A DNA stretch of 64,000 nt from the NCBI RefSeq assembly GCF_024172085.1, contig NZ_JAMZDZ010000001.1, positions 3,596,001 through 3,660,000 of the forward strand. The letters run 5' to 3'. Below, one piece after another: positions 1 through 64,000 of this stretch (position 1 is its first letter; every line of letters begins with the position of its first letter). The position numbers and the translations under genes were made by a program. The notes beneath the pieces were generated by a model that searched no databases, was not told where the DNA came from, and worked only from the letters and a program-made list of their open reading frames with translations. This DNA comes from Hamadaea flava (GTDB lineage: Bacteria; Actinomycetota; Actinomycetes; Mycobacteriales; Micromonosporaceae).

Positions 1-362
1 CGCCAGTGCCTCGGCAGGGTCAGCGGCCGGTCGACGCCGGGCGAACTGACCTCCAGCTGGTACTCGCCGGGGACGATCTCCTCGCCGGACTCCTCCGCGG
101 CGTCCAGCGCGTCGGCCACCGCCCGCGACAGATCCGCGATGGTGTCCAAATTCACTCCGCCGTCGCCGTCCACCGTGACCCGGAGCTGATGACGCCGGCC
201 CACCTGGCGTACGCCCAGATCTTCGAGGTCGTAGCCGGCCTTGTTCAGCACCGGCTCGATCAGATCGCGTACGCGGTCACGAACCTCGGCCAACTGAGCC
301 GGCGAACGACGCGGGGCAGCCGGGACGCTCGGGGGCGCGCTCCGGCGGCTACGCTGTGCCAT
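1..362 (-). CDS. rimP: Ribosome maturation factor RimP (partial, C-terminus outside window)
   Basis: RimP assists late assembly of the 30S ribosomal subunit in the cytoplasm. Only the first 120 residues lie in the window; the gene runs off base 1. The visible part carries the family signature YQLEVSSPGVDRPL near residue 100, preceded by a typical RimP N-terminal domain. A basic, Ala/Pro-rich lead of about 20 residues comes first, as in many actinobacterial RimP proteins. The start is the ATG at 362. The gene faces away from the lipoprotein gene at 545 across 182 bases. In actinobacteria rimP normally heads the nusA-infB operon, which would lie to the left of this window. Confidence 0.93.
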   Translation of the reverse strand, partial: MAQRSRRSAPPSVPAAPRRSPAQLAEVRDRVRDLIEPVLNKAGYDLEDLGVRQVGRRHQLRVTVDGDGGVNLDTIADLSRAVADALDAAEESGEEIVPGEYQLEVSSPGVDRPLTLPRHW

Positions 363-544
363 GAGCGGACCCCTCTCCTGAAGATCTGGTGCCGACTGAT
401 CGATGATCGTCAGTCGGCCGGTACGGCGCGCGCGGAACACGGCTGCGCAGAGCGTAACGCGCTCCGACTACCGAGCGTGAATCGGCGCGCCCAGCCTGCC
501 GGTCGCGCTTGGCGTGCTCGATCTGATCGTGTTCACTTGTCCAG

Positions 545-1003
545 ATGCGCACACCGGACGGGGCTAGCGGGACGAGCCGTCGTGACCTGCTCAGAGCCCT
601 GGCGGCGGTCGGCGCGGCCGGTGCGCTGGCGGGGTGCGACCTGCTGGCCGGGCCAGAACCCGACCCTGACCCCCTGCTCGGGCTGCTCGCCGAGACCCAG
701 GCCTTGCTGACCGCGTACGACCAGGTGATCGCGGCGGGTTCGGCGAACGCGGCGAAGCTTCAAACGATCCGGGCGACGCACGAGGCTCATCTCACCGCGT
801 TGACCGCGATGATCAGTCCGCCCAGCCCGACCGCGACGCCCTCGGCGGCGACCGCCGCCGACTCGGTAGCCGACCTGAAGAAGGCGGAGGCCACGGCGGC
901 GAAGACCGCGTACGACGCCTGCGTGGCCACCATTCCAGCGCGCGCGACGTTGCTCGGCGAGATCGCGGCCGCCCGCGCGACCCACTTGGCGGTGCTCTCA
1001 TGA
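545..1003 (+). CDS. Small Tat-type lipoprotein, function unknown
   Basis: A 152-residue exported protein. Residues 11-17 (SRRDLLR) look like a twin-arginine signal, a hydrophobic Ala/Gly stretch follows, and LAGC at 28-31 is a lipobox, so Cys31 should be lipidated. The mature part is Ala-rich and helical with a Pro/Ser/Thr spacer near residue 95. The gene overlaps the DUF4439 gene by ATGA, so the two are co-translated. In other actinobacteria a DUF4439 protein also sits next to rimP; this protein may be its membrane-bound partner (inference). No Shine-Dalgarno sequence is obvious before the ATG at 545, so the start is less certain than the gene itself. Confidence 0.75.
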   Translation: MRTPDGASGTSRRDLLRALAAVGAAGALAGCDLLAGPEPDPDPLLGLLAETQALLTAYDQVIAAGSANAAKLQTIRATHEAHLTALTAMISPPSPTATPSAATAADSVADLKKAEATAAKTAYDACVATIPARATLLGEIAAARATHLAVLS

Positions 1004-1467
1004 CGAGTCCTTCGGCTGCGCCGTCGGCGTCCGAGGCGCCGCTCAGCGCCGACGGGACGGCCCGCCTGGCCACCGCGCTCGACCTGGAACACCAGGCCGT
1101 GTACGCGTACGGCGTGCTCGGGCCATATCTGAGCGGCAGTCTCCGGACCTCTGCCCGGACCGCCGAGGAGACGCACCGTACTCGGCGGGACAAGATCGAA
1201 GCCCTGCTCGGGGACGCCGCGCCCACCGGCGCCGCCGGGTACGCCCTGCCGCAGCCGGTCAAGGACAAGGCGAGCGCCCTGGCGTTGGCCGCACTCGTCG
1301 AGGACGGCGTGACGACGGCGTACCGGGCGGCGTTGGCCGCGACCTCGGGCGGCAATCGGAAGATCGTGCTCGACGCCATGATCGACGCCGCGAATCGGGC
1401 GGCCGCCTGGCGACGGGCGGCCGGGACGACACCCGGCACGGTGTCGTTCCCCGGACGCCCAGCCTGA
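1000..1467 (+). CDS. DUF4439 ferritin-like domain protein
   Basis: A 155-residue, mostly helical protein resembling DUF4439, a ferritin-like four-helix fold found beside rimP in actinobacteria. The first helix contains LEHQAVYAYG, with the Glu-His pair placed like a ferritin-type iron ligand. A second Glu-His-rich helix (TAEETHRTRRDKIEALL) and a third with EDGVTTAYRAAL follow. No signal peptide is visible, so it is probably cytoplasmic. It overlaps the upstream lipoprotein gene by four bases (ATGA). The exact biochemical role is not established; iron binding is inferred from the fold. Confidence 0.8.
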   Translation: MTSPSAAPSASEAPLSADGTARLATALDLEHQAVYAYGVLGPYLSGSLRTSARTAEETHRTRRDKIEALLGDAAPTGAAGYALPQPVKDKASALALAALVEDGVTTAYRAALAATSGGNRKIVLDAMIDAANRAAAWRRAAGTTPGTVSFPGRPA

Positions 1468-1573
1468 TCCGCTTCGCCCGCGTGACCGCCTCGTCCGGCC
1501 CGACCCGCCGCGTCCGGCGTCAAACCGGCGGTCAGCGGCGGGTCGGTAGCCGATCAGCGATGCTCAGCGGTGG

Positions 1574-4255
1574 TCAGCGGCGTTCGATCGGCAGTCGCGA
1601 CCGGGTGAGCAGTCCCGCCCCGACCATCGCGACCACCGGAACCAGCACGGCGATCCCGAGTTGCACCCAGGGCACCACCATCGGCAGGTCCAGCGGAATC
1701 GGCCAGACCCGCAGGCTCTGACTGCGGTTGACCCCGGCGATCAGCGCCAACGCCCCGCCGATGCCCACGGCCAGCCCGAGAACCGTGCCGACGCCGGCGA
1801 TCACCCCCGACTGGCTGAGCGACATGAACCGGCGTACGCGCGGCGACGCTCCGATCGCACCGAGCGTGGCCAGGTCGGCTCGCCCGTCGGCGGCCGCCAG
1901 TCCGGTGGCGATGGCCGCCGCGGCCAGCGTCACCAGAGCCGAGGCCAGGGCGAGCACGATGAGGAGGATGTCGAGCCGGTCGTGCCCGGTCCGCTGCACC
2001 GTCGCGTACGCGAGCTGGCTGAACTCCAGCAGCGCGGAGTTGAGCTTCTCCTCCTCGGCCGAGGTCGGCATCCGGGTCGTCGCGGCGACCAGGTAGGCGG
2101 GCTGCGTACCGAGTCCCAGCTTCGCCAGGGAGTCCACGCCGATCACGAGGTCGAACCCGTGCACTCCCGACCGCAGCACGTACGCGGGCACCTCGACCGG
2201 CGTACCGCGTTGGTCGCCCTTGCTGTCCGAGATGACCGGGGCGACCTGGACCTTGCCGTCGACGACGTAGCGCGGGTCGGTCACCACGACCGCCCCGGAG
2301 CGCAGCGCCGCCGTCGCCTGGGCCAGGTCGTCCGCGGTCGCGCCGGTGACCAGCGGCAGGTGGGACCCGTCGTCGACGACCACGCCGAAGGCGGAGCCCA
2401 ACATCAGGTCTTCGTGACAGCGCTGGTCGGCTCGCGCCTGCGCCTGTTCCTTCGGATTGGTGGGCGCGTTCTCGAACGGGCACTTCTCCCGGTCGGGCAG
2501 GACAAGATCCAGCGCGCAGTACTTGTCGGCGTCGGCCACCGCGCAGGACAGCCCGTTCACCACGGCCGTCTCGCGTACCGGCAGGATCTCGCGGATCCGC
2601 CCGTCGAGCCGGGCCGTCGTAGCCGCGTCCATCGACTTGGTCCCGCCGGTCGGATTCAGGTCCATGAGCCGGATGGTGGCGTACCCGTCGGGCAGCATCG
2701 GCCGCGCGTACGCCTCGCTGCGCACGGTTTCGGCGTTCATGTAGATGCCCAGCATCACGCTGCCGGTCACCACCGCCATGACCGCGGAGATGGCTGGGGC
2801 GGCCGCGGCCCGGTTGCGAGACGCGTCCCGCATCGCGATCCGCGGCGCCAGCGGCAACGCCCGGCCGAGCCGGCCGAGCAACCCGACCAGGGCCGGGGTG
2901 ACCACCACGAAGCCGAGCTGGGCGAGTACGAGACCGGCCAGCAGCAGCTGCGAGTCGGCGAGCAGGGTCGCGCCGCCGCTCGCCGCGACCCCGGCCGCCA
3001 TCATCGCCAGACCGACGATGATCCAGCGGCGCCGGGACCGGGTGATACCCCGCCGCCCGGACAGCGCGGTGACGACGTCCTGGCGAGCGGTCGTAACGGC
3101 GGGCACCAGTGCCGCGAGCAGCCCGGTGACCACGGCTAGGACGAGTCCCACAGCCAAGGCCGACGGGAATACGCGGAAAGCTCCGCCGCGCGCCCCGAGA
3201 TACTCCTCCAGGAACGGCCGGCCCAACGCCGCCAGCAGTACGCCGAGCAGCAGGCCGGGGACGGCTCCGACGACGCCGAGCACGACTCCGTCGGCCAGCA
3301 TGATCCGGCGCAGCTGTTTCGGCGTACCGCCGTTGGCGGCGACGAGGGCGAGTTCCCGGCGTCGGCGTCGGGCGCCGACGGCGAAGGCCGGAGCACACAG
3401 GAGGATGACCTCGAAGACGATCAACCCCACGACGACGGTGCCCAGCGCCAGTTCCTCGGTTCCGCCGCCCGGGGCCTGTTCCATCGGCGTACCGGACAGC
3501 TCGACGCGCGGGTCCACCCAGACGCCGACCTGGTTGAGCTGCTTCACGAGGTCTGTCGTCACCCCGCCGGGGATCTCGATCAGCCACGTTCCGCCGCGTT
3601 CGTCGTTGCGGGTGAGCGCGCTCGGGTGGAACAGGATCATCTCGCGCAGGTCGTCCGGGAACTCGACGAGGCCGACGACGCTGAGCGTGCGATCACCGTC
3701 GAGCGTACGCACACTGCCGCCGACGCTCGCGCCCAACCGGTCGGCCGCCTGCGGCGACAACGCCACCTCGCCGTCCTTGGCCGGACCGCGTCCGGAGAGG
3801 AGGGTCACCATCCCCTCGCTCAGCGGATCGGCGAGGTCGACATACCGCGCCTGCAGGCCCGCGATGCCACTCGGCGTACGCATCCGCAGCTGCGAACCGC
3901 TGTTGTCGAGGAACGAGACCTTGCTCCCCGACGGCAGCATCGACAGCAGGGTCTGGTCGTTCTTCGGTTTGGCCGGCCCGCTCGGCGGTTGCTGCGATAC
4001 GGCGTTGGCGTCGCCGAACTGTTGAATCGGGGCGTCACTGGACCAGTTCACGACGGCGTCGGCGCGGCCCATCTGCCGGGTCGCCTGCTCGTCGGGGGTC
4101 AGGTCGAACGTCTTGTAGGTGACGGCGACGAAGGCCAGCGCCACCACCGGCGCGCCGATCAGGGCCGCCACCATCGCCGAGCGTCCCTTGTGCCGCCGGG
4201 CTTCCCGCCGGGCGAGCCGCAGGGAGACCCGCCACGACTTCCACCAAGTCGTCAT
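1574..4255 (-). CDS. ABC exporter permease, duplicated FtsX/MacB-type
   Basis: An 893-residue membrane protein with two FtsX-like modules. One transmembrane helix near residues 28-48 is followed by a large extracytoplasmic domain to about 260. A group of helices starts at GTVVVGLIVFEVILL, further helices follow, a second ectodomain lies at about 510-740, and a final three-helix block ends near the C-terminus. A conserved cytoplasmic loop (ALVAANGGTPKQLRRIM, and again DLATLGAIGASPRVRRF) marks each FtsX module. The start codon overlaps the stop of the ATPase gene by ATGA, so the two form one transporter operon under the PadR gene upstream. The substrate cannot be read; families of this type export lipoproteins, peptides or antibiotics. 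Confidence 0.9.
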   Translation of the reverse strand: MTTWWKSWRVSLRLARREARRHKGRSAMVAALIGAPVVALAFVAVTYKTFDLTPDEQATRQMGRADAVVNWSSDAPIQQFGDANAVSQQPPSGPAKPKNDQTLLSMLPSGSKVSFLDNSGSQLRMRTPSGIAGLQARYVDLADPLSEGMVTLLSGRGPAKDGEVALSPQAADRLGASVGGSVRTLDGDRTLSVVGLVEFPDDLREMILFHPSALTRNDERGGTWLIEIPGGVTTDLVKQLNQVGVWVDPRVELSGTPMEQAPGGGTEELALGTVVVGLIVFEVILLCAPAFAVGARRRRRELALVAANGGTPKQLRRIMLADGVVLGVVGAVPGLLLGVLLAALGRPFLEEYLGARGGAFRVFPSALAVGLVLAVVTGLLAALVPAVTTARQDVVTALSGRRGITRSRRRWIIVGLAMMAAGVAASGGATLLADSQLLLAGLVLAQLGFVVVTPALVGLLGRLGRALPLAPRIAMRDASRNRAAAAPAISAVMAVVTGSVMLGIYMNAETVRSEAYARPMLPDGYATIRLMDLNPTGGTKSMDAATTARLDGRIREILPVRETAVVNGLSCAVADADKYCALDLVLPDREKCPFENAPTNPKEQAQARADQRCHEDLMLGSAFGVVVDDGSHLPLVTGATADDLAQATAALRSGAVVVTDPRYVVDGKVQVAPVISDSKGDQRGTPVEVPAYVLRSGVHGFDLVIGVDSLAKLGLGTQPAYLVAATTRMPTSAEEEKLNSALLEFSQLAYATVQRTGHDRLDILLIVLALASALVTLAAAAIATGLAAADGRADLATLGAIGASPRVRRFMSLSQSGVIAGVGTVLGLAVGIGGALALIAGVNRSQSLRVWPIPLDLPMVVPWVQLGIAVLVPVVAMVGAGLLTRSRLPIERR

Positions 4256-4968
4256 CCGGCCGTCTCCAGCAGCGCGGCCGCGTCGGCGGCGCCCACGGAG
4301 GTGTCCACGACGACCCCGTCCCGGAGGAACACCACCCGGTCGGCCCAGGCCGCGTGGCGGGCCTCGTGGGTCACCAGCACCGCCGCCGCCCCAGAATCCA
4401 CCTTGGACCGCAGCAGGCGCAGCACCGCCTCACCGGTCTGCGAGTCCAGCGCGCCGGTCGGCTCGTCGGCCAGCATCAGCCGCCGCTGCCCCACCAGGGC
4501 GCGAGCGATCGCCACGCGCTGCTGCTGACCACCCGACATCTCGTCGGGGAAGCGTTCGGCGTACCCCTCCAGACCGACCTCGGTCAGCGCGGCCTCAGCC
4601 AGCGGACGGGCCTTGCGTGGCGCGACGCCGTCGAGTTCGAGCGGGAGCGCGATGTTCTCCGCGGCCGTGAGGCTCGCGAGCAGGTTGAGATCCTGAAAGA
4701 CGTAACCGAGGCGACGCCGTCGCAGCCCGGCGAGCCCGGACCGGTTGAGCGTGCCGAGATCGACGCCCTCGATGACGACCGAGCCCGTGGTGGGCGAGTC
4801 GAGCCCGCCGGCCAGGTTGAGCAGGGTCGACTTCCCGGAGCCGGACGGGCCCATGACGGCCACGAGCTCCCCCGGTGCGACCGCGAGGCTGACCCCGCGC
4901 AGGGCGTGTACCTCGGTCGCGCCCTGGCCGTGCATCCGATGCACGTCCCGCAGCTCAAGCACGCTCAT
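4252..4968 (-). CDS. ABC exporter ATP-binding protein, MacB/LolD-type
   Basis: A 238-residue ATPase that powers the permease encoded just downstream. Walker A is GPSGSGKST at residues 40-48, the signature is MSGGQQQRVAIARAL, and Walker B is LMLADEP. The N-terminus (MSVLELRDVHRMHGQG) matches family starts, so the ATG at 4968 is chosen over upstream in-frame codons that would add an Arg/Ser-rich tail. It overlaps the padR gene by 14 bases and the permease gene by 4. The three genes should form one transcript, so PadR probably controls its own exporter. Confidence 0.93.
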   Translation of the reverse strand: MSVLELRDVHRMHGQGATEVHALRGVSLAVAPGELVAVMGPSGSGKSTLLNLAGGLDSPTTGSVVIEGVDLGTLNRSGLAGLRRRRLGYVFQDLNLLASLTAAENIALPLELDGVAPRKARPLAEAALTEVGLEGYAERFPDEMSGGQQQRVAIARALVGQRRLMLADEPTGALDSQTGEAVLRLLRSKVDSGAAAVLVTHEARHAAWADRVVFLRDGVVVDTSVGAADAAALLETAG

Positions 4969-5521
4969 GGACGGTCTCCCCCGTAGCCTGCTCGGCGGCG
5001 ACCGGCGTCGCCGTGGGGACGAACCGGACCAGCGACGACTCACAATGGTCGAGCCACCGCAGCTCCGCCTCGGCCTGGAAGATCAGTGAATCGAGCACCA
5101 GCCGCCACGGCAGCTCGCCGTCGCTCTGCTTGAGCCGGGTGTACTGCTGCAACGTCCGCATGGTGGCGCTGCGCTGGGTCTGCACGACCGTCTGGACATC
5201 GACCCCCGGCGTGGTCAACGCCAGCGCCAGCTTGATCGCCAGCTCGTCCCGTGGCCGGTCGGCGTGCGCGATCGGCGTGGCGAACCACAGCGCCAACTCG
5301 GTCCGGCCCTCCGGGGTGATCTCGTACGGCCGCTGCCCCCCGTCGTGCTCCGGCAGCGCCCGCACCAGACCGTCCCGCTCCAGGCGGGTCAACGTGGTGT
5401 AGACCTGCCCGATGTTCAGCGGCCAGGTCGCGCCGGTCTCCGCCTCGAAGGCGGACCGGAGCTGGTAGCCATACATCTGCCCGCGTTCCAGTAACGCGAG
5501 CAACCCGTGTCTGATGGACAT
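4955..5521 (-). CDS. PadR-family transcriptional regulator of the adjacent ABC exporter
   Basis: A 188-residue PadR protein. The N-terminal winged helix is clear (LLALLERGQMYGYQL, then GQVYTTLTRLERDGLV), followed by a Vir_C_2-type helical dimerisation domain in the second half. PadR proteins usually repress efflux genes until a toxic ligand is bound. The gene leads the operon padR-ATPase-permease, and a pair of GAGTATGC repeats lies immediately before its start codon, fitting autorepression. The ligand is unknown. Confidence 0.9.
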   Translation of the reverse strand: MSIRHGLLALLERGQMYGYQLRSAFEAETGATWPLNIGQVYTTLTRLERDGLVRALPEHDGGQRPYEITPEGRTELALWFATPIAHADRPRDELAIKLALALTTPGVDVQTVVQTQRSATMRTLQQYTRLKQSDGELPWRLVLDSLIFQAEAELRWLDHCESSLVRFVPTATPVAAEQATGETVHERA

Positions 5522-5528
5522 GACTACT

Positions 5529-5549
5529 GAGTATGCATACCGAGTATGC
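5529..5549. promoter_or_regulatory. Candidate PadR operator
   Basis: Two direct GAGTATGC repeats (5529-5536 and 5542-5549), 13 bases apart, the first within the palindrome GTATGCATAC (5531-5540). They begin seven bases upstream of the padR ATG, where a bound repressor would block transcription or translation initiation. PadR operators in other species contain similar ATAC/GTAT-rich dyads. Binding itself is inferred. Confidence 0.6.
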
Positions 5550-5580
5550 GACGGTCAACCTAAGCCGCCTGACCTGCTGA

Positions 5581-6870
5581 TCAACGGTCGAGCAAGCGCT
5601 CGCACAAGGTGGCTCGCGCGGTCATCCGCTCGGCGAGCCGACCGGGCAGGCCGCTTGCCAACCCTGCGATCTCGTGCCCCTTCGCGATCCGGCTGATGAC
5701 ATCCGGCAACTCCTGGGCATACGCCCTCGCACGGTCGACCGTGCCGGCCGGGTCCAGACCGGCCTCAACTGCCAGACGTCGCCATCGTGTACCGGTGATT
5801 CCGTCGAGCCGGTAGTCGCCCCCGATCCGCATCGCCATGCGAAGGCGGGGCATGTACATGTCGTCATAGGGCAACGCGCTGGCCACGTCATAGAGGGGAG
5901 CCAATCGCGCGCCGGCCCCGCCTAGCAGGATCGAGTAGTTCTTGGCATGTGCGTCGGTTCCCCCGATGAGCCAGTTGAAGACAAGCGCGTCGACGAAGCG
6001 CTGAACGTCCGCATCCGCGCCCCGCGGCGTCAGTACCGCCCGACGCAACAGCCCGATCACATCCTCCGGGCCGGGGCCGCCCTCGTTCTGATACTTGGCG
6101 GTCGGCGGTCGACCCAAGGCCTGACAGACATCCTCCTGGTGGACTCGCAACCAGGCGCCGACCGCGGACCTCTGGCGGTCGTAACGCTCGACGACGATGA
6201 CGCGCTCTGCCCCGAACGCCACCACCCGCGAACGGGCCGCGACGATGCCGAGCCCTCGGGCCGCCTCCAGACAGAGATGTTCGTTGAGGTCATGCTCGTC
6301 GAACCCGGAGATCGCGGGCTTCACGATGTGCGTGGTCGGCACGACACCCCAGGGATCGCCCCAACGATCGGCCGCCTCGTCGTAGTGCAGGGCGGTCTTC
6401 GCCTGGGCGCCGGCGAGACTGAACTGTCCCGACCGCGAGAGATTCCAGGCGGCGGGATCACTTCTGAGCGTACGGACACGGGCGGCGATCTCCTGAACGT
6501 CGATCCACTCGACACCGCCGTCCCCGGCCATGATCGCCTCGATTCGCTCCGGCGTGACGAACTGCGCAGCTCCGGCACAGTCCTCGCCGACATGCCGGAG
6601 CAGGGCGAACGGGTTCCGAGCGGAAACCTGGTATACCTGTGCCCACCGCTCCAGGACCGCCTCGTTGTCCGGTAGCAATCCCCAAAGGAACGCCCGCACC
6701 ACCTGATCTTCGTGCTCGGCCTCCGACAGTGGCATCGACAGCGATAACGGAGTCGAGTCCTCCGCCGCACGCCATTCGCTGTCGTAGCGCAGCGCGAGCC
6801 GGCCGCGGTCGTCCTGCTTGAGCTCGCCCACTCGCCGGCCGCGCATCACGACTACGAGTTCGCTGACCAC
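5581..6870 (-). CDS. hipA: HipA-type serine/threonine kinase toxin
   Basis: A 429-residue HipA kinase of a type II toxin-antitoxin pair. The N-terminal subdomain covers roughly residues 1-100. The kinase core follows with SLAGAQAKTA at 151-160, whose Ser151 matches the autophosphorylated serine of E. coli HipA. HIVKP at 181-185 has the ATP-binding Lys184, the catalytic loop GGTDAHAKN is at 303-311 with Asp306, and LYDVAS at 326-331 has the metal-binding Asp328. All key residues are present, so it looks active. E. coli HipA phosphorylates glutamyl-tRNA synthetase; the target here is unknown. It lies two bases after hipB in the usual order antitoxin-toxin. Confidence 0.93.
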   Translation of the reverse strand: MVSELVVVMRGRRVGELKQDDRGRLALRYDSEWRAAEDSTPLSLSMPLSEAEHEDQVVRAFLWGLLPDNEAVLERWAQVYQVSARNPFALLRHVGEDCAGAAQFVTPERIEAIMAGDGGVEWIDVQEIAARVRTLRSDPAAWNLSRSGQFSLAGAQAKTALHYDEAADRWGDPWGVVPTTHIVKPAISGFDEHDLNEHLCLEAARGLGIVAARSRVVAFGAERVIVVERYDRQRSAVGAWLRVHQEDVCQALGRPPTAKYQNEGGPGPEDVIGLLRRAVLTPRGADADVQRFVDALVFNWLIGGTDAHAKNYSILLGGAGARLAPLYDVASALPYDDMYMPRLRMAMRIGGDYRLDGITGTRWRRLAVEAGLDPAGTVDRARAYAQELPDVISRIAKGHEIAGLASGLPGRLAERMTARATLCERLLDR

Positions 6871-6872
6871 GA

Positions 6873-7136
6873 CTACTCCTTCAAAGAATCGAGAAGAGCG
6901 TCCAGATCGACCTCATCTGGAGCAGGCTTCACCGGGCGGACTGCCATCGCCAGTCCGAGCGCATGCAGTGTCCGCATGATCATGCCGATTTCGGCGCTCG
7001 CCTTGCCCGCCTCCAGGTTCGCCAGCCAGCGCAGACTGACGTTCGCCTCGTCGGCGAGTTGGCGCTGAGTCTTGTGCAGCTCATGCCGACGCTCACGGAC
7101 ATAGCGGCCCAGGTCGCCGGTGGTTGTCACGCGCAC
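6873..7136 (-). CDS. hipB: HipB-type XRE antitoxin and autoregulator
   Basis: An 87-residue XRE-family DNA-binding protein. The helix-turn-helix spans about residues 10-60 (KTQRQLADEANVSLRWLANLEAGK), and the acidic C-terminal tail (DEVDLDALLDSL) is typical of HipB-like antitoxins. It precedes hipA by two bases. Three GCACGTTCGTGC-like boxes lie in the upstream intergenic region, the nearest 18 bases from the start codon, and are probably its operators. Confidence 0.92.
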   Translation of the reverse strand: MRVTTTGDLGRYVRERRHELHKTQRQLADEANVSLRWLANLEAGKASAEIGMIMRTLHALGLAMAVRPVKPAPDEVDLDALLDSLKE

Positions 7137-7153
7137 TTCGACCTCCCTCGCCA

Positions 7154-7229
7154 GTGTGCACGTTCATGCATATCATAGCCGATACGCACGTTCGTGCATC
7201 TTCCTTTGAGCATGCATGAACGTGCACAC
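7154..7229. promoter_or_regulatory. Three-box HipB operator region between hipB and the sigma factor gene
   Basis: Three related boxes: GTGTGCACGTTCATGCAT at 7154-7171, GCACGTTCGTGCAT at 7186-7199, and ATGCATGAACGTGCACAC at 7212-7229. The first and third are inverted copies of each other over 17 bases; each box is itself a near-palindrome of the form GCACG-TT-CGTGC. The arrangement fits cooperative HipB binding. The third box lies close to the divergent sigma factor gene, so it could also affect that promoter. Confidence 0.7.
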
Positions 7230-7308
7230 TCCACCCCGGGCGGGAACCGCGGGCAGGGCACCAGCGTGTACAGCCGTGAGAAGCATCGCCGTCCGAACGG
7301 AGTACCGC

Positions 7309-7797
7309 GTGGCCGAGGCCCTCGACGCAGTCTCCTTCGAGAACTTCTACCGAGCCCAGGCCGACCGGGTCTACCGGTCGCTGGCAGTCGCCCTGGCCGA
7401 CCCCCAGCTGGCCCGCGAGGCCGCCGACGAGGGCATGACCAGGGCGTACGCACGCTGGAGGAAGGTGGGCGCGCTGGACAACCCGGGCGGATGGGTCTTC
7501 CGCGTCGGGCTGAACTGGGCCACCTCCAGGTGGCGGAAACTCCGCCGCGAACGGTTCATCCCAGCGGAAGCGGTCGCCGACGCCGGGCCGTCCGCAGCCG
7601 GGGTCATCGCCGCCCAGGTCGCGCTGGCGCGGCTGTCGTTGGCGTACCGGACCGTGATCGTCTGCCGCGTTCTGCTGGATCTGTCGACCGCGGAGACCGC
7701 CGCCGTCCTCGGCCTGCCCGAGGGCACCGTGAAGAGCCGGCTCGCCCGGGGCCTGGCCGCCCTGCGGGCCGAACTGACCGAAGAGGTGCACCCGTGA
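7309..7797 (+). CDS. ECF/SigE-type RNA polymerase sigma factor
   Basis: A 162-residue extracytoplasmic-function sigma factor. Region 2 lies at about residues 8-72 (FENFYRAQADRVYRSLAVAL, then DNPGGWVFRVGLNWATSRWR) and region 4 at about 105-155 (LDLSTAETAAVLGLPEGTV followed by KSRLARGLAAL). The GTG at 7309 is preferred because GGAG sits six bases upstream and the protein then starts right before region 2. An in-frame ATG at 7216 would lie inside the third hipB operator box and add an unlikely tail. The stop overlaps the next gene by GTGA, which encodes its membrane partner. Confidence 0.88.
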   Translation: MAEALDAVSFENFYRAQADRVYRSLAVALADPQLAREAADEGMTRAYARWRKVGALDNPGGWVFRVGLNWATSRWRKLRRERFIPAEAVADAGPSAAGVIAAQVALARLSLAYRTVIVCRVLLDLSTAETAAVLGLPEGTVKSRLARGLAALRAELTEEVHP

Positions 7798-8999
7798 ACG
7801 CCATTCCCGAAGACCTCGACGGGGCCGTCCGCGCCGTCGCCGAGCACGCCCCCGGCGGGTACGCGACATTGGCCGAGATCACCGCTCGCGGTCGGCAGGC
7901 GCGCCGTCGCCGGACCGTCGCGGTCAGCTCCCTCGCGGCTTTCGCTGTCCTGGGCAGTGCGTTGGGCGTACCCCTGGTGGTGAAGAGAGCGGACGGGCGG
8001 ACCGGGCCGCAGCCCGAGACGTCTGCCACCACTGCCGCGCCAACACCCACGAGCAGTCCGTCCCCGCGGATCTGGACCAGCGCGGCGCAGCGGTTGCTCC
8101 TCAACGGCAGCGGCGGCAGCGTGACGCACAGTGATGGCAGCCAGGCCGGGATCGACGGGCCGACCGGGCCGACCGAGCTGTTGCCGACCGGGAAGGTGCG
8201 CGCGTTGAGGACACCCACGTTCAACGCCGGTGTCGTGGATCTTCTCGCCAAGCCCGACGGCGGTTTGGTCATGCTGGGCATCCAGAATCTGCAGCCGGGC
8301 GTCGCCCGCACCGACGGGCCAAACGTGAGCGGTTTGGAGATCCGGCTCGTCGTGGTACGCCCGGACGGGACCACCTCGAGCAAGCGGAACATCCGCGTCC
8401 AGGGTGAGTACGTCAGCCTGCTGGCGGCCGACGAGGACACCGCGATCCTGTGGCGCAAGCATGGGGTGTTCCGGCGGACCATCGCGACCGGGCAAGAGGA
8501 GCGACTGGTCTCGGCGAGTGCGATCGCGGGTGGGAACGTCGACGACGCGCAGACCCGGATCGGCGCGGTTTCCCTGGTGGGACAGGCGATCGCAGTCGTA
8601 CGCCCGATGGGACCGTGCCCGACGATTCAGATCGGATCCCTGACATCGGGCACGCATCGTCAGCTCACGTTGCGAGGGAACCCTCGGGATTGCGGGGTCG
8701 GTGACATGCGGTTCAGTCCGGATGGGACCTCGTTGGCTGTCGCCTATGGACAGCGTAGCGCCAAGGACGTACGCCTAGCCGTATTCGACACCGCCACGGG
8801 CGCGTTGGTCAGTGATTCGGCGTTGTACTCCACACCGGATCCAGTCGGACTGATGGAACCGGGGACAGCGGAGCTGCGAGGGCTCGCCTGGTTGGACGAC
8901 CGCACAGTACGGGCCGCGGTCACCGCGCTGCCGCATGGCGCCACGCGGACTTACCGCTACACGGAGCTGTTGCGGATCGTCGACCTCCAGGTGCGCTGA
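7794..8999 (+). CDS. Membrane-anchored partner of the sigma factor, possible anti-sigma
   Basis: A 401-residue protein with a cytoplasmic head of about 40 residues, one transmembrane helix at about 41-62 (VSSLAAFAVLGSALGVPLVV), a Ser/Thr/Pro spacer at 70-95, and a beta-rich extracytoplasmic domain with WD40/TolB-like repeats (MRFSPDGTSLAVAYG). The GTG start overlaps the sigma factor stop. The head-membrane-sensor layout and translational coupling suggest regulation of the sigma factor, but no zinc-binding anti-sigma motif (HxxxCxxC) is visible, so the role is inferred from position. Confidence 0.75.
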   Translation: MNAIPEDLDGAVRAVAEHAPGGYATLAEITARGRQARRRRTVAVSSLAAFAVLGSALGVPLVVKRADGRTGPQPETSATTAAPTPTSSPSPRIWTSAAQRLLLNGSGGSVTHSDGSQAGIDGPTGPTELLPTGKVRALRTPTFNAGVVDLLAKPDGGLVMLGIQNLQPGVARTDGPNVSGLEIRLVVVRPDGTTSSKRNIRVQGEYVSLLAADEDTAILWRKHGVFRRTIATGQEERLVSASAIAGGNVDDAQTRIGAVSLVGQAIAVVRPMGPCPTIQIGSLTSGTHRQLTLRGNPRDCGVGDMRFSPDGTSLAVAYGQRSAKDVRLAVFDTATGALVSDSALYSTPDPVGLMEPGTAELRGLAWLDDRTVRAAVTALPHGATRTYRYTELLRIVDLQVR

Positions 9000-9008
9000 C
9001 CTCTACCC

Positions 9009-9067
9009 GCAGATCAGGGATACGCATGCGTCCGGGGCGACCGGAAGGATGCGTATCCCTGATCTGC
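9009..9067. terminator. Intergenic inverted repeat, family A copy 1
   Basis: Perfect 19-base arms (9009-9027 and 9049-9067) with a 21-base loop between two convergent genes. The arm begins GCAGATCAGGGATACGCAT. Related hairpins lie at 15441, 27197 and 36499. There is no U-tract; the position suggests a bidirectional terminator or a dispersed repeat. Confidence 0.7.
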
Positions 9068-9075
9068 AGGGAGAG

Positions 9076-9822
9076 TCAGTGGGTGTTCTCGTTGTTGAGC
9101 CGATGGAAGATCGCCTCGGGGTCGACCTTGGCCTGCGCGGAGAGTCCGATCAGGATCTCCTGCTCGCCGCTTTCGAGACCCGCGACTGCCTGGCGGACCA
9201 ACTCCGGCACCGGCATGCCGCCTTGTGTCGAGTTCGGATCGTCGCGCAGCTCCGCCCCGATCGTGGTGTCCACCTTGGGTGGCAACACCTCGATGACGTC
9301 GATGCCCCGATCCCGCAGCTGGTAACGCATCGAGATGGACAGCGAGTGCAGCGCGGCCTTGGTCGCGCTGTAGACGCCGATCTCGACGAGCGGCGTGAAC
9401 GCCAGCGCCGACGTCGTGTTCACGATCGCCGGCTTCGGGCGGGTGGCGAGGTGGTCGACGAGCAGCGAAGCCAGGTGCAGCGGCGCGAGGAGGTTGATCT
9501 CCAGCTGCTGCTGCGCCTTGACCAGGTCGATCGGCTGCGTGACGTCGAAGCGGTATTGCACCGCCGCGTTGTTGAAGATCACGTCGAGGTCGGGGTGCTC
9601 CTTCACGACCCACTCCGCGAGCTCCACCCGCTGCGCGGCGTCCTCCAGATCGCACTGTCGCGCGTGGATGCGCGGAGAGAGCGCGCTGACCTCGGCCAGC
9701 CGGGTCTCGTCCCGCCCGAGGGCGATGACGGTGTTTCCCAGCTCGGCGAAGCGCAGCGCCAGCGCGCGCCCGATGCCGTTGGACCCGCCGGTGAGCAGGA
9801 TGGTCCGGTCGTTCAGAATCAT
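9076..9822 (-). CDS. Short-chain dehydrogenase/reductase (DltE-like)
   Basis: A 248-residue classical SDR. The nucleotide-binding motif TGGSNGIG is at 11-18, NNAA at 84-87, the catalytic Ser138, and YSATK at 151-155 with catalytic Tyr151 and Lys155. The sequence resembles the DltE/YdfG-like group of oxidoreductases, which act on small alcohols or hydroxyacids. The substrate is not predictable. It lies seven bases after the conservon GTPase gene on the same strand and may be co-transcribed with the conservon. Confidence 0.88.
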   Translation of the reverse strand: MILNDRTILLTGGSNGIGRALALRFAELGNTVIALGRDETRLAEVSALSPRIHARQCDLEDAAQRVELAEWVVKEHPDLDVIFNNAAVQYRFDVTQPIDLVKAQQQLEINLLAPLHLASLLVDHLATRPKPAIVNTTSALAFTPLVEIGVYSATKAALHSLSISMRYQLRDRGIDVIEVLPPKVDTTIGAELRDDPNSTQGGMPVPELVRQAVAGLESGEQEILIGLSAQAKVDPEAIFHRLNNENTH

Positions 9823-9829
9823 CGAAGCC

Positions 9830-10444
9830 TCACCGTACGGGCATGCTGAGCTGGGGGTTCTCGTCCTGGATCATCTGGATCGCGTGTTCGACCGACTTGA
9901 TGAGCACCTGCTTGGTGGACTCACGGTGCCGGGCGTCGCATTCCAGGATCGGCACCCGGGCGGGCACCGCCAGCGCCTCCGCGATCTCGTCGACGCCGTA
10001 CCGGCGGGTGCCGTCGAAGATGTTGAGCGCGACGATGTAAGGCAGCCCGCGACTCTCGAAGAAGTCGATGGGCGCGAAGGAGTCGGCCAGCCGGCGGGTG
10101 TCCACCAGGACCACCGCGACCAGCGCACCCCGCATGAGTTCGTCCCACATGAACCAGAACCGGGTCTGCCCCGGCGTACCGAAGAGGTAGAGGATCAGGT
10201 CCGACGCGATGGTGATCCGGCCGAAGTCCATGGCCACCGTGGTGGACTCCTTGCCGGGCACCTTCGAGGCGTCGTCGATCCCGACTCCGGCGGAGGTCAT
10301 GATGGCCTCGGTCGTCAGCGGGGTGATCTCGGAGACGGTGCCGACCAAAGTGGTCTTCCCTACGCCGAAACCACCCGCGATGACGATCTTCGCGGACGTG
10401 ATCTGCTGCGAGGGCCCCGTGGTGTCAAAGCCTGCGTAGTCCAC
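9830..10444 (-). CDS. Conservon Ras-like GTPase (CvnD type)
   Basis: A 204-residue small GTPase, the last member of the conservon. The P-loop GGFGVGKT is at 24-31, the switch II/G3 region is FGTPGQTRFWF, and the G4-like motif is ALNIFDG. The C-terminal part is helical. In Streptomyces, CvnD-type proteins work with the sensor kinase, roadblock and DUF742 proteins encoded in the same operon, as a membrane-associated signalling complex resembling eukaryotic G-protein systems. The GTG start overlaps the DUF742 gene by 20 bases. Confidence 0.93.
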   Translation of the reverse strand: MDYAGFDTTGPSQQITSAKIVIAGGFGVGKTTLVGTVSEITPLTTEAIMTSAGVGIDDASKVPGKESTTVAMDFGRITIASDLILYLFGTPGQTRFWFMWDELMRGALVAVVLVDTRRLADSFAPIDFFESRGLPYIVALNIFDGTRRYGVDEIAEALAVPARVPILECDARHRESTKQVLIKSVEHAIQMIQDENPQLSMPVR

Positions 10445-10805
10445 TTAAGACCCTTTCCAAGACGTGCAAACGATCGTTGACGCTCTGTTCCCGAGCGATC
10501 TGGTGCAGGTCGAGCAAGCCCTCGGCGACCATGTCGGCGACGAGCACCCGGGCCACACCGAACGGCATCTGAAGCAACGCGGCCACCTCGGCCAGCGAGC
10601 GGGGAGCGCCGTCACACAAGCTCGAAATCCGGTTCTTGTGCTGGCCGGCGAACCGGCCCTCTTGCCGCCCCGCGGGAGTGGTGACGAGCACCGACTCGAT
10701 CGCGATGTCCTGCCGCGGTTCCGTCCGGCCGCGCGTGACGGCGTACGGACGCACCAGGGCGCCCCGCGGATCTCGGCGGAAGCCTTCCTCGTCAGGCTGA
10801 GCCAC
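10425..10805 (-). CDS. Conservon DUF742 protein (CvnC type)
   Basis: A 126-residue DUF742 protein. The N-terminus holds RPYAVTRGRT, and the C-terminal half is a winged-helix-like fold (AEVAALLQMPFGVARVLVADM) ending in LHVLERVLSGLRRL, all typical for the family. It is the third gene of the conservon, 37 bases after the roadblock gene, and overlaps the GTPase gene. CvnC proteins are thought to bridge the kinase and the GTPase. Confidence 0.92.
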   Translation of the reverse strand: MAQPDEEGFRRDPRGALVRPYAVTRGRTEPRQDIAIESVLVTTPAGRQEGRFAGQHKNRISSLCDGAPRSLAEVAALLQMPFGVARVLVADMVAEGLLDLHQIAREQSVNDRLHVLERVLSGLRRL

Positions 10806-10842
10806 GACTCGCCACCCCCACTCTCACGACCCTCGCCAAGCC

Positions 10843-11250
10843 CTACGACTGCCGGGCGAACTCGCGGGTGCCCGGAGTGAGCGCGCCGCCCACCCGGTCC
10901 ACCAGCAACGCCATCTCATAGCCGACCTGGCCGACGTCGGAGCTTCGCGCCGCGAGCACCGCCAGGGCCGAACCGTCGCTCACCGACATGAGGAACAGGA
11001 AACCTGCGTCCATCTCGATGATGGTCTGCCGGATCGGCCCACCGTCGAACGCGCGGGACGCGCCGTCGGTCAGGCTGATCACCCCGGCCGTGATCGCGGC
11101 GAGCTGGTCAGCCCGCTCCTCGGGCAAATCCTGCGTCGCGGCGAGCAGCAGTCCGTCGGCGGAGACCGCCACGACGTGCGCCACGCCAGGCACCTGGTAA
11201 CTGAAGTTGTTCAGCAGCCAGCTGATGTTCTGCATCTTCGGGCCGGTCAT
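10843..11250 (-). CDS. Conservon roadblock/LC7 protein (CvnB type)
   Basis: A 135-residue roadblock/LC7 domain protein with the family pattern VPGVAHVVAVSADGLLLAAT near the N-terminus, the Gly-rich SLTDGASRAFDGG region, and the strand IEMDAGFLFLMSVSDGSALAVLA. Roadblock proteins regulate small GTPases. The ATG overlaps the sensor kinase stop by ATGA, so the conservon genes are translationally coupled. Confidence 0.93.
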   Translation of the reverse strand: MTGPKMQNISWLLNNFSYQVPGVAHVVAVSADGLLLAATQDLPEERADQLAAITAGVISLTDGASRAFDGGPIRQTIIEMDAGFLFLMSVSDGSALAVLAARSSDVGQVGYEMALLVDRVGGALTPGTREFARQS

Positions 11251-14069
11251 CGACGTTCCTCATTCTGTGCTCTGCTTTGCTGCGGACTGGACAGGTCGTC
11301 CCGCCCGCGCTGCACCCCACGGGTGTACGCCGACAGCAGGCCCTGCACCTGTTCGGGCGTGCGCTTGACCCGGGCGGGCGCCGGTTGATCGACGCTGCCG
11401 GGGACGAGGTTCGCCTGCGGCGTACGGATCGGCAGTCCCGACTTCGTCGTGGTGGAGGTGTCTGGTGCCGCAGCCGCGGCCGCAGCGCGCCAGCCGGTGT
11501 CGGCCGTCGTCTGCCAGCTCTCCGTCGGCGGGGACTGCCAACTGTCCTGGCTGGACCCGTTCTGCCAGCTGTCCTGGCCGGACGGTTCCGGCCGGGTCGC
11601 CGACGTCCGCGGCAGGTCGTCGTGCGTGGCCCGGAACTGCGCGGGCGGCGCGCCGGCGCTGGGCCAGTCGGATCGAGCCGTCTCCTGCCGTACTGCCGCC
11701 CGGGCGGTGACCCGGGCCGGTTCCGGCCGCTGCGGCGACTGCTGCTGCGACCAGGGTTCCGACACAGTCGGCGACGTGGTGGTGGAACCGAACCAGGTCG
11801 CCTGCATCTGGCGGAAGATCGGCAGCTCGGCGGTGTCGTCCGAAGCTCGCATCGGCGGCGCGATCGGCGCCATCGGCGCGATCGGCGGGCTCTGCGTCGC
11901 CGTCGCGGTCGGAGCGGACACCGGGACCGCCGACACCGAGATCGGCATCGTGGTGTTCGGGTCGCCGGAGATCCGCTGTCCCGGTACGCGAGTCGGCAGC
12001 TCCGGCTCCCGGAAACCGACTGGCTCACGCGGCGCTTCCCGGGGGGCGGGCGGCGCCTCACGCGGCGGCGACGGCAGGGCTGCGTGCCGGCCGCTCTCCT
12101 CGATGGCCAGGTGACGCCGCTGACGCAGCGCGTTGTCCGCCGATCGCGGCAGCACCAGGATGCTGCGGGGCAGCACCAGACCGGCGGTGATCCCGCTGTC
12201 GGCGTTGCGGCGCAGCTCGGCCTTGATGCCGTAGCGGTGGGCCAGCCGGCTGACGACGCCCAGACCCATCATCCGGAACGACGAGACGTCGACCGATCCG
12301 GGCTGGTCGAGCCGCTCGTTCACCGACTGCAGCTGCTCGTCGGTCATGCCGAGACCGCGGTCCTCGACCTGGATCAGGACGTAGTCGCCGATGCGGCGGG
12401 CGTCGGCGACCACGACCGTCCCCGGCGGAGAGAATCGCGTGCCGTTGTCCATCAGCTCGGCCGTCATCCGGACGACGTCGTTGACCGCGTGCGCGGCGAT
12501 CGCCGTGTCGGCGTCGACCGTGCTGAACTCCACCCGGTCGTACAGCTCGACCTCGGACTGGGCGGCGCGGAGCACGTCTTCCAGGCCGGCGTCCTCCCGG
12601 CGGGCCGGGCTCGCGTCGGCGCCCGCGAGGACCAGCAGGTTCTCGTCGTTGCGGCGCATTCGGGTCGCGAGGTGGTCCAGCCGGAACATGCGGGCCAGCC
12701 GCTTGGGGTCCTGCTCGTGCTGCTCGATCGAGTCCAGTTCGGCGATCATCCGGTCGACCAGGGTCTGCGACCGGCGGGCCAGGCTCAGGAACATCGCCGA
12801 CACCGTGCCGCGCAGGACGGCCTGGTCGGCCGCGATGCGGACGGCTTCCCGGTGGACGACGTTGAACGCCTGCGCCACCTGCCCGATCTCGTCCTTGCCG
12901 CGAACCTGGATCTCGTCGCGCACTTCGGAAGCGAGTTGATCGGCGCTGCGTTCGTCGAGGCCGCGGGCGTCCCGCAGCCGCTCGACCGTCTCGGGGAGGC
13001 TGCGGTGCGCCACCACGAGCGCGCCGCCACGCAGCCGTTCCAGCGACCGCACCATCATCCGGGCCACGTACGCCGCCATCAGGATGGCGAGCAGCAGGGC
13101 CGCGATGAGCAGTGACGACTCGATGATCGCCTGCCGGGTCACTTCGGCGGACAGCGCGTTGATCGCGTCACCGAGCTGCCACTCGAGTCGCTGCTGCGCG
13201 TAGCGCATCAGGTCGACCTCAGCCCCGATGGCCCGGGACGCCTCCATCGCGGCGTCCATCCCGCGGTTGCTGCCGCCACGCGAGCGGCTCACGTCGTCGG
13301 CCGCCGCATCGGCGAGCACGATGGCGTCACCGCTGACGAACGTCCGCGCGGTGGCCCATTGCTCCGCGCTGGCCTGCCGGAGGAAGTCCTGGAAGGCCTG
13401 CTGTTGGGTGGTCAGCGTGGCGAGGAAGGTCGACTGTTGTTCCTCGCTGATCGCACTGCTCTGGGTCAGCGTCACGAACGCGACCGCCTGCTGTTCGGCC
13501 GCGGCGCCTTGGGCGGCGGCGAACGCGGCGACGGCGCGGGCGCTCCCGGTCAGGTCACTGCCGACGCCGATCTCCTCGGCGGCGTCAGTGATGTAGCCGG
13601 TCATGTCGGCGAGGATGGCGGAATACCGCAGCACGACCTGGGCCACCGTGGTGTCCTTGCGGGCCTGGGCTTCCTTGCGGATGTCGGCCAGACCGTCCAG
13701 GTGGGTGTCGATGCGGTGCAGCGGCGCCTGGAGGGAGCTCGGCGGGTCGTCGAGCGCCTTCAGCGCCTCCCGATAGGAGCCGACTTCCGCGTCGGTCTCC
13801 GCCATCGGAGCGCTCAGGCTGTTCGCGTCGGCCGTGCTGTCCGCGACGAATCGCGCGAACGCCATCCGTTCGTGGTGCAGGGCGTAGCTCAACGCGGTGA
13901 CCCGCGAAGACAGTGTCGTTAGATGATTGGACAGTCGAGCGTCCGCCGCACGCTGGCCGCTGTCGACCAGTCGCGCCGCGGCCAGGCCCACGGTACTGAG
14001 TACCGGGACCAACAGCACGACCGCCAGCTTCGTCCGGATCCGCGCGTCGCGCAGGCTCACACGTGGCAC
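11247..14069 (-). CDS. Conservon sensor histidine kinase (CvnA type, NIT domain)
   Basis: A membrane sensor of about 940 residues. The first transmembrane helix lies at about 13-32 (LAVVLLVPVLSTVGLAA). It is followed by a nitrate/nitrite-sensing-type helical ectodomain (HHERMAFARFVADST), a second transmembrane helix (SLLIAALLLAILMAAY), a HAMP-like linker and a GHKL ATPase domain with N-box ELMDNGTRFSPPG and G-box VEDRGLGMT. The last 250 or so residues are Pro/Gln/Ser-rich and disordered. The GTG at 14069 has GGTGGAA ten bases upstream; reading further 5' adds sequence with no family resemblance. It starts the conservon and is divergent from a LivJ-like lipoprotein gene. Confidence 0.88.
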   Translation of the reverse strand: MPRVSLRDARIRTKLAVVLLVPVLSTVGLAAARLVDSGQRAADARLSNHLTTLSSRVTALSYALHHERMAFARFVADSTADANSLSAPMAETDAEVGSYREALKALDDPPSSLQAPLHRIDTHLDGLADIRKEAQARKDTTVAQVVLRYSAILADMTGYITDAAEEIGVGSDLTGSARAVAAFAAAQGAAAEQQAVAFVTLTQSSAISEEQQSTFLATLTTQQQAFQDFLRQASAEQWATARTFVSGDAIVLADAAADDVSRSRGGSNRGMDAAMEASRAIGAEVDLMRYAQQRLEWQLGDAINALSAEVTRQAIIESSLLIAALLLAILMAAYVARMMVRSLERLRGGALVVAHRSLPETVERLRDARGLDERSADQLASEVRDEIQVRGKDEIGQVAQAFNVVHREAVRIAADQAVLRGTVSAMFLSLARRSQTLVDRMIAELDSIEQHEQDPKRLARMFRLDHLATRMRRNDENLLVLAGADASPARREDAGLEDVLRAAQSEVELYDRVEFSTVDADTAIAAHAVNDVVRMTAELMDNGTRFSPPGTVVVADARRIGDYVLIQVEDRGLGMTDEQLQSVNERLDQPGSVDVSSFRMMGLGVVSRLAHRYGIKAELRRNADSGITAGLVLPRSILVLPRSADNALRQRRHLAIEESGRHAALPSPPREAPPAPREAPREPVGFREPELPTRVPGQRISGDPNTTMPISVSAVPVSAPTATATQSPPIAPMAPIAPPMRASDDTAELPIFRQMQATWFGSTTTSPTVSEPWSQQQSPQRPEPARVTARAAVRQETARSDWPSAGAPPAQFRATHDDLPRTSATRPEPSGQDSWQNGSSQDSWQSPPTESWQTTADTGWRAAAAAAAPDTSTTTKSGLPIRTPQANLVPGSVDQPAPARVKRTPEQVQGLLSAYTRGVQRGRDDLSSPQQSRAQNEERR

Positions 14070-14178
14070 GGCGCCGATTCCACCATGTCGGGTCCGATCG
14101 CGACAAGCCGAGCGGAGCAGATTCCCAGTATCATGGACCGATTTCCTCCGTCGCCCCGCGAAGATCATAAAGTGGACT

Positions 14179-14195
14179 GTCTGAAGTCGACAGAC
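14179..14195. promoter_or_regulatory. Short dyad in the conservon/LivJ divergent promoter
   Basis: GTCTG (14179-14183) and CAGAC (14191-14195) enclose a GTCGAC palindrome in the 196-base gap between the divergent kinase and lipoprotein genes. It could be an operator, but it is short and stands alone. Confidence 0.25.
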
Positions 14196-14265
14196 TAGGG
14201 CACCCCGACTTGACCCGCTATGGCAGGGCTGGCAAGGTGTGCTCGGTTGACCGAGAGGGAGTCCG

Positions 14266-15426
14266 ATGGCACGCGTACGCGCCCGTCTATCCACAGTGAT
14301 TTCGCTGGCGACGCTGCTGGCCGCGACGGCATGCAGTTCACCCCTCACACCGAGTAAGCCCGATGAATTGGTCATCGGAGCGGACCTCGAGCTGTCCGGG
14401 GCGTACGCCGAAATGGGGACCGCCTTCGAGCGTGCCCTCCGGCTGCGAGTGGAGCAGTTGAACGCGACCGGCGATCGGCCGATCCGCGTCGTCTACCGCG
14501 ACAACCGCAGCGACAAGAGCCTGTCCCAGTCGAACATCGCGGCGTTGGCCGCCGACTCGGAGATCAGCGCCATCATCACCGGCGCCTGCGGCGAGTGCGC
14601 GCTGGCGTCGTCGGCGGCGGTGACGCAGAAGGGCATCCCGCTGCTGTCGCTGGCCGGCGCGAGCGAGCTGGCCGACACCGACAAGGCGGGCAAGTTCGTC
14701 TTCAAGGTCGGACCGAACGCCAAGGACGGCGCGGCCGCCCTGGTCGCGCAGCTCAGCTCGACCCGGGTCAAGAAGGTCTCGCTGATCACGACGAACGACC
14801 AGTACGGCGACGACGGCGAGGAAGCCCTCACCGACGCGCTGAAGAATGCGGGCATCGACCTGCTGACCTCCCGCGAGGTCTCGGTCACCGCCACCGAGTT
14901 CAGCCAGACGGTCTCGACGGCGCTGGACGAGCACCCGGACGCGCTGATCGCCTGGACGGGCGCCTCGGTCGCCGGGGAGATCGCGGTCGACGCGCGCGCC
15001 ACCGGCTTCAAGGGCAAGCTGCTGTTCGACACCGGGGCAGGCGGCGACCTGTTCTTCAACAAGGCCACCGCGCACGCCGCCGAAGGCGCGCTGATGGCCT
15101 TCCCGCAGACGATGGTCATCGACGAGGTCATCGCGACCAACCCGGCGAAGTCCTTCCGGCAGCAGTGGTTCCGGGACTACACCGCCAGCTACGGCGGCTA
15201 CAGCGGGTACGCCTCCTACGCGGCCGACGCGCTGGAGCTGCTCGTCGAGGCGGCCAACCGGTCCGGCAGCACCAGCCGGGCGAGCCTGCGGGACACGCTG
15301 GACTTCCTGCAGATCGACGGGTTCACCGGACCGTTGAGCTTCCGGCCCGACGACCACTCCGCCGTGATGCCGCAGACGCTCACGCTGCTGGTCGTCCGGG
15401 GCGGACGGTGGCGGCTCGCCTCCTGA
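14266..15426 (+). CDS. LivJ-like branched-chain amino acid type substrate-binding lipoprotein
   Basis: A 386-residue periplasmic-binding-fold protein. The signal peptide ends with the lipobox ATAC (Cys23). The mature part follows the type 1 Leu/Ile/Val-binding pattern: LVIGADLELSGAYAEMG, ITGACGECALASSAAV, and SLITTNDQYGDDGEEAL. GGGAG lies six bases before the ATG. No LivH/M/G/F transporter genes are near; instead it is divergent from the conservon. It may act as an extracellular ligand sensor for that system rather than a transporter subunit (inference). Confidence 0.9.
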   Translation: MARVRARLSTVISLATLLAATACSSPLTPSKPDELVIGADLELSGAYAEMGTAFERALRLRVEQLNATGDRPIRVVYRDNRSDKSLSQSNIAALAADSEISAIITGACGECALASSAAVTQKGIPLLSLAGASELADTDKAGKFVFKVGPNAKDGAAALVAQLSSTRVKKVSLITTNDQYGDDGEEALTDALKNAGIDLLTSREVSVTATEFSQTVSTALDEHPDALIAWTGASVAGEIAVDARATGFKGKLLFDTGAGGDLFFNKATAHAAEGALMAFPQTMVIDEVIATNPAKSFRQQWFRDYTASYGGYSGYASYAADALELLVEAANRSGSTSRASLRDTLDFLQIDGFTGPLSFRPDDHSAVMPQTLTLLVVRGGRWRLAS

Positions 15427-15440
15427 GCCCTTCTCAGCAG

Positions 15441-15497
15441 CAGATCAGGGATATGCAGGCTTCCGAGGTGCTCGGAAAGATGCATATCCCTGATCTG
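15441..15497. terminator. Intergenic inverted repeat, family A copy 2
   Basis: Perfect 17-base arms (15441-15457 and 15481-15497; left arm CAGATCAGGGATATGCA) with a 23-base loop between the convergent LivJ-like and permease genes. Same family as the copy at 9009. Confidence 0.7.
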
Positions 15498-15516
15498 TAT
15501 GTAGGGGCGGGGTGGG

Positions 15517-16284
15517 TCAGGCGGTGACGCTCCGGACCCAGGGCAGCAGCAGCCACTCGATCGCCTCGACGAGCAGGTACAGCGCGACGCTCACGAGAGC
15601 GAGCATGATCAGCGCGGCGAACATCAACTCCATGTCCGTCTGTCCGCTGGCGGCGGTAATGACGTACCCCAGGCCGCTGTCACCGCCGATCAACTCGCCG
15701 ATCGTCGAACCGACCGCGGCCAGCGGCATAGCCACCTTCAGGCCGGTGAACAACTGAGGCAGTGCTCCCGGCAGCCGGATCTTCACAAAAGTCTGCCAAC
15801 GGGAGGCCCGGATCGCCCGGGCCAACTCGGCCAGTTCGGCGGGTGTGCTGCGCAGGCCGGCGGTCATGCCGAGCACGATCGGGAAGAAGCACAGCAGCAC
15901 CACCATGGCCAGCCGGGCTTGGTAGGTCAGCCCGAGCCAGACCATCATCACCGGCGCCAGCGCGATCTTCGGAACCGCGTTGACGGCGACGAGCAGCGGC
16001 GAAAACGTCTGGTCCACCATGCGCGAGCTGAACAACACCAAGCCGATCACCATGCCACCGACGGTGGCGATGGCGAAGCCGAGCAGGATCTCCCAGGTGC
16101 TCACCCAGGCCATCTGCCAGAGATACCCGGTCTTCTGGCCGTACGCGTCAAGGACGCCACCGGGCGGCGGCAGCACGATCTTCGGCGGGTGGAACACTCG
16201 CACGCCGGCCCACCACGCGAGTACGAGCAACGCCGATCCGAGCAGCGGATAGACGACCAGCGCCAGCGAGCGGATCCTCGTCAT
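15517..16284 (-). CDS. ABC importer permease, nitrate/sulfonate/taurine type
   Basis: A 255-residue inner-membrane permease of the SsuC/TauC family with about six transmembrane helices. The EAA loop that docks the ATPase is visible as AELARAIRASRWQTFVKIRL near the middle. It lies downstream of the substrate-binding protein gene on the same strand, and the matching ATPase is encoded divergently at 17607. The set probably imports an organic sulfur or nitrogen compound or a vitamin precursor; the substrate is not predictable. Confidence 0.9.
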   Translation of the reverse strand: MTRIRSLALVVYPLLGSALLVLAWWAGVRVFHPPKIVLPPPGGVLDAYGQKTGYLWQMAWVSTWEILLGFAIATVGGMVIGLVLFSSRMVDQTFSPLLVAVNAVPKIALAPVMMVWLGLTYQARLAMVVLLCFFPIVLGMTAGLRSTPAELAELARAIRASRWQTFVKIRLPGALPQLFTGLKVAMPLAAVGSTIGELIGGDSGLGYVITAASGQTDMELMFAALIMLALVSVALYLLVEAIEWLLLPWVRSVTA

Positions 16285-16391
16285 GGGCTCTCCTTGCCAT
16301 CATGCGGGGTCTCCGGCGCCCGATCGGCAGCCGGAGACCCCGTTTGCGTCAACGCCGGGCTTTCGCGGCCCCGGCGCGCTTAACCGGCCGG

Positions 16392-17426
16392 TCAGGCCTT
16401 CGGCGTCATGTCGAAGGACACGATCTGCTCGGGCTTGAGCGAAGTGGGAATGGTGCCCGAGCCGGAGAGGATCGCGAGCGCGCGGGCGACGCGGTCCTGC
16501 TCCAGCGCGCCGATGACCGAGGACGAACCCCGGACGAAGGACGCCATGATCTTCAGCTCGGCCGAGGCGGTCGCCGCCTTCGCCGTCGGGACCTCGCCCG
16601 CCAGGATCTGGCCGGCCTCGTCCGGGTTGTCGACCGCGTACTTGAGGCCCTTCATCAGCGCGCCGTTGAAGCGCTTGACGAGGTCGGGCTTCTCCTTGGT
16701 CATCTTCTCCGTCGCGAGGACGGTGTTGCCGTACAGGTCGGTGAGGAAGTCGCTGTACGACAGCGAGACCGCGGTCTTGCCGCCCGAGGCCGCCTCGATG
16801 GTCGGCTTACCCACGATGAACTGGCCGATCGCGTCGACGCTCTTGCTGGCGAGCGCGGCGGGCAGGTTCGGCGCGGGCAGGTTCACGAACTGCACCTTGC
16901 TCGCGTCGATCCCGGCGAGCTTGGCGTACGTCGGGAACAGCGTGCCGATGATCGAACCCGAGGGGTCGCCGATCTTCTTGCCCTCGAGGTCCTTGGGCGC
17001 GCTGATGCCGTAGCCGTCCAGCGTCATGACGCCCGCGAGCGAGCGCTGGAGGACCGCGGAGATGCCGACCAGGCCCGACGCCTGGCCCTTGCCGACCGCG
17101 ATCGCGACCGCGGCGAAGTCGACGACGACGAAGTCCGCCTGGCCACCGGCCAGGAGCTTGATGTTGTCGCCACTGCCGTTGCCGGGCTTGATCGAGACGT
17201 CCAGACCGGCTTCGGTGAAGAAGCCCTTCTTCTTGGCCACATAGGCGTACGCCTCGCGACCGAACGTCCCGAACGATGTTACGTAGTTAACTTTGTCGGT
17301 GCTGCCGTTGCCGGAGGACTGAGGAGCTGGATCGTCGGAGGAAGAGTCCGAGCAAGCGGCAGTCGCCGCGGCGATACCCGCGCCGAGGGCCGCCACCAGC
17401 GCAGACCGTCGAGTCAGCGTCGTCAT
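16392..17426 (-). CDS. ABC importer substrate-binding lipoprotein (NMT1/THI5-like)
   Basis: A 344-residue lipoprotein. Arg6-Arg7 and a hydrophobic stretch lead to the lipobox TAAC with Cys25, followed by an Asp/Ser-rich spacer. The mature domain has the SsuA/NMT1-like order FTEAGLDVSIKPG, KLLAGGQADFVVVD and LEGKKIGDPSGS. Proteins of this fold bind sulfonates, nitrate or pyrimidine precursors. The gene is separated by 107 bases from the permease gene and is divergent from the ATPase gene. Confidence 0.9.
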   Translation of the reverse strand: MTTLTRRSALVAALGAGIAAATAACSDSSSDDPAPQSSGNGSTDKVNYVTSFGTFGREAYAYVAKKKGFFTEAGLDVSIKPGNGSGDNIKLLAGGQADFVVVDFAAVAIAVGKGQASGLVGISAVLQRSLAGVMTLDGYGISAPKDLEGKKIGDPSGSIIGTLFPTYAKLAGIDASKVQFVNLPAPNLPAALASKSVDAIGQFIVGKPTIEAASGGKTAVSLSYSDFLTDLYGNTVLATEKMTKEKPDLVKRFNGALMKGLKYAVDNPDEAGQILAGEVPTAKAATASAELKIMASFVRGSSSVIGALEQDRVARALAILSGSGTIPTSLKPEQIVSFDMTPKA

Positions 17427-17606
17427 GAGGGGGTTCCTTCCGGTGCTTTCGGATCTTGATAGATCCCGTCCAACCGCACAGCCTAGAACTCACCATCCTC
17501 GGTGGACAGCTTTGCCCACGTCTCGGAACGGCCACGAATAATCCCAGAAATGGTGGGAGCGCTAAACTCTGCCAGTCCGTCCAGCCTCGACCGGAAGGCG
17601 TACGCC

Positions 17607-18380
17607 GTGATCACAGTAGAAGGAGTGTCGCAGACATTCCGTAGCGGCAAGGGCGTCGTCGAGGCGCTCGCCGACCTCAATCTCAACATCCACGATGGAG
17701 AGTGCGTCGCCGTCATCGGCCGCTCGGGCTGCGGAAAGTCCACTTTGCTGCGCCTCATCGCCGGACTCCTGCCGCCGACGACCGGCACGGTGGCCGTGGA
17801 CGGGGCAGCCGTGACGAAGCCGCGAAGCGACGTCGCCATGATGTTCCAGCGCCCGGCTCTGCTGCCGTGGCGGAACGTGCTGAACAACGTCATGCTCCCC
17901 CTGGAGATCAGCAAGGAGCGCAACGACGAGGGCCGCCGTCGCGCCCGGGACCTCCTGGAGCTGGCCGGACTGGGCGGCTTCGAGAACCGGCTGCCGCACG
18001 AGCTGTCGGGCGGGATGCAGCAGCGGGTCGCGCTGTGCCGCGCCCTGGTCACCGAGCCTCGCGTACTGCTCATGGATGAACCGTTCTCGGCGCTCGACTC
18101 GCTGACCCGCATCGAACTCGGCGAAGAGCTGCAACGAGTGCACATGAGCCGCAAGACCACCATCGTCCTCGTGACGCACTCGATCGAGGAGGCCGTGCTG
18201 CTCGCCGACCGCGTCGTCGTGCTCAGCTCCCGGCCCGGCCGCGTACGCGACGTGGTCGAGGTGAAGATCCCCCGCCCGCGCGAGCTCGGCCCCAGCGCGC
18301 ACCTCACCGAGGTCGCCGAGGCCAGCGCACAGCTACACGGCCTGCTCATGGCCCCCACCCCCGCAAGGAGCGCATCGTGA
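17607..18380 (+). CDS. ABC importer ATP-binding protein, SsuB/TauB type
   Basis: A 257-residue ATPase. Walker A is GRSGCGKST, the Q-loop is MMFQRPALLPWRNV, the signature is LSGGMQQRVALCRAL, Walker B is VLLMDEPFSALD, and the H-loop is LVTHSIEEA, matching the nitrate/taurine/sulfonate group. The GTG at 17607 is preferred because GGAAGG lies eight bases upstream and the protein then begins VITVEGVSQTF as in homologues. It overlaps the cupin gene by GTGA. Confidence 0.91.
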   Translation: MITVEGVSQTFRSGKGVVEALADLNLNIHDGECVAVIGRSGCGKSTLLRLIAGLLPPTTGTVAVDGAAVTKPRSDVAMMFQRPALLPWRNVLNNVMLPLEISKERNDEGRRRARDLLELAGLGGFENRLPHELSGGMQQRVALCRALVTEPRVLLMDEPFSALDSLTRIELGEELQRVHMSRKTTIVLVTHSIEEAVLLADRVVVLSSRPGRVRDVVEVKIPRPRELGPSAHLTEVAEASAQLHGLLMAPTPARSAS

Positions 18381-18697
18381 CCGACGTCCGCGAGATCCAG
18401 CTCGGCCCGGTCGGCCAACAGGTCGTCTTCGAGAACGAGCACGTACGCGTCTGGGAGATCACCCTGGCGCCGGGCGAGTCGCAGATGTGGCACCGACACG
18501 AGAACCCCTACCTCGTCATGGCCTTGGCCGGTGCGAGCAACCGGATCGACCCGATCGACGGCGGCGAGCCCCGGCGGGTGTCGGAAGAGGCCGGCAACGT
18601 GATCTTCCGGCCGGCCGGCGAGGTGCACATGCTCACCAACGAAGGCGACACGACCTACCGCAGCCGCCTCGTGGAGCTGTTGACTACCAGCCGGTAG
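18377..18697 (+). CDS. Small cupin-domain protein
   Basis: A 106-residue single-domain cupin. Metal ligands are likely His39 and His41 (MWHRHENPY) and His84 (GEVHML) on a beta-barrel. The GTG start overlaps the ABC ATPase stop, so it is part of the importer transcript and may process or sense the imported compound. The reaction is unknown. Confidence 0.85.
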   Translation: MTDVREIQLGPVGQQVVFENEHVRVWEITLAPGESQMWHRHENPYLVMALAGASNRIDPIDGGEPRRVSEEAGNVIFRPAGEVHMLTNEGDTTYRSRLVELLTTSR

Positions 18698-18716
18698 TCC
18701 CCGGCATACTGTCGCG

Positions 18717-19178
18717 ATGCTCGTCAAGCTCGCGCAGCGCCTAGGCCGTCACCAGTGGTTCGCCCGGACGATGCGGGTCATCCTGCCACCCCTGGACATC
18801 CGGGTGGCCCGCCTCACCAAGGGCAAGGTCGTCGCCCTCGGCATCCTGCCGTCGCTCGTGCTCACCACGACCGGCCGCAAATCCGGCGAGCCCCGGCGCC
18901 AGCCGCTCATCTACGTCCCGGACGGCGACGGCTACGTGGTCATCGGCTCCAACTGGGGACAGCCGAACCATCCGGCCTGGTCAGGCAACCTCCTGGCCGC
19001 CCCAGCCGCGAGCGTGCTGTTGAAGGGGCAGGAGATCCCGGTACGCGCCGAGCTGGCCGAAGGCCCCGAACGGGAGCGCCTCTGGGAGCTGCTCCTGCTG
19101 ACCTGGCCCGCATATTCGGCGTACGCCGAGCGCTCCGGTCGACGGCTGCGGATCTTCAAGCTGAACCCCACCCGCTGA
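18717..19178 (+). CDS. Deazaflavin (F420)-dependent nitroreductase-family protein
   Basis: A 153-residue protein of the Ddn-like split-barrel family. Typical motifs are LTTTGRKSGEPRRQPLIY and SNWGQPNHPAWSGNL, which in Ddn homologues contact F420. The family includes F420H2-dependent reductases and quinone reductases. It follows the cupin gene by 19 bases on the same strand. The ATG at 18717 has no strong Shine-Dalgarno sequence, but the N-terminus fits homologues. Confidence 0.88.
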   Translation: MLVKLAQRLGRHQWFARTMRVILPPLDIRVARLTKGKVVALGILPSLVLTTTGRKSGEPRRQPLIYVPDGDGYVVIGSNWGQPNHPAWSGNLLAAPAASVLLKGQEIPVRAELAEGPERERLWELLLLTWPAYSAYAERSGRRLRIFKLNPTR

Positions 19179-19213
19179 CCCCGTTACCTGGCGTCCGCCG
19201 GGCCCTCCCGTTT

Positions 19214-19300
19214 GGCGTTGATCATGCCCGCGGGGAGTTGATCAGGCTGCTGCGGACGCGACACGCCGGTTGATCACGACCTTTAGTTCATGATCACGCC
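19214..19300. repeat. Intergenic inverted repeat, family B (TTGATCATG type), copy 1
   Basis: GGCGTTGATCATG (19214-19226) and CATGATCACGCC (19289-19300) are inverted copies with one extra T. Two more TTGATCA units lie between them (19238 and 19270). The repeat sits between convergent genes and is extended outward by Gly/Cys-rich flanks. A related pair is at 32198-32253. Confidence 0.55.
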
Positions 19301-19334
19301 AAAAAGGCCCGCGGAGGGTGGGGCGGCGGGAGCG

Positions 19335-20213
19335 TTAGAGGGCGGTGGTGGAGCCGTCGATCAGCTTGCCGATCGCGTACGTGGCCCCGGCCGCCAGCAG
19401 CCCCAGCACCAGCTGCCGTGTCCCCGACGTCCACCAGCTGCGGTGGGTGAATCGGGAGGTCAGCGCGCCTGCCACGAACAGGCCGACGCCGCCGATGGCC
19501 AGGGCCATCCAGAGCGAATCGCTGCCGAGCAGGAACGAGATCAGTGGGATCAGCGCGCCGACGGAGAAGCAGAGGAACGAGCTGATCGCGGCGGTCCACG
19601 GGCTCGGCTGCGCATCGGGGACGACGCCGAGTTCTTCCTGGGCGTGGACCCGCAGGGCTTCCTCCGGGTTGTCCTTCAGGAAGTGCGCCACCTGCCGGGC
19701 CAGATCCTCCGGCAGCCCGCGCTCCATCCAGTTCAGCGCGAGTTCTTCGGCTTCGGCGTGCGGGTTGCGTTCGAGTTCCCGCCGTTCCTTGGCGAGTTCG
19801 GCCTCCAGCTGGTCGTTGGCGGTCGTGACGCTGGTGTACTCCCCCAGCGCCATCGAGATCGCGCCGGCGACCAGGCCGGCCATGCCGGTGAGGATGATCG
19901 CGTCGCGGGACAGCCCGCCGCCGCCGACGCCGGCGATGAGGCCGATGTTGGTGACGAGCCCGTCCATCGCGCCGAAGACGGCCGCGCGCAGCCAGCCGCC
20001 GGTCACGTCCGCGTGGTGGTGCTCGTTCAGCGCCGCCGGAACCGCGTCGGCGTCCCCCCGTGAAGAGCCGCCCCCACGCGAAGAGCCGTCACGATACGGA
20101 GAGCCGCCCCCACGCGAAGAGCCGTCACGATACGGAGAGCCGCCCCCACGCGAAGAGCCGTCACCGGCCGGTGAAACGGCCGGAGGAACGTCCCCGCCAG
20201 GAGAGTCGGTCAC
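19335..20213 (-). CDS. VIT1/CCC1-family transporter (iron or manganese)
   Basis: A protein of about 292 residues. The C-terminal 230 residues form a VIT1/CCC1-type transporter with about five transmembrane helices. The first contains [20 protein letters not shown], the conserved family motif, then [20 protein letters not shown] and a Glu-rich cytoplasmic helical segment that binds metal in this family. The N-terminal 70 residues are Ser/Arg/Gly-rich and contain the unit [12 protein letters not shown], repeated because of a 36-base DNA repeat. The GTG at 20213 overlaps the map stop codon by GTGA. Members move Fe(II) or Mn(II) out of the cytosol. Confidence 0.88.
20065..20164 (-). repeat. 36-base tandem repeat in the VIT1-like gene
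   Basis: A 36-base unit is present 2.8 times (20065-20100, 20101-20136, 20137-20164) with no visible mismatch. It is in frame and codes for the 12-residue unit [12 protein letters not shown] in the N-terminal tail. The exact identity points to recent duplication and possible length variation between strains. Confidence 0.9.
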
Positions 20214-21064
20214 GGCAGTGTCAGGATCTCGTGCCCGTCCTCGGTGACGAGGATGGTGTGCTCGAACTGCGCCGTCCAGCGCCGGTCCTTGGTGGTCGCG
20301 GTCCAGCCGTCCGGCCACATGTCGAAGTCGGTCGTCCCGAGCGTGATCATCGGCTCGATGGTGAAAGTCATCCCCGGCACCATCTCCTCCGTCGCGCCCG
20401 GCGAGTCGAAGTGGGGCACGAACAGCCCACTGTGGAAGGCGCGGCCGATGCCGTGGCCCCCGAAATGGCGTACCACGCCGTAGCCGAACCGCTTCGCGTA
20501 CGACTCGATGACCCGGCCGATGACGTTGATCTGCCGGCCGGGCGCCACGGCCTTGACGGCCCGCATGGTCGCCTCGTGCGTGCGCTCGACGAGCAGCCGG
20601 TGCTCCTCGGAGACCTCGCCGACGCAGAACGTGGCGTCGGTGTCGCCGTGGACCCCGTGGATGAACGCGGTCACGTCGACGTTGATGATGTCGCCGTCCT
20701 CGATGACCGTGGTGTCCGGGATGCCGTGGCAGATGACCTCGTTGAGGCTGGTGCAGCAGCTCTTCGGGTAGCCCCGGTAGCCGAGGGTGGACGGGTAGGC
20801 GCCATGGTCGCAGAGGAACTCGTGGACGACCCGGTCGATCTCCTCGGTGGTGACCCCGGGCTTGCAGTGCTCCCCGGCCAGGACGGTGGCCTGCGCCGCG
20901 AGGCGGCCGGCGATGCGCATCTTCTCGATCGTCTCGGCGTCCTGAACCTCGGTGCCGAGCCGCTTCGGCTCCTTGCGGCCGACATACTCCGGCCGCGGAA
21001 TTTTCGCAGGCACCTGCCGCATCGGGGACTGTTTCCCGGGCTTCAGCGGAGCGCGTACCGTCAC
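20210..21064 (-). CDS. map: Methionine aminopeptidase, type I
   Basis: A 284-residue metalloprotease that removes the initiator Met from nascent proteins. The metal and catalytic residues are in place: [23 protein letters not shown] with the two Asp ligands, GHGIG, TIEPMI and the final Glu in QFEHT. An N-terminal extension of about 40 residues ([13 protein letters not shown]) is usual for actinobacterial MapB-type enzymes. The GTG at 21064 is favoured. It overlaps the VIT1-like gene by four bases. Confidence 0.95.
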
Positions 21065-21074
21065 GATCTCGACC

Positions 21075-21677
21075 CTACCAGCGGAGCGGCACCCCATCGA
21101 TGCTGGTGGCGTTCTTGCGGGCCCGGTATTCGGCCTGCTCCTCGGGGCTGCGGCGGTCCCAGTAGCGGCTCAGCAGATCGCGGTCGCCCTGGTACTCCAT
21201 CAGCGGAACCGCGAAGCCGCACGAGTCGCTCACCCGCGTGACCTCGACCACGTTGATGTTGCGCAGGCCGGGTGCCGGCTCCGGAAAATTCTCGAGCATC
21301 TGCTCGAATCCCGGGTCCTGCGGCAACAGCACTCGGCCATGGCCGTGCAGTCGGTAGATCTTCGGCGGTCCGCTGAACGCGCAGAACATCAAGGTGATGC
21401 GGCCACCGCCCGCCGGGGAGGGCTTGCCCGAGCCGCCAGAAGTGCGGTCAGTCTCGCGGTCGTCGCGCAGGTGCGAGACCGTCTCATTCCCGCTTCCGCC
21501 ATATTCCAGATACGCACAACGCAGCGGCCCGAGCACGGCGAAGCTGCCGCTCATCCCCTTCGGGGACAGGTTGAGGTGGCCGGACGGATCGGCCGGGGCG
21601 GTCGCGACGAAGAACATAGGCTGCGCCAGCAGGAAGTCGCGAATGCTGTCGTCGATGTGCGGATAGACCTGGCCCAT
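21075..21677 (-). CDS. Pyridoxamine 5'-phosphate oxidase-like flavin protein
   Basis: A 200-residue split-barrel protein of the PNPOx-like superfamily. The N-terminal half shows [20 protein letters not shown] and [20 protein letters not shown], typical of this group, which binds FMN, F420 or heme. A C-terminal [18 protein letters not shown] region is also family-like. The ATG at 21677 gives [10 protein letters not shown] as in homologues. The substrate is unknown. Confidence 0.85.
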
Positions 21678-21697
21678 GACTGGATCATGGCAGCGCG

Positions 21698-22402
21698 TCA
21701 CAGATTTTGGGACGCGCTTACCAAACTCTGGAACAGCGGGGTCTCCGGATCGGTCTCCGGATGCCACTGGACGGCGACGGCGTACCGGTGGATCGGGGAC
21801 TCCATGGCCTCGATGACGCCGTCCTCGACGCACCAGCCGACGGGGGTGAACGCCCCTGGATCGGCGACCGCCTGGTGGTGCAGCGTACTGGTCTTCGCCA
21901 CGGCGCCCATGATCCCGTGCAACCGGGACTGCGGGTCCACCTGCACCGCGTGCTCCCCGTACGCCACCTGGTCGAACGGCGGCGGCCGGTGCAGGTTGGT
22001 GCTGACGAGATCGGGCAGATGCTGGTGCAGCGAGCCGCCGGTGACCACCGCGAGCAGCTGCATCCCCCGGCACACGCCCAGCACCGGGAGGTCCCGGTCC
22101 AGGGCGCCCCGCGCCAGCAGCGACTCCGCGGAGTCCCGGTACGCCTTGGGCCGCGTCGCCGGATGCCGCTCCTGCCCGTACCGGGCGGGGTCGATGTCCG
22201 CCCCACCGGTCAGGACGAGCCCGTCGAGGACGTCGAGCACATCGGCGTCCACGTCGTCCGGCGGCAGCAGGACGGGGCGCCCGCCGGCGGCCTGGATGGC
22301 CTGGACATAGGTCACGTGCAGGAGCGCGGCCGGGGTGTCCCGGTACAGCGCCCAGCTGGCGGGCTCCTGATAGGTGGTCAGCCCGATGATCGGTCGTCTC
22401 AC
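21698..22402 (-). CDS. Gamma-glutamyl-amine/GABA hydrolase, class I amidotransferase type
   Basis: A 234-residue peptidase C26 protein similar to PuuD. The nucleophile is the Cys in GVCRGMQLL; the His of VQWHPETD and the following Glu complete the triad. LTGGADIDPARYG near residue 65 is typical of the PuuD group. It would hydrolyse gamma-glutamylated intermediates made by the glutamine synthetase-like ligase encoded upstream in the same cluster, releasing glutamate. Cluster order is ligase-aldehyde dehydrogenase-SDR-hydrolase. Confidence 0.87.
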   Translation of the reverse strand: MRRPIIGLTTYQEPASWALYRDTPAALLHVTYVQAIQAAGGRPVLLPPDDVDADVLDVLDGLVLTGGADIDPARYGQERHPATRPKAYRDSAESLLARGALDRDLPVLGVCRGMQLLAVVTGGSLHQHLPDLVSTNLHRPPPFDQVAYGEHAVQVDPQSRLHGIMGAVAKTSTLHHQAVADPGAFTPVGWCVEDGVIEAMESPIHRYAVAVQWHPETDPETPLFQSLVSASQNL

Positions 22403-22433
22403 AGCGCCTTCAAGTGCGTCGATTCGGTTCTTC

Positions 22434-23192
22434 TCACAGCGGCGTCACGTACGCGCCGGTGATGCCCCCATCCACGATGAACTGCGAAGCGGTGATGAAG
22501 GATGCGTCATCGCTGGCGAGGAAGGCGACCGAGGCCGCGATCTCCTCCGGTTGGGCGAACCTGCCCATCGGGACGTGCACCAGGCGCCGGGCCGCCCGTT
22601 CGGGGTCCTTGGCGAACAGCTCCAGGAGCAGTGGGGTCGCCACCGGACCGGGACACAGGGCGTTCACACGGACGCCCTGCCGGGCGAACTGTACGCCCAG
22701 CTCCCGGGTCATCGCCAGGACGCCGCCCTTGCTCGCCGTGTACGCGATCTGGCTGGTCGCCGCGCCCATCAGCGCCACGAAGCTGGCGGTGTTGACGATC
22801 GATCCCCGGCCCTGTTCCAGCATGATCGGCAGCACATACTTGCAGCCGAGATAGACGCTGGTCGTGTTGATCCGCAGTACGCGTTCCCACGCGTCCAGCC
22901 CGGTGTCCAGAATCGAGTCGTCGTCCGGCGGGGAGATCCCGGCGTTGTGGAAGGCGACGTCCACTCGGCCATGGCGCTCCTTGACCCCGGCGTACAGGGC
23001 TTGGACGGCTGCCTCGTCGGCGATGTCGGCCATGACCGGGTCGCCGCCGATCTCGGCGGCCAGCTCGGCCGTGTCGGCGAGGTCGACGGTGACGACCGTG
23101 GCGCCCTCCGCCGCCAGGCGACGGGAGGTGGCCAGGCCGATGCCGCTGGCCGCCCCGGTGACGACCGCGACGCGGCCCTCGAACCTGTTCAC
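22434..23192 (-). CDS. Short-chain dehydrogenase of the gamma-glutamyl-amine cluster
   Basis: A 252-residue classical SDR with TGAASGIG, a HNAG in place of NNAG, and YTASK with the catalytic Tyr and Lys. The C-terminus VDGGITGAY is typical of the 3-oxoacyl reductase-like group. It lies 15 bases after the aldehyde dehydrogenase gene and is followed by the hydrolase gene, so it probably acts in the same amine-degradation route. An equivalent SDR sits beside aldC and glnA4 in Mycobacterium tuberculosis. Confidence 0.86.
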   Translation of the reverse strand: MNRFEGRVAVVTGAASGIGLATSRRLAAEGATVVTVDLADTAELAAEIGGDPVMADIADEAAVQALYAGVKERHGRVDVAFHNAGISPPDDDSILDTGLDAWERVLRINTTSVYLGCKYVLPIMLEQGRGSIVNTASFVALMGAATSQIAYTASKGGVLAMTRELGVQFARQGVRVNALCPGPVATPLLLELFAKDPERAARRLVHVPMGRFAQPEEIAASVAFLASDDASFITASQFIVDGGITGAYVTPL

Positions 23193-23207
23193 ACGTGCTC
23201 CATGGGG

Positions 23208-24554
23208 TCAGTGGGCGATGAAGACGGTTTTGGTCTCGGTGAAGGCGAGCGGGGCGTCGGGTCCGAGTTCGCGGCCGAGTCCCGACTGCTTCATTCCACC
23301 GAACGGGGTCCAGTAGCGCACGCTGGAGTGGGAGTTGACGCTCAGGTTGCCCGTCTGCACCGCGCGCGACACCCGCAGGGCCCGCCCGAGGTCCCGGGTC
23401 CAGACCGAGCCGGACAACCCGTAGTCGGTGTCGTTGGCCAGCCGGATCGCCTCCGCCTCGTCGTCGAACGGGAGCACGCTCAGCACCGGGCCGAAGACCT
23501 CTTCGCGCCAGCCGCGCGCATCGGGGCTGCCCGCGGCCAGCACGGCCGGGGCGTACCAGAAGCCGTCGCCGGCGGGGGCAGAACCCCGGAACAGCACCTC
23601 AGCTTCATCCACATAGGAGCCAACTCGGGCGCGGTGGGCCGCCGAGATCAGCGGTCCCATCTGGGTGTCCTCGCGGTTCGGGTCGCCGACCCGCCAGGCG
23701 GCGACGGCCGGTTCGAGCAACGCCAGGAAATCGTCGTAGACCTCACGCTGAACCAGCAGCCGCGACCGGGCGCAGCAGTCCTGCCCGGAGTTGTCGAAGA
23801 CCGATTCGGGCGCGGTCGCGGCCGCCCGTTCGAGGTCGGCGTCGGCGAACACGATGTTGGCGGACTTCCCGCCCAGCTCCAGCGTGACGCGTTTGACCTG
23901 CTGAGCGCAGGTCGCCATGATCTGCTTGCCGACCGCCGTCGATCCGGTGAAGCCGATCTTCGCGACCTCCGGATGCTCGACCAGCCGGGCGCCGGCGACC
24001 GGACCCTCGCCGGGCAGCACCGTGAAGACGCCCTCGGGCAGCCCGGCGCGGACGGCCAGCTCGGCCAGGCGTAGCGCGGTCAGCGGGGTGGCTTCGGCCG
24101 GCTTGAGCAGCACCGCGTTGCCCGCCGCGAGCGCGGGCGCGAAACTCCACGCGGCGATCGGCATCGGATAGTTCCACGGGACGATCACGCCGACCACGCC
24201 CAGCGGCTCGTGGAACGTCACCGTGACGCCGCCCGCCACGGGGATCTGCGCGCCCAGCAACCGCTCCGGAGCGCCCGCGAAGTAGTTCAGCACGTCGCGG
24301 ACGTGCTCGGCCTCCCAGCGGGCCAGCGAGATCGGGTGCCCGGCCTCGGCCACGCTCAGCTCGGCCAGCTCCGCCCGGTGCTCGTCGACCACGGTGGCGA
24401 AGCGACGCAGGAGCTTCGCGCGATCCCCCGGCGACACCGCGGCCCACCCTGGAAACACCGTCCGGGCTGCGGCGACGGCGTCGTCCACGCCCTCGACCGG
24501 CGTCGGGGTCACCTCGGCCACCGGCAGCCCGGTCGCCGGATTCAGAATCTTCAC
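23208..24554 (-). CDS. Aldehyde dehydrogenase (PuuC/AldC-like)
   Basis: A 448-residue NAD(P)-dependent aldehyde dehydrogenase. GFTGSTAVGKQI is the cofactor motif, ELGGKSANIV carries the general-base Glu, and NSGQDCCARSR carries the nucleophilic Cys. EEVFGPVLSVLPF and the final GGMKQSGLGRELG are also typical. It would oxidise gamma-glutamyl-aminoaldehydes formed by the FAD oxidoreductase to acids. The ATG overlaps the ligase stop by ATGA. Confidence 0.92.
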   Translation of the reverse strand: MKILNPATGLPVAEVTPTPVEGVDDAVAAARTVFPGWAAVSPGDRAKLLRRFATVVDEHRAELAELSVAEAGHPISLARWEAEHVRDVLNYFAGAPERLLGAQIPVAGGVTVTFHEPLGVVGVIVPWNYPMPIAAWSFAPALAAGNAVLLKPAEATPLTALRLAELAVRAGLPEGVFTVLPGEGPVAGARLVEHPEVAKIGFTGSTAVGKQIMATCAQQVKRVTLELGGKSANIVFADADLERAAATAPESVFDNSGQDCCARSRLLVQREVYDDFLALLEPAVAAWRVGDPNREDTQMGPLISAAHRARVGSYVDEAEVLFRGSAPAGDGFWYAPAVLAAGSPDARGWREEVFGPVLSVLPFDDEAEAIRLANDTDYGLSGSVWTRDLGRALRVSRAVQTGNLSVNSHSSVRYWTPFGGMKQSGLGRELGPDAPLAFTETKTVFIAH

Positions 24555-25912
24555 AGTCGTTCGTACCCCCGTCGCAGCTCCCAGTCGGTCACGGCCGCGT
24601 CGAACGCCTCGATCTCGACCTCCGCCGCCCGCGCGTAGTGATCAGCCACCGCCGAACCGAAGAAGCCGGGCACGAGCGCCGACTCCCGCCACGCCGACAG
24701 CGCTTCGCGCAGGGTAGCGGGGACACGCGGCGCGCTGCTGTCCGCGTACGCGTTGGTCGTGTATTCGGGCTCGAGCTCGAGTTTCGCGGACAGCCCGTGC
24801 CGCGCGGCCGCGACCAGCGCGGCGATCCCGAGATAGGGGTTCACGTCCGCGCCCGGGACGCGGTGCTCGACCCGCAGCGACGGACCGTGCCCCACCAGCC
24901 GCAACGCGCAGGTGCGGTTGTCTCGGCCCCAGCGCAGCGCGGTCGGCGCGAACGACCCGGGCTGGAATCGCTTGTAGGAGTTCACGTTCGGCGCGAGGAA
25001 CAGCGACAGGTCCCGGGTCGCCGCCAGCATGCCCGCGAGCACGTGGGTTCCCAGCTGCGACAACGCGCCGTCGGATCCGCTCATCACCGGCTCTCCCCGA
25101 CTTGTACGCAGAGAGAAGTGCACGTGGCATGAATTGCCCTCGCGCGCGTTCGGTTTGGCCATGAACGTGATCGAGCAGCCCTCCTGGGCGGCGATCTCCT
25201 TGGCCCCGTTCTTGTAGACGGAGTGGTTGTCCGCCGTGGTGAGCGCCTGGTCGTAGCGGAACGCGATCTCGTGCTGGCCCAGGTTGCACTCGCCCTTGGC
25301 GCTCTCGGGATAGAGCCCGGCGCCCGCCATCTCCTGACGGATGCGGCGCAGCAACGGCTCGACCCGGGCGGTGCCGAGCACGGAGTAGTCGACGTTGTAG
25401 CCGTTGACCGGGGTCAGCGTCCGGTAGTCCCGGCGCTGGGCGTCCTCATAGGACTCCTTGTGCGCCACGAATTCCAGCTCGGTCCCCACGTACGCGGTCA
25501 GCCCGTGCTCGGACTCCAGCAGGTCGAGCTGGCGGCGCAGGATCTGCCTCGGCGACTCGGCGACCGGCGTACGGTCGAGCCAGGCGAGATCGGCGAGGAC
25601 GAGAGCGGTGCCCGGCTGCCACGGCAGGCGGCGCAGCGTACTCATGTCGGGGATCATCGCGAAGTCGCCGTAGCCCTGCTCCCAGCCGGAGACGGCGTAC
25701 CCGGAGACGGTGTTCATCTCCACGTCGACGGCGAGCAGGTAGTTGCAGGCTTCGCTGCCGTGGGCGAGCACCTCGTCGAGGAAGAACGGCGCGTACAGCC
25801 GTTTGCCCTGCAAGCGACCCTGCATGTCGGTCAGCGCGAGGAGCACCGTATCGACCGTCTCAGCGGCGATCGCGACCCGTAACGCCTCGATGCTCATCGG
25901 TGCCTCGTTCAC
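24551..25912 (-). CDS. Glutamine synthetase-like gamma-glutamyl-amine ligase (GlnA3/GlnA4 type)
   Basis: A 453-residue glutamine synthetase-fold enzyme. Metal and substrate motifs are recognisable: GTELEFV for the catalytic Glu, KGECNLGQHEIAFRY, MAKPNAREGNSCHVHFS, and RVEHRVPGADVNPYL. The divergence from GlnA and the neighbours (aldehyde dehydrogenase, hydrolase, FAD oxidase) match the Streptomyces GlnA3/GlnA4 enzymes, which glutamylate polyamines or ethanolamine instead of ammonia. Whether the amine here is a polyamine or ethanolamine cannot be read. It is the first gene of its operon and divergent from the FAD enzyme. Confidence 0.88.
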   Translation of the reverse strand: MNEAPMSIEALRVAIAAETVDTVLLALTDMQGRLQGKRLYAPFFLDEVLAHGSEACNYLLAVDVEMNTVSGYAVSGWEQGYGDFAMIPDMSTLRRLPWQPGTALVLADLAWLDRTPVAESPRQILRRQLDLLESEHGLTAYVGTELEFVAHKESYEDAQRRDYRTLTPVNGYNVDYSVLGTARVEPLLRRIRQEMAGAGLYPESAKGECNLGQHEIAFRYDQALTTADNHSVYKNGAKEIAAQEGCSITFMAKPNAREGNSCHVHFSLRTSRGEPVMSGSDGALSQLGTHVLAGMLAATRDLSLFLAPNVNSYKRFQPGSFAPTALRWGRDNRTCALRLVGHGPSLRVEHRVPGADVNPYLGIAALVAAARHGLSAKLELEPEYTTNAYADSSAPRVPATLREALSAWRESALVPGFFGSAVADHYARAAEVEIEAFDAAVTDWELRRGYERL

Positions 25913-26003
25913 ACGTCAGATCTACCGGTCAGCTGATCGATCGTCAACAGTCGCACCACTCGACGTCTGGCGTGTCGGCGTACGCTTTGATAGATCTCTC
26001 TGG

Positions 26004-27176
26004 GTGACGATCGAGACCCGTGCCGTAGTGATCGGGGGCGGCATCGTCGGCTGCTCCGTCGCGTACCACCTGGCGAGTCTGGGGTGGACGGAGATCACGC
26101 TGCTCGAACAGCACCAGCTCACCGACGGGACGACCTGGCACTCCGCCGGTTTCGTCACCCCACTTCGCGGCTCGCCCGCCACCCGCGCCCTGGTCGGATA
26201 CCTGCCCGCGCTCGCCGATCGGCTGCGCGCGGAGACGGGACTCGATCCGGGTTGGCGGCCGGTCGGCGGTCTCCGGCTCGCCGGCACACCTGAGCGCGTC
26301 GAGCAGTTGCGGGCCGCCGGACTGGAGATCCGCTCGCCGGAATCGCTGCCGGCACTGCTGAACGACAAGGGCGTGCTGGCGGTCGGCTGGACTCCGGACG
26401 ACGGCTTCGTCCGGCCGAAAGACCTCCCCGCCGCGCTCGCCGCCGCCGCGACCGCGCTCGGCGTGACCGTCCGCACCGGCGTACGCGTGACCGGGCTGAC
26501 CGTCTCGAACAAACGCGTCTCCGGCGTACGGACGTCCGAGGGCGACCTCAAGACGGGCACGGTAGTGCTGGCCGCCGGAGCCGCGTCGGCGCATCTGGGC
26601 CATTTCGTCGGGGCGACCGTGCCCGTCGCGCCGGTCAACCACCAGTACGCCGTCACCGCCCCGTTCGATCCGCCGCTCGACCCGGACACCCTGCCGACCG
26701 TGCGGGACCCCGACCGCAACCTCTACCTGCGCGGCGCCGGCGGCGGGCTGATCCTGGGGGCGTACCCGTCGGCCCCGGTTCCGGCCTGGCCGCTCAACGG
26801 GGCTCCGCCGCTGGCCGAGTCGCGTACGCAGGCGACACCCGCGCCGATCGACGAACTGATCGCCGCCGCGTCGGGCCGGATCCGGGACCTGCCCGAGATC
26901 ATCAAGGTGATCTGCGGGCCGGAGGCGTTCACGCCGGACGGCGAACCGCTCGTCGGCCAGACCGACGTGCCCGGCCTCTGGGCCGCCGCCGGGATGAGCC
27001 TGCACGGCATGGCGCTCGCGGGCGGCGTCGGCAAGGCGGTCGCCGAGCTGATCACGTCCGGTTCCGCCGAAGTGGACGTACGCTCCCTCAGCCCGCAGCG
27101 GTTCGGCCCGTTCGCGCACAACCGCCACTGGACCACCACCCGTGCCGTAGACGCCTTCGCCCGCCTCCGCTCCTGA
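26004..27176 (+). CDS. FAD-dependent amine oxidoreductase (DadA/dimethylglycine dehydrogenase-like)
   Basis: A 390-residue flavoprotein. The dinucleotide-binding motif GGGIVGCSVAYHLA is at the N-terminus and TTWHSAGFV follows; in the dimethylglycine/sarcosine dehydrogenase family the equivalent His can bind FAD covalently. The C-terminal GLWAAAGMSLHGMALAGGVGKA is the second FAD contact. The GTG at 26004 starts just before the binding motif. It is divergent from the gamma-glutamyl ligase operon and would do the PuuB-like oxidation step (inference). Confidence 0.87.
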   Translation: MTIETRAVVIGGGIVGCSVAYHLASLGWTEITLLEQHQLTDGTTWHSAGFVTPLRGSPATRALVGYLPALADRLRAETGLDPGWRPVGGLRLAGTPERVEQLRAAGLEIRSPESLPALLNDKGVLAVGWTPDDGFVRPKDLPAALAAAATALGVTVRTGVRVTGLTVSNKRVSGVRTSEGDLKTGTVVLAAGAASAHLGHFVGATVPVAPVNHQYAVTAPFDPPLDPDTLPTVRDPDRNLYLRGAGGGLILGAYPSAPVPAWPLNGAPPLAESRTQATPAPIDELIAAASGRIRDLPEIIKVICGPEAFTPDGEPLVGQTDVPGLWAAAGMSLHGMALAGGVGKAVAELITSGSAEVDVRSLSPQRFGPFAHNRHWTTTRAVDAFARLRS

Positions 27177-27196
27177 CCCCTGCTCTCCCCTGAGCT

Positions 27197-27254
27197 GCAG
27201 ATCACGGTTACGCATGCGACCTCGCCCGCTTTGGCATGCACAACCGTGATCCGC
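27197..27254. terminator. Intergenic inverted repeat, family A copy 3
   Basis: Imperfect arms 27197-27217 (GCAGATCACGGTTACGCATGC) and 27234-27254, with three mismatches and a 16-base loop, between the convergent FAD oxidoreductase and ABC-2 permease genes. Close in sequence to copy 4 at 36499. Confidence 0.65.
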
Positions 27255-27260
27255 GGCCTT

Positions 27261-28076
27261 CTAATGCCCGGCGCTTTCGTAGCGGCGTAATCCGCGGTTG
27301 AAGAGGTAGACGGCGAAGATCCACCAGGCCACGGCCACCACGGGGGTGAGGATGCCGAGCCAGGCGTACCCGCCGCGGTCGAGCAGCCAGGCCGCCGGGA
27401 AGAACCCGGCGAAGGCGAACGGGGCCGCCGCTCCGAGCAGGAACCGCAGGCCGAAGCCGTAGATACCGAGCGGATAGCGAGCCAGCTCGCCGACCTGCCA
27501 CGCGGTCATCGCGAACATCGGCATCGGCATCCGCAGCCAGAACGAGACCGTGTTCGCCACGACGCACAGCGCCAGCCGCAACGCGATCCCGCTGAGCATC
27601 AGCACCAGCATGATCAGGATGTTCAGCGGGGTCCAGTGCACGTCGACCCGGAGCAGCGCCCAGGTCAGCATCGCCAGCGATGCGACGAGGTCGCCCACCC
27701 CGTTGAACCCCACCCAGGCGCTCATGACCTGCAGGAGCGGCGGGTACGGCCGGGTCAGCGCGTAGTCGAGCTGGCCGTTGTGGATGAAGCTGGCGAGCTG
27801 CCAGATCCCGTCCGACACGACCGGCACGATCCCGGAGCTGACCCCGGCGAGCGCGTAGATGAGCACCATCTCCGGGTAGGACCAGCCGTTGAGGTGGGGC
27901 ACCCGGGCCATGACGACGCTGAGGAAGACGAGTCCCAGGGACTGGGTCACGATCCCGGCGGCGATGAGGATCCAGAAGTCGGAGACGTACTCCAGGACCG
28001 CCCGGACTACCGCGCCCAGGCTTCGGCGATAAAGCCGGGTGTTCCGGCGCAGCGATACCAGAGATTCAGCCACCAT
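27261..28076 (-). CDS. ABC-2 type exporter permease 1
   Basis: A 271-residue membrane protein with about six transmembrane helices, of the ABC-2 family 6 type (DUF990-like). Recognisable parts are GQLDYALTRPYPPLLQV after the second helix and FLLGAAAPFAFAGFFPAAWLL near the end. It is paired with a second permease (overlap 11 bases) and an ATPase gene, giving an ATPase-permease-permease exporter. The substrate is unknown. Confidence 0.87.
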   Translation of the reverse strand: MVAESLVSLRRNTRLYRRSLGAVVRAVLEYVSDFWILIAAGIVTQSLGLVFLSVVMARVPHLNGWSYPEMVLIYALAGVSSGIVPVVSDGIWQLASFIHNGQLDYALTRPYPPLLQVMSAWVGFNGVGDLVASLAMLTWALLRVDVHWTPLNILIMLVLMLSGIALRLALCVVANTVSFWLRMPMPMFAMTAWQVGELARYPLGIYGFGLRFLLGAAAPFAFAGFFPAAWLLDRGGYAWLGILTPVVAVAWWIFAVYLFNRGLRRYESAGH

Positions 28077-28848
28077 GGACGGTCACCTGCCGGGAGGCCG
28101 CGCGGAACGCCACGCGGGCGAGGAACCAGAGGGCCACCACCCAGAACGCCTGCACCCCGATCAACAGGTACGCCGTCGAGGTGGAGACCTTGCCGAGGTA
28201 GATCAGCGCCGGCGTCGAGGTGAGGCTGGCGAACGGCAGCACCCCCGCGGCCACCTGGAGCCAGCCGGGCATGAGCGACAGCGGGACGAGCGAGCCGGAG
28301 AGCACCGCTCCGATCGCGTTCCGCGCCCAGGCGACACCGTGGAAGTTCTGCGTCCAGAAGACGAGCTGCGTCGTGAGGAACCCGATGCAGAAGCGGATCG
28401 GCATCACGAACAGCAGGCTCAGCAGGAGCAGGGGGACATCGCTGGGACCCGGCATCGGCCCGGCCACCAGGACGAAGCCGGCGCCGACCGTGACAATCAT
28501 GATCAGTTCCATCGGCAGCCCGCCGAGGACCTGGGCGAACATCATCTTCTGGGTCTCGATCGGCTTCACCAGGTCCAGCGCCACCTGACCGTCGCGGATG
28601 CGGTTGGCCAGCGTCCACTCCCCGATCGCGTTGCCCAGCCAGCCGGTGACATACCCGACGAGCAGGTACGCCTTCATCTCCGGCAGGGTGAAGCCGCCGA
28701 TGCTGCCGCCGTTGGACAGCAGGGCGCTCCACAACGCGACGGTCGCGACGAGCTGGAAACACGCCGCCACGGCCGCCATCAGGAACGCCGTCCGGAAGGC
28801 GAAGGTGCTGCGCATCGAGTTGCGCGCCATCGTCAGGTACGCCCTCAC
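28066..28848 (-). CDS. ABC-2 type exporter permease 2
   Basis: A 260-residue permease with about six transmembrane helices and the family loop RIRDGQVALDLVKPIETQ. The pair of dissimilar ABC-2 permeases with one ATPase is characteristic of this exporter group. It overlaps the ATPase gene by ATGA and permease 1 by 11 bases. Confidence 0.88.
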   Translation of the reverse strand: MRAYLTMARNSMRSTFAFRTAFLMAAVAACFQLVATVALWSALLSNGGSIGGFTLPEMKAYLLVGYVTGWLGNAIGEWTLANRIRDGQVALDLVKPIETQKMMFAQVLGGLPMELIMIVTVGAGFVLVAGPMPGPSDVPLLLLSLLFVMPIRFCIGFLTTQLVFWTQNFHGVAWARNAIGAVLSGSLVPLSLMPGWLQVAAGVLPFASLTSTPALIYLGKVSTSTAYLLIGVQAFWVVALWFLARVAFRAASRQVTVHGG

Positions 28849-29864
28849 GGCGTACTCCGGTCGGCGAGGAGCAGCTCACCGGCGTAGACCTTGCGGACCA
28901 CGTCTTCGATCGCGGGTTCGTCGATCTTCACCTCGAGCACCTCGGCGATCTGAGCGACCCCGGCGAGCACCGCTCCGGCGGTCAGCTCCGCCTTGTCGAA
29001 GGCGACGGTGAACTCCCGGCGTCCCTCGGCTCCGGCGGTGACGGTCGCCTGGGGGAACCGATCGGCCAGGTCGGCGACGGTCAGCTCCGAGCCCAGTTGC
29101 AGATGAACCCGGCGCTCGCGGGCGTACTGGTCCTTCACCTCGGCCAGCGAGCCGTCGTAGATGATCCGGCCGTCGTCGATGATGACGATGCGCTCGCAGG
29201 TGTCCTCGATGTCACCGAGGTCGTGGGTGGTCAGCATGATGGTCGTGCCGTCCGCTTTGAGCTGCCGCAGGAACTCCCTGACCCGGTCCTTGACCGAGAT
29301 GTCGAGGCCGATCGTCGGCTCGTCGAGGAAGACGATCCTCGGGGAGTGCAGCAGGGCGCAGGCCAGGTCGGCCCGCATCCGCTGGCCGAGCGACAGTTTG
29401 CGGGCCACCACCGGCAGCAGCTCGTCCAGGCCGAGCACTTCGTCGAAGCGCTTCAACTGAGCGCGAAAACGATCCGGCTTCATGTCGTACATGTCGCGGA
29501 GGAGCGCCAGGGATTCCCGGACGGGCAGGTCCCACCACAACTGCGTACGCTGGCCGAACAGCACGCCGATCTGGCGGGAGTTGGCCACCCGGTTGCGGTG
29601 CGGGACGAGGCCGCCGATGCGCACCTCGCCGGTGGTCGGTTCGACGATGCCGGTGAGAAGTTTGATGGTGGTGGACTTGCCGGCCCCGTTCGGGCCGACG
29701 TACGCGACAGCCTCGCCGGCCTCAATGGACAGATTGACTCCGCCCACGGCCGTTTTGGTGCTGTATCTGCGTTGGAATAAGTGCTTGACCGAACCGCGCA
29801 GACCCGGATCCTTCTCGGGCCGGCGGAAGGTCTTCGTCAGGTCATGAGCTTCGAGCAGCGCCAC
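28845..29864 (-). CDS. ABC-2 exporter ATP-binding protein
   Basis: A 339-residue ATPase with Walker A GPNGAGKST, Q-loop GVLFGQRTQLWWDLP, Walker B IVFLDEPTIGLD and H-loop LTTHDLGDIED. The signature is LSLGQ (KLSLGQRMRADLA) instead of the usual LSGGQ, a variant common in this exporter group. A C-terminal domain of about 90 residues follows the nucleotide-binding domain. It is the first gene of the exporter operon. Confidence 0.9.
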   Translation of the reverse strand: MALLEAHDLTKTFRRPEKDPGLRGSVKHLFQRRYSTKTAVGGVNLSIEAGEAVAYVGPNGAGKSTTIKLLTGIVEPTTGEVRIGGLVPHRNRVANSRQIGVLFGQRTQLWWDLPVRESLALLRDMYDMKPDRFRAQLKRFDEVLGLDELLPVVARKLSLGQRMRADLACALLHSPRIVFLDEPTIGLDISVKDRVREFLRQLKADGTTIMLTTHDLGDIEDTCERIVIIDDGRIIYDGSLAEVKDQYARERRVHLQLGSELTVADLADRFPQATVTAGAEGRREFTVAFDKAELTAGAVLAGVAQIAEVLEVKIDEPAIEDVVRKVYAGELLLADRSTP

Positions 29865-29928
29865 CCGAGGATGTTCTCACCGGGTTCCCGACCGGCCCAA
29901 CCGGTTTTATGGGAGCGCTTCATCACAG

Positions 29929-30477
29929 CTAACCGTCGCTGGGCACGGCCTTCGGCGGCGGGGCTTTCGCGGGTTCGGCCTTCGCTGGTTCGGCGGCGGG
30001 GCCTTTGGTCGACACCGTGGTGCCGAGCTTCTCCCAGACCAGACCGATCTGCCGCGCGATGGCGCACACCACGGCCGGGACGACGGGCAGCAGCCAGTCG
30101 TAGAGCCAGCCCTCCGGGCTCAGGTTGATGACGAGGACGGCGGCCGCGGCGCTGCCGACGCCCATCACGAGACCGCGCCAGGCGGCCCGGCCGGTGTGGC
30201 CGATCGCAGCCCGGCGCGCTGCCTTGTCCGCCATGCCCAGGAAACCGGCCAACGCTTTCGAGTCACGCCGCCCGAAGTTGAAGCCGGCCATCGCCAGGGT
30301 CGCCGAGGTTCCGACCACCACGGCCGCCACGCTGTTGTGGGTCATCAGCATCAGCAGGGCTGCGACGGCGGCGCCGACCCCGACCGCTACTGCGGCGCGG
30401 ATCCATTCCTGCTTCTCTCCGGGATACCAGTAGTACTTAGTGGTGCTGTCGGAGAGCTTCTTCTCGATCCGCCCCAT
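29929..30477 (-). CDS. Actinobacterial membrane protein of unknown function
   Basis: A protein of about 182 residues with transmembrane helices near residues 28-48 (AAVAVGVGAAVAALLMLM), 50-66 and around 105-140, and a short Ala/Pro/Lys-rich C-terminal tail of about 30 residues with repeats of PAKAEPAKAP. The ATG at 30477 starts MGRIEKKLSDST; an in-frame GTG nine bases upstream is also possible because AGAGG sits close to it. It is not part of a clear operon. I do not recognise a function. Confidence 0.65.
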   Translation of the reverse strand: MGRIEKKLSDSTTKYYWYPGEKQEWIRAAVAVGVGAAVAALLMLMTHNSVAAVVVGTSATLAMAGFNFGRRDSKALAGFLGMADKAARRAAIGHTGRAAWRGLVMGVGSAAAAVLVINLSPEGWLYDWLLPVVPAVVCAIARQIGLVWEKLGTTVSTKGPAAEPAKAEPAKAPPPKAVPSDG

Positions 30478-30602
30478 CGGGCCCACACACCTCTGCGCCA
30501 GTAACCTGCTTGCCCCTCTATCGTTGCGCAACGTAGTCGCTCATACGCGAAAAGTAGCGAAATGCGCGAGGATCGGCGTGGCGCGATTCGATCCGGCCGT
30601 CC

Positions 30603-31439
30603 TCAGAAGAGGACCGTGGCCAGCTCCGCGACCTGCTGGAACCCACACGTCTGGTACGCCCGCCGGGCCGGCACGTTGTAGTCGTTGACGTAGAGGCTCA
30701 CCGTCGGGGCGACCCGCCGCAGCGCGTCGTCGACCACCGCCGCCATCCCCGCCGTCGCGATGCCCTGCCCCCGCCATTGCGGGTCGACCCAGACGCCCTG
30801 CACCTGTGCCGTATGTGGAGTGATCACCGCCAGGTCGGCCTTGAACACCACCCGCCCGTCCACGACCTTCGCGTAGGCCCGGCCGGACTTGACCAGCTCG
30901 GCGACCCGGTGACGGTAGCCCCGGCCACCGTCCAACGGAGAGACCCCGACCTCCTCGGTGTACATCGCGACCGCCGCTGGAAAGAGGACGTCGATCTCGT
31001 CCGGCTGCATGAGGCGTACCCCTGGATCGGCCGGAACCGGCGCGGGACGGGAAGCGACCAGCAGTGGCTGCACCGCGCGGACGTCGCGAGCCCGCCCCCA
31101 GCGGGGCGTGAGCCGGTCCCAGAGATCGATCACCTGATCGCGCTGGCCGACGATGCTCGTGCAGGTACGCCCTAGGCGCCCGAGCACGTCGGCGAAGGCG
31201 ACGATCGCGTCGCCCGTGGCTGCGACCGGCGTGAGCTGGGTACCCAGCCAGCAGATCGATTCGAGGCGACCCTGCGGACCGTAGCCGTAGATCCGGCCGT
31301 CGGAACGCCACCAGCCGAGCCCGCGCGCGGCGATCCGCTCCCATACCTGAGCGGTGACGTAGGGATCCGTGGTGAGCAGCCGCTCAATCTCCGGCCTCTC
31401 GGCTTCGCCGAGCTGCCGGACCGCCGACTTCGTGAGCAC
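30603..31439 (-). CDS. GNAT-family acetyltransferase with N-terminal DUF4081
   Basis: A protein of about 278 residues. The first half matches DUF4081 (EIERLLTTDPYVTAQVWERI), the second half is a GNAT domain with the acetyl-CoA loop VDPQWRGQGIATAG and the strand VSLYVNDYNVPARRAYQTCGF. The same protein type lies next to ispG in other actinobacteria; here a PadR gene separates them. The GTG at 31439 is preferred, since homologues start near LTKSAVRQL. The substrate is unknown. Confidence 0.85.
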   Translation of the reverse strand: MLTKSAVRQLGEAERPEIERLLTTDPYVTAQVWERIAARGLGWWRSDGRIYGYGPQGRLESICWLGTQLTPVAATGDAIVAFADVLGRLGRTCTSIVGQRDQVIDLWDRLTPRWGRARDVRAVQPLLVASRPAPVPADPGVRLMQPDEIDVLFPAAVAMYTEEVGVSPLDGGRGYRHRVAELVKSGRAYAKVVDGRVVFKADLAVITPHTAQVQGVWVDPQWRGQGIATAGMAAVVDDALRRVAPTVSLYVNDYNVPARRAYQTCGFQQVAELATVLF

Positions 31440-31496
31440 GTCTCCAGCCTGCCAGAACGTGAAGGTTCGCGCGACCACTTGCGGCCGATCAGTTTC

Positions 31497-31506
31497 CGAT
31501 ATATCG
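31497..31506. promoter_or_regulatory. Palindrome upstream of the second padR gene
   Basis: CGATATATCG, a perfect 10-base palindrome, lies 39 bases before the padR start; related CGATA and CGATAG words follow at 31523 and 31530. An AT-rich dyad in a GC-rich promoter region fits a PadR self-operator or a core promoter. Confidence 0.4.
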
Positions 31507-31545
31507 TTAACGCATCGGCGATAGAACTACGATAGGAGAACCGAG

Positions 31546-32151
31546 ATGAGGAACCGTATCCCTCACGAGCTGCGCGACCGTCTACGCCAAGCGCACCACG
31601 ACCATGAGCATCGACAGTTCGCGTTCGGCGGACGGCCGGGCTTCCCACCCATGCCGGGCTTCGGCCCCGGATTCGGGCCGGGACCACACGGACGCCGCGG
31701 CGGTGGCCGAGGCCGGGGCCGACGCGGCAACGTCCGCGCCGCGATCCTGGGCCTGCTGGCCGAGCGGCCGATGCACGGCTACGAGATGATCTCCGAGCTG
31801 GAGAGCCGCACCGGCGGCGTCTGGCGGCCGTCCCCCGGGTCGGTCTACCCGACATTGCAGCTGCTGGAGGACGAGGGCCTGATCGAGGCGACCGAGTCCA
31901 CCGGCCGCAAGAGCTACGCGCTCACCGAGGCGGGCCGCACGGCGGCCGAAGCCGAGCCCAACCGCGCCCCGTGGCAGGAGTTCACGGCGGACGAGGTCAA
32001 CGAGGCCCAGGACTTCCGCCAGGCCGGCTTCGGCATCATGCAGGCGCTCCACCAGGTCGGCGCGACCGGTACGCCGGAACAGCGCGCCCGCGCCCTGGAG
32101 ATCCTCAACGACACGCGTCGCAAGCTCTACGCAATCCTCGCCGAGGAGTAA
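31546..32151 (+). CDS. PadR-family regulator with Gly/Pro/Arg-rich N-terminus
   Basis: A 201-residue PadR protein. Residues 1-60 are low-complexity (GFPPMPGFGPGFGPGPHGRR, then GGGRGRGRRG), which is typical of actinobacterial PadR proteins of this subtype. The winged helix follows (ILGLLAERPMHGYEMISELE, PGSVYPTLQLLEDEGLIE). AGGAG is seven bases before the ATG. No efflux gene is adjacent, so its target is unclear; self-regulation is likely. Confidence 0.9.
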   Translation: MRNRIPHELRDRLRQAHHDHEHRQFAFGGRPGFPPMPGFGPGFGPGPHGRRGGGRGRGRRGNVRAAILGLLAERPMHGYEMISELESRTGGVWRPSPGSVYPTLQLLEDEGLIEATESTGRKSYALTEAGRTAAEAEPNRAPWQEFTADEVNEAQDFRQAGFGIMQALHQVGATGTPEQRARALEILNDTRRKLYAILAEE

Positions 32152-32161
32152 GCCCTGACGC

Positions 32162-32197
32162 AGAACGGCCCCGCTCCTGTGAGCGGGGCCGTTCTTT
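32162..32197. terminator. Strong bidirectional terminator between padR and ispG
   Basis: A perfect 15-base stem (AGAACGGCCCCGCTC at 32162-32176, matching 32181-32195) with a CTGT loop, followed by T-rich sequence on the plus strand. It sits 10 bases after the padR stop and downstream of ispG on the other strand. Confidence 0.9.
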
Positions 32198-32253
32198 CAT
32201 GATCAGCGGAGTTTTCGCGGCGCTATGACCCCACGATCACTCCGTTGATCATG
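32198..32253. repeat. Intergenic inverted repeat, family B copy 2
   Basis: CATGATCAGCGGAGT (32198-32212) and ACTCCGTTGATCATG (32239-32253) pair with one mismatch. It shares the TTGATCATG ends with the repeat at 19214 and directly follows the hairpin terminator, again between convergent genes. Confidence 0.6.
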
Positions 32254-32259
32254 GGACAC

Positions 32260-33429
32260 TCAATGGACCGTTACCAGCGGGCCGGCGAGTTCGCGGAGTT
32301 CTTCGGGGAGTTCTACGCCCATTTGGACGGAGAGCTTGAGCGCCTCCTCGACCAGGGTCTCGACGATCTGCGACTCCGGCACGGTCTTGATGACCTCGCC
32401 CTTGACGAAGATCTGGCCCTTGCCGTTGCCGGACGCGACGCCGAGGTCGGCCTCCCGGGCCTCGCCCGGACCGTTCACGACGCAGCCCATGACGGCGACG
32501 CGCAGCGGCGCGGGGAAGCCTTCGAGCGCGGCGGTGACCTGCTCGGCCAACGTGTAGACGTCGACCTGAGCCCGGCCGCAGGACGGACAGGAGACGATCT
32601 CCAGGCCGCGCTCCTTCAGGCCGAGCGACTCCAGGATGGCGTGGCCGACCTTGACCTCCTCGACCGGCGGAGCCGACAGGGAGACCCGGATCGTGTCGCC
32701 GACGCCCTCGGCGAGCAGGGCGCCGAAGGCGACCGCGGACTTGATCGTGCCCTGGAACGCCGGGCCGGCTTCGGTCACGCCGAGGTGCAGCGGATAGTCG
32801 CACTGCTCGGCCAGCTGCCGGTACGCCCGGATCATGACGACCGGGTCGTTGTGCTTGACGCTGATCTTGATGTCGCGGAAGCCGTGCTCCTCGAACAGCG
32901 AGCACTCCCAGAGCGCGCTCTCCACCAGCGCCTCAGCGGTGGCCTTGCCGTATTTCTCCAGCAGCCGCTTGTCGAGGGATCCGGCGTTCACGCCGATCCG
33001 GATCGGCACGCCCGCGTCGGAGGCCGCCTTGGCGATCTCCTTCACCTTGTCGTCGAACTGCCGGATGTTGCCCGGGTTCACGCGTACGGCGGCGCAGCCC
33101 GCGTCGATCGCGGCGAACACGTATTTCGGCTGGAAGTGGATGTCGGCGATGACCGGGATCTGCGACTTCTTGGCGATCGCGGGGAGCGCCTCGACGTCGT
33201 CCTGGCTGGGCACCGCGACCCGGACGATCTGGCAGCCGCTCGCCGTCAGCTGGGCGATCTGCTGCAGGGTGGCGTTGACGTCGGCGGTCAGCGTCGTCGT
33301 CATGGACTGGACGCTGACCGGCGCGCCGCCGCCGACCGGCACCGAACCGACCATGATCTGACGGCTCTGGCGACGGGGAGCTAGGGCGGGCGGAGGAGTT
33401 GCCGGCATACCGAGGTTGATCGCGGTCAC
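32260..33429 (-). CDS. ispG: 4-hydroxy-3-methylbut-2-enyl diphosphate synthase
   Basis: A 389-residue iron-sulfur enzyme of the MEP isoprenoid pathway. The [4Fe-4S] ligands are visible in [11 protein letters not shown] and [28 protein letters not shown] begins the TIM barrel and KISVKHND is in the middle. It follows rasP and dxr by seven bases in one operon, so two MEP pathway enzymes and a site-2 protease are co-expressed, the usual arrangement in actinobacteria. Confidence 0.97.
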
Positions 33430-33436
33430 AGCTCTC

Positions 33437-34675
33437 TCACTTGAAGATCGTGATGGGATTGACGACGTCAGCGGTGACGGTCAGCAGGGTGAACGCACCG
33501 AACACCAAGATTACGGCGTACGTCAGGGGCATGAGCTTGTAGTAGTCCACGCGACCTGGGTCACGCTTGCCGAGCCGGGCGTAGATCCACGACCGCGCAC
33601 GCTCGAACCACGCGATCGCGATGTGACCGCCGTCCAGCGGCAACAGCGGCAACAGGTTGAAGACGCCGACGAAGAAGTTCAGCCCGGCGATGATCAGCAG
33701 GGCGATCTCCCAGAAGCCCCGCTCGATCGCCTCACCGGTGAGCCGGCTGGCGCCGACCACGCTGACCGGGCTGTCGGCGTCGCGCTGACCGCCGCCGATC
33801 GCGTCGATCAGGCCGGGGATCTTGTTCGGCAGGTTCTTGATCGAGGTGACGACGCCGGTGGCGGCCGCGCCCATCTGGTCGCCGGCCACCGGCAACGCCT
33901 CGATCGCGTTGTATTCCACGGTCTTCGGCTTGCTGGGGTCGTAGCCCAGTCCGACGCCGATCGCCGCGACCTTCTTGACCTCGCCGTCGGTGTTGTCGAT
34001 CGGCGGCCGCTGGGCCTCGACCGGCGTCACCGTCGCCGTGCTGGTCTGTCCGTCGCGGACGTAGGTGATGGGGGTGGACGTACCCGGGGTCAGCGCGCGG
34101 ATGGCGGTGACCAGGTCGGCGTAGTTCGCCACCTGCGTCGTGCCGACCGCTGTGATGAGGTCGCCGTCCTTCAGACCCGCCGCGAGGGCCGGTCCGTCGG
34201 TGGTGGTGCAGTCGCCGGAGGTGAGGTCCTTCGGCACGCAGCTCGCGACCGTCAGGTACGCCGGAGCCTTGGAGACGTCGGTCGCGGCCGGACCCGGATT
34301 GTCCGGATTGGTGAGGGAGAAGTTGGCGGCGACGAGCCAGAAGATCAGGAAGGCCAGGATGAAGTGCACGACCGAGCCGGCGACCATGACGATGGTCCGC
34401 TTCCAGACCGGGTAGCGCCACATCGCGCGCGGGTCGTCGGCGTCCTCCTCCTGCGGAGTCATGCCGGTGATCTTGACGAATCCGCCGAGCGGGATGCCCT
34501 TGATCCCATACTCGGTCTCGCCCCTCCGGAACGACCACAGCGTCGGGCCGAAACCGATGAAGTAGCGGGTGACCTTCATCCCGAACATCTTGGCCGTCAG
34601 CATGTGCCCGGCCTCGTGCAACGAGACCGAGACCAGGATGGCCAAGGCGCCGAGGGCGATCCCCAGAATCAGCAT
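33437..34675 (-). CDS. rasP: Site-2 intramembrane metalloprotease (RseP/Rip1 type)
   Basis: A 412-residue membrane zinc protease of the RIP family. The catalytic HEAGH lies in the first transmembrane helix ([13 protein letters not shown]). The PDZ-like region includes [20 protein letters not shown]. The second catalytic motif [12 protein letters not shown] lies in a later helix. These enzymes release transcription factors or process anti-sigma factors. The ATG at 34675 overlaps the dxr stop; an upstream extension would be Arg-rich and implausible. The gene order dxr-rasP-ispG is conserved. Confidence 0.95.
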
Positions 34676-35877
34676 CAAGAAACCTTCCCGACGATCAGCT
34701 CGGTCGCCCGAGACCGCGCCCACTCTTCGGCGGCGAGCACGTCCTCGACGGTACCCGGTTCGTCGAGTTCCGGGGCGTCGCTGAGGACCTGGGCGACCGT
34801 GTCCACGATCGCCAAGAATGGCAGTCGTCCCTGTGAGAAGGCTGCGACGCACTCCTCGTTGGCGGCGTTGAAGATCGCCGGCCGGCAGCGGCCGGTCCGG
34901 CCGGCCTGCTTGGCCAGCTCGATCGCGGGGAAGGCCTCGGTGTCCAGGGGCCGGAACTCCCAGTTGTGCGCCATCGTCCAGTCCACCGGGGCGGCCGCGC
35001 CGGGCACCCGGTGCGGCCAGTCGAGGGCCAGCGCGATGGGCAGGTGCATGTCGGGCGGGCTCGCCTGGGCGATCGTCGAGCCGTCGGCGTACTCGACGAG
35101 GGAGTGGATCACCGACTGCGGATGCACCGTGACGTCGATGTCGTCGTAGCTCACGTCGAACAGCTCGTGCGCCTCGATCACCTCCAGCGCCTTGTTGACC
35201 AGGGTGGCGGAGTTGATCGTGACGACCGGACCCATGTCCCAGGTCGGGTGCTTGAGCGCCTCTTCGTAAGTGACGTCCACCAGCTCGGCCCGGCGGCGGT
35301 CGCGGAAGGCTCCCCCGCTCGCGGTCAGGATCAGCTTCCGGACCTCGCCCCGGTCACCGGCCAGCAGACACTGCGCCAGCGCGGAATGCTCACTGTCCAC
35401 CGGCACGATCTGCCCGGCCCGCGCGACCTTGCGCACCAGGGGCCCGCCGGCCACGAGCGACTCCTTGTTGGCCAACGCGAGTACGCGACCAGACCGCAGC
35501 GCGGCCAGCGTCGGAGCGAGTCCCAGCGAGCCGACGACTCCGTTGAGCACCACGTCGCAGGGCCATTCGGCCAGCTCGGCCATGGCCTGCGGACCGGCGA
35601 GGATCTTCGGGATCTTGAACTCGCCGGTGGCGTAGCCCCGCCGGGCCGCCTCGGCGTAGAAGGCGAGCTGCAGGTCCTGGACGGCGCTCGCGCGGGCGAC
35701 CCCGACGACCTCGACCTCCAGCGACAACGCCTGCGCGGCCAGCAACTCGACGTTGCCGCCGCCGGCCCCGATCCCGGCCACCCGGAAGCGATCCGGGTTC
35801 GCCCGGACGATGTCGATCGCCTGCGTACCGATCGATCCGGTCGAGCCGAGCAGCACGATGGCGCGGGGTTCGCTCAC
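34675..35877 (-). CDS. dxr: 1-deoxy-D-xylulose 5-phosphate reductoisomerase
   Basis: A 400-residue NADPH-dependent enzyme of the MEP isoprenoid pathway. The NADPH motif GSTGSIG is near the N-terminus, [13 protein letters not shown] and PVDSEHSA are in the middle, and [11 protein letters not shown] and [19 protein letters not shown] are the family signatures around the metal and substrate site. Its stop overlaps the rasP start. GTG start. Confidence 0.97.
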
Positions 35878-35901
35878 GCGCCCAAGTCTACCTGTTCAAG
35901 A

Positions 35902-36459
35902 TCAATTCGATCCGGCCCGCTGCCTCGGCAGAGTGACGTAACACTGCGCTTCACGGCCATACCAGCGAGTAGTCAATCCCCGGGGTGACATGCCCAGCCG
36001 GCGCATCACGGCGATCGATCGCTCGTTCGTGGGGTACGCCACCGCGTACACCTCCGCGACGCGGTACTGGTTCAGCGCCAGGTCCACTGCGCCGGTCGCC
36101 GCCTCGGTCGCGTACCCGTGGCCCCAGGAGTCCGGGTGCAGATGCCAGCCGACCTCGATCTCGCCCCGGCCCTCGGTCCCGTCGGACGGTTCGGGCAGCG
36201 GCCCGAGCAGCACCGTCCCGGCGACGACCCCGGACGCCTTGACCTCCATCGCCCAGGGGCCGTATTTGTGCTCGTTCTTCTCGTAGCGGGCCTGCCACCG
36301 AGCCATGACCGTCCGCGCCTCGTCAGGGCCCTGCAACGGCTGGTCCATCCCGATCCAGCGGGTGACCTCGGAGTGCCGGTAGATCTGGAAGACCCGGTCG
36401 AGATCGGCGGGGGTGTCGCGCCATTCCCGGACGATCAGGCGCTCGGTCTCGAAAATCAC
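35902..36459 (-). CDS. GNAT-family acetyltransferase (RimJ/RimL type)
   Basis: A 185-residue N-acetyltransferase of the Acetyltransf_3 group. It begins FETERLIVREWRDTPADL, shows EVGWHLHPDSWGHGYATEAA for acetyl-CoA binding, and NERSIAVMRRLGM at the end. It ends 24 bases upstream of dxr on the same strand and could be read into the dxr operon. The substrate is unknown. Confidence 0.88.
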   Translation of the reverse strand: MIFETERLIVREWRDTPADLDRVFQIYRHSEVTRWIGMDQPLQGPDEARTVMARWQARYEKNEHKYGPWAMEVKASGVVAGTVLLGPLPEPSDGTEGRGEIEVGWHLHPDSWGHGYATEAATGAVDLALNQYRVAEVYAVAYPTNERSIAVMRRLGMSPRGLTTRWYGREAQCYVTLPRQRAGSN

Positions 36460-36498
36460 CCGGCAACGGTAACCGTCTTCGCCCGCCCCCGAGTTTGC

Positions 36499-36559
36499 TG
36501 CAGATCACGGTTACGCATGCCATCCCGAGCGGTTGTGGCATGCGTAACCGTGATCTGCA
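36499..36559. terminator. Intergenic inverted repeat, family A copy 4
   Basis: Perfect 24-base arms (36499-36522 and 36536-36559) with a 13-base loop, the longest copy of the family. It lies just downstream of the MMPL gene stop (36565) and before the GNAT gene, both on the minus strand, so it probably ends the MMPL transcript. Confidence 0.75.
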
Positions 36560-36564
36560 CCTCT

Positions 36565-38712
36565 TTAGGCGGGGATGGTTTCCCGCGAGGGTGAGGGGTG
36601 GGGAGCTGCGGGGGCGTCGTGTTTGATGCCGAATCGGCGGTAGATCGCGCCGAGCGGACCGGGCGCCCACCAGTTCCACCGGCCGAGCAGTCGCATCGTC
36701 GCCGGAACCAGGATCATCCGGACGAGCGTCGCGTCCACGAGGATCGCGACCAGCATGCCGACGCCCATCATCTTCACGAACGCCATCTCGCCGGTGGCGA
36801 ACCCGCCGACCACGATCGCCAGCAGCAACGCGGCGGCGGTGATGATCCCGCCCGTGTGCTGTACGCCCCGAGCCACGGCCCTTGTGTTGTCGCCGGTGGC
36901 GTCCCACTCCTCCCGGATGCGGGAGAGCAGGAAGACCTCGTAGTCGGTGGCCAGGCCGAACAGGATCACCAAGATGAGCACCAGGTTGGTGGGATCGAGG
37001 AAGCCGGTGCTGGTGAAGCCCATCGCTCCGGCCAGGTGCCCCTCCTGGAAGCCCCACACGATCACACCGAAGCTGGCCCCGATCGAGATCAGGTTCATCA
37101 CGACCGCCTTGATCGGCAGCAGCACCGAGCCGAAGGCCAGGAACAGCAGCAGGAACGTCGCGCCGGCCATGATCAGAGCCGCCCAAGGCAGCCGTTCACC
37201 GAGGCTGTCCAGCAGGTCGAGATCCATCGCGGCCCGGCCGGCGACCTGCGTCTGCGTACCCGCGGGGGGCGGCAGGTCGCGGAGGTCGCGGACGATGGCC
37301 CGGGTGGCGGCCTCGGACGGGTCGCCGTCGTAGTCGACGCTCAGGAGAGTCACGCCGTCCTTGGTCGCGACCACGTCCGCGCCGGTCACTCCGTGGACCG
37401 CCCGAATCTGGTCCACGTAGGACGCCGGGGCGTCCCCCTTTACCAGCAGCTGGATCGGGTAGTCCGAGGTCGCCCCGGTGAAACCCGTGTCCAGCCGGTC
37501 GTTCACCGTGCGTACGGTGGAATCCGGGGGCAGCAGCCGCTCGTCGAACCCGCCGAAGCTGATCCGCAGCGCCGGCAACGCGATCGTGATCAGCACCGCG
37601 GCCACCGCGACGGCGTAGACCACCGGCCGCTTCATGACGCTGTGCGCCAGCCGGCCCCAGGTTCCCCGCTCCTCACTCGCGGATCCGGTCGCTGCTTTGC
37701 GCGTACCAAATGGGAGGCGAATGCGCCCCGCGTTGATCCGGGGACCGAGCAGGGCGAGGAACGCGGGAAGGACGGTCAGCGACGCGAGCATCGCGACGCC
37801 CACGGCCGCCATCCCGCCGAAGCCCATGGACCGCAGGAAGACCTGGGGGAACACGAGCAGCGACGAGAGTGCGAGCACGATCGTCAGGCCCGAGACCAGG
37901 ACCGTGCGCCCGGCGGTCTGGAGGGTACGCGTGATCGCGGCCTGGGTGTCGAGTCCGGCCGCGAGTTCTTCGCGGAACCGGCTGACGATGAACAACGCGT
38001 AGTCGATCGCCATGCCGAGACCGAGGATGGTGATGATGTTGATCGCGAAGACCGAGACGTCGGTCGCGTAGGTGATGAGCCGTACGGCGGCGAACGCGCC
38101 GAGCGTGGCGATCACCCCGACGATCAGCGGCGTGACCGCGGCGACCAGCCCGCGGAAGATGAACAGCAGCAACAGCAACAGAATCGGCATCGAGATGGTC
38201 TCGGCGAACGCGATGTCCTCACTGGTCTGCGAGTTGACCGACTTGAGGAACGCGATCGCCCCACCGACCTCGGTCGTCACGCCGGCCACGTCGAGCGACG
38301 GGCGCAGATCGTCGTAGACCTCGCGCTTGACGTCCTGGTCGTCGCCGTGCAGGCGGATCGCGGCGTAGGTGGAGCGGCCGTCGGTCGAGGTCATCCGGTT
38401 CGGATCCCAGAGGACCTCGGACACCTCGGGGTTCGACTTCAGACTCGTCAGAGTGCTCGTGACCGCGGCGGAGTAGTCGGCGATCTGCTTGCCGTCCGGC
38501 GCGGTGTAGAGCGCGATCAGATCGATGCTCTGGTCACCGAAGACTTCCTTGATCTTCACGGTGGCCTGGTAGGACTCGCTCGCGCGGTTCTCGAAGCCGC
38601 CGCCGGTCAGCTTGCCGAAGACCCCGGTGCCCCAGACCGCGCTGACGACGACCACGCCCAACGCCACGAGCAGGACAGGCCAGCGAAACCGCTGAATCAG
38701 CCTTCCCCACAT
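36565..38712 (-). CDS. MMPL/RND-family membrane exporter
   Basis: A 715-residue transporter with about 12 transmembrane helices in two six-helix blocks. Each block has one extracytoplasmic domain after its first helix. The proton-relay motifs are GLGMAIDYALFIVSRFREEL and FGLATDYEVFLLSRIREEW. Family members export lipids or antimicrobials. It is divergent from a tetR gene with a clear dyad in the shared promoter, so drug- or lipid-responsive repression is likely. Confidence 0.94.
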   Translation of the reverse strand: MWGRLIQRFRWPVLLVALGVVVVSAVWGTGVFGKLTGGGFENRASESYQATVKIKEVFGDQSIDLIALYTAPDGKQIADYSAAVTSTLTSLKSNPEVSEVLWDPNRMTSTDGRSTYAAIRLHGDDQDVKREVYDDLRPSLDVAGVTTEVGGAIAFLKSVNSQTSEDIAFAETISMPILLLLLLFIFRGLVAAVTPLIVGVIATLGAFAAVRLITYATDVSVFAINIITILGLGMAIDYALFIVSRFREELAAGLDTQAAITRTLQTAGRTVLVSGLTIVLALSSLLVFPQVFLRSMGFGGMAAVGVAMLASLTVLPAFLALLGPRINAGRIRLPFGTRKAATGSASEERGTWGRLAHSVMKRPVVYAVAVAAVLITIALPALRISFGGFDERLLPPDSTVRTVNDRLDTGFTGATSDYPIQLLVKGDAPASYVDQIRAVHGVTGADVVATKDGVTLLSVDYDGDPSEAATRAIVRDLRDLPPPAGTQTQVAGRAAMDLDLLDSLGERLPWAALIMAGATFLLLFLAFGSVLLPIKAVVMNLISIGASFGVIVWGFQEGHLAGAMGFTSTGFLDPTNLVLILVILFGLATDYEVFLLSRIREEWDATGDNTRAVARGVQHTGGIITAAALLLAIVVGGFATGEMAFVKMMGVGMLVAILVDATLVRMILVPATMRLLGRWNWWAPGPLGAIYRRFGIKHDAPAAPHPSPSRETIPA

Positions 38713-38766
38713 CGCGTACCTCCCCCTTCGCTCCAGCTTGCGTTAAGCTGTGAGCGCTGCTTAGTA

Positions 38767-38803
38767 GAGTTAACGCCGTTTACATTGCCAACGCCGTTAA
38801 CTC
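38767..38803. promoter_or_regulatory. Candidate TetR operator
   Basis: Arms GAGTTAACG (38767-38775) and CGTTAACTC (38795-38803) form a 37-base dyad. Inside, the near-palindrome AACGCCGTT occurs twice (38772-38780 and 38790-38798), 18 bases apart. It sits between the divergent MMPL and tetR start codons, where a TetR dimer pair could bind. Confidence 0.75.
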
Positions 38804-38826
38804 GTGTCAAGGGGATCGGGTGTTAC

Positions 38827-39513
38827 ATGGCGACGAACCGCCGGGAACGACAACGGGAAGCCACGAAGCAGGAGATCCGCGACGCGGCGCGGGCCCAGCT
38901 CACCGAGGGTGGCCCGGGTGCGATCTCGCTGCGGGCCATCGCCCGTGACATGGGTCTCACAGCCGCCGCGCTCTACCGCTACTACGACAGCCTCGACGCG
39001 CTCGTCGAAGACCTCTGCGCGGACCGCTACGACGCGCTCACCACCGAAGTGCTGGCTGCCCGCGACAACGGGGCCACTCCCCTCGACCAGCTACGCGAGG
39101 CCTGCCGCGCCTATCGCCGCTGGGCGCTGCGCAATCCCCACGAGTACGCACTGATCTGCGGCGAGCCCGTCATCGACACGATGCACACCCACGTCGAGCC
39201 GACGCCGAAAGGCGACGCCGCGATGCGGTTCACCCTGGCCTTCCTCGAACCGTTCACCGCCATCTGGCACGCCCGGACGACGCCGCCGCAGCCCCTCGTC
39301 CCCGGCGTCGCCGAGGCGCTCAGCGGACCGAACGTCGAAGCACTGCGGCAGGCGCTGCCGATCGAAGGCGTGGCCTTCTTCCTCATCGGCTGGACCCGGC
39401 TGGCCGGTGCGATCACCATGGAGATCTTCGGCCACCTGCGCTGGGCCACCGACGACGTCGAGCCGCTCTTCGAGCAGAACCTCGAAGACATGCTCCGCCA
39501 GCTCACCATGTGA
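38827..39513 (+). CDS. TetR-family regulator of the MMPL exporter
   Basis: A 228-residue TetR protein. The helix-turn-helix is at about residues 22-65 (AISLRAIARDMGLTAAALYR, then YYDSLDALVEDL). The C-terminal domain belongs to the TetR_C_13-like group (WALRNPHEYALICGEP). The ATG at 38827 directly precedes the basic N-terminus. Its divergent position and the operator dyad support control of the MMPL gene. Confidence 0.92.
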   Translation: MATNRRERQREATKQEIRDAARAQLTEGGPGAISLRAIARDMGLTAAALYRYYDSLDALVEDLCADRYDALTTEVLAARDNGATPLDQLREACRAYRRWALRNPHEYALICGEPVIDTMHTHVEPTPKGDAAMRFTLAFLEPFTAIWHARTTPPQPLVPGVAEALSGPNVEALRQALPIEGVAFFLIGWTRLAGAITMEIFGHLRWATDDVEPLFEQNLEDMLRQLTM

Positions 39514-39564
39514 ACCCGCGCCGCTCCCGGCCGGCGCTTTCGCGCTGGATCCTTTCGCGCTGGA

Positions 39565-41157
39565 TCAGTCCGCCGGGGTGGACGCCTGGGTGGGTGCTTT
39601 GGTGGAGCGGATCTCATGCCCCACGCTGGTGAGGCATTTGCCGCTCGCGAGGTTGAACTTCCAGCCGTGGAGCTGGCACGTGAGAACCTCGCCCTCGACG
39701 ATGCCGAACCGGGTGAGGTCGGCCTTGAGGTGCGGGCAGCGGCGCTGGAACTGCCAGCCGTTCATCACGATGTCCTCGGCGTCCGGCCGCTGCGACTCGT
39801 ACCAGCCTTCGGCGTACTGCAGGCGCTCCTCGGAGAGGCACTTGAAGAACGCGTAGACGAACTCGTTGTACTGCCCGATCCGGGCCGCGGAGAAGCGGCA
39901 AGAGAGGAACAGCGAGTTCACCCAGTCGCCTTCGTCGAGGTACAGCAGGTGCTCGATCAGCCGCCGCTCGGTCTTGAACCGGTAGCGCACCTTCTCGTCG
40001 GCGGCCGGGCGTACCTCCTTGCCCGGGAAGTCGACGACGATCGACTCGATGACCTCGCCCATCGGATCGGTCAGGTCGAACCGCACCGGTCCGCCGACGC
40101 CCTTGGCCAGATAGACCGACTCGTCCAGGAGCGGCTCGATGCGGTCCTTCATCCCGGCGAGGACGTCGATCTCGGGGTGCGACCAGCTCGCCTTCTCCCG
40201 CTCGATGACCACCCGCTGCCGGTCCCGGTACGCCTTGAGATGCGACTCCTTCTGCTCGAAGAACTCGCCGAGGTCGTCGACGGGGTGCGTCGTCGCGCAC
40301 GACTCCGTCGTGAGTTCGGAGACGGAGCCGGGGAGGAGGACGACGCCATTGGTTCCGCCCACCGCAGCGTATTCACGCATGAAGACGGACTGGTCGGGGA
40401 AGATGTTGCCCTCATCCCCGGCTGTGCTGCCTGTCCCGCCTGCGGCGGGCAAGTCGTTGAACTGCCACAGCTCGTCGTCGAGGAAGCACGGCGGGCCGGC
40501 GATCGGGAAGACCCAGTCGGCCTTGAGATCGGCGATGTAGCGCCAGGTGCGGTCGAACTGGCGGTCGCGCTTCTGCTTGCCGAACGCGGTCTTCGCCGAC
40601 TGGGGCAGCTCGTAGACCATCGGGTACCAGATGGCGCCGGAGAACTGGAGCATGTGCGCGTGCACGTGGCCCAGTTCGGCGAACCGGGTGAGGTCGGTCG
40701 GGCGGGCGTCGTTCTGGTTCAGCAGCCGCACGCCGTCGTGCTCCACCCACAGCGAGGAGTCCCCGATCGGGCCGTCGGTCGGCGAGATCAGGGCCTGGAT
40801 CATCACCTTGATCCCGCCGTCGAGTTCGTGCACCTCGTCGGACTTGGTCTTCAGGAAGCTGGTGAAGCCGAGGTCGCGCAGCTCGTCCTCGAGCTGGCTG
40901 GTCGGGTACTCCGGCAGCAGCACCGTCGCGGTCTTGTTCACGAACCGCTTGAGGTGCGCCGCGTCGAAGTGGTCGCGGTGCAGGTGGGAGACGTAGAGGT
41001 AGTCGCAGTCGCCCAGGGTTTCCCAGTCGAGCTGCGAGTTGTCGGGGAACGGGAACCACGACGCGAAGTACGCCGGGTTCACCCACGGATCGCACAGGAT
41101 GCTGCCCGCAGGCGTGTCGATCCGCATACTCGCGTGCCCCGTGCCCGTGATCCGCAC
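39565..41157 (-). CDS. MBL-fold and C-terminal Rieske [2Fe-2S] fusion protein
   Basis: A protein of about 530 residues. The N-terminal metallo-beta-lactamase-like domain carries SHLHRDHFDAAHL (HxHxDH) for a metal centre and later NQNDARP. The last 100 residues form a Rieske domain with RRCPHLKADL and LTCQLHGWKF as [2Fe-2S] ligands. A comparable domain pair, with Rieske first, occurs in CMP-N-acetylneuraminate hydroxylase-like proteins. The GTG at 41157 has GGGAG nine bases upstream. The substrate is unknown; a redox-coupled hydrolase or hydroxylase role is inferred. It is divergent from the small DUF2631-like gene. Confidence 0.86.
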   Translation of the reverse strand: MRITGTGHASMRIDTPAGSILCDPWVNPAYFASWFPFPDNSQLDWETLGDCDYLYVSHLHRDHFDAAHLKRFVNKTATVLLPEYPTSQLEDELRDLGFTSFLKTKSDEVHELDGGIKVMIQALISPTDGPIGDSSLWVEHDGVRLLNQNDARPTDLTRFAELGHVHAHMLQFSGAIWYPMVYELPQSAKTAFGKQKRDRQFDRTWRYIADLKADWVFPIAGPPCFLDDELWQFNDLPAAGGTGSTAGDEGNIFPDQSVFMREYAAVGGTNGVVLLPGSVSELTTESCATTHPVDDLGEFFEQKESHLKAYRDRQRVVIEREKASWSHPEIDVLAGMKDRIEPLLDESVYLAKGVGGPVRFDLTDPMGEVIESIVVDFPGKEVRPAADEKVRYRFKTERRLIEHLLYLDEGDWVNSLFLSCRFSAARIGQYNEFVYAFFKCLSEERLQYAEGWYESQRPDAEDIVMNGWQFQRRCPHLKADLTRFGIVEGEVLTCQLHGWKFNLASGKCLTSVGHEIRSTKAPTQASTPAD

Positions 41158-41289
41158 CGGTCCCGTCTCCCTCAGCTCGCATCGTCCGCGTCCCAGCCGA
41201 CTGCCGGGCGTAATCCCCCGCCCCGAGGCTACCGGACGCGTGGAGCATGCCAGACTAAGCACGTCAGCTTCGCTTGGAAGGACCGAACA

Positions 41290-41508
41290 GTGGCTGGAAC
41301 CGAACCGGTGACCTCCCCCGATCAGCACAAGCCCACGCCGGTCAAGGCCGCGCGGATCGCGGGCGTGTTCTCGATCATCGCCCTGCTGCTGATGACGCTC
41401 GGCAACCACGAAGGCCGTGTCGAGGACGTCTTCCTCGTCACGGTGGCCGGCATCATCGCGGCGCTGATCATCATCGACGCCGTGCTGCGGCGCAACGGGC
41501 TGCGCTGA
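41290..41508 (+). CDS. Small membrane protein, DUF2631-like
   Basis: A 72-residue protein with two transmembrane helices (ARIAGVFSIIALLLMTLG and FLVTVAGIIAALIIIDAVL) joined by a short NHEGRVED loop, and a charged N-terminus. This resembles the DUF2631 family found near dxr in actinobacteria. GGAAGGA is seven bases before the GTG. Function unknown. Confidence 0.8.
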   Translation: MAGTEPVTSPDQHKPTPVKAARIAGVFSIIALLLMTLGNHEGRVEDVFLVTVAGIIAALIIIDAVLRRNGLR

Positions 41509-41528
41509 GCGCTCGGCCAGCTCAAACG

Positions 41529-41563
41529 AAGATCGCCGCGCCCCTCCCGGGCGCGGCGATCTT
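41529..41563. terminator. Strong bidirectional terminator
   Basis: A perfect 15-base stem (AAGATCGCCGCGCCC at 41529-41543, matching 41549-41563) with a five-base loop, followed by a T/G-rich tail on the plus strand. It lies between the convergent DUF2631-like and DivIVA-like genes. Confidence 0.9.
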
Positions 41564-41574
41564 GTGTGTTCCGG

Positions 41575-42573
41575 TCAGTGGCGGCGGACGATGTCGCGTA
41601 CCTCACGCAACGCGGCGTCCACCTCGGCCTCGTAGTAGCCGCCTGGCACCAGGCTGAACTGGGCGGGATCGAGCTCGTTGTCCCCGATGGGCGCGCCCGG
41701 CTGACCCGCGAGCGCGCCGATGACGCCCTCGAAGAGCCGGTCGACCTGAGTGGGGTCGTAGCCGCTGCCGAACCGGCGCAGCTGGAAGGTCCGCCGCATC
41801 TGGTCGACCCGCTGGACGTCGGCCGCACCCGGGCCGGTCATCGCCGCCGCGGCCGGGCTGGTGAAGCCACCCTGCGGCGCGCCACCGTACGCCGGAGGCG
41901 GCGTGACCGGGCTGCCATAGGTGTTCCCGGGGGGCGGCGGGGCCGGCCGCTCGAACTCCGGACCCGGGCCGTAGCTGTCCCGCGACGGCGGCGGCGGAGC
42001 CTGGAAGCCCTGCGGCGCCTGCGGCGGCCGGTCGAACCCGCCGGGCGGGGCGGACGGCGGACGCTCGAACGCACCCGGCGGCGGGGGCGGCGGCATGCGC
42101 ATCTCGGTGGTCATGTCGGCCTTGCCGTGGCGGCCAGGATCGAAGCCAGGACCCCCGCCGACGCCGACCGGACCGCCGTCGTAGCCGCCGAACGTGGGCT
42201 CGGGCTCGAAACGCTGCGGCTGCGGGACCGGACGCGACGGCAGCGGCGGCTGCTGCGGGCCGCCCACCGGGGGAACCGGGCCGGGACGCTCGGTCGCCCG
42301 CAGCGCCTCACCCCGGCCGGGGCCCTTGGAACGCTCCTCCAGCTCGGCCAGCTGCCGCTCCACCCGGTCCAGGTGCAAGTCGACCTGCCACTCGTCGTAG
42401 CCGCCGAAGCGTACGCGGAACACGACGTCGTGGACCTCCTGCGAGCTGACATGCGCGCCCGGGACACCGTTCAGCGTGGCCTCCACCCGGTCGAGGAAGG
42501 TATCCACCTCATCAACCTTGTAGCCACGGCGTACGGCCCGCCGCCTGAAACGCTGGCCACCTTGCCCGCTCAT
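41575..42573 (-). CDS. DivIVA-domain-like protein with Pro-rich linker
   Basis: A 332-residue protein with four DivIVA-like half-repeats: [18 protein letters not shown] and [20 protein letters not shown] at the N-terminus, and [21 protein letters not shown] and [20 protein letters not shown] at the C-terminus. Between them lies a Pro/Gly-rich linker of about 170 residues. The DivIVA repeats suggest a role at the cell pole or septum, but no long coiled coil follows as in Wag31. The ATG overlaps the rlmN stop by ATGA. Confidence 0.75.
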
Positions 42574-43730
42574 GCCGACTCCTCGCTAGCCGCCAACTGT
42601 CCACACGCTCCGTCGATCTCGCGCCCCCGCGTATCACGCACAGTAGTCGGGACTCCGGCCGCGCGCAGCCGCCGGACGAACTCCCGTTCCACGGGCTTGG
42701 GGCTCGCGTCCCATTTGCTACCCGGCGTGGGGTTGAGAGGGATCAAATTCACATGGGCCAGCCGCCCCGCCAGCAGCTTGCCCAGCAGGTCCGCGCGCCA
42801 AGGATGATCGTTGACGTCCCGGATCATCGCGTACTCGATGGAGACCCGGCGACCCGTTCGCGCTGCGTACGCCCACGCCGCATCGAGCACTTCGGCTACC
42901 TTCCAGCGCTGGTTCACCGGCACGAGTTCATCGCGAAGCTCATCATCGGGGGCGTGCAGCGACAACGCAAGAGTGACCGAGAGGTCCTCCTCGGCCAACT
43001 TCCGCATCGCGGGAACGAGGCCGACGGTCGAGACGGTGATGTGCCGCTGGGACAGGCCGAGGCCCTCCGGCGCCGGGCTCGTCAGACGGCGGACCGCCTC
43101 GATGACCCGGGGATAGTTGGCGAGCGGCTCACCCATGCCCATGAACACGACGTGACTGAGCCGGTTGGGGCTGCCGGGCACCCCGCCTGAGGCGGCGACA
43201 CCGGCGAGGTAGACCACCTGATCGACGATCTCGGCGACGGACAGGTTGCGGGTGAGCCCGGCCTGGCCGGTGGCACAGAACGGGCAGGCCATGCCGCAGC
43301 CTGCCTGGCTGGAGATGCACACCGTCACCCGGTCTGGATAGCCCATCAGGACGCTCTCGACCAGGGATCCGTCGTGCAACCGCCACAGCGCTTTACGGGT
43401 GGCGCCGTCGTCGCACTGCAATTCGCGTACGGGGGTGAGCAGGGGTGGCAGCAGATCGCCCGCGAGCCGGTCGCGGGCGGTGAGCGGGATGTCGGTCATC
43501 CGGGCCGGGTCCCGCTCGAGTCTGGCGAAGTAGTGCGTCGACAGCTGGGCGGCCCGGAACTCCTTCTCGCCGAGCGCGGCGACGGCCGCCCGGCGGGCGG
43601 CCAGATCAAGGTCGGCGAGGTGGCGCGGCGGCAGCTTGGCGCGATGCCGCGCCGGGGCCGCCGGTTCGCTCGCGCCTCGCTCCAGCACGATCGGCTTGCG
43701 GTCGACGGAGAGCAGCGGCAGTTCAGTCAT
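42570..43730 (-). CDS. rlmN: 23S rRNA/tRNA adenine-C2 methyltransferase
   Basis: A 386-residue radical SAM enzyme that methylates C2 of A2503 in 23S rRNA and A37 in tRNAs. The iron-sulfur motif is [20 protein letters not shown] is the SAM-binding GGE-like region, and two further Cys (GCGMACPFC region and IDGACGQL near the C-terminus) supply the cluster ligands and the methyl carrier Cys. An N-terminal tail of about 35 residues precedes the core. The ATG at 43730 is chosen; the upstream extension is not family-like. It belongs to the rpsB-to-rlmN stretch. Confidence 0.95.
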
Positions 43731-43797
43731 GGTCGTTCCAGTGTCCCACGCCGGAACCAGCGTCCGCGGCCTCGGTGGCGTCACTCACCGCAGACTC

Positions 43798-45021
43798 TCA
43801 GGAGGTGGGAGCGAGGATGGCGAACATCAGGTAGGCCGCCGGCAGCGCGAACAGAATCGAGTCCAGGCGGTCCATCAGGCCGCCGTGGCCCGGCAGCAGG
43901 TTGCTCATGTCCTTGATCCCGAGATCCCGCTTGAGCAGCGACTCCGCCAGGTCCCCGAGCACGCAGGCCACCGCGACGACCGCACCGAACAGCGCACCCC
44001 ACCAGGGCGCCACGTCCAGGGTCAGCCAGACCAGCACCGCCGAGCCGACGGCGGCCCAGACGATCGACCCGCCGAACCCCTCCCAGCTCTTCTTCGGGCT
44101 GATGGTGGGGGCCATCGGATGCTTGCCGAACAAGACGCCACTCACGAAACCGCCCGTATCCGACAGAATCACGGCGGCGAGCGTGCACAGGATGCGCCAC
44201 TGTCCGTCGTCGGCGGTGGTCATCGGGACGGCGAAGCCCAGCAGGAACGGGACGTACACCATGATCAGGGCGGAGGCCCCGATGTCGCGCTGATAGTTCG
44301 CCGGCCCGTCGGCCAGCCGCCACACGAAGACGGCGAGCACCGTGATCAGCAGGCCGAGACTCAGCGCCTCCAGCCCGCGGAACCAGGTCAGGCTCAGCAT
44401 GACCGCGCCGCCCACGATCAGCGGGATCAGCGGCGGGTTCGCGCCGGTCGGGCGGATCGCCCGGACCAGCTCCCAGATCCCGATCGAGCTGGCAGCGATC
44501 AGGATCAGCAGGAACCAGGGCTGCCGGGCGTAGAAGAGCACGCCCAGCACCGTCCCGGCCAGGCCGATCCCCACCGCGATCGACACCGGCACGTTCCGGC
44601 CAGCGGACCTGCGACGGCGTCCGCGCCGGCCCGGCTTCGACTCGGGCTCGGCCTCCGCGGCGGCTACGGTCTCCGACTCACTGGTACGCACAACGTCCGG
44701 CTCGGGCGCGCGCGCCGGTTCGGCCCGGCGCGCCGCCTCGGGCGTACGCGGAGAGTCGTTCCGCGGGGATTCGTTCCGCGGGGATTCGTTCCGCGGGGAT
44801 TCGTTCCGCGGGGATTCGTTCCGCGGGGATTCGTTCGTACGCGGAGACTCGTTCGTACGCATGGAGCGGCGCTCCCGCGGCGGCGGTTCGGCGGCCGCGG
44901 CCGGAGTGTCGTCGGAGCGGTCGAAGAAACCGCCCGCCGAGTCGTCCTCGCCGAGGCCACGCAGCCGGGCGTACGCGTTGGCGCCGGCGCCCCAGCCGGG
45001 GTCCGTCCCGTCCTCGCTCAT
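43798..45021 (-). CDS. cdsA: Phosphatidate cytidylyltransferase with repetitive N-terminal tail
   Basis: A 407-residue membrane enzyme that makes CDP-diacylglycerol from phosphatidate and CTP. About eight transmembrane helices follow an N-terminal tail of about 140 residues. The CDS signature is [20 protein letters not shown] near the C-terminus, and [12 protein letters not shown] precedes it. The tail contains NESPR units repeated by a 15-base DNA repeat and is Arg/Glu/Pro-rich, a feature of this organism rather than the catalytic core. It overlaps frr by ATGA. Confidence 0.95.
44761..44835 (-). repeat. 15-base tandem repeat in cdsA
   Basis: Five exact copies of the 15-base unit CCGCGGGGATTCGTT. 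It is in frame and encodes the repeated NESPR pentapeptide in the N-terminal tail of CdsA. Degenerate versions flank it (NDSPR on one side, TNESPR on the other). The copy number may differ between strains. Confidence 0.95.
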
Positions 45022-45575
45022 ACCTCGAGCAGCTCGGCTTCCTTGTGCTTGAGCAGCTCGTCGACGACCGCGGTGTACTTGTGCGTGAGGTCGTCCAGCT
45101 CCTTCTCCGCGCGTCGGCCCTCGTCCTCGCCCGCCTCGCCGTCCTTGACGATCCGGTCGAGCTCCTCCTTGGCCTTGCGGCGGATGTTGCGGACCGCGAC
45201 CTTCGAGTCCTCGCCCTTGCCCCGGGCGATCTTGATCATGTCGCGGCGGCGCTCCTCGGTCATCTGGGGGACGACGATCCGCAGAAGCGTGCCCTCGTTC
45301 GAGGGGTTGACCCCGAGGTCCGAGTCGCGGATGGCCTTCTCCATCGCGGCGAGCTGCGACGAGTCGTAGGGCTTGATGATGACCATGCGCGGCTCGGGCA
45401 CCGAGACCGACGCCATCTGGGGCAGCGGCGTGGGCGTGCCGTAGTAGTCGATCGAGATCTTGGAGAACATCGAGGCATTGGCGCGTCCGGTCCGGATCGC
45501 CGCGAACTCCTCCTTGGCGTGCTCGACCGCCCGGTCCATTCTCTCCTCGGCATCGAGGAGTGTGTCGTCGATCAC
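45018..45575 (-). CDS. frr: Ribosome recycling factor
   Basis: A 185-residue factor that splits post-termination ribosomes with EF-G, the standard length of the family. Recognisable parts are [37 protein letters not shown], and the helical end with [19 protein letters not shown]. The GTG at 45575 gives the family start [25 protein letters not shown] lies 11 bases upstream. It overlaps cdsA by four bases. Confidence 0.97.
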
Positions 45576-45660
45576 GGGCTTCGTCGCCTCCTTAGGCTGC
45601 TGTGCTTCGCTGTCGCGCCGCGTGGCGCGGTGGCTCACGTCTGGTCGGTTCCATCATCCG

Positions 45661-46389
45661 CTACTCGGCGGTGATGAGCGTGCCGATCTTCTCGCCGCTG
45701 ACGGCCTTCACGATGGTGTCGTCGCCTTCGGCGGCGAAGACCAGCATCGGCAGGCCGTTGTCCATGCAGAGCGAGAACGCCGCCTGGTCGGCGACCCGCA
45801 GGCCGCGCCGCAGCGCCTCGGCGAAGGTCAAGGTGTCCAGCTTGACGGCGTCCGGCTCGGTACGCGGGTCGGCGGTGTAGACGCCGTCGACGCCGTTCTT
45901 GCTCATCAGGACGATGTCGGCGTGGATCTCCAGCGCCCGCTGGGCGGAGACGGTGTCGGTCGAGAAGTACGGCATCCCCGCGCCGGCGCCGAAGATCACG
46001 ACCCGGCCCTTCTCCAGATGCCGGATGGCGCGCAGCGGGATGTACTGCTCGGCGACCTGAGCCATGCTGATCGCCGTCTGCACCCGGGTCTCGATGCCTT
46101 CCTTCTCCAGGAAGTCCTGCAGGGCCAGGCAGTTCATGACCGTGCCGAGCATGCCCATATAGTCCGCGCGAGCCCGGTCCATGCCGCGCTTCTGCAGCTC
46201 GGCGCCCCGGAAGAAGTTCCCACCGCCGACGACCACGGCCACCTGGACGCCCTTGCGGACGACCGTGGCGATCTGCCGGGCGACCCCGGCCACCACGTCG
46301 GGGTCCACGCCGACGGCGCCACCGCCGAAGACTTCGCCGGACAGCTTCAGAACCACCCGGCGCGCCCGGGTCATCACCTGCTCGGTCAC
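45661..46389 (-). CDS. pyrH: UMP kinase
   Basis: A 242-residue kinase that converts UMP to UDP. It begins [15 protein letters not shown] for ATP binding, has [20 protein letters not shown] in the middle and [11 protein letters not shown] near the end. The GTG at 46389 has AAGGGG seven bases upstream; in-frame codons further up add a non-family tail. It is followed by frr after 85 bases. The order rpsB-tsf-pyrH-frr is conserved in bacteria. Confidence 0.97.
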
Positions 46390-46461
46390 TGCACCACCCC
46401 TTCGTAGCTGACCCCGCCCGCCCGCGGTGAGTCCGTCAGGCGGTCCGGGAAGACGATATGC

Positions 46462-46500
46462 CACGGGGAGGCCGTGGCTCACACCAACGACCTCCCCGTG
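46462..46500. terminator. Hairpin between tsf and pyrH
   Basis: CACGGGGAGG (46462-46471) and CCTCCCCGTG (46491-46500) pair perfectly with a 19-base loop. It begins eight bases downstream of the tsf stop on the minus strand and may partly end the rpsB-tsf transcript before pyrH. Confidence 0.65.
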
Positions 46501-46508
46501 CGTGCCCG

Positions 46509-47333
46509 TCAGGCCTGGCCGACCTCGAACCGCGTGAACGCGGTCACGGTCACCCCGGCCTCGGTGAGGACCTGAGCCACCGTCTTCTTCGGGTCGGTCA
46601 CCGAAGCCTGCTCGACCAGGACGAAGTCCTTGAAGAAGGAGTTCACCCGGCCCTCGATGATCTTCTGCAGGGCCGCCTCCGGCTTGCCTTCCTCGCGAGC
46701 GGTCTGCTCGGCGATGCGGCGCTCGGACTCGACGATCTCGGCCGGGACCTCGTCCCGCGAGACGTACTTGGGGCGCATCGCGGCGATCTGCATCGCCACG
46801 CCCCGGGCGTCGTCCGCGCCGGCCTCGTCGTCCTTGCCGGCGTACTGGACGGCCACGCCGACCTGCGGCGGCAGGTCCGCGCTCTTGCGGTGCATGTAGA
46901 CCGCGATGTTCCCGCCGAGCACGGCGAACCGGTTCACGACCAGCTTCTCGCCGATCGCGGCCGAGGACTCCTGCAGCACGTCGGCGACGCTCTTGCCGTC
47001 GAGCTGCGAGGCGAGCAGGGCGTCGACGTCGGCCGGCTTGACCGCGTCCACGTGCTCGACCAGCTTCTGGGCCAGCGCGATGAAGTCCGCGTTCTTGGCG
47101 ACGAAGTCGGTCTCGCAGTTCAGCTCGAGCAGCGCGGATCCGGCGTGGGCGACCAGGCCGTTGGCCGTGGTCCGGCCGGCCCGCTTGCCGACGTCCTTGG
47201 CGCCCTTGACGCGCAGGATCTCGACAGCCTTGTCGAAGTCGCCCTCGGACTCCTCCAGCGCCTTCTTGCAGTCCAACATGCCGGCGCCGGTGAGATCACG
47301 CAGGCGCTTGACATCCGCAGCGGTGAAAGACAT
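46509..47333 (-). CDS. tsf: Elongation factor Ts
   Basis: A 274-residue guanine nucleotide exchange factor for EF-Tu. The N-terminal UBA-like domain contains [20 protein letters not shown], the core has [13 protein letters not shown], and the C-terminal region ends [13 protein letters not shown]. It follows rpsB after 36 bases in the same operon. Confidence 0.97.
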
Positions 47334-47370
47334 CTGACTCTTCCTCAGTTCTCGGTCGGTCTTGCGACGG

Positions 47371-48234
47371 TCACTCGGCTGCGGGGGCGGCCGGAGCGGT
47401 CTCGCCGGCCTCGGCGGCCTTGCCCTCGGCCTCAGCGGCCTTGGCCGCGTTGCCCTCCAGCAGCTCGCGCTCCCACTCGGCCAGCGGCTCGTCGGCCGCG
47501 ACGGCGCCCGCGTCCGGCTTGGCCTCGGCGCCTCGCGTCGACTTGCCCGAACGGGCGATCAGACCGTCGGCGACGGCGGCCGCGACGACCCTGGTCAGCA
47601 GCTCAGCCGAGCGGATCGCGTCGTCGTTGCCCGGGATCGGGTAGTCGACCTCGTCGGGGTCGCAGTTGGTGTCCAGCACCGCGATGACCGGGATGCCCAG
47701 CTTGCGGGCCTCGTCGACGGCGATGTGCTCCTTCTTGGTGTCGACGACCCAGATCGCCGCCGGGAGCTTCTGCATGTCCCGCAGACCGCCCAGGGTCTTG
47801 CTCAGCTTGTCCTTCTCACGCTGGAGCTGCAGGGTCTCCTTCTTGGTGTACCCCTTCTCGGCGCCGAGCTGGTCGATCGCCTCGAGCTCCTTCATGCGCT
47901 GCAGACGCTTGTAGACCGTCTGGAAGTTGGTGAGCATGCCGCCCAGCCAGCGGTGGTTCACGTAGGGCATGCCGACCCGGCTGGCCTGCTCGGCCACGGC
48001 CTCCTGGGCCTGCTTCTTGGTGCCGACGAAGAGCACCGAGCCGCCCTCGGCGACGGTGTTCTTGACGAAGTCGTACGCCTTCTCGATGTAGTCGAGCGTC
48101 TGGCGCAGGTCGATGATGTAGATGCCGTTGCGCTCGGTGAAGATGAAGCGCTTCATCTTCGGGTTCCAGCGACGCGTCTGGTGCCCGAAGTGAACGCCGC
48201 TCTCCAGCAGCTGACGCATGGTTACGACGGCCAT
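47371..48234 (-). CDS. rpsB: 30S ribosomal protein S2
   Basis: A 287-residue ribosomal protein. Typical parts are [36 protein letters not shown], and [22 protein letters not shown]-terminal Ala/Glu-rich tail is usual in actinobacteria. The ATG at 48234 starts MAVVTMRQ. It is the first gene of the rpsB-tsf pair; the 248 bases upstream probably carry its promoter and leader. Confidence 0.97.
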
Positions 48235-48394
48235 GTGGATGGCTCCTTGCCTGTTCCCTGGTTGTCGCGCAGACCGGTCGGCCTGCGCCCTGGCGCCCAC
48301 ACCACGACCCGGCGGGCCCACCACGAGGGCGGGACCAGGGGGGCCGCGCGTGCCCGATTCAGCGCAGCGGAATCAGGAGTTGGGCGCGCGAAGT

Positions 48395-48413
48395 TGACCG
48401 CACGGGGCGGTCA
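48395..48413. terminator. Weak hairpin upstream of rpsB
   Basis: TGACCGC (48395-48401) and GCGGTCA (48407-48413) pair around a five-base loop, downstream of the hypothetical membrane protein gene (stop 48483) and upstream of rpsB. It may end that transcript or form part of the rpsB leader. The rest of the 248-base gap shows no gene. Confidence 0.35.
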
Positions 48414-48482
48414 CCGGTTGACAAGTCTACGCCGTCGGGTTGCGGCCGCCCCAGCCAGGGTGGCGCGCGCCTCGCTGACGGC

Positions 48483-49220
48483 TCAGGCGGCGGCGCCGGC
48501 CGCGATCATCAGGATCAGCCCGATCGGCAGGTACGCCAACGGCGTCTTCAGGAACGCCTTCGGCCCGCCGTGGGCCGCCCCGGTGATCAGGGCGTAGAAG
48601 CCGAGGCCGAACAGCGGCAGGGCCATCATCATGAGCCCGCCGGCCACGATCCGGCCGACGTCGAACTGGAAGACGCCCCGGACGAAGACCAGGAACATGA
48701 TCAGCTCGAAGACGCCCAGCGACAGCCCGATCAGCACGGCGTGCATGGGTTTACGGCTGCGGTAGACCCCGGAGTCGGCGTCCCGCTCGGCCGAGCGGGA
48801 GCGCTGCTCGGGCGCCGGGCGTACCTCGGGCGCCAGCTGCGTCGGCGGCGCGATCTGGGTCGGCGGCGCGTCCATCATCGGCGCGCGCTCCGGCGGCCGG
48901 GGGCCGAACGCCGGGCCGGGTCCGCTGACCGGCGAGCCGGGACCGGGGCCGTAGCCAGGTTCGAAGGACTGCGGCTGCGGTGATGCGGGCGGGCCGTAGC
49001 CGGGTTCGAAGGACTGCGGCTGCGGCGGTGCGGGCGGCCCGTAGCGGTTCGGTTCGCCGTAGCCCGCGTTCACGTCCGCCGTCGGGTAGCCACCGCGACC
49101 GCGATCGTCGTCGCGGTAACCGCCACGCCGCTCACGCCAGTCGCCGCCGCCGTCGTGCCCGCGGTCCTCGCCGGGCCACCGCTCCTCCGCGTATCCGCGG
49201 TCACCGTCGTATCCGCCCAC
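48483..49220 (-). CDS. Actinobacterial membrane protein with Pro/Gly-rich N-terminus
   Basis: A protein of about 245 residues. Residues 1-150 are disordered and rich in Gly, Pro, Arg and Asp, with the 15-residue unit PPQPQSFEPGYG plus a linker repeated. The C-terminal third has three transmembrane helices (AVLIGLSLGVFELIMFLVF, VAGGLMMMALPLFGLGFYAL, TPLAYLPIGLILMIAAGA). The GTG at 49220 is the likely start. It precedes rpsB on the same strand but with its own spacing. I do not recognise a function. Confidence 0.65.
   Translation of the reverse strand: MGGYDGDRGYAEERWPGEDRGHDGGGDWRERRGGYRDDDRGRGGYPTADVNAGYGEPNRYGPPAPPQPQSFEPGYGPPASPQPQSFEPGYGPGPGSPVSGPGPAFGPRPPERAPMMDAPPTQIAPPTQLAPEVRPAPEQRSRSAERDADSGVYRSRKPMHAVLIGLSLGVFELIMFLVFVRGVFQFDVGRIVAGGLMMMALPLFGLGFYALITGAAHGGPKAFLKTPLAYLPIGLILMIAAGAAA
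48946..49035 (-). repeat. 45-base direct repeat in the Pro-rich membrane protein gene
   Basis: Two adjacent 45-base units (48946-48990 and 48991-49035), differing at a few bases, encode the 15-residue Pro/Gln/Ser-rich repeat. Confidence 0.75.
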
Positions 49221-49396
49221 GGCGCTAGACCGTAGGCGCTTTCCCGCCGGAATGCCAATCCGCACTGCCTGGCCGGTGACAAGGCATCGGCCGTACGGAG
49301 GATGTCTGGGGCAGTTTTCCCCACGGTGTCGCAATCCACAGTCGGGCGTACGCCGAGGTGGCGCCGACCCCTCCCGAGTGGGGAGGCTCCCGGCTC

Positions 49397-49756
49397 ATGA
49401 CACGAACGCGGCGCGCCTTCGGGGCGTGGGGCGAGCAGGTCGCCGAGGCGTACCTGCGGCAGCTCGGGCTGGCGGTGGTCGACCGCAACTGGCGGTGCCC
49501 CGACGGCGAACTGGACCTGGTCGCGCTGGACGGCGACGTGATCGTCTTCTGCGAGGTGAAGACCCGGCGAAGTCTGCTGTTCGGCTCCGGCGTCGAGGCG
49601 GTGCTGGGCCGCAAGGCGCACCGCGTACGCAGATTGGCCGCGATCTGGCTGGCCGAGCACGACGCCGACGGCCGGGAGCTGCGGTTCGACGTGATCGCCG
49701 TCCGTCCCGGCGAAGGGCGTACGCCCCGGATCGACCACGTGACGGGTGCGTTCTAG
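49397..49756 (+). CDS. yraN: YraN/UPF0102 endonuclease-like protein
   Basis: A 119-residue protein with a restriction-endonuclease-like fold. The conserved order is GAWGEQVAEAYLRQLGLAVV, NWRCPDGELDLVALDGDVIV and FCEVKTRRS, giving the E...D...ExK nuclease-like residues of the family. It is always next to comM and dprA in actinobacteria. GGGAGG lies ten bases before the ATG at 49397. The comM GTG follows its stop directly. Confidence 0.92.
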   Translation: MTRTRRAFGAWGEQVAEAYLRQLGLAVVDRNWRCPDGELDLVALDGDVIVFCEVKTRRSLLFGSGVEAVLGRKAHRVRRLAAIWLAEHDADGRELRFDVIAVRPGEGRTPRIDHVTGAF

Positions 49757-51187
49757 GTGAGCTACGCGAAGGTGCACGCGGCCGGGATCAGCGGCGTCGC
49801 CGGCGTCCTCGTCGAGGTCGAGGCGGACGTCGCGCTGGGCATGCCCCAGCTGGTCGTCTCGGGGCTGCCGGACGCCGCGCTGAACGAGGCCCGGGACCGC
49901 GTACGCGCGGCGGTGGTCAATGCCGGGGAGGAGTGGCCGCAGCGCCGGATGACGGTCAACCTGCGCCCGGCCACCGTACGCAAGCAGGGGTCCAGCTTCG
50001 ACCTGGGCATCGCGGTGGCGATCCTCGGCGGAGCCGGGCGACTTCCGCTGGCCGCCCTGGATGGGGTGGCGCTGATCGGGGAGCTGGGTCTGGACGGCAT
50101 GGTCAGGCCGGTACGCGGAGTGCTGCCGATGGTGATGGCCGCCGCCCGCGCCGGGCTGACCCGGGCGATCGTCCCGGAGGCGAACGCCGCCGAGGCCGCC
50201 CTGGTGCCAGGCGTACGCGTCAAGGCGGCCGCCTCACTCAACGCCGTCATGAACTACGTCCGGGACGGGGTGGAGCTGCCCGCCGCCCGCCCGGTCACCA
50301 CGCTTGATCCACGACCCCGGCTCGACCTCGCGGACGTCGTGGGGCAGGAGCACGCCAAGGTCGCCTTGGAGGTCGCCGCCGCGGGCGGTCATCACCTGAG
50401 CCTGCTGGGTCCGCCCGGCGCGGGAAAGACAATGCTCGCCGCACGGCTGCCCGGACTGCTACCGACGCTGGACGACGCGGCTGCGCTGGAAGTCACCTCG
50501 CTCTACTCCATCGCCGGCCGGCTCGCCCCCGGAGCCGGGCTGCTCCGCTTTCCGCCGTTCCAGGCGCCGCACCACACGACGAGCACCGCCGCGCTGCTCG
50601 GCGGCGGGACCGGGCTGGCCCGGCCCGGGGCGATCTCGCTGGCCCATCGCGGGGTGCTGTTCCTCGACGAGCTGCCCGAGTTCAGCCGGACCTCCTTGGA
50701 GGCGATGCGCCAGCCGCTGGAGGAGGGCTCGGTTCGGATCGGCCGGTCCAAGGATCTGGTCAGCTACCCGGCCCGGGTGCAATTGGTCACTGCCGCCAAC
50801 CCCTGCCCGTGCGCGAAGCCCGGCGGCGACGCCTTCTGCGAATGCTCGCCGACCGTCCGCCGCCGGTATCTGGGCCGGTTGTCCGGACCGCTGATGGACC
50901 GGATCGACCTGCATGTCCAGCTGTTCCCGGTGACCTCGGCCGGGCTGTTCGCGGTGGACGAGCCGATCGAGACCACCGACACCGTCGCGCGGCGGGTCGT
51001 CGAGGCCCGGGCCGCCGCCGCCGAGCGCTGGCGGGCGTACGGGTGGCGGATGAACGCCGAGGCGACCCGGTCCGCCCTCCGGCTGCCGCCGGTCGCGACG
51101 GCCGACCTGCGCCACCGCATCGACACCGGGCTGTTGTCGGCCCGGGGCTACCTCCGTGTGCTGCGAGTCGCCAGAACGCAAGGCTAA
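49757..51187 (+). pseudogene. comM: ComM/YifB AAA+ protein, 5' part (3' end displaced by an integrated element)
   Basis: A 476-residue reading frame of the YifB/ComM Mg-chelatase-like ATPase, which in transformable bacteria is a branch-migration helicase. It has the N-terminal Lon-like fold, Walker A GPPGAGKTML, the HHTTS motif (APHHTTSTAALLGGG), Walker B VLFLDELPEF and the Cys cluster NPCPCAKPGG. The natural ending is missing. After RVLRVA the frame reads RTQG and stops. The true last 33 codons lie at 62062-62163, in frame. The intact gene would be about 501 residues. The truncated product may keep the AAA+ core, so it could still act in part. Confidence 0.9.
51161..51172. other. Left attachment junction candidate
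   Basis: CTGCGAGTCGCC. It matches the right junction at 62062-62073 except for one base (A against G at the sixth position). Exchange took place within CTGCG or within GTCGCC, the two identical blocks. Confidence 0.7.
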
Positions 51188-51197
51188 CATATGTGGC

Positions 51198-52661
51198 ATG
51201 AGAGACGCGCCCCTACCTGCAGTTTTGTACCTCCGAATGAGCCAGGACCGTGCCGGTGACGAGTTGGGCATCACTCGCCAGCGCGACGATGCGCGCAAGC
51301 TGGCCCAGGTACGCGGCCTGACCGTGGTCGGTGAGCACGTCGACAACGACGTGTCAGCCGCTGGCAAGGTCAAGCGGCCCGGGTTCGACGCGCTGATCAA
51401 GGATCTGGAGGCTGGGCGCGTTTCGGTCGTCATCGCCTGGGACCTGACCCGGCTTACACGCAACGCCCGCGACACCCTGCGCCTCCTGGAGGCCGGGGAG
51501 AAGGCGGGGGCCATGATCTCCTGCGTAAAGGGATCGGACCTGAACCTTGCGACGGCGGACGGGCAGATGACCGCAGGCGTTCTGGCCGCGATCGCCCAGG
51601 GGGAGATCAAGAAGAAGAGCGAAAGGCAGCGGGCTGCCAACATCCAGGCCGCCACCGATGGCAGGCGCGTGGGCGGTCGACGACCGTTCGGGTACGAACA
51701 GAACGGCGTCACCGTCCGCCGCGACGAGGCCGACGCCCTACGCCATATATATGGTGACGTCGCCCGAGGGCTCACCCTGGCCGGGGCTGCCCGCATCCTG
51801 AACGAGAGGGGGCTGCTCAGTCCCCAGCTGCGCCGCCGACCGCGTACGCCGGATGGACAGGTCGCCGAAGGCCCCCAGCAGGCCAGTCCGTGGATCGCCC
51901 AGAGCCTGCGGACAACGCTGCTCAATCCCAGGTACGCGGGCATGCGAGCGACCAAGCTGCCGGGGAAGCGTGACAAGTGGACGATCCACGGCAAGGCCGC
52001 CTGGGACGGACTGGTGCCGGAGGAGACATGGCGGGCCGTGAACGAAATCCTCCGCGACCCCGACCGGGCCACCGCCCAAGGCCATCAAGCCCTGCTGACC
52101 GGCATAGCTCGATGCGGTGCTCCCGGGTGCGGCATGACCGTACGTGCGGGCCGGAACCTCCTCGGTCAGCCGATCTACCGCTGTCCGGCCGCCAGCGCCG
52201 GGCACGTGACAAGGCGTCGTGATCCTGTGGACGACTGGATCGGCTCGCTTGTCGTCGCCCGACTGTCCCGTGAGGACGCCCGCGAGTTACTGGTCGATGA
52301 CCGGCGGCCGGACGTGGCGGCACTCCGCGAGCAGGCCCGCGCCCTTGATCTGAAGCTCAAGCGGCTGGCAGTCCAGTTCGCCGATGACCTCATCACGGCA
52401 CACCAGTTGGAGGCTGCGACGGCGCGAGCCCGCAAGCGGCGCGACGAGATCGAGGCGCAGATCGCCGACGCCGGGAAGCAGAGTCTCCTGGGACCGCTGA
52501 TCAACGCGCGTAACCCCAAGGCCGTCTATGAGGCGCTACACGACGACCAGAAGCGGGCCGTGATCGACGCACTGATGACGGTGGAGTTGCTCCCCGTTGG
52601 CCGGGGTACTCGCACGTTCCGCACCGAAACCGTCATCGCTACACCAAGGGGGCGGCTATGA
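51198..52661 (+). CDS. Large serine recombinase (integrase)
   Basis: A 487-residue site-specific recombinase. The resolvase domain begins VLYLRMSQDRAGDELGITRQ with nucleophile Ser15; IAWDLTRLTRNARDTLRLLE and GEIKKKSERQRAAN are conserved. The recombinase domain contains NPRYAGMRATKLPGKRDKW; a zinc-ribbon-like CGAPGCGMTVRAG region follows, then a coiled coil near 395-440. The ATG at 51198 lies 26 bases after the left junction, the usual integrase position. It should catalyse integration into comM. A recombination directionality factor is not recognised. Confidence 0.93.
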   Translation: MRDAPLPAVLYLRMSQDRAGDELGITRQRDDARKLAQVRGLTVVGEHVDNDVSAAGKVKRPGFDALIKDLEAGRVSVVIAWDLTRLTRNARDTLRLLEAGEKAGAMISCVKGSDLNLATADGQMTAGVLAAIAQGEIKKKSERQRAANIQAATDGRRVGGRRPFGYEQNGVTVRRDEADALRHIYGDVARGLTLAGAARILNERGLLSPQLRRRPRTPDGQVAEGPQQASPWIAQSLRTTLLNPRYAGMRATKLPGKRDKWTIHGKAAWDGLVPEETWRAVNEILRDPDRATAQGHQALLTGIARCGAPGCGMTVRAGRNLLGQPIYRCPAASAGHVTRRRDPVDDWIGSLVVARLSREDARELLVDDRRPDVAALREQARALDLKLKRLAVQFADDLITAHQLEAATARARKRRDEIEAQIADAGKQSLLGPLINARNPKAVYEALHDDQKRAVIDALMTVELLPVGRGTRTFRTETVIATPRGRL

Positions 52662-52903
52662 CCTACCGCATCCGGCTCGTGTGCACCCATGGCCGACAGC
52701 CGGTACGGGGCGAGCCTGATAAGCGGAATCTAGGTTGGGTGCGGCTGTCCGGCACTGGCTGGGTGCACGTGACGCCAGCGGTGATCTGGTGTCCGCGCTG
52801 CGGGCGTAACCCGCAGATGAGCCAGGAGCGTTGGCAGGCCGCCATGCCCCAGCTCCGCGACACGGGCGCGACTGAGATCGACATCAGCGCGCTTCCGTTC
52901 TAA
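52658..52903 (+). CDS. Small element-encoded protein with zinc-ribbon-like Cys pairs
   Basis: An 81-residue protein, coupled to the recombinase gene by ATGA. CTHG at 9-12 and CPRCGRNP near residue 45 may bind zinc; a helical C-terminus follows. Its position right after the recombinase fits an accessory factor or an excisionase (inference only). Confidence 0.65.
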   Translation: MTYRIRLVCTHGRQPVRGEPDKRNLGWVRLSGTGWVHVTPAVIWCPRCGRNPQMSQERWQAAMPQLRDTGATEIDISALPF

Positions 52904-53030
52904 GCGGCTACGCGGCTATAGTCATAAGTCGCCGGGTTCTCCCGGTCGCCCTATGTCTGAGGCTTGGTAATCGGGCAGGTAAGGCCCGCTGGTTGGGTGG
53001 GCGTACTTCAGCACGTCTGGAGACGCCCCA

Positions 53031-53273
53031 ATGTCCAGCACGGACTCCGTCAAGCCCTGGACCCACCATCGTGCGCGCATTGCCCGCAACGTCCAGGGCG
53101 GCAACCTCGAAGCCGCCGAACAGGCACGGCGCGACCTACGCGCCGCCAAGCTCGAAGAGCAGGCCCGCGCCATCGTGGCATCTTGGCCTGAACTCAGCCC
53201 CGCTACGAAGAACACGCTGCGCGCCATCTTCGCTCCGCCGTCCACGCAGGACGGGGGTGCGGCAACGCCATGA
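53031..53273 (+). CDS. Small helical protein common in actinobacterial integrative elements
   Basis: An 80-residue, mostly helical protein (HHRARIARNVQGGNLEAAEQ, ARRDLRAAKLEEQARAIVAS). Similar short proteins with an RRDLRAAKLE-type stretch are common beside integrases of actinobacterial integrative elements. GGAG is eight bases before the ATG. It overlaps the next ORF by ATGA. The function is not known. Confidence 0.65.
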   Translation: MSSTDSVKPWTHHRARIARNVQGGNLEAAEQARRDLRAAKLEEQARAIVASWPELSPATKNTLRAIFAPPSTQDGGAATP

Positions 53274-53557
53274 GCGCAAACGAAAGCCGCCCCATCACCG
53301 GGGCGACTCCCGAACTCACAGCGAGCATAACAAGACCCGCCGACGATCTGACCAGCGAAGTCCGGGCCGCTGATCGTCGACGCTGGCGCATCCGCCGTCA
53401 CGCTAGCCGCCAACTCGACGCGCTGCTCGGGCGCGAAGAACGCCATGGCGACGGCGACGGCGACGGCGACCACTATCGCGAGACGTGGCTTGACCGGGGC
53501 GTGCGCGAACGTGAGGCCCGTGGTCGCGACCTAGCGGCTTCGGGGTGGCTGCCATGA
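53270..53557 (+). CDS. Small charged element-encoded protein
   Basis: A 95-residue Arg/Asp-rich protein with an HGDGDGDGD stretch made by a GGCGAC repeat in the DNA at 53449-53470. It overlaps both neighbours by ATGA, which supports it as a real gene of the replication operon. No recognised domain. Confidence 0.55.
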   Translation: MSANESRPITGATPELTASITRPADDLTSEVRAADRRRWRIRRHASRQLDALLGREERHGDGDGDGDHYRETWLDRGVREREARGRDLAASGWLP

Positions 53558-54870
53558 CTGAGGATTGGCCCGCCGTCGCGACCCCCGGCACCGTTCCCAA
53601 GGCCCGTCACGCTGACCTAGCCGAGGGCGGGGCCGGGTCACTAGATGACGAGCTGTGGACGGCCAGACCGGCGCTGACCGTCATCCGTGACTACGCCCGA
53701 GCCCGACGCGCCGCACCGTGGGCTGTGCTGGGCGTGGCACTGGCCCGACTTGGATGCGCGGTCCCGCCATTCGTGGTACTTCCCAAGCTGGTCGGCGGCC
53801 ACGGCTCCTTGAACCTGTTCGTCGGCTTGATCGGCCCGCCCGGTGCGGGGAAGGGTGCCGCTCAGCGAGCCGGGGCGGACGTGCTCGACGTCGGCCACGT
53901 CGAGGCGGCTGGTGTCGGCTCAGGGGAGGGTCTCGCGCATCTGTACGCCCGGCGGACAAAGGAGGGCCTCGACCGGCACGCTACCGCGATGCTTCTCGAC
54001 GTCGCCGAGGTCGACACGTTGGCGGCGGTCGCCGACCGGCGCGGCGCAACCCTGTTACCTGAGCTACGACGCGCGTGGTCCGGTGAGGCGCTCGGCTTCT
54101 CGTACGCCGACCCCAACAAGCGGCTGCCAATCGCCGCGCACTCCTACAGGCTCACCATGATCGTCGGCATCCAACCGGCCCGCGCCACGGGCCTGTTCAA
54201 CGACGCGGACGGCGGCACACCGCAGCGGTTCCTATGGGTGCCAGCCACCGACCCCGACGCCCCAGAGCAGCCGCCGCCGGAGCCGAAGAGCCTGACGTGG
54301 AAGGCGCCGACGTGGCCCATGGCCGACATGGAGGGCCGCGTCGTGCTGGACGTGTGCGACGAGGCACGCCAGGCGATCGACGCCGCCCGGCTGGCCACGC
54401 TGCGCGGCAAGGGGGCGGCCTTGGACGCGCACGCCCCGCTGGCTCGGCTGAAGGTCGCCGCGGTGCTCGGCCTGCTCGACGAGCGGACCGGCGTGTCGGC
54501 CGAGGACTGGCGACTCGCCGGGATCATCGCCGCGAAGTCTGACCAGACCCGCGAGGGTGTGGTTGCCGCGATGAACCGGCAGGCCCGTGAACAGAACCGA
54601 CGGCGCGGCGAACTGGACGGCGAGCGGCAGGTCGTCGCCAACGCCCGCATCGAAGAGGACGCGATCCGACGGGTCTGCCGCTTCATCAAGCGCAAGCTCA
54701 CCGAGGCGGGCGGGGAGATGGAACACACGCCGCTGCGCAAAGCCTTGCCGAGCCGGGACCGGCACTACTTCGACCTGTCCGTCGTGCGGCTCTGCGACGC
54801 CGGGCAGGTCAAGGTCGACGACATCGACGGGTGTGCTCGCCGGTACCGGCTGACGGAGGTACGACCGTGA
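53554..54870 (+). CDS. P-loop replication-type protein (DUF3987/primase-helicase-like)
   Basis: A 438-residue protein with Walker A GPPGAGKG at 94-101 and a hydrophobic Walker B-like strand TAMLLDVAEVD. The N-terminal third (WTARPALTVIRDYARARRAAP) and the C-terminal helix-turn-helix-like end (LRKALPSRDRHYFDLSVVRL) resemble the DUF3987-type replication proteins of actinobacterial plasmids and integrative elements. The reading frame starts by ATGA overlap at 53554. Helicase activity is inferred from fold and position next to origin-like DNA; the enzyme might instead be a regulatory ATPase. Confidence 0.75.
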   Translation: MTEDWPAVATPGTVPKARHADLAEGGAGSLDDELWTARPALTVIRDYARARRAAPWAVLGVALARLGCAVPPFVVLPKLVGGHGSLNLFVGLIGPPGAGKGAAQRAGADVLDVGHVEAAGVGSGEGLAHLYARRTKEGLDRHATAMLLDVAEVDTLAAVADRRGATLLPELRRAWSGEALGFSYADPNKRLPIAAHSYRLTMIVGIQPARATGLFNDADGGTPQRFLWVPATDPDAPEQPPPEPKSLTWKAPTWPMADMEGRVVLDVCDEARQAIDAARLATLRGKGAALDAHAPLARLKVAAVLGLLDERTGVSAEDWRLAGIIAAKSDQTREGVVAAMNRQAREQNRRRGELDGERQVVANARIEEDAIRRVCRFIKRKLTEAGGEMEHTPLRKALPSRDRHYFDLSVVRLCDAGQVKVDDIDGCARRYRLTEVRP

Positions 54871-55058
54871 CGCAAGACATCGACGAGCGAAGGGTGGACA
54901 GGTGGACGCATGTCCACCCTCGCCCCGGAAAAGTCGCCCCAAGAATGCGGAGAAGACGGACATGTATGCCCTATATAGGGGCTCGTCGGTCGGTGAGGGG
55001 TGGACATGTCCACCTGTCCACCCCTCGGAGCGCATCGGACGCAAGGAGTGATCGATAA
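54867..55058 (+). CDS. Small ORF over GTGGAC boxes
   Basis: A 63-residue ORF starting by GTGA overlap with the replication-type gene and followed by another gene by TAATG overlap. Its DNA contains six GTGGAC boxes and a palindrome (54893-55026), so the coding potential may be incidental. Arg-rich, no recognised domain. Confidence 0.4.
   Translation: MTQDIDERRVDRWTHVHPRPGKVAPRMRRRRTCMPYIGARRSVRGGHVHLSTPRSASDARSDR
54893..55026. other. GTGGAC box cluster, candidate replication origin
   Basis: Boxes at 54894, 54902 and 55000 on one strand and 54912, 55008 and 55015 on the other. Two hairpins: GGTGGAC/GTCCACC at 54901-54918 and GAGGGGTGGACA (54995-55006) with TGTCCACCCCTC (55015-55026). Between them is the perfect palindrome CCCTATATAGGG at 54969-54980. 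The arrangement of iteron-like boxes around an AT-rich palindrome, next to a replication-type gene, resembles a replication origin. Unproven. Confidence 0.5.
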
Positions 55059-55258
55059 TGGTCGAGCCTGTGGATGAGCCCGTGACCGACGCCGAGCTAC
55101 GCCAGCGGCAAGCCGAGGCGTTGGAACGCGTCTGCCGCCAACGTGAACAACGCGCCGAACAACGACGCCAACTCGACGACGCTCGCGAGCACGGACTGCG
55201 CGCCCGGCACGCACAACGACTCGACCACTTGCAACGTCGGCACGGAGGTCGCCGATGA
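55058..55258 (+). CDS. Small helical Arg/Gln-rich protein
   Basis: A 66-residue protein, strongly helical (LRQRQAEALERVCRQREQRA, EQRRQLDDAREHGLRARHAQ). Its ATG overlaps the previous stop codon (TAATG) and the next ORF begins by ATGA. Possibly a DNA-binding or coiled-coil accessory protein; the function is not known. Confidence 0.45.
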   Translation: MVEPVDEPVTDAELRQRQAEALERVCRQREQRAEQRRQLDDAREHGLRARHAQRLDHLQRRHGGRR

Positions 55259-55449
55259 CAAGGGCCAGCGCCCGGCGCGTGGCACGCCGAACGGGTGCGG
55301 AATGCGCCACCACCGGGATAACCCACGTACACACCCCCACCCCACATACCCGCCCCCAGGCACCTACCCCCACGCGCCTACCCCCACCCCACAAACCGCC
55401 CCCTCGACTACCCCCACCCACCCACGCCCGCTACCACCTACACGCATAG
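55255..55449 (+). CDS. Doubtful ORF running into AC-rich DNA
   Basis: A 64-residue ORF starting by ATGA overlap. The first 25 residues look ordinary; the rest is Pro/Thr/His low-complexity because the DNA is AC-rich. It may be read by chance and could be non-coding. Confidence 0.25.
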   Translation: MTRASARRVARRTGAECATTGITHVHTPTPHTRPQAPTPTRLPPPHKPPPRLPPPTHARYHLHA

Positions 55450-55725
55450 CGCATATACCCATGCCCACCACCCGCCCCACTACCTATAAGTAAATACGTA
55501 TAGGCACATAGCTATAGCCCTACACACATACGCGCTACACACCACATACTCCTACTCACCCGTACGCACCCATAGGTACACACCTATGTGCAGCACATGG
55601 CGCATGGGCCAATGCGCATAGCATCAAGGCAAAGGCAAGACAAAGAAGATGAAGACATCAATCAATGATTGATGATGATGATCGACGAATGGTCAAGTCA
55701 AGACTCGAAGACCTTGCAAGAGCAG
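55321..55725. other. Skewed non-coding region with G-quadruplex potential and hairpins
   Basis: A stretch without a convincing gene. At 55321-55440 the plus strand is almost only A and C (ACCCCCAC-type runs), so the other strand has many GGGG/GGGGG runs. At 55483-55504 CCTATA/TATAGG, at 55571-55588 CATAGGT/ACCTATG, at 55600-55617 GCGCAT/ATGCGC, and at 55656-55674 CATCAATCA/TGATTGATG form hairpins. The last part (55626-55720) is purine-rich. This looks like an origin or transfer region of the element. Confidence 0.55.
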
Positions 55726-55726
55726 C

Positions 55727-56023
55727 ATGAGGAGCAAGAGCGCAAGCGCAACATCAACGACGCACACCAGCAGGCACACCAGCAAACCAACCGACACCGA
55801 CACCGACACCAGCAACCGGGGTACCCGAACAACTCACCCGACCACGTCGAAGCGGAGATCGGACCGCGTACTCGACCTCGTCGAGAATCAACGCGCTCGT
55901 CGCCGCACTTCGAGCGCGAACCGCGACCGAGACCCGGCGGGACCTCCGTACTTTTGGGACTCGAAGCGCCGGGAAGGCACCGCTGTCCCAGGATTATTTT
56001 CTCCCGACGATCTTTGGTTGTAG
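55727..56023 (+). CDS. Weak candidate ORF
   Basis: A 98-residue frame whose second half (RVLDLVENQRARRRTSSANR, then GPPYFWDSKRREGTAVPG) looks more protein-like than its low-complexity first half. Its codon bias is only moderate and no start signal stands out. The rest of 56024-56121 shows no gene. Confidence 0.2.
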   Translation: MRSKSASATSTTHTSRHTSKPTDTDTDTSNRGTRTTHPTTSKRRSDRVLDLVENQRARRRTSSANRDRDPAGPPYFWDSKRREGTAVPGLFSPDDLWL

Positions 56024-56121
56024 ATCTTGGCCGCAACACACAGAAAACTGGCAGTCTTCCTGGTAATTGCTCGGTTCTCGCCCGGCAAACCTGCCGAATC
56101 AGCCTCGCCAGCTCATACGTC

Positions 56122-56152
56122 GGCCCGCTGAGCGCCACTCTCCGCCAAGATC
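56122..56152. repeat. 31-base direct repeat, left copy
   Basis: GGCCCGCTGAGCGCCACTCT and onward to 56152 matches 61659-61689 with three mismatches. Both copies lie just beyond the stop codon of a small minus-strand gene of the element. Confidence 0.65.
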
Positions 56153-56175
56153 AGGCCCTTCCTGGGGTAGCTCTG

Positions 56176-56451
56176 CTACCAGATCCGGCTGTGGGGCGAG
56201 AACATCGGCTTCACGCCGCGCTTCTCGTTGCACCGCCGGTGTGCGGGCAGGCAGTTGGCCGGGTTGAGGGCCAGGCCGCCTTGGCTGATCGGCACCACGT
56301 GTTCGATCGTGAAGCTGAGCGGGTGTGGGGAGCGCAGCGCCGGGTCGATGGGTTGGCGGCAGTGCACACAGGACGCGCCCATGGCGCGCATGGTCGCGAT
56401 GAGCCGCCGGTACGGGCGGCCGTTGCGGGGGTCGCCGCGCCGGTCACTCAT
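56176..56451 (-). CDS. HNH endonuclease
   Basis: A 91-residue HNH nuclease domain. Zinc-binding Cys28 and Cys31 (CVHC) and Cys74, the catalytic Glu50-His51 (FTIEHVVP) and His71/Asn75 (CLPAHRRCNEKRG) are present, so it looks complete. Phage HNH proteins often assist terminase-linked DNA cleavage, but no terminase gene is nearby. It overlaps the upstream ORF by eight bases. Confidence 0.88.
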   Translation of the reverse strand: MSDRRGDPRNGRPYRRLIATMRAMGASCVHCRQPIDPALRSPHPLSFTIEHVVPISQGGLALNPANCLPAHRRCNEKRGVKPMFSPHSRIW

Positions 56452-56698
56452 CGTCGTGCCCGTGGTCGTTGCGGTCGGCGGCGACGTGCTCCAGCAGATG
56501 GGCCTGGAGCTGCTCGTCGGTGGCCTTGACGGTCGCGGCCAAGGCTCGCGCGTACTCCCAAGCGACGAAGTAGACGGCCTGTTTCGTCATGCCGTCCAGC
56601 ATCAGCCCGAATGCTTCACCGTCCTCGCGTCGGGCGTGGACCAGTCCGGCGATGTAGGCGGTGGTGATGTCGCGGTCGTCGGGGATGTCGTCGTCCAT
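56444..56698 (-). CDS. Small acidic protein upstream of HNH
   Basis: An 84-residue acidic protein (start MDDDIPDDRDITTAYIAGLV) with a helical middle (VYFVAWEYARALAATVKATD). It is the first gene of the short minus-strand HNH operon. No recognised domain; such proteins are found in actinophage genomes. Confidence 0.55.
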   Translation of the reverse strand: MDDDIPDDRDITTAYIAGLVHARREDGEAFGLMLDGMTKQAVYFVAWEYARALAATVKATDEQLQAHLLEHVAADRNDHGHDDE

Positions 56699-56800
56699 CG
56701 TTCCAGCGTACGGGGCATTTCGTACTGGCCGGTCTGAATATTTCCGGGTACCGTTTATGCACCAGCCGCAGAGTTCGATCCATATGAACTGGAGGCTGGT

Positions 56801-56995
56801 ATGGGAAAGTCACGCGCCGGGCGGCGTATCGAGATGGACGCCGCGCCGCAGCCGCAATCTCAGCAGGAGATCGTCGATGTCAACGCGGCGGCCGAGCGTG
56901 TGCGCCGGGAGTTCGACACCGCGATCAACGGCGTAAGCCGCAACGGGGAACGCGGGCATGTTCAGCTCCCGAGCGGCGCGGAGCCGATCCGATGA
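56801..56995 (+). CDS. Small element-encoded protein before the zinc-ribbon gene
   Basis: A 64-residue protein with a coiled-coil-like middle (DVNAAAERVRREFDTAIN). GGAGG lies six bases before the ATG at 56801, one of the clearest Shine-Dalgarno sites in the element. It overlaps the next gene by ATGA. The function is not known. Confidence 0.6.
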   Translation: MGKSRAGRRIEMDAAPQPQSQQEIVDVNAAAERVRREFDTAINGVSRNGERGHVQLPSGAEPIR

Positions 56996-57186
56996 CCGCC
57001 TGTGCGCATTGCGGCACCCCGCTGCCACCCCAGCTCGGCCCTGGGCGGCCGAAGGTCTACTGCAGCCCGGTGTGTCTGGAGCGAGCGCGTGCGCGCCGCG
57101 ATGAGGCCCTGAAGGCTGCGGGGCGGGCCGCCGTCGAGGCATACCGCGAGGCGATCACAGACCAGGGCGGAGCGGTCCCATGGTGA
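56992..57186 (+). CDS. Small zinc-ribbon protein before the prohead protease
   Basis: A 64-residue protein with a CAHC pair at residues 4-7 and a YCSPVCLERAR pair at 23-28, a DNA- or RNA-binding type zinc ribbon, followed by a helical end. It overlaps the prohead protease gene by seven bases. Confidence 0.6.
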   Translation: MTACAHCGTPLPPQLGPGRPKVYCSPVCLERARARRDEALKAAGRAAVEAYREAITDQGGAVPW

Positions 57187-58133
57187 ATGCCCTGCACGTC
57201 ACGGCACCCGTTCGCTGGGATCTGTCCAAGGCCGATGATGGGACCGGTTCGCTGACCGGCTGGGCGAGCGTCTACGGGGTCATCGACCAGCAGTCCGACG
57301 TCATCGCCGCCGGTGCCTTCGGCGAGTTCGTCAAGTCGTGGAAGGCATCGGGCAGGCCGACGATCCCGCTCGCCGTCGACCACGACCACAGCTCCGACGG
57401 CATCATCGGCTCGATTACCGACCTCACCGATTCGCCGTACGGCTTGTCATTTACGGCCGCGTTCTCGTCCGACCCCAGAGCCCAGTCGTACCGGCTCAAG
57501 GCCGCTGAGGGACATCTCACCGGGGTCTCCGTGTTCGCCGACATCCAGGCGAAGTCCATGGAGATGGTCGGCGCACGGGCGGTGCGGGTCATCACGAAGG
57601 CCGGGCCGTTGCGGGAGGTGTCGCTGACCGGTTACCCGGTCAACACGTCCGCGCGGGTCACCGTCGCCAAGGCGGCAACCATGAAGGGGACCACGATGTA
57701 CACGAACATGTCAGCGGCGGAGCTGTCGGCGGTGCTCGACCGGATGGACGCCGAACTGTTCGCCTCGATGCAGGCCAGCGCGGTGAAGTCGATGACCATC
57801 GACGAGATCTTCGCCGAGGAGCGGCGTCGCGGCTACACCGGGCCGGGGCCGGGCCGCCTTCCCGGCGGCACCTACGACCGCTCCGGGCAGCTCGTGTGCG
57901 GGGAGTGCACCCCGTGCCGGGAGGGCCGGCGAGGCGATTGCATCCACAAGGGAACTCAGGCGGCGGTGAACGCGGCGATCCGGCACCGCCGGGTGCGGGA
58001 GAACCAGCAGGCTAGTGATCTGCTCGCTGAGGTGGGCCGAGCGTCCGGCTTCGCGGCGGTCGCCGACCTAAGCGAGCACACGGTCCGGGAGGCCGCGAAG
58101 GCGAACCTCCACGCGCGGATCGACGAGATGTAG
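57180..58133 (+). CDS. HK97-type prohead protease with Cys-rich C-terminal extension
   Basis: A 317-residue protein. Residues 1-165 match the HK97 prohead protease family (S78): TGWASVYGVIDQQSDVIAAG, VDHDHSSDGIIGSI with the putative catalytic His, GHLTGVSVFADI with Ser117, and REVSLTGYPVN at 145-155. Residues 170-317 are an extension with Cys240, 243, 246 and 254 (CGECTPCREGRRGDC). In complete phages this protease matures the capsid and is followed by the major capsid gene, but none is present here, so it is an orphan. The possible target is a helper phage capsid (inference). Confidence 0.85.
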   Translation: MVNALHVTAPVRWDLSKADDGTGSLTGWASVYGVIDQQSDVIAAGAFGEFVKSWKASGRPTIPLAVDHDHSSDGIIGSITDLTDSPYGLSFTAAFSSDPRAQSYRLKAAEGHLTGVSVFADIQAKSMEMVGARAVRVITKAGPLREVSLTGYPVNTSARVTVAKAATMKGTTMYTNMSAAELSAVLDRMDAELFASMQASAVKSMTIDEIFAEERRRGYTGPGPGRLPGGTYDRSGQLVCGECTPCREGRRGDCIHKGTQAAVNAAIRHRRVRENQQASDLLAEVGRASGFAAVADLSEHTVREAAKANLHARIDEM

Positions 58134-58236
58134 GGCGGGCGTTAACGTCGCCCGGCGGCGGAGTTCTTGTCTGACTCATGGCCGCCGCCGGAACGAAGGC
58201 CGCCACCGTGGGTTCTTTCCCGACGGCCTGCGCCAA

Positions 58237-58283
58237 GCCACCGCCCCCCGGGCTCTGACAACGGCAGGCCGGGGGGCGGTGGC
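58237..58283. terminator. Strong terminator after the prohead protease
   Basis: A perfect 15-base stem (GCCACCGCCCCCCGG at 58237-58251, matching 58269-58283) with a 17-base loop, lying between the convergent prohead protease and the small membrane protein genes. No T-tract follows. Confidence 0.75.
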
Positions 58284-58295
58284 GTGTCAACGGCC

Positions 58296-58916
58296 TCAGC
58301 CCGCGCCATCGCCCCTGCGCTGGGCAGGGGTTGGAGGAGGCGCCTGCGTCCGGCTTTCGATCCGGAATGCGCCGTTGCCACCGGACTTCGTGGTGACCTC
58401 GGCGAAGGTAGTGGCGATCTCCTTCAAGGCGACGGCCACGTCGTTCAGGGTGCGGTGGCCGATCAGAACCCCCTCCAGCGCCTTGATGTCGATGCCGTAG
58501 ACGCTGGGATCTACAGGTCCACGCGGCCCGTCTGCCTCGATCGTGATCTGTATCGGCTTGGGGTTGCGATCCAGGATCTCGTTGCCTACGCCGATTCCGC
58601 GAACGAGATGGGCTCCCGGCGGGATCGCGCCGATCTCCCAGGTCTCGATGTTCTCCGGCGCGTTGTGTAGCGCGGACACGAGCGGCGGCGACAGCGTGAC
58701 CCTTACGTTCTTCGCCACGGTCGGCCCCTGGTTCCTGACCAGCAGCACGGTCAGCGCCGGTTGGTGCTCGTCAGGTCGAATGTCGACGTATACGTACGGC
58801 TGCTTCTGGTTGCGCGCGAGCTTCGCCTGAACTACGGCACTGCGGGCGATGAACCCTGAGACGATGAGAGCAGCCCAGGGGGCCAACTGCGTCATGACCT
58901 GGCCAATTGTTCCCAT
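58296..58916 (-). CDS. Membrane-anchored protein of the element, unknown function
   Basis: A protein of about 206 residues. One transmembrane helix near the N-terminus (LAPWAALIVSGFIARSAVV) is followed by a beta-rich domain with LTVLLVRNQGPTVAKNVRVT, similar to small CARDB-like extracellular folds, and by a Pro/Arg-rich tail. The ATG at 58916 is the likely start. It lies 84 bases downstream of the nuclease-like gene on the same strand, so the two may be co-expressed. I do not recognise a function. Confidence 0.6.
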   Translation of the reverse strand: MGTIGQVMTQLAPWAALIVSGFIARSAVVQAKLARNQKQPYVYVDIRPDEHQPALTVLLVRNQGPTVAKNVRVTLSPPLVSALHNAPENIETWEIGAIPPGAHLVRGIGVGNEILDRNPKPIQITIEADGPRGPVDPSVYGIDIKALEGVLIGHRTLNDVAVALKEIATTFAEVTTKSGGNGAFRIESRTQAPPPTPAQRRGDGAG

Positions 58917-59000
58917 GCGGCGTTTCCTTCCGATGCTGCGGCGAACCAAGCCCGCGCCATCTTTCGGAAGGCGCGGGCTGGGCTGCGATGGGTGATCGTC

Positions 59001-60509
59001 TTAGTCGGAGTCGGAGTCCGTGTCCGTGTCCGTGTCCGTCTTCCGGTGGAGTTCGTCGCGCGTGTCCTGGTCGGCTCGCAGCTTCGACGCGGACTCCTGC
59101 CGCCGCGCGTCGATGATCATCGGCCGCACCTCGACGTCGGGATGCTTTCGCGCCACGATTTCGGCCGCCCGCGTGATCTTCTCCGTGGTCTTCGGGTCGA
59201 GGTCCTTGTCCTCGAACGCGACGGCGACGAAGTAGGCCACCCGGATTTCCTCGGCGATGAGGTACTCCTTCGTCTGCTCGAGGATGCCGTCCCAGAAGTG
59301 CGAGTTACTCATCAGCTTCATCTCGACCAGGGCGCGAGCGCTCCACGACTTCGAGAACTTGAAGTCGACCGGGCCACGTCCGGCGTTCGCCTCACCAGTC
59401 AAGTCCACATCGTTGGCCCGACAGTAGTTGATCGCCGCGCCGTGGAACATGCGCTGCACCTTGCGCTCGGTGACCGGGCGACCGCTGCTTTCCCACAGCA
59501 TCTCCCACCCGTTCTGGTGCTCGATGTAGTGCGTGAACGCGTCCAGCACCGCCTTGACGAACTGGGGGAACTCCTCGGGGGATGCGGGCAGGAACGCGAG
59601 CGGAGAACGCGCCGCAATCTCGGCCCCCACGTCGTACCACCGCACCAGAAACTTCGGGTCACGGTCGACCGGGTACGGCTTGTGATCCGTCGCTTCCATC
59701 TTGCTCAGGTAATCCGCCACGATGTCGGGGTTCTGGCGGGCCAGACGCGCCATGGTCCACCGGTCGACGTTCTTGGCGATGTCGTAGTTGAAGTCACCCC
59801 GCAACGCCTCGCTGTGGTTGGCCCAGGCGTACCTCCAGAACGCCTCCGGCGTGACGATCGGCATCTCCTTCAAGAACTCCTTCGGCACCAGCAGCACGGG
59901 CCGGTTCTTGAAGTACGGGTTGGCGGGCAGCTCCACGTCCGCGTCAGCCCACCGGGCGTGCTCGGTGCTCCAGCGGGCGTTGCGGACTCGGAACTCCTGC
60001 ATCGGGATGTCGTGGCGACGGCAGACGTCCTGCGTGTACTCGATGAAGCGCGACTTCAGGATGTTGCAGACTGCGTCGCTGATGCGGTCGACGCCCATGC
60101 CGCCCTGGAACAAGACCAGAGTCTCAATGTGGTCCACGTTCTCGATCCCGAGACCGAGCGCCGTCTTGACGCCGCTCAGCATGCCCTGCTGCAGCCCCGA
60201 GCCGGAGCCGGAGCCGTTCGGCGACGCCTCGGCCATGCCCAGGCAGAACTCGGCCGGTTCGGGGAACATGAGAAGCCGGGATGCCTTCTTCCAGGCCAGA
60301 GACCGCTCGTCCCCCTTGGACTCGGCCACGAGTCCGAAGACGATCTCGAAGAAGCCGAGGATCTGATCGTGGGCTCCCGACCAGAACGGGCTGACGTTGT
60401 CGTAGATCAGGAAGGGGTCGACGAAGAGCTTGGAATCCACCCGAAGGTAGACGTCGAACCAGTCGTCTTCCTGACGTCGCTCGACGTCGTAGTGCTCACT
60501 GAACTTCAC
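59001..60509 (-). CDS. Large protein with PD-(D/E)XK-like nuclease core; defence candidate
   Basis: A 502-residue protein. The N-terminus contains DDWFDVYLRVDSKLFVDPFL and, near residue 137, GGMGVDRISDAV. A Gly/Ser linker (99-105) sits between these. The C-terminal domain shows a PD-(D/E)XK nuclease pattern: Glu373, GRGPVDFKF with Asp382, LVEMKLMS with Glu396 and Lys398, and EQTKEYL. The tail is a DTDTDTDSDSD repeat. GAGGAG lies eight bases before the GTG at 60509. I recognise no named family. The fold suits DNA cleavage, so restriction of foreign DNA is possible; that is inference. Confidence 0.7.
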   Translation of the reverse strand: MKFSEHYDVERRQEDDWFDVYLRVDSKLFVDPFLIYDNVSPFWSGAHDQILGFFEIVFGLVAESKGDERSLAWKKASRLLMFPEPAEFCLGMAEASPNGSGSGSGLQQGMLSGVKTALGLGIENVDHIETLVLFQGGMGVDRISDAVCNILKSRFIEYTQDVCRRHDIPMQEFRVRNARWSTEHARWADADVELPANPYFKNRPVLLVPKEFLKEMPIVTPEAFWRYAWANHSEALRGDFNYDIAKNVDRWTMARLARQNPDIVADYLSKMEATDHKPYPVDRDPKFLVRWYDVGAEIAARSPLAFLPASPEEFPQFVKAVLDAFTHYIEHQNGWEMLWESSGRPVTERKVQRMFHGAAINYCRANDVDLTGEANAGRGPVDFKFSKSWSARALVEMKLMSNSHFWDGILEQTKEYLIAEEIRVAYFVAVAFEDKDLDPKTTEKITRAAEIVARKHPDVEVRPMIIDARRQESASKLRADQDTRDELHRKTDTDTDTDSDSD

Positions 60510-60651
60510 TCGCGATGCTCCTCACCTGGGCAGAATTTGCCCACGGCAAAATGGAGTCGCATGCGCCCGACACTTTGCGAAATTTCACAAAGCCTTCCCG
60601 ATGAAGATCGGGGCGGGGTAGGGTCTCGGCTGCGGTGTCCAATCGCTTTAG

Positions 60652-60697
60652 AGACCCGGCTCGGGTGCCGACCTCGGCATCTGGCCGGGTCTTTCTT
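60652..60697 (+). terminator. Plus-strand terminator-like hairpin, possible end of a short RNA
   Basis: AGACCCGGC (60652-60660) and GCCGGGTCT (60684-60692) pair perfectly, with a second small hairpin (TGCCGA/GGCA) in the loop, followed by TTTCTT. It is oriented to end plus-strand transcription, but no plus-strand gene lies upstream; the minus-strand nuclease-like gene starts at 60509. A short RNA from 60510-60690 is one explanation. Confidence 0.55.
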
Positions 60698-61068
60698 GCG
60701 TCTCCGTGACTCCCTGTAACTTTAGCGGCCGGGGCGGACAAGAAGCGGTCACTCGTTGTAGGGGCCACTGAGGACAAATCTGCCCATCTGCAATTTTGCG
60801 CGCGGAAGCGAGTCGATTCACGCAGGATCTGTCACCGCATGACATCGACGATGCTGGGTTTATCCGATGTGTAGGGATAGATCAGCATTCACGTTTGTGG
60901 CGCGCATCACCCGATCTCGGGAAAAAACAAATCTGCAGCCGTCCGCTTCGGCGTGTCGCGCCGCCGAACGTTTCGCCTGGCCCATCCCCCACCAACGTCA
61001 GTCGGAAACACACCGCAGACCCGCGACGGTCCAGGGCCAGATCAGCTCCCCGTGCTTCACTGGCGCTC
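60698..61068. other. Non-coding stretch before the membrane protein gene
   Basis: No convincing gene is seen here. Reading frames across it lack start signals and have no recognised motif. Possible promoter sequences for the gene at 61069 are not evident. Confidence 0.4.
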
Positions 61069-61659
61069 GTGAGGCTCCACACGCGTCTTGATCATCCGTT
61101 TCCGCTGCCCGTTGACCCTGTTCGGGACGGCTGGGATTGGCTCAGCCTGTGGGTGGGCCTCGGTTCGGCGGTCATCGGCCTATTCGTGGGCATCACCGCC
61201 ATCGTCCTCGCCCGGAAGGCGAACAGGCACGCGAAGGAGGCGATGGAGATGGCCGCTGAGGCGGAGCGGCGGGCGATCGAACGGGCGACCGACGAGCGAC
61301 GGCGGCTCTTTGAGCTGGAGATCCTTCGCGACATGTTGGAGCAGTGCAATCCGCATGACAACAAGATGAGGAGTCTCGCCAGGGAGTTCGGTCGCGAGTG
61401 GATGGACGTTGAATTCGGGGCGCAGCTCATGATGCTGCCCGACGACGAGCTGCCATTTTGGCGGGCATATCCGACGTTCAGCAGGGAGGCCCGATACCGG
61501 ATGATGCCTCACGAAAGTGCCGAGCAGGCAATCGAACAGGCTCGATACGCCGGAACCGGGGGACAGCTCCTTTGGCAGGCTGACGCAGAATTCACCGAGG
61601 TCATGACTCGTGAGTTCCGGCAGGATCTCAAGGCGGCGATTACGCGGAGGATGCGGTAG
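61069..61659 (+). CDS. Membrane-anchored coiled-coil protein of the element
   Basis: A protein of about 196 residues. One transmembrane helix (GLGSAVIGLFVGITAIVLA) lies at about residues 30-50. It is followed by a basic/acidic coiled coil (KEAMEMAAEAERRAIERATD) and a globular part (REFGREWMDVEFGAQLMMLP). The start is uncertain: GTG at 61069 is the best candidate, but no Shine-Dalgarno sequence is seen. It faces the nuclease-like gene across 559 bases. The function is not known. Confidence 0.55.
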   Translation: MRLHTRLDHPFPLPVDPVRDGWDWLSLWVGLGSAVIGLFVGITAIVLARKANRHAKEAMEMAAEAERRAIERATDERRRLFELEILRDMLEQCNPHDNKMRSLAREFGREWMDVEFGAQLMMLPDDELPFWRAYPTFSREARYRMMPHESAEQAIEQARYAGTGGQLLWQADAEFTEVMTREFRQDLKAAITRRMR

Positions 61660-61689
61660 GCCCGCTCAGCGCCAATCTCCGCCACGATC
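61659..61689. repeat. 31-base direct repeat, right copy
   Basis: Matches 56122-56152 with three mismatches. It begins at the stop codon of the coiled-coil gene and lies beyond the stop of the small minus-strand gene at 61766, as the left copy lies beyond the HNH stop. Confidence 0.65.
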
Positions 61690-61765
61690 GCGTCATGCCC
61701 CGGACCCGGTATAGGCCGACGCGCCCCGGACCCGTGGGATGACCGGAGCGCGTCGCTATCCGTCC

Positions 61766-61972
61766 TTACTCCGCGAGCCGTCGGCCGATGATGTCCGCCA
61801 GCACGAACAGCGCGAGCCGCAGACGGCGTAGGTCGCCCGCATCGAGGTAACCGAGATCCTTTACCTCGAAGAGTTCCGTCGCGACGTCACGCAGGTCCAA
61901 GGCGATGGTTCCGGCCACGATGCGCTCGGCCTCGTCGAACTGGTCGACGTCCACCGTGATGCTGTGTTCCAT
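61766..61972 (-). CDS. Small acidic protein at the right end of the element
   Basis: A 68-residue, acidic helical protein (EAERIVAGTIALDLRDVATE). GGGGG lies close to eight bases before the ATG at 61972. It is the last gene before the right junction. No recognised domain. Confidence 0.55.
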   Translation of the reverse strand: MEHSITVDVDQFDEAERIVAGTIALDLRDVATELFEVKDLGYLDAGDLRRLRLALFVLADIIGRRLAE

Positions 61973-62061
61973 GATCGCTACCCCCCGATGCGATCTTCGT
62001 TCGGCCTGATGGCCGCTCCTATGTGAGGCGCTTCACACCTCAGCTCGGTCGGCAACCGGTT

Positions 62062-62073
62062 CTGCGGGTCGCC
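62062..62073. other. Right attachment junction candidate
   Basis: CTGCGGGTCGCC, one base different from the left junction at 51161-51172. The comM reading frame continues to the right of it as WTLSDLAGRDRP. Confidence 0.7.
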
Positions 62074-62163
62074 TGGACCCTCAGCGATCTGGCCGGTCGC
62101 GACCGGCCGGGTCGTGAGGACGTCGCGACCGCGCTGACCTTGCGATTGGGAGACCTGAGATGA
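62062..62163 (+). pseudogene. comM: ComM C-terminal remnant
   Basis: Thirty-three codons in the original frame, LRVAWTLSDLAGRDRPGRED and onward to LRLGDLR, then TGA overlapping the dprA ATG (ATGA). This is the conserved end of YifB/ComM proteins, which join a C-terminal helical region to the AAA+ core. It has no start codon of its own. Confidence 0.9.
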
Positions 62164-63338
62164 GCACCGAAGACCGCGTACGCCTGGCTCGCATCGCCCT
62201 CGGCTGTCTGGTCGAGCCCGGTCGGAAGGACGTGTTCGAGCTGGTCGCGATGGACGGGCCGGAGGCGGCGCTCAACCGCCTCTGCGCGGGCGACGCGGCC
62301 GCGTCCGAGGCGGTCCAGAGCCGCCTGGCCGGAGAGGATCCCTGGAATCTCGCCCGGCGACAGCTGGCCATCACCGAACGCGTCGGCGCTCGCGTCCTGA
62401 CTCCGGAGGACGACGAGTGGCCCGGAGTCCGGCTCGACGACCTGGCCCGCATCTCCCGCCCGACGCTGTCCGGCGGGACGGCGATCGATCGCGACACCTT
62501 CCCGCCCCACTGCCTCTGGGTACGCGGAGCGCTGCCCCTCGGCACGACGGTGGCCCGGTCGGTCGCCGTCGTCGGAGCCCGTGCCAGTACGCCGTACGGC
62601 GATCACGTCGCCGCCGAGCTGAGCTACGGCCTCGCCCGCAAGGGGTACGCCGTGGTGTCCGGCGGCGCCTTCGGCATCGACGCCGCCGCGCATCGGGGCG
62701 CCCTGGCCGCGGGCGGCCCGACGATCGCCGTCTTGGCCTGCGGCGTCGACCGGGCGTACCCGTTGGGACATGCCGGGCTGCTGGAGCAGATCGCGGAAAC
62801 CGGGCTGGTCCTCAGCGAGTGGCCGGCGGGCAGCGAGCCGCTGCGTTTCCGGTTCCTCATCCGCAACCGCGTGATCGCCGCGCTCACCCAAGGCACGGTG
62901 ATGGTCGAGGCCGCGGCTCGCAGCGGCAGCCGCCAGACCCTGCACCGGGCGTTGCAGCTCGGCCGGGCCGCGATGGCGGTGCCCGGCCAGGTGACCTCGG
63001 CGACCTCCGTCGGCTGCCATGAGGAGCTGCGGAAACCCGAGGTGCTGCCGGTGGCGAACATCGCTCACGTGCTGGAGGAGGTGGGCCGGATCGGGGCCGA
63101 CCTCGCCCCGCCGGTGCTCGGGCCGGAACGCCCGGAGGACCAGCTGGACGAGGTGGAACAGCGGTTGATGGACGCGGTGCCGGCACACCGGCCGATGCTG
63201 TGCGGCGACATCGCGCGGATCGCGGGCATCCCGGTACGGGTCGCGCTGGCGAAGCTGCCCGCGCTGGTCACGAGGGGCCTGCTCGAAGAACGAGGCGGCG
63301 CGTATCGCCTGCCCGCCGCACGGGCGGGCCGGCGATGA
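62160..63338 (+). CDS. dprA: DNA-processing protein DprA
   Basis: A 392-residue protein of the Rossmann-fold DprA/Smf family, which loads RecA onto single-stranded DNA during transformation. Conserved parts are VAVVGARASTPYG, VSGGAFGIDAAAHRGAL, VLACGVDRAYP and RFRFLIRNRVIAAL. A C-terminal winged-helix-like end (LCGDIARIAGIPVRVALAKL) is also present. It normally follows comM by ATGA overlap; here the element lies between dprA and the comM promoter side, so transcription may need another promoter. Confidence 0.94.
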   Translation: MSTEDRVRLARIALGCLVEPGRKDVFELVAMDGPEAALNRLCAGDAAASEAVQSRLAGEDPWNLARRQLAITERVGARVLTPEDDEWPGVRLDDLARISRPTLSGGTAIDRDTFPPHCLWVRGALPLGTTVARSVAVVGARASTPYGDHVAAELSYGLARKGYAVVSGGAFGIDAAAHRGALAAGGPTIAVLACGVDRAYPLGHAGLLEQIAETGLVLSEWPAGSEPLRFRFLIRNRVIAALTQGTVMVEAAARSGSRQTLHRALQLGRAAMAVPGQVTSATSVGCHEELRKPEVLPVANIAHVLEEVGRIGADLAPPVLGPERPEDQLDEVEQRLMDAVPAHRPMLCGDIARIAGIPVRVALAKLPALVTRGLLEERGGAYRLPAARAGRR

Positions 63339-63341
63339 CGA

Positions 63342-63653
63342 TCAGATGTCGCTGGGCAGCGAGAGGTCGGGCTTCTCCAGCTCTTCGACGTTGACGTCCT
63401 TGAACGTCATGACCCGGACGTTCTTCACGAACCGGGCCGGACGGTACATGTCCCACACCCAGGCGTCGTGCATCTCGACCTCGAAGAAGACCTCGCCGTC
63501 GGAGTTGCGCACGTGCAGGTCGACCTGATTGGCGAGGTAGAACCGCCGCTCCGTCTCCACGACGTAGGAGAACTGACGGACGATGTCGCGGTACTCCTTG
63601 TAGAGCTGAAGCTCCATCTCGGTCTCGTACTTCTCGAGATCCTCAGCGCTCAT
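63342..63653 (-). CDS. DUF2469 family protein
   Basis: A 103-residue actinobacterial protein with the family core YKEYRDIVRQFSYVVETERR, FYLANQVDLHVR and VEMHDAWVWDMYRP. It sits next to rnhB in actinobacteria and overlaps it by ATGA. The function is not known. Confidence 0.92.
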   Translation of the reverse strand: MSAEDLEKYETEMELQLYKEYRDIVRQFSYVVETERRFYLANQVDLHVRNSDGEVFFEVEMHDAWVWDMYRPARFVKNVRVMTFKDVNVEELEKPDLSLPSDI

Positions 63654-64000
63654 CGCACGCCCTCCATGCTGACATCTTCCCCCACCCGGCGCCGGCGGCG
63701 AGCCGGGTCACCGGACGCCACGCCGACCGTACCCCGACCGTGCTCCTCGCGCCCATCGAGCGCTCGTTCCGACTCGGCCACGTTCTGATAAGAGAACCGA
63801 TGCTCAGTGCAGGGCCCGTGCGCACGCAGCGCGGCCGAGTGCTCTGGGGTGGTATATCCCTTATGTAGCTCGAAGCCGTATTCAGGATACTTTTCCGCCA
63901 ACTGCACCATGATCCGGTCCCGGGTGACCTTGGCCAGGACGCTCGCCGCCGCAACGCACGCCGCCACCTGGTCGCCCTTCCAGACCGCCAGGCCGGGCAC
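63650..64000 (-). CDS. rnhB: Ribonuclease HII (partial, N-terminus outside window)
   Basis: The last 116 codons of RNase HII, which removes ribonucleotides from RNA-DNA hybrids. The visible part includes AACVAAASVLAKVTRDRIM and YGFELHKGYTTPEHSAALRA, followed by the HRFSYQNV ending and a C-terminal tail. The gene starts to the right of the window. Confidence 0.92.
   Translation of the reverse strand: MPGLAVWKGDQVAACVAAASVLAKVTRDRIMVQLAEKYPEYGFELHKGYTTPEHSAALRAHGPCTEHRFSYQNVAESERALDGREEHGRGTVGVASGDPARRRRRVGEDVSMEGVR

Follow-up and report, generated by a model that had tools for sequence, protein, structure and literature searches.

The comM gene in the window (the whole stretch of 64,000 nucleotides that was analysed) is interrupted by a phage-derived island with its own large serine recombinase (LSR), which very probably integrated at about codon 471, removed the end of ComM and represents a satellite or reduced prophage. 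In the mechanism proposed, attP of the 10,901-bp island would have undergone site-specific recombination with an attB around comM codon 471, the exchange being made at a GT dinucleotide by the island's own recombinase, and the last 29 residues of ComM would have been swapped for a short foreign tail. Because loss of these residues leaves the C-terminal domain of ComM incomplete, the protein is probably inactive or impaired. The features of the region are the following.

49757..51166, + strand: comM up to the crossover (5' part, 470 codons) (Pfam Mg_chelatase 8.7e-83, ChlI 4.4e-38)
51167..51168, + strand: attL crossover dinucleotide GT, the only dinucleotide common to both junctions in nine of nine element-end pairs and the centre of the attP dyad
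51169..51187, + strand: end of the truncated comM reading frame, supplied by the element and including the stop codon (sequence, translation)
51198..52661, + strand: large serine recombinase (integrase), 487 aa (Pfam Resolvase 2.4e-26, Recombinase 7e-12; PHROG integrase 5.2e-87)
53545..54870, + strand: DUF3987 / phage primase-polymerase-like protein (Pfam DUF3987 2.2e-8; PHROG DNA polymerase/primase 1.2e-67)
54888..55420, no strand: inverted repeat with 20-nt arms, and direct repeats rich in C, no convincing gene (repeat search)
56176..56451, - strand: HNH endonuclease, 91 aa (Pfam HNH 8.1e-8; PHROG 2.4e-21)
56444..56698, - strand: 84-aa protein, no Pfam or PHROG match (gene call)
57180..58133, + strand: prohead maturation protease (S78), 317 aa (Pfam Peptidase_S78 1.1e-11; PHROG head maturation protease 1.2e-19)
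58296..58916, - strand: 206-aa protein, function not assigned, no Pfam match (gene call)
59001..60509, - strand: 502-aa candidate anti-phage defence protein with a PDC-M36A-like N-terminal half (PADLOC candidate 2.1e-29, residues 3-276; PHROG 30194 3e-65)
61153..61659, + strand: 168-aa protein, weak family matches only (gene call)
61766..61972, - strand: 68-aa protein, no Pfam family (gene call)
62068..62069, + strand: attR crossover dinucleotide GT (junction alignment, attP dyad)
62074..62163, + strand: comM 3' remnant, 29 codons and stop, kept in frame, with homology to intact relatives
62160..63338, + strand: dprA, overlapping the comM stop (Pfam DNA_processg_A 1.9e-58)

A first-pass annotation of this DNA had described comM as split by an element of 10.9 kb, and comparison of comM-dprA in close relatives agrees, since an uninterrupted comM of 501 codons is present in all three other genomes of the genus examined (G001, G002, G003). 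The joined frame of about 501 residues that it had proposed is recovered as well (472 + 29 residues = 501, the length of intact ComM), as is the 476-residue product of the truncated gene (49757-51187, + strand), which departs from ComM near residue 471 and ends in four new, element-encoded residues (RTQG). On the far side the comM frame continues as WTLSDLAGRDRPGREDVATALTLRLGDLR and a stop codon, so that the in-frame remnant stands at 29 codons plus stop rather than the 33 codons originally claimed; its stop overlaps the dprA start as ATGA (62160), as had been noted. The expected empty site is found in G002, where it reads GTGCTGCGAGTCGCCTGGACCCT, its 23 bases being identical to the left flank plus the right flank of the window. 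The Pfam model Mg_chelatase_C is matched by the window ComM over positions 2-72 of 94, whereas two intact relatives match positions 2-94. The 5' part of comM is 93% identical to that of G002 and exhibits dN/dS values of 0.080 and 0.101 against two close relatives, near the value between those two relatives (0.084), and thus carries no sign of long decay. A ChlI domain search of the genome, a single contig of 8.86 Mb, returned comM at 134 bits and two further matches at 31.8 and 31.2 bits (cut-off 27), which we take to be Lon- and RadA-type genes rather than a second comM.

The island has the LSR at its left edge, and its length follows from a crossover at the GT of 51167-51168, equivalent to 62068-62069. 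The junction first proposed, joining 51172 to 62074, falls in a segment that the two ends have in common (51169-51172 has the same bases at either junction), but the exact crossover is a few bases to the left. Across nine element-end pairs, attL and attR share the two leading bases of the codon that precedes Ala, and the attP arms are alike only if folded about the crossover dinucleotide (48% identity, against 19-29% at fold shifts of 1-6 and 25% in random segments, with an sd of 2.6 and a maximum of 37 in 2000 draws). In L116, a phage contig whose LSR is closely related, an uninterrupted dyad arranged in the same way has 50% identity at an axis picked by eye and at most 40% off it. The nine pairs therefore display the LSR hallmark of a 2-bp crossover within a dyad attP beside the integrase gene, the 5' end of which lies about 200 bp or less from the junction on the comM or the dprA side in elements inserted in comM. 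A palindromic core, suggested by the Ala-codon GC shared in three pairs and one reversed element, was rejected because the nine pairs all share only the two bases in the codon ahead of Ala, in agreement with the attP dyad; L080, L086 and L110 do not share the GC.

The integrase contains a Resolvase catalytic domain (PF00239) followed by a recombinase domain (PF07508), in the order that defines an LSR, while the zinc-ribbon PF13408 scores 19.2 bits, under its cut-off of 25.3. Recombination of attP with attB by this enzyme is predicted. Its ATG (51198) lies ten bases past the new comM stop (51185-51187), the spacing that had been reported. Transcriptional read-through from comM into the integrase, also raised at that stage, is possible in the window but is not a conserved feature, since the integrase lies at the opposite end and on the opposite strand in 6 of 18 same-codon elements.

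Integrase, phage-type replication, HNH, prohead protease and candidate defence genes occur with no recognised capsid, portal, terminase or tail gene (simple gene calls searched against Pfam, and against PHROGs for ten window proteins), which makes a phage satellite or reduced prophage the most likely identity. As in satellites, an integrase is accompanied by the island's own replication protein (the LSR and the DUF3987/primase-like protein), and structural genes are few and related to the head or packaging: in the window only the prohead protease, the N-terminal part of which also matches a PHROG major-head-protein family (2.1e-8), and among relatives' elements 5 capsid proteins of the 52 proteins given. 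The repeat stretch at 54888..55420 may be a replication or regulatory region; a GC dip and skew occur at 55001-56000. No match was found in an Rfam search of 49500-64000 and no tRNA in the window; promoter-like sites in the region are at chance level, and terminator-like sites number 9 versus 5.1 (sd 2.3) in shuffles. Small mycobacterial prophages of the phiRv1 type and PICI-type satellites are about 10 kb long and carry an integrase, a replication protein and few head genes, and the island resembles them in size and gene content. A literature search for satellites with serine integrases in Actinobacteria found no paper.

A serious possibility, although not the one we favour, is that a full-size prophage with the same integrase has decayed here and left this insert, which would then not be a self-maintained satellite. 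Long stretches of the insert are without a clear gene, one of the nearest LSRs is carried by the 53-kb viral contig L116, and portal, terminase or tape-measure genes occur in other same-codon elements. Furthermore, for six same-codon loci only one end appears although the flank extends over about 10 kb, and their elements are therefore probably longer. In contrast, open frames are retained for the integrase, primase-like, HNH and protease genes, and comM is without old decay. For eight elements a single locus contains both ends, and these measure about 8-11 kb, but flanks of ~10 kb hide both ends of longer elements, so that these sizes are biased short and are not proof of satellites.

The targeting of comM extends well beyond the window. 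LSR-relative loci were found by a scan with an alignment of three LSRs (a genome scan with the single window LSR as query found nothing), and 33 of the 38 named loci lie in comM, 17 of these 33 at the window's codon; the closest LSR relatives (51-55% identity) are inserted at this same codon. Within the host family, comM is cut by an LSR element in 16 of 354 genomes, at five codons that are used by distant LSR lineages. Two genes are hit twice in the natural attB/attP set.

This recurrence bears on the tentative suggestion that comM is broken under selection, since ComM helps transformation remove mobile elements, an intragenomic conflict already argued in print in passages of Croucher 2016 (PMC4774983), which describe comM insertions of other mobile elements across many species. 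Consistent with conflict, an interruption of comM by more than 1 kb within a single contig is seen in 12 of 354 genomes, each with an LSR at a junction, versus 3 of 354 for dprA by the same criterion (G188, G217, G275), where an LSR lies in the gap of G275 and none was found in the other two; one LSR of the same clan also adjoins a comEC gene. However, dprA, the sole control gene, is only a fair and not a neutral one, being itself a transformation gene with a recurrent break near codon 230 (it also starts or breaks there in G200 and G267, and at contig ends in G005 and G075). The five insertion points fall in conserved stretches only slightly more than expected at random (a fraction of 0.044 of draws was as low; rounded positions, five sites, 28 ComM proteins), and the fact that comM is conserved, single-copy and lacking in some genomes would alone suit integrases. 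Natural transformation is not known for the hosts of the comM-splitting elements considered here, which also counts against conflict.

The comK prophages of Listeria act as an excision-based reversible switch, and excision might similarly restore comM when needed; the 3' end of comM, still in frame and without excess change, would be compatible with this. Such a switch is nevertheless improbable, as some other comM genes lying next to an LSR have decayed or lost a part (G200, G149, G287). An AbaR (Tn7-like) transposon island, which shares the target gene comM, is refuted by gene content, with no transposase, Tn7-like or other, among the scanned element proteins, an LSR at the edge and junctions that share an att core.

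The window's codon has received elements in both directions, 12 in one and 6 in the opposite (n=18). Insertion site tracks LSR lineage, whereas orientation does not, and a single origin of the reversed-orientation class is rejected (p-AU 0.0003), which together suggest natural polarity switching via the attP dinucleotide. With the integrase to the right, the central dinucleotides are GT, CT, AT or TT in one direction versus AC, AG or CA in the other. Polarity may well have reversed repeatedly in nature by change of this dinucleotide alone, with equivalent arms and a fixed insertion point. A palindromic AT core, as seen in Micromonospora arborensis, would permit both directions as an intermediate step. 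If true, such switching would be a natural counterpart of the engineered switches in Bxb1 and phiC31; a literature search on integration polarity, covering titles and abstract openings, returned nothing on point.

An independent choice of the AbaR target gene, as first envisaged, holds in that insertion is site-specific and the enzyme unrelated, but it is not a one-off, as comM is a leading LSR target in print, the Mg chelatase-like gene receiving 12.4% of predicted site-specific LSRs in passages of Durrant 2022 (PMC10083194). The island thus belongs to a known class of insertions, with the same serine integrase type, comM-family target, short core and gene disruption; those passages give the enrichment, whereas the present set gives within-gene sites, orientation and host family. 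In the account of prophage WO sr1WO (PMC9203015), a serine recombinase prophage likewise splits the Mg chelatase gene of Wolbachia, but the host phylum differs and the element is phage-sized. The elements described in parts of PMC4774983 also interrupt comM, in Aggregatibacter, Acinetobacter, Pseudomonas and others, but carry a CF65_00446-like integrase in Gram-negative hosts. A search for literature on comM in Micromonospora found nothing on point. LSR insertion in comM is therefore known, and multiple codons and both directions at one codon are added here.

This actinomycete genome now fits an established pattern in which comM is broken by elements carrying serine integrases. The relatives form a dense natural attB/attP set at one gene, with five insertion codons and both orientations at one of them. 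Such a set offers a way to study which DNA features LSRs recognise and how polarity changes in evolution. It also allows a test of whether comM is targeted for limiting mobile elements or merely for being conserved and dispensable.

The comM gene of the window, which spans positions 3,596,001-3,660,000 of a single 8.86 Mb contig, is interrupted near its 3' end by a phage-derived element carrying its own large serine recombinase (LSR). Translation of comM at 49757-51187 confirmed a product of 476 residues whose final four are foreign, as proposed in the first-pass annotation. The missing end remains in frame beyond the element (62074-62163), its stop overlapping the dprA start as ATGA; it comprises 29 codons and a stop, rather than the 33 codons counted at first. 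The expectation of an intact gene of about 501 residues in relatives was also borne out: comM is uninterrupted, with 501 codons, in all three other genomes of the genus. One of these (G002) represents the empty site, its sequence running from the window's left flank to its right flank across 23 identical bases. The lost segment belongs to the Mg_chelatase_C domain, whose match stops at position 72 of 94 in the window and reaches position 94 in two intact relatives. Around the cut, residues R470, A472, W473 and T474 do not vary among 11 aligned ComM proteins, and ComM structures are available in the PDB (8rxd and others).

Nine pairs of element ends at codon ~474 were compared. Only one dinucleotide is shared by attL and attR throughout the nine, namely positions 1 and 2 of the codon that precedes Ala, and an initial assignment of GC as the crossover core was accordingly wrong. 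The core is GT in the window, AT in L078, CT in L079, CT in L085, TT in L086, GT in L110, CT in L080, TG in L083 and GT in L090 with its partner contig (L handles denote loci or contigs). When attP is folded about this dinucleotide, its arms are 48% identical over 30 bases; shifting the fold by one to six bases lowers the identity to 19-29%, and random segments from the same loci give 25% (sd 2.6, maximum 37%, 2000 draws). The common dinucleotide and the attP dyad therefore place the ends of the window element at the GT dinucleotides of 51167 and 62068, giving it a length of 10,901 bp. Both attP arms carry a motif resembling GCAGATGTG, 18 bases from the core, of which the window's own copies are weak (ACATATGTG and ACCGAGCTG). 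L116, a 53 kb IMG/VR viral contig with a close LSR, has a dyad that is laid out in the same way and is uncut; arm identity there is 50% on an axis picked by eye and at most 40% off it.

The recognizable content of the window element is as follows.

Features of the element interrupting comM
51198-52661, LSR
53545-54870, DUF3987/primase-like protein
54888-55420, low-GC region with strong skew, containing an inverted repeat and C-rich direct repeats; possible origin of the element
56176-56451, minus strand, HNH nuclease
57180-58133, prohead protease
59001-60509, minus strand, 502-residue protein, possible cargo defence gene; its N-terminal half matches PADLOC candidate PDC-M36A

The element also holds small proteins of unknown function. 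Profile searches recognized no capsid, portal, terminase or tail protein in it, and the N-terminal part of the prohead protease matches one PHROG named major head protein. In a selection of 52 proteins taken from nine further elements at codon ~474, Phage_capsid was found five times, tape measure twice, and portal and large terminase once each. Few proteins besides the LSR are common to elements at this site, so the integrase travels with varied phage-derived bodies. The window element may be a phage satellite; the size evidence is biased by flank length.

Insertion of related LSR elements in comM is recurrent. A scan of species genomes with the LSR alignment A3 gave 38 named loci, of which 33 are in comM: 17 at codon ~474, 15 at ~84 (including the near copies L099 and L100) and one at ~296. 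The other five, some on short contigs, have no comM nearby. Record titles are of Actinomycetota throughout, except for one Clostridia MAG among these five. In the window's family, Micromonosporaceae, the comM search covered 354 genomes, and 50 anomalous ones were searched again. In twelve, comM is broken into pieces that share a contig but are separated by >1 kb, and each of these breaks has an LSR at one of its junctions (G000, G047, G088, G178, G196, G223, G248, G269, G287, G297, G326 and G342; the LSR match in G088 is weak, at 101 bits). A comM fragment adjoins an LSR in G149, G172 and G200, the remainder being on another contig or not found, and Catellatospora bangladeshensis NBRC 107357 (G053) has two comM junctions on two contigs, with an LSR. 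The family total is thus 16 of 354 genomes and 17 insertions, at codons ~84 (six), 223 (two), 270 (one), 304 (five) and 474 (three); comM pieces on separate contigs with no LSR seen, and adjacent pieces resembling frameshifts, were left uncounted. Two strains are cut twice. More specifically, comM of Micromonospora arborensis NRRL 8041 (G196; L063, L078) is cut by two different, oppositely directed LSR elements, at codons ~306 and ~473, and that of Sinomonas sp. ASV486 (L089) is cut at ~84 and ~476, the two LSRs belonging to different clades. G196 has one more LSR of this clan (L026), next to a gene for ComEC, another competence gene (Pfam Competence, 6.5e-50). Related LSRs adjoin radical SAM genes, another recurrent neighbour, in G247 and G105 (L022, L023). 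A stray comM fragment covering residues ~293-473 lies upstream of yraN in G342 (L067:7154-7705), a genome in which comM itself is interrupted at codon 84.

Insertion site, but not direction of integration, tracks LSR lineage. In a quick 65-LSR tree, the site changes 14 times, compared with a shuffled mean of 35.3 and none of 200 shuffles as low; orientation changes four times at codon 474 and three times at codon 84. A careful tree of only the 18 LSRs of codon 474 requires five changes of orientation, four of them forced by well supported branches, and a constraint that groups all six reversed LSRs is rejected (p-AU 0.0003). The same constraint with seven added LSRs of other or unknown target gives 7.8e-37; the 18-LSR result is the one relied on. 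For the insertions in comM, the start of the integrase gene lies less than ~200 bp from the junction and the gene points inward, so the difference is one of integration direction and not of the gene's place within the element; L088, L101 and L113 are represented by the integrase end alone. Because the central dinucleotide sets LSR polarity (Ghosh 2003 and Smith 2004, as cited in PMC3783163), reversed elements would have to carry the complementary dinucleotide in attP, as geometry plus inference indicates. The dyad core of L116 is AG (integrase to the right); the prediction for this element is reversed integration, with a Leu CTN codon as its target. The variation in polarity among elements at one codon was not found described in the open-access text searched.

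Durrant et al. (2022, PMC10083194) report that 12.4% of predicted site-specific LSRs target Mg chelatase/ATP-dependent protease homologues and that competence genes are enriched as targets. Mobile elements are described in comM of several Gram-negative species (Croucher et al. 2016, PMC4774983), comM is described as often inactivated in Acinetobacter (2024, PMC11472951), and phage WO as inserting in a Wolbachia Mg chelatase (PMC9203015). The window insertion therefore belongs to an already known kind. Croucher et al. argue for conflict over transformation; that the present elements were likewise selected to break comM is a tentative reading, somewhat on the unlikely side. It presupposes natural transformation, which is not known for these bacteria, and the enrichment of comM insertion sites in conserved stretches is weak. 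By the same criterion (one contig, >1 kb), dprA, the next gene, is split in three of 354 genomes (G188, G217, G275) versus 12 for comM. In G275 (contig C13, L123) dprA is interrupted at codon ~200 by 9.0 kb, and the junction has an LSR; in G188 and G217 the dprA gap yielded none of this clan. Breaks near codon 230 recur in G188 (L122), G217 (L124), G200 (L074) and G267 (L125) and, at contig ends, in G005 (L126) and G075 (L127), as if this were another preferred insertion point. Thus, dprA is not a neutral control and seems to be an insertion target in its own right.

The region is sometimes lost altogether: no comM match was found in nine of the 354 genomes (E 0.01, at most 30 candidates scored), and a full dprA is missing from eight of them as well. 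In the remaining one, G304, a piece of dprA lies at a contig end. In one genus (g4), neither comM nor a full dprA was found in G194, G140, G224, G263, G267, G290, G325 and G328; among the seven of these searched for yraN (G328 left out), it is present in G267 and G325 and was not found in the other five. What is left in G200 is comM residues 1-83, an LSR and the dprA end, a pattern that would fit a deletion after insertion.

The dN/dS of the 5' part of the window comM is 0.080 to G002 and 0.101 to G001, another intact relative in the genus, against 0.084 between those two genes. The 29-codon tail likewise shows no excess (0.173 and 0.161, against 0.198). Either the insertion in Hamadaea flava is recent relative to the splits from G001 and G002 or the truncated comM is still in use; recency is favoured.
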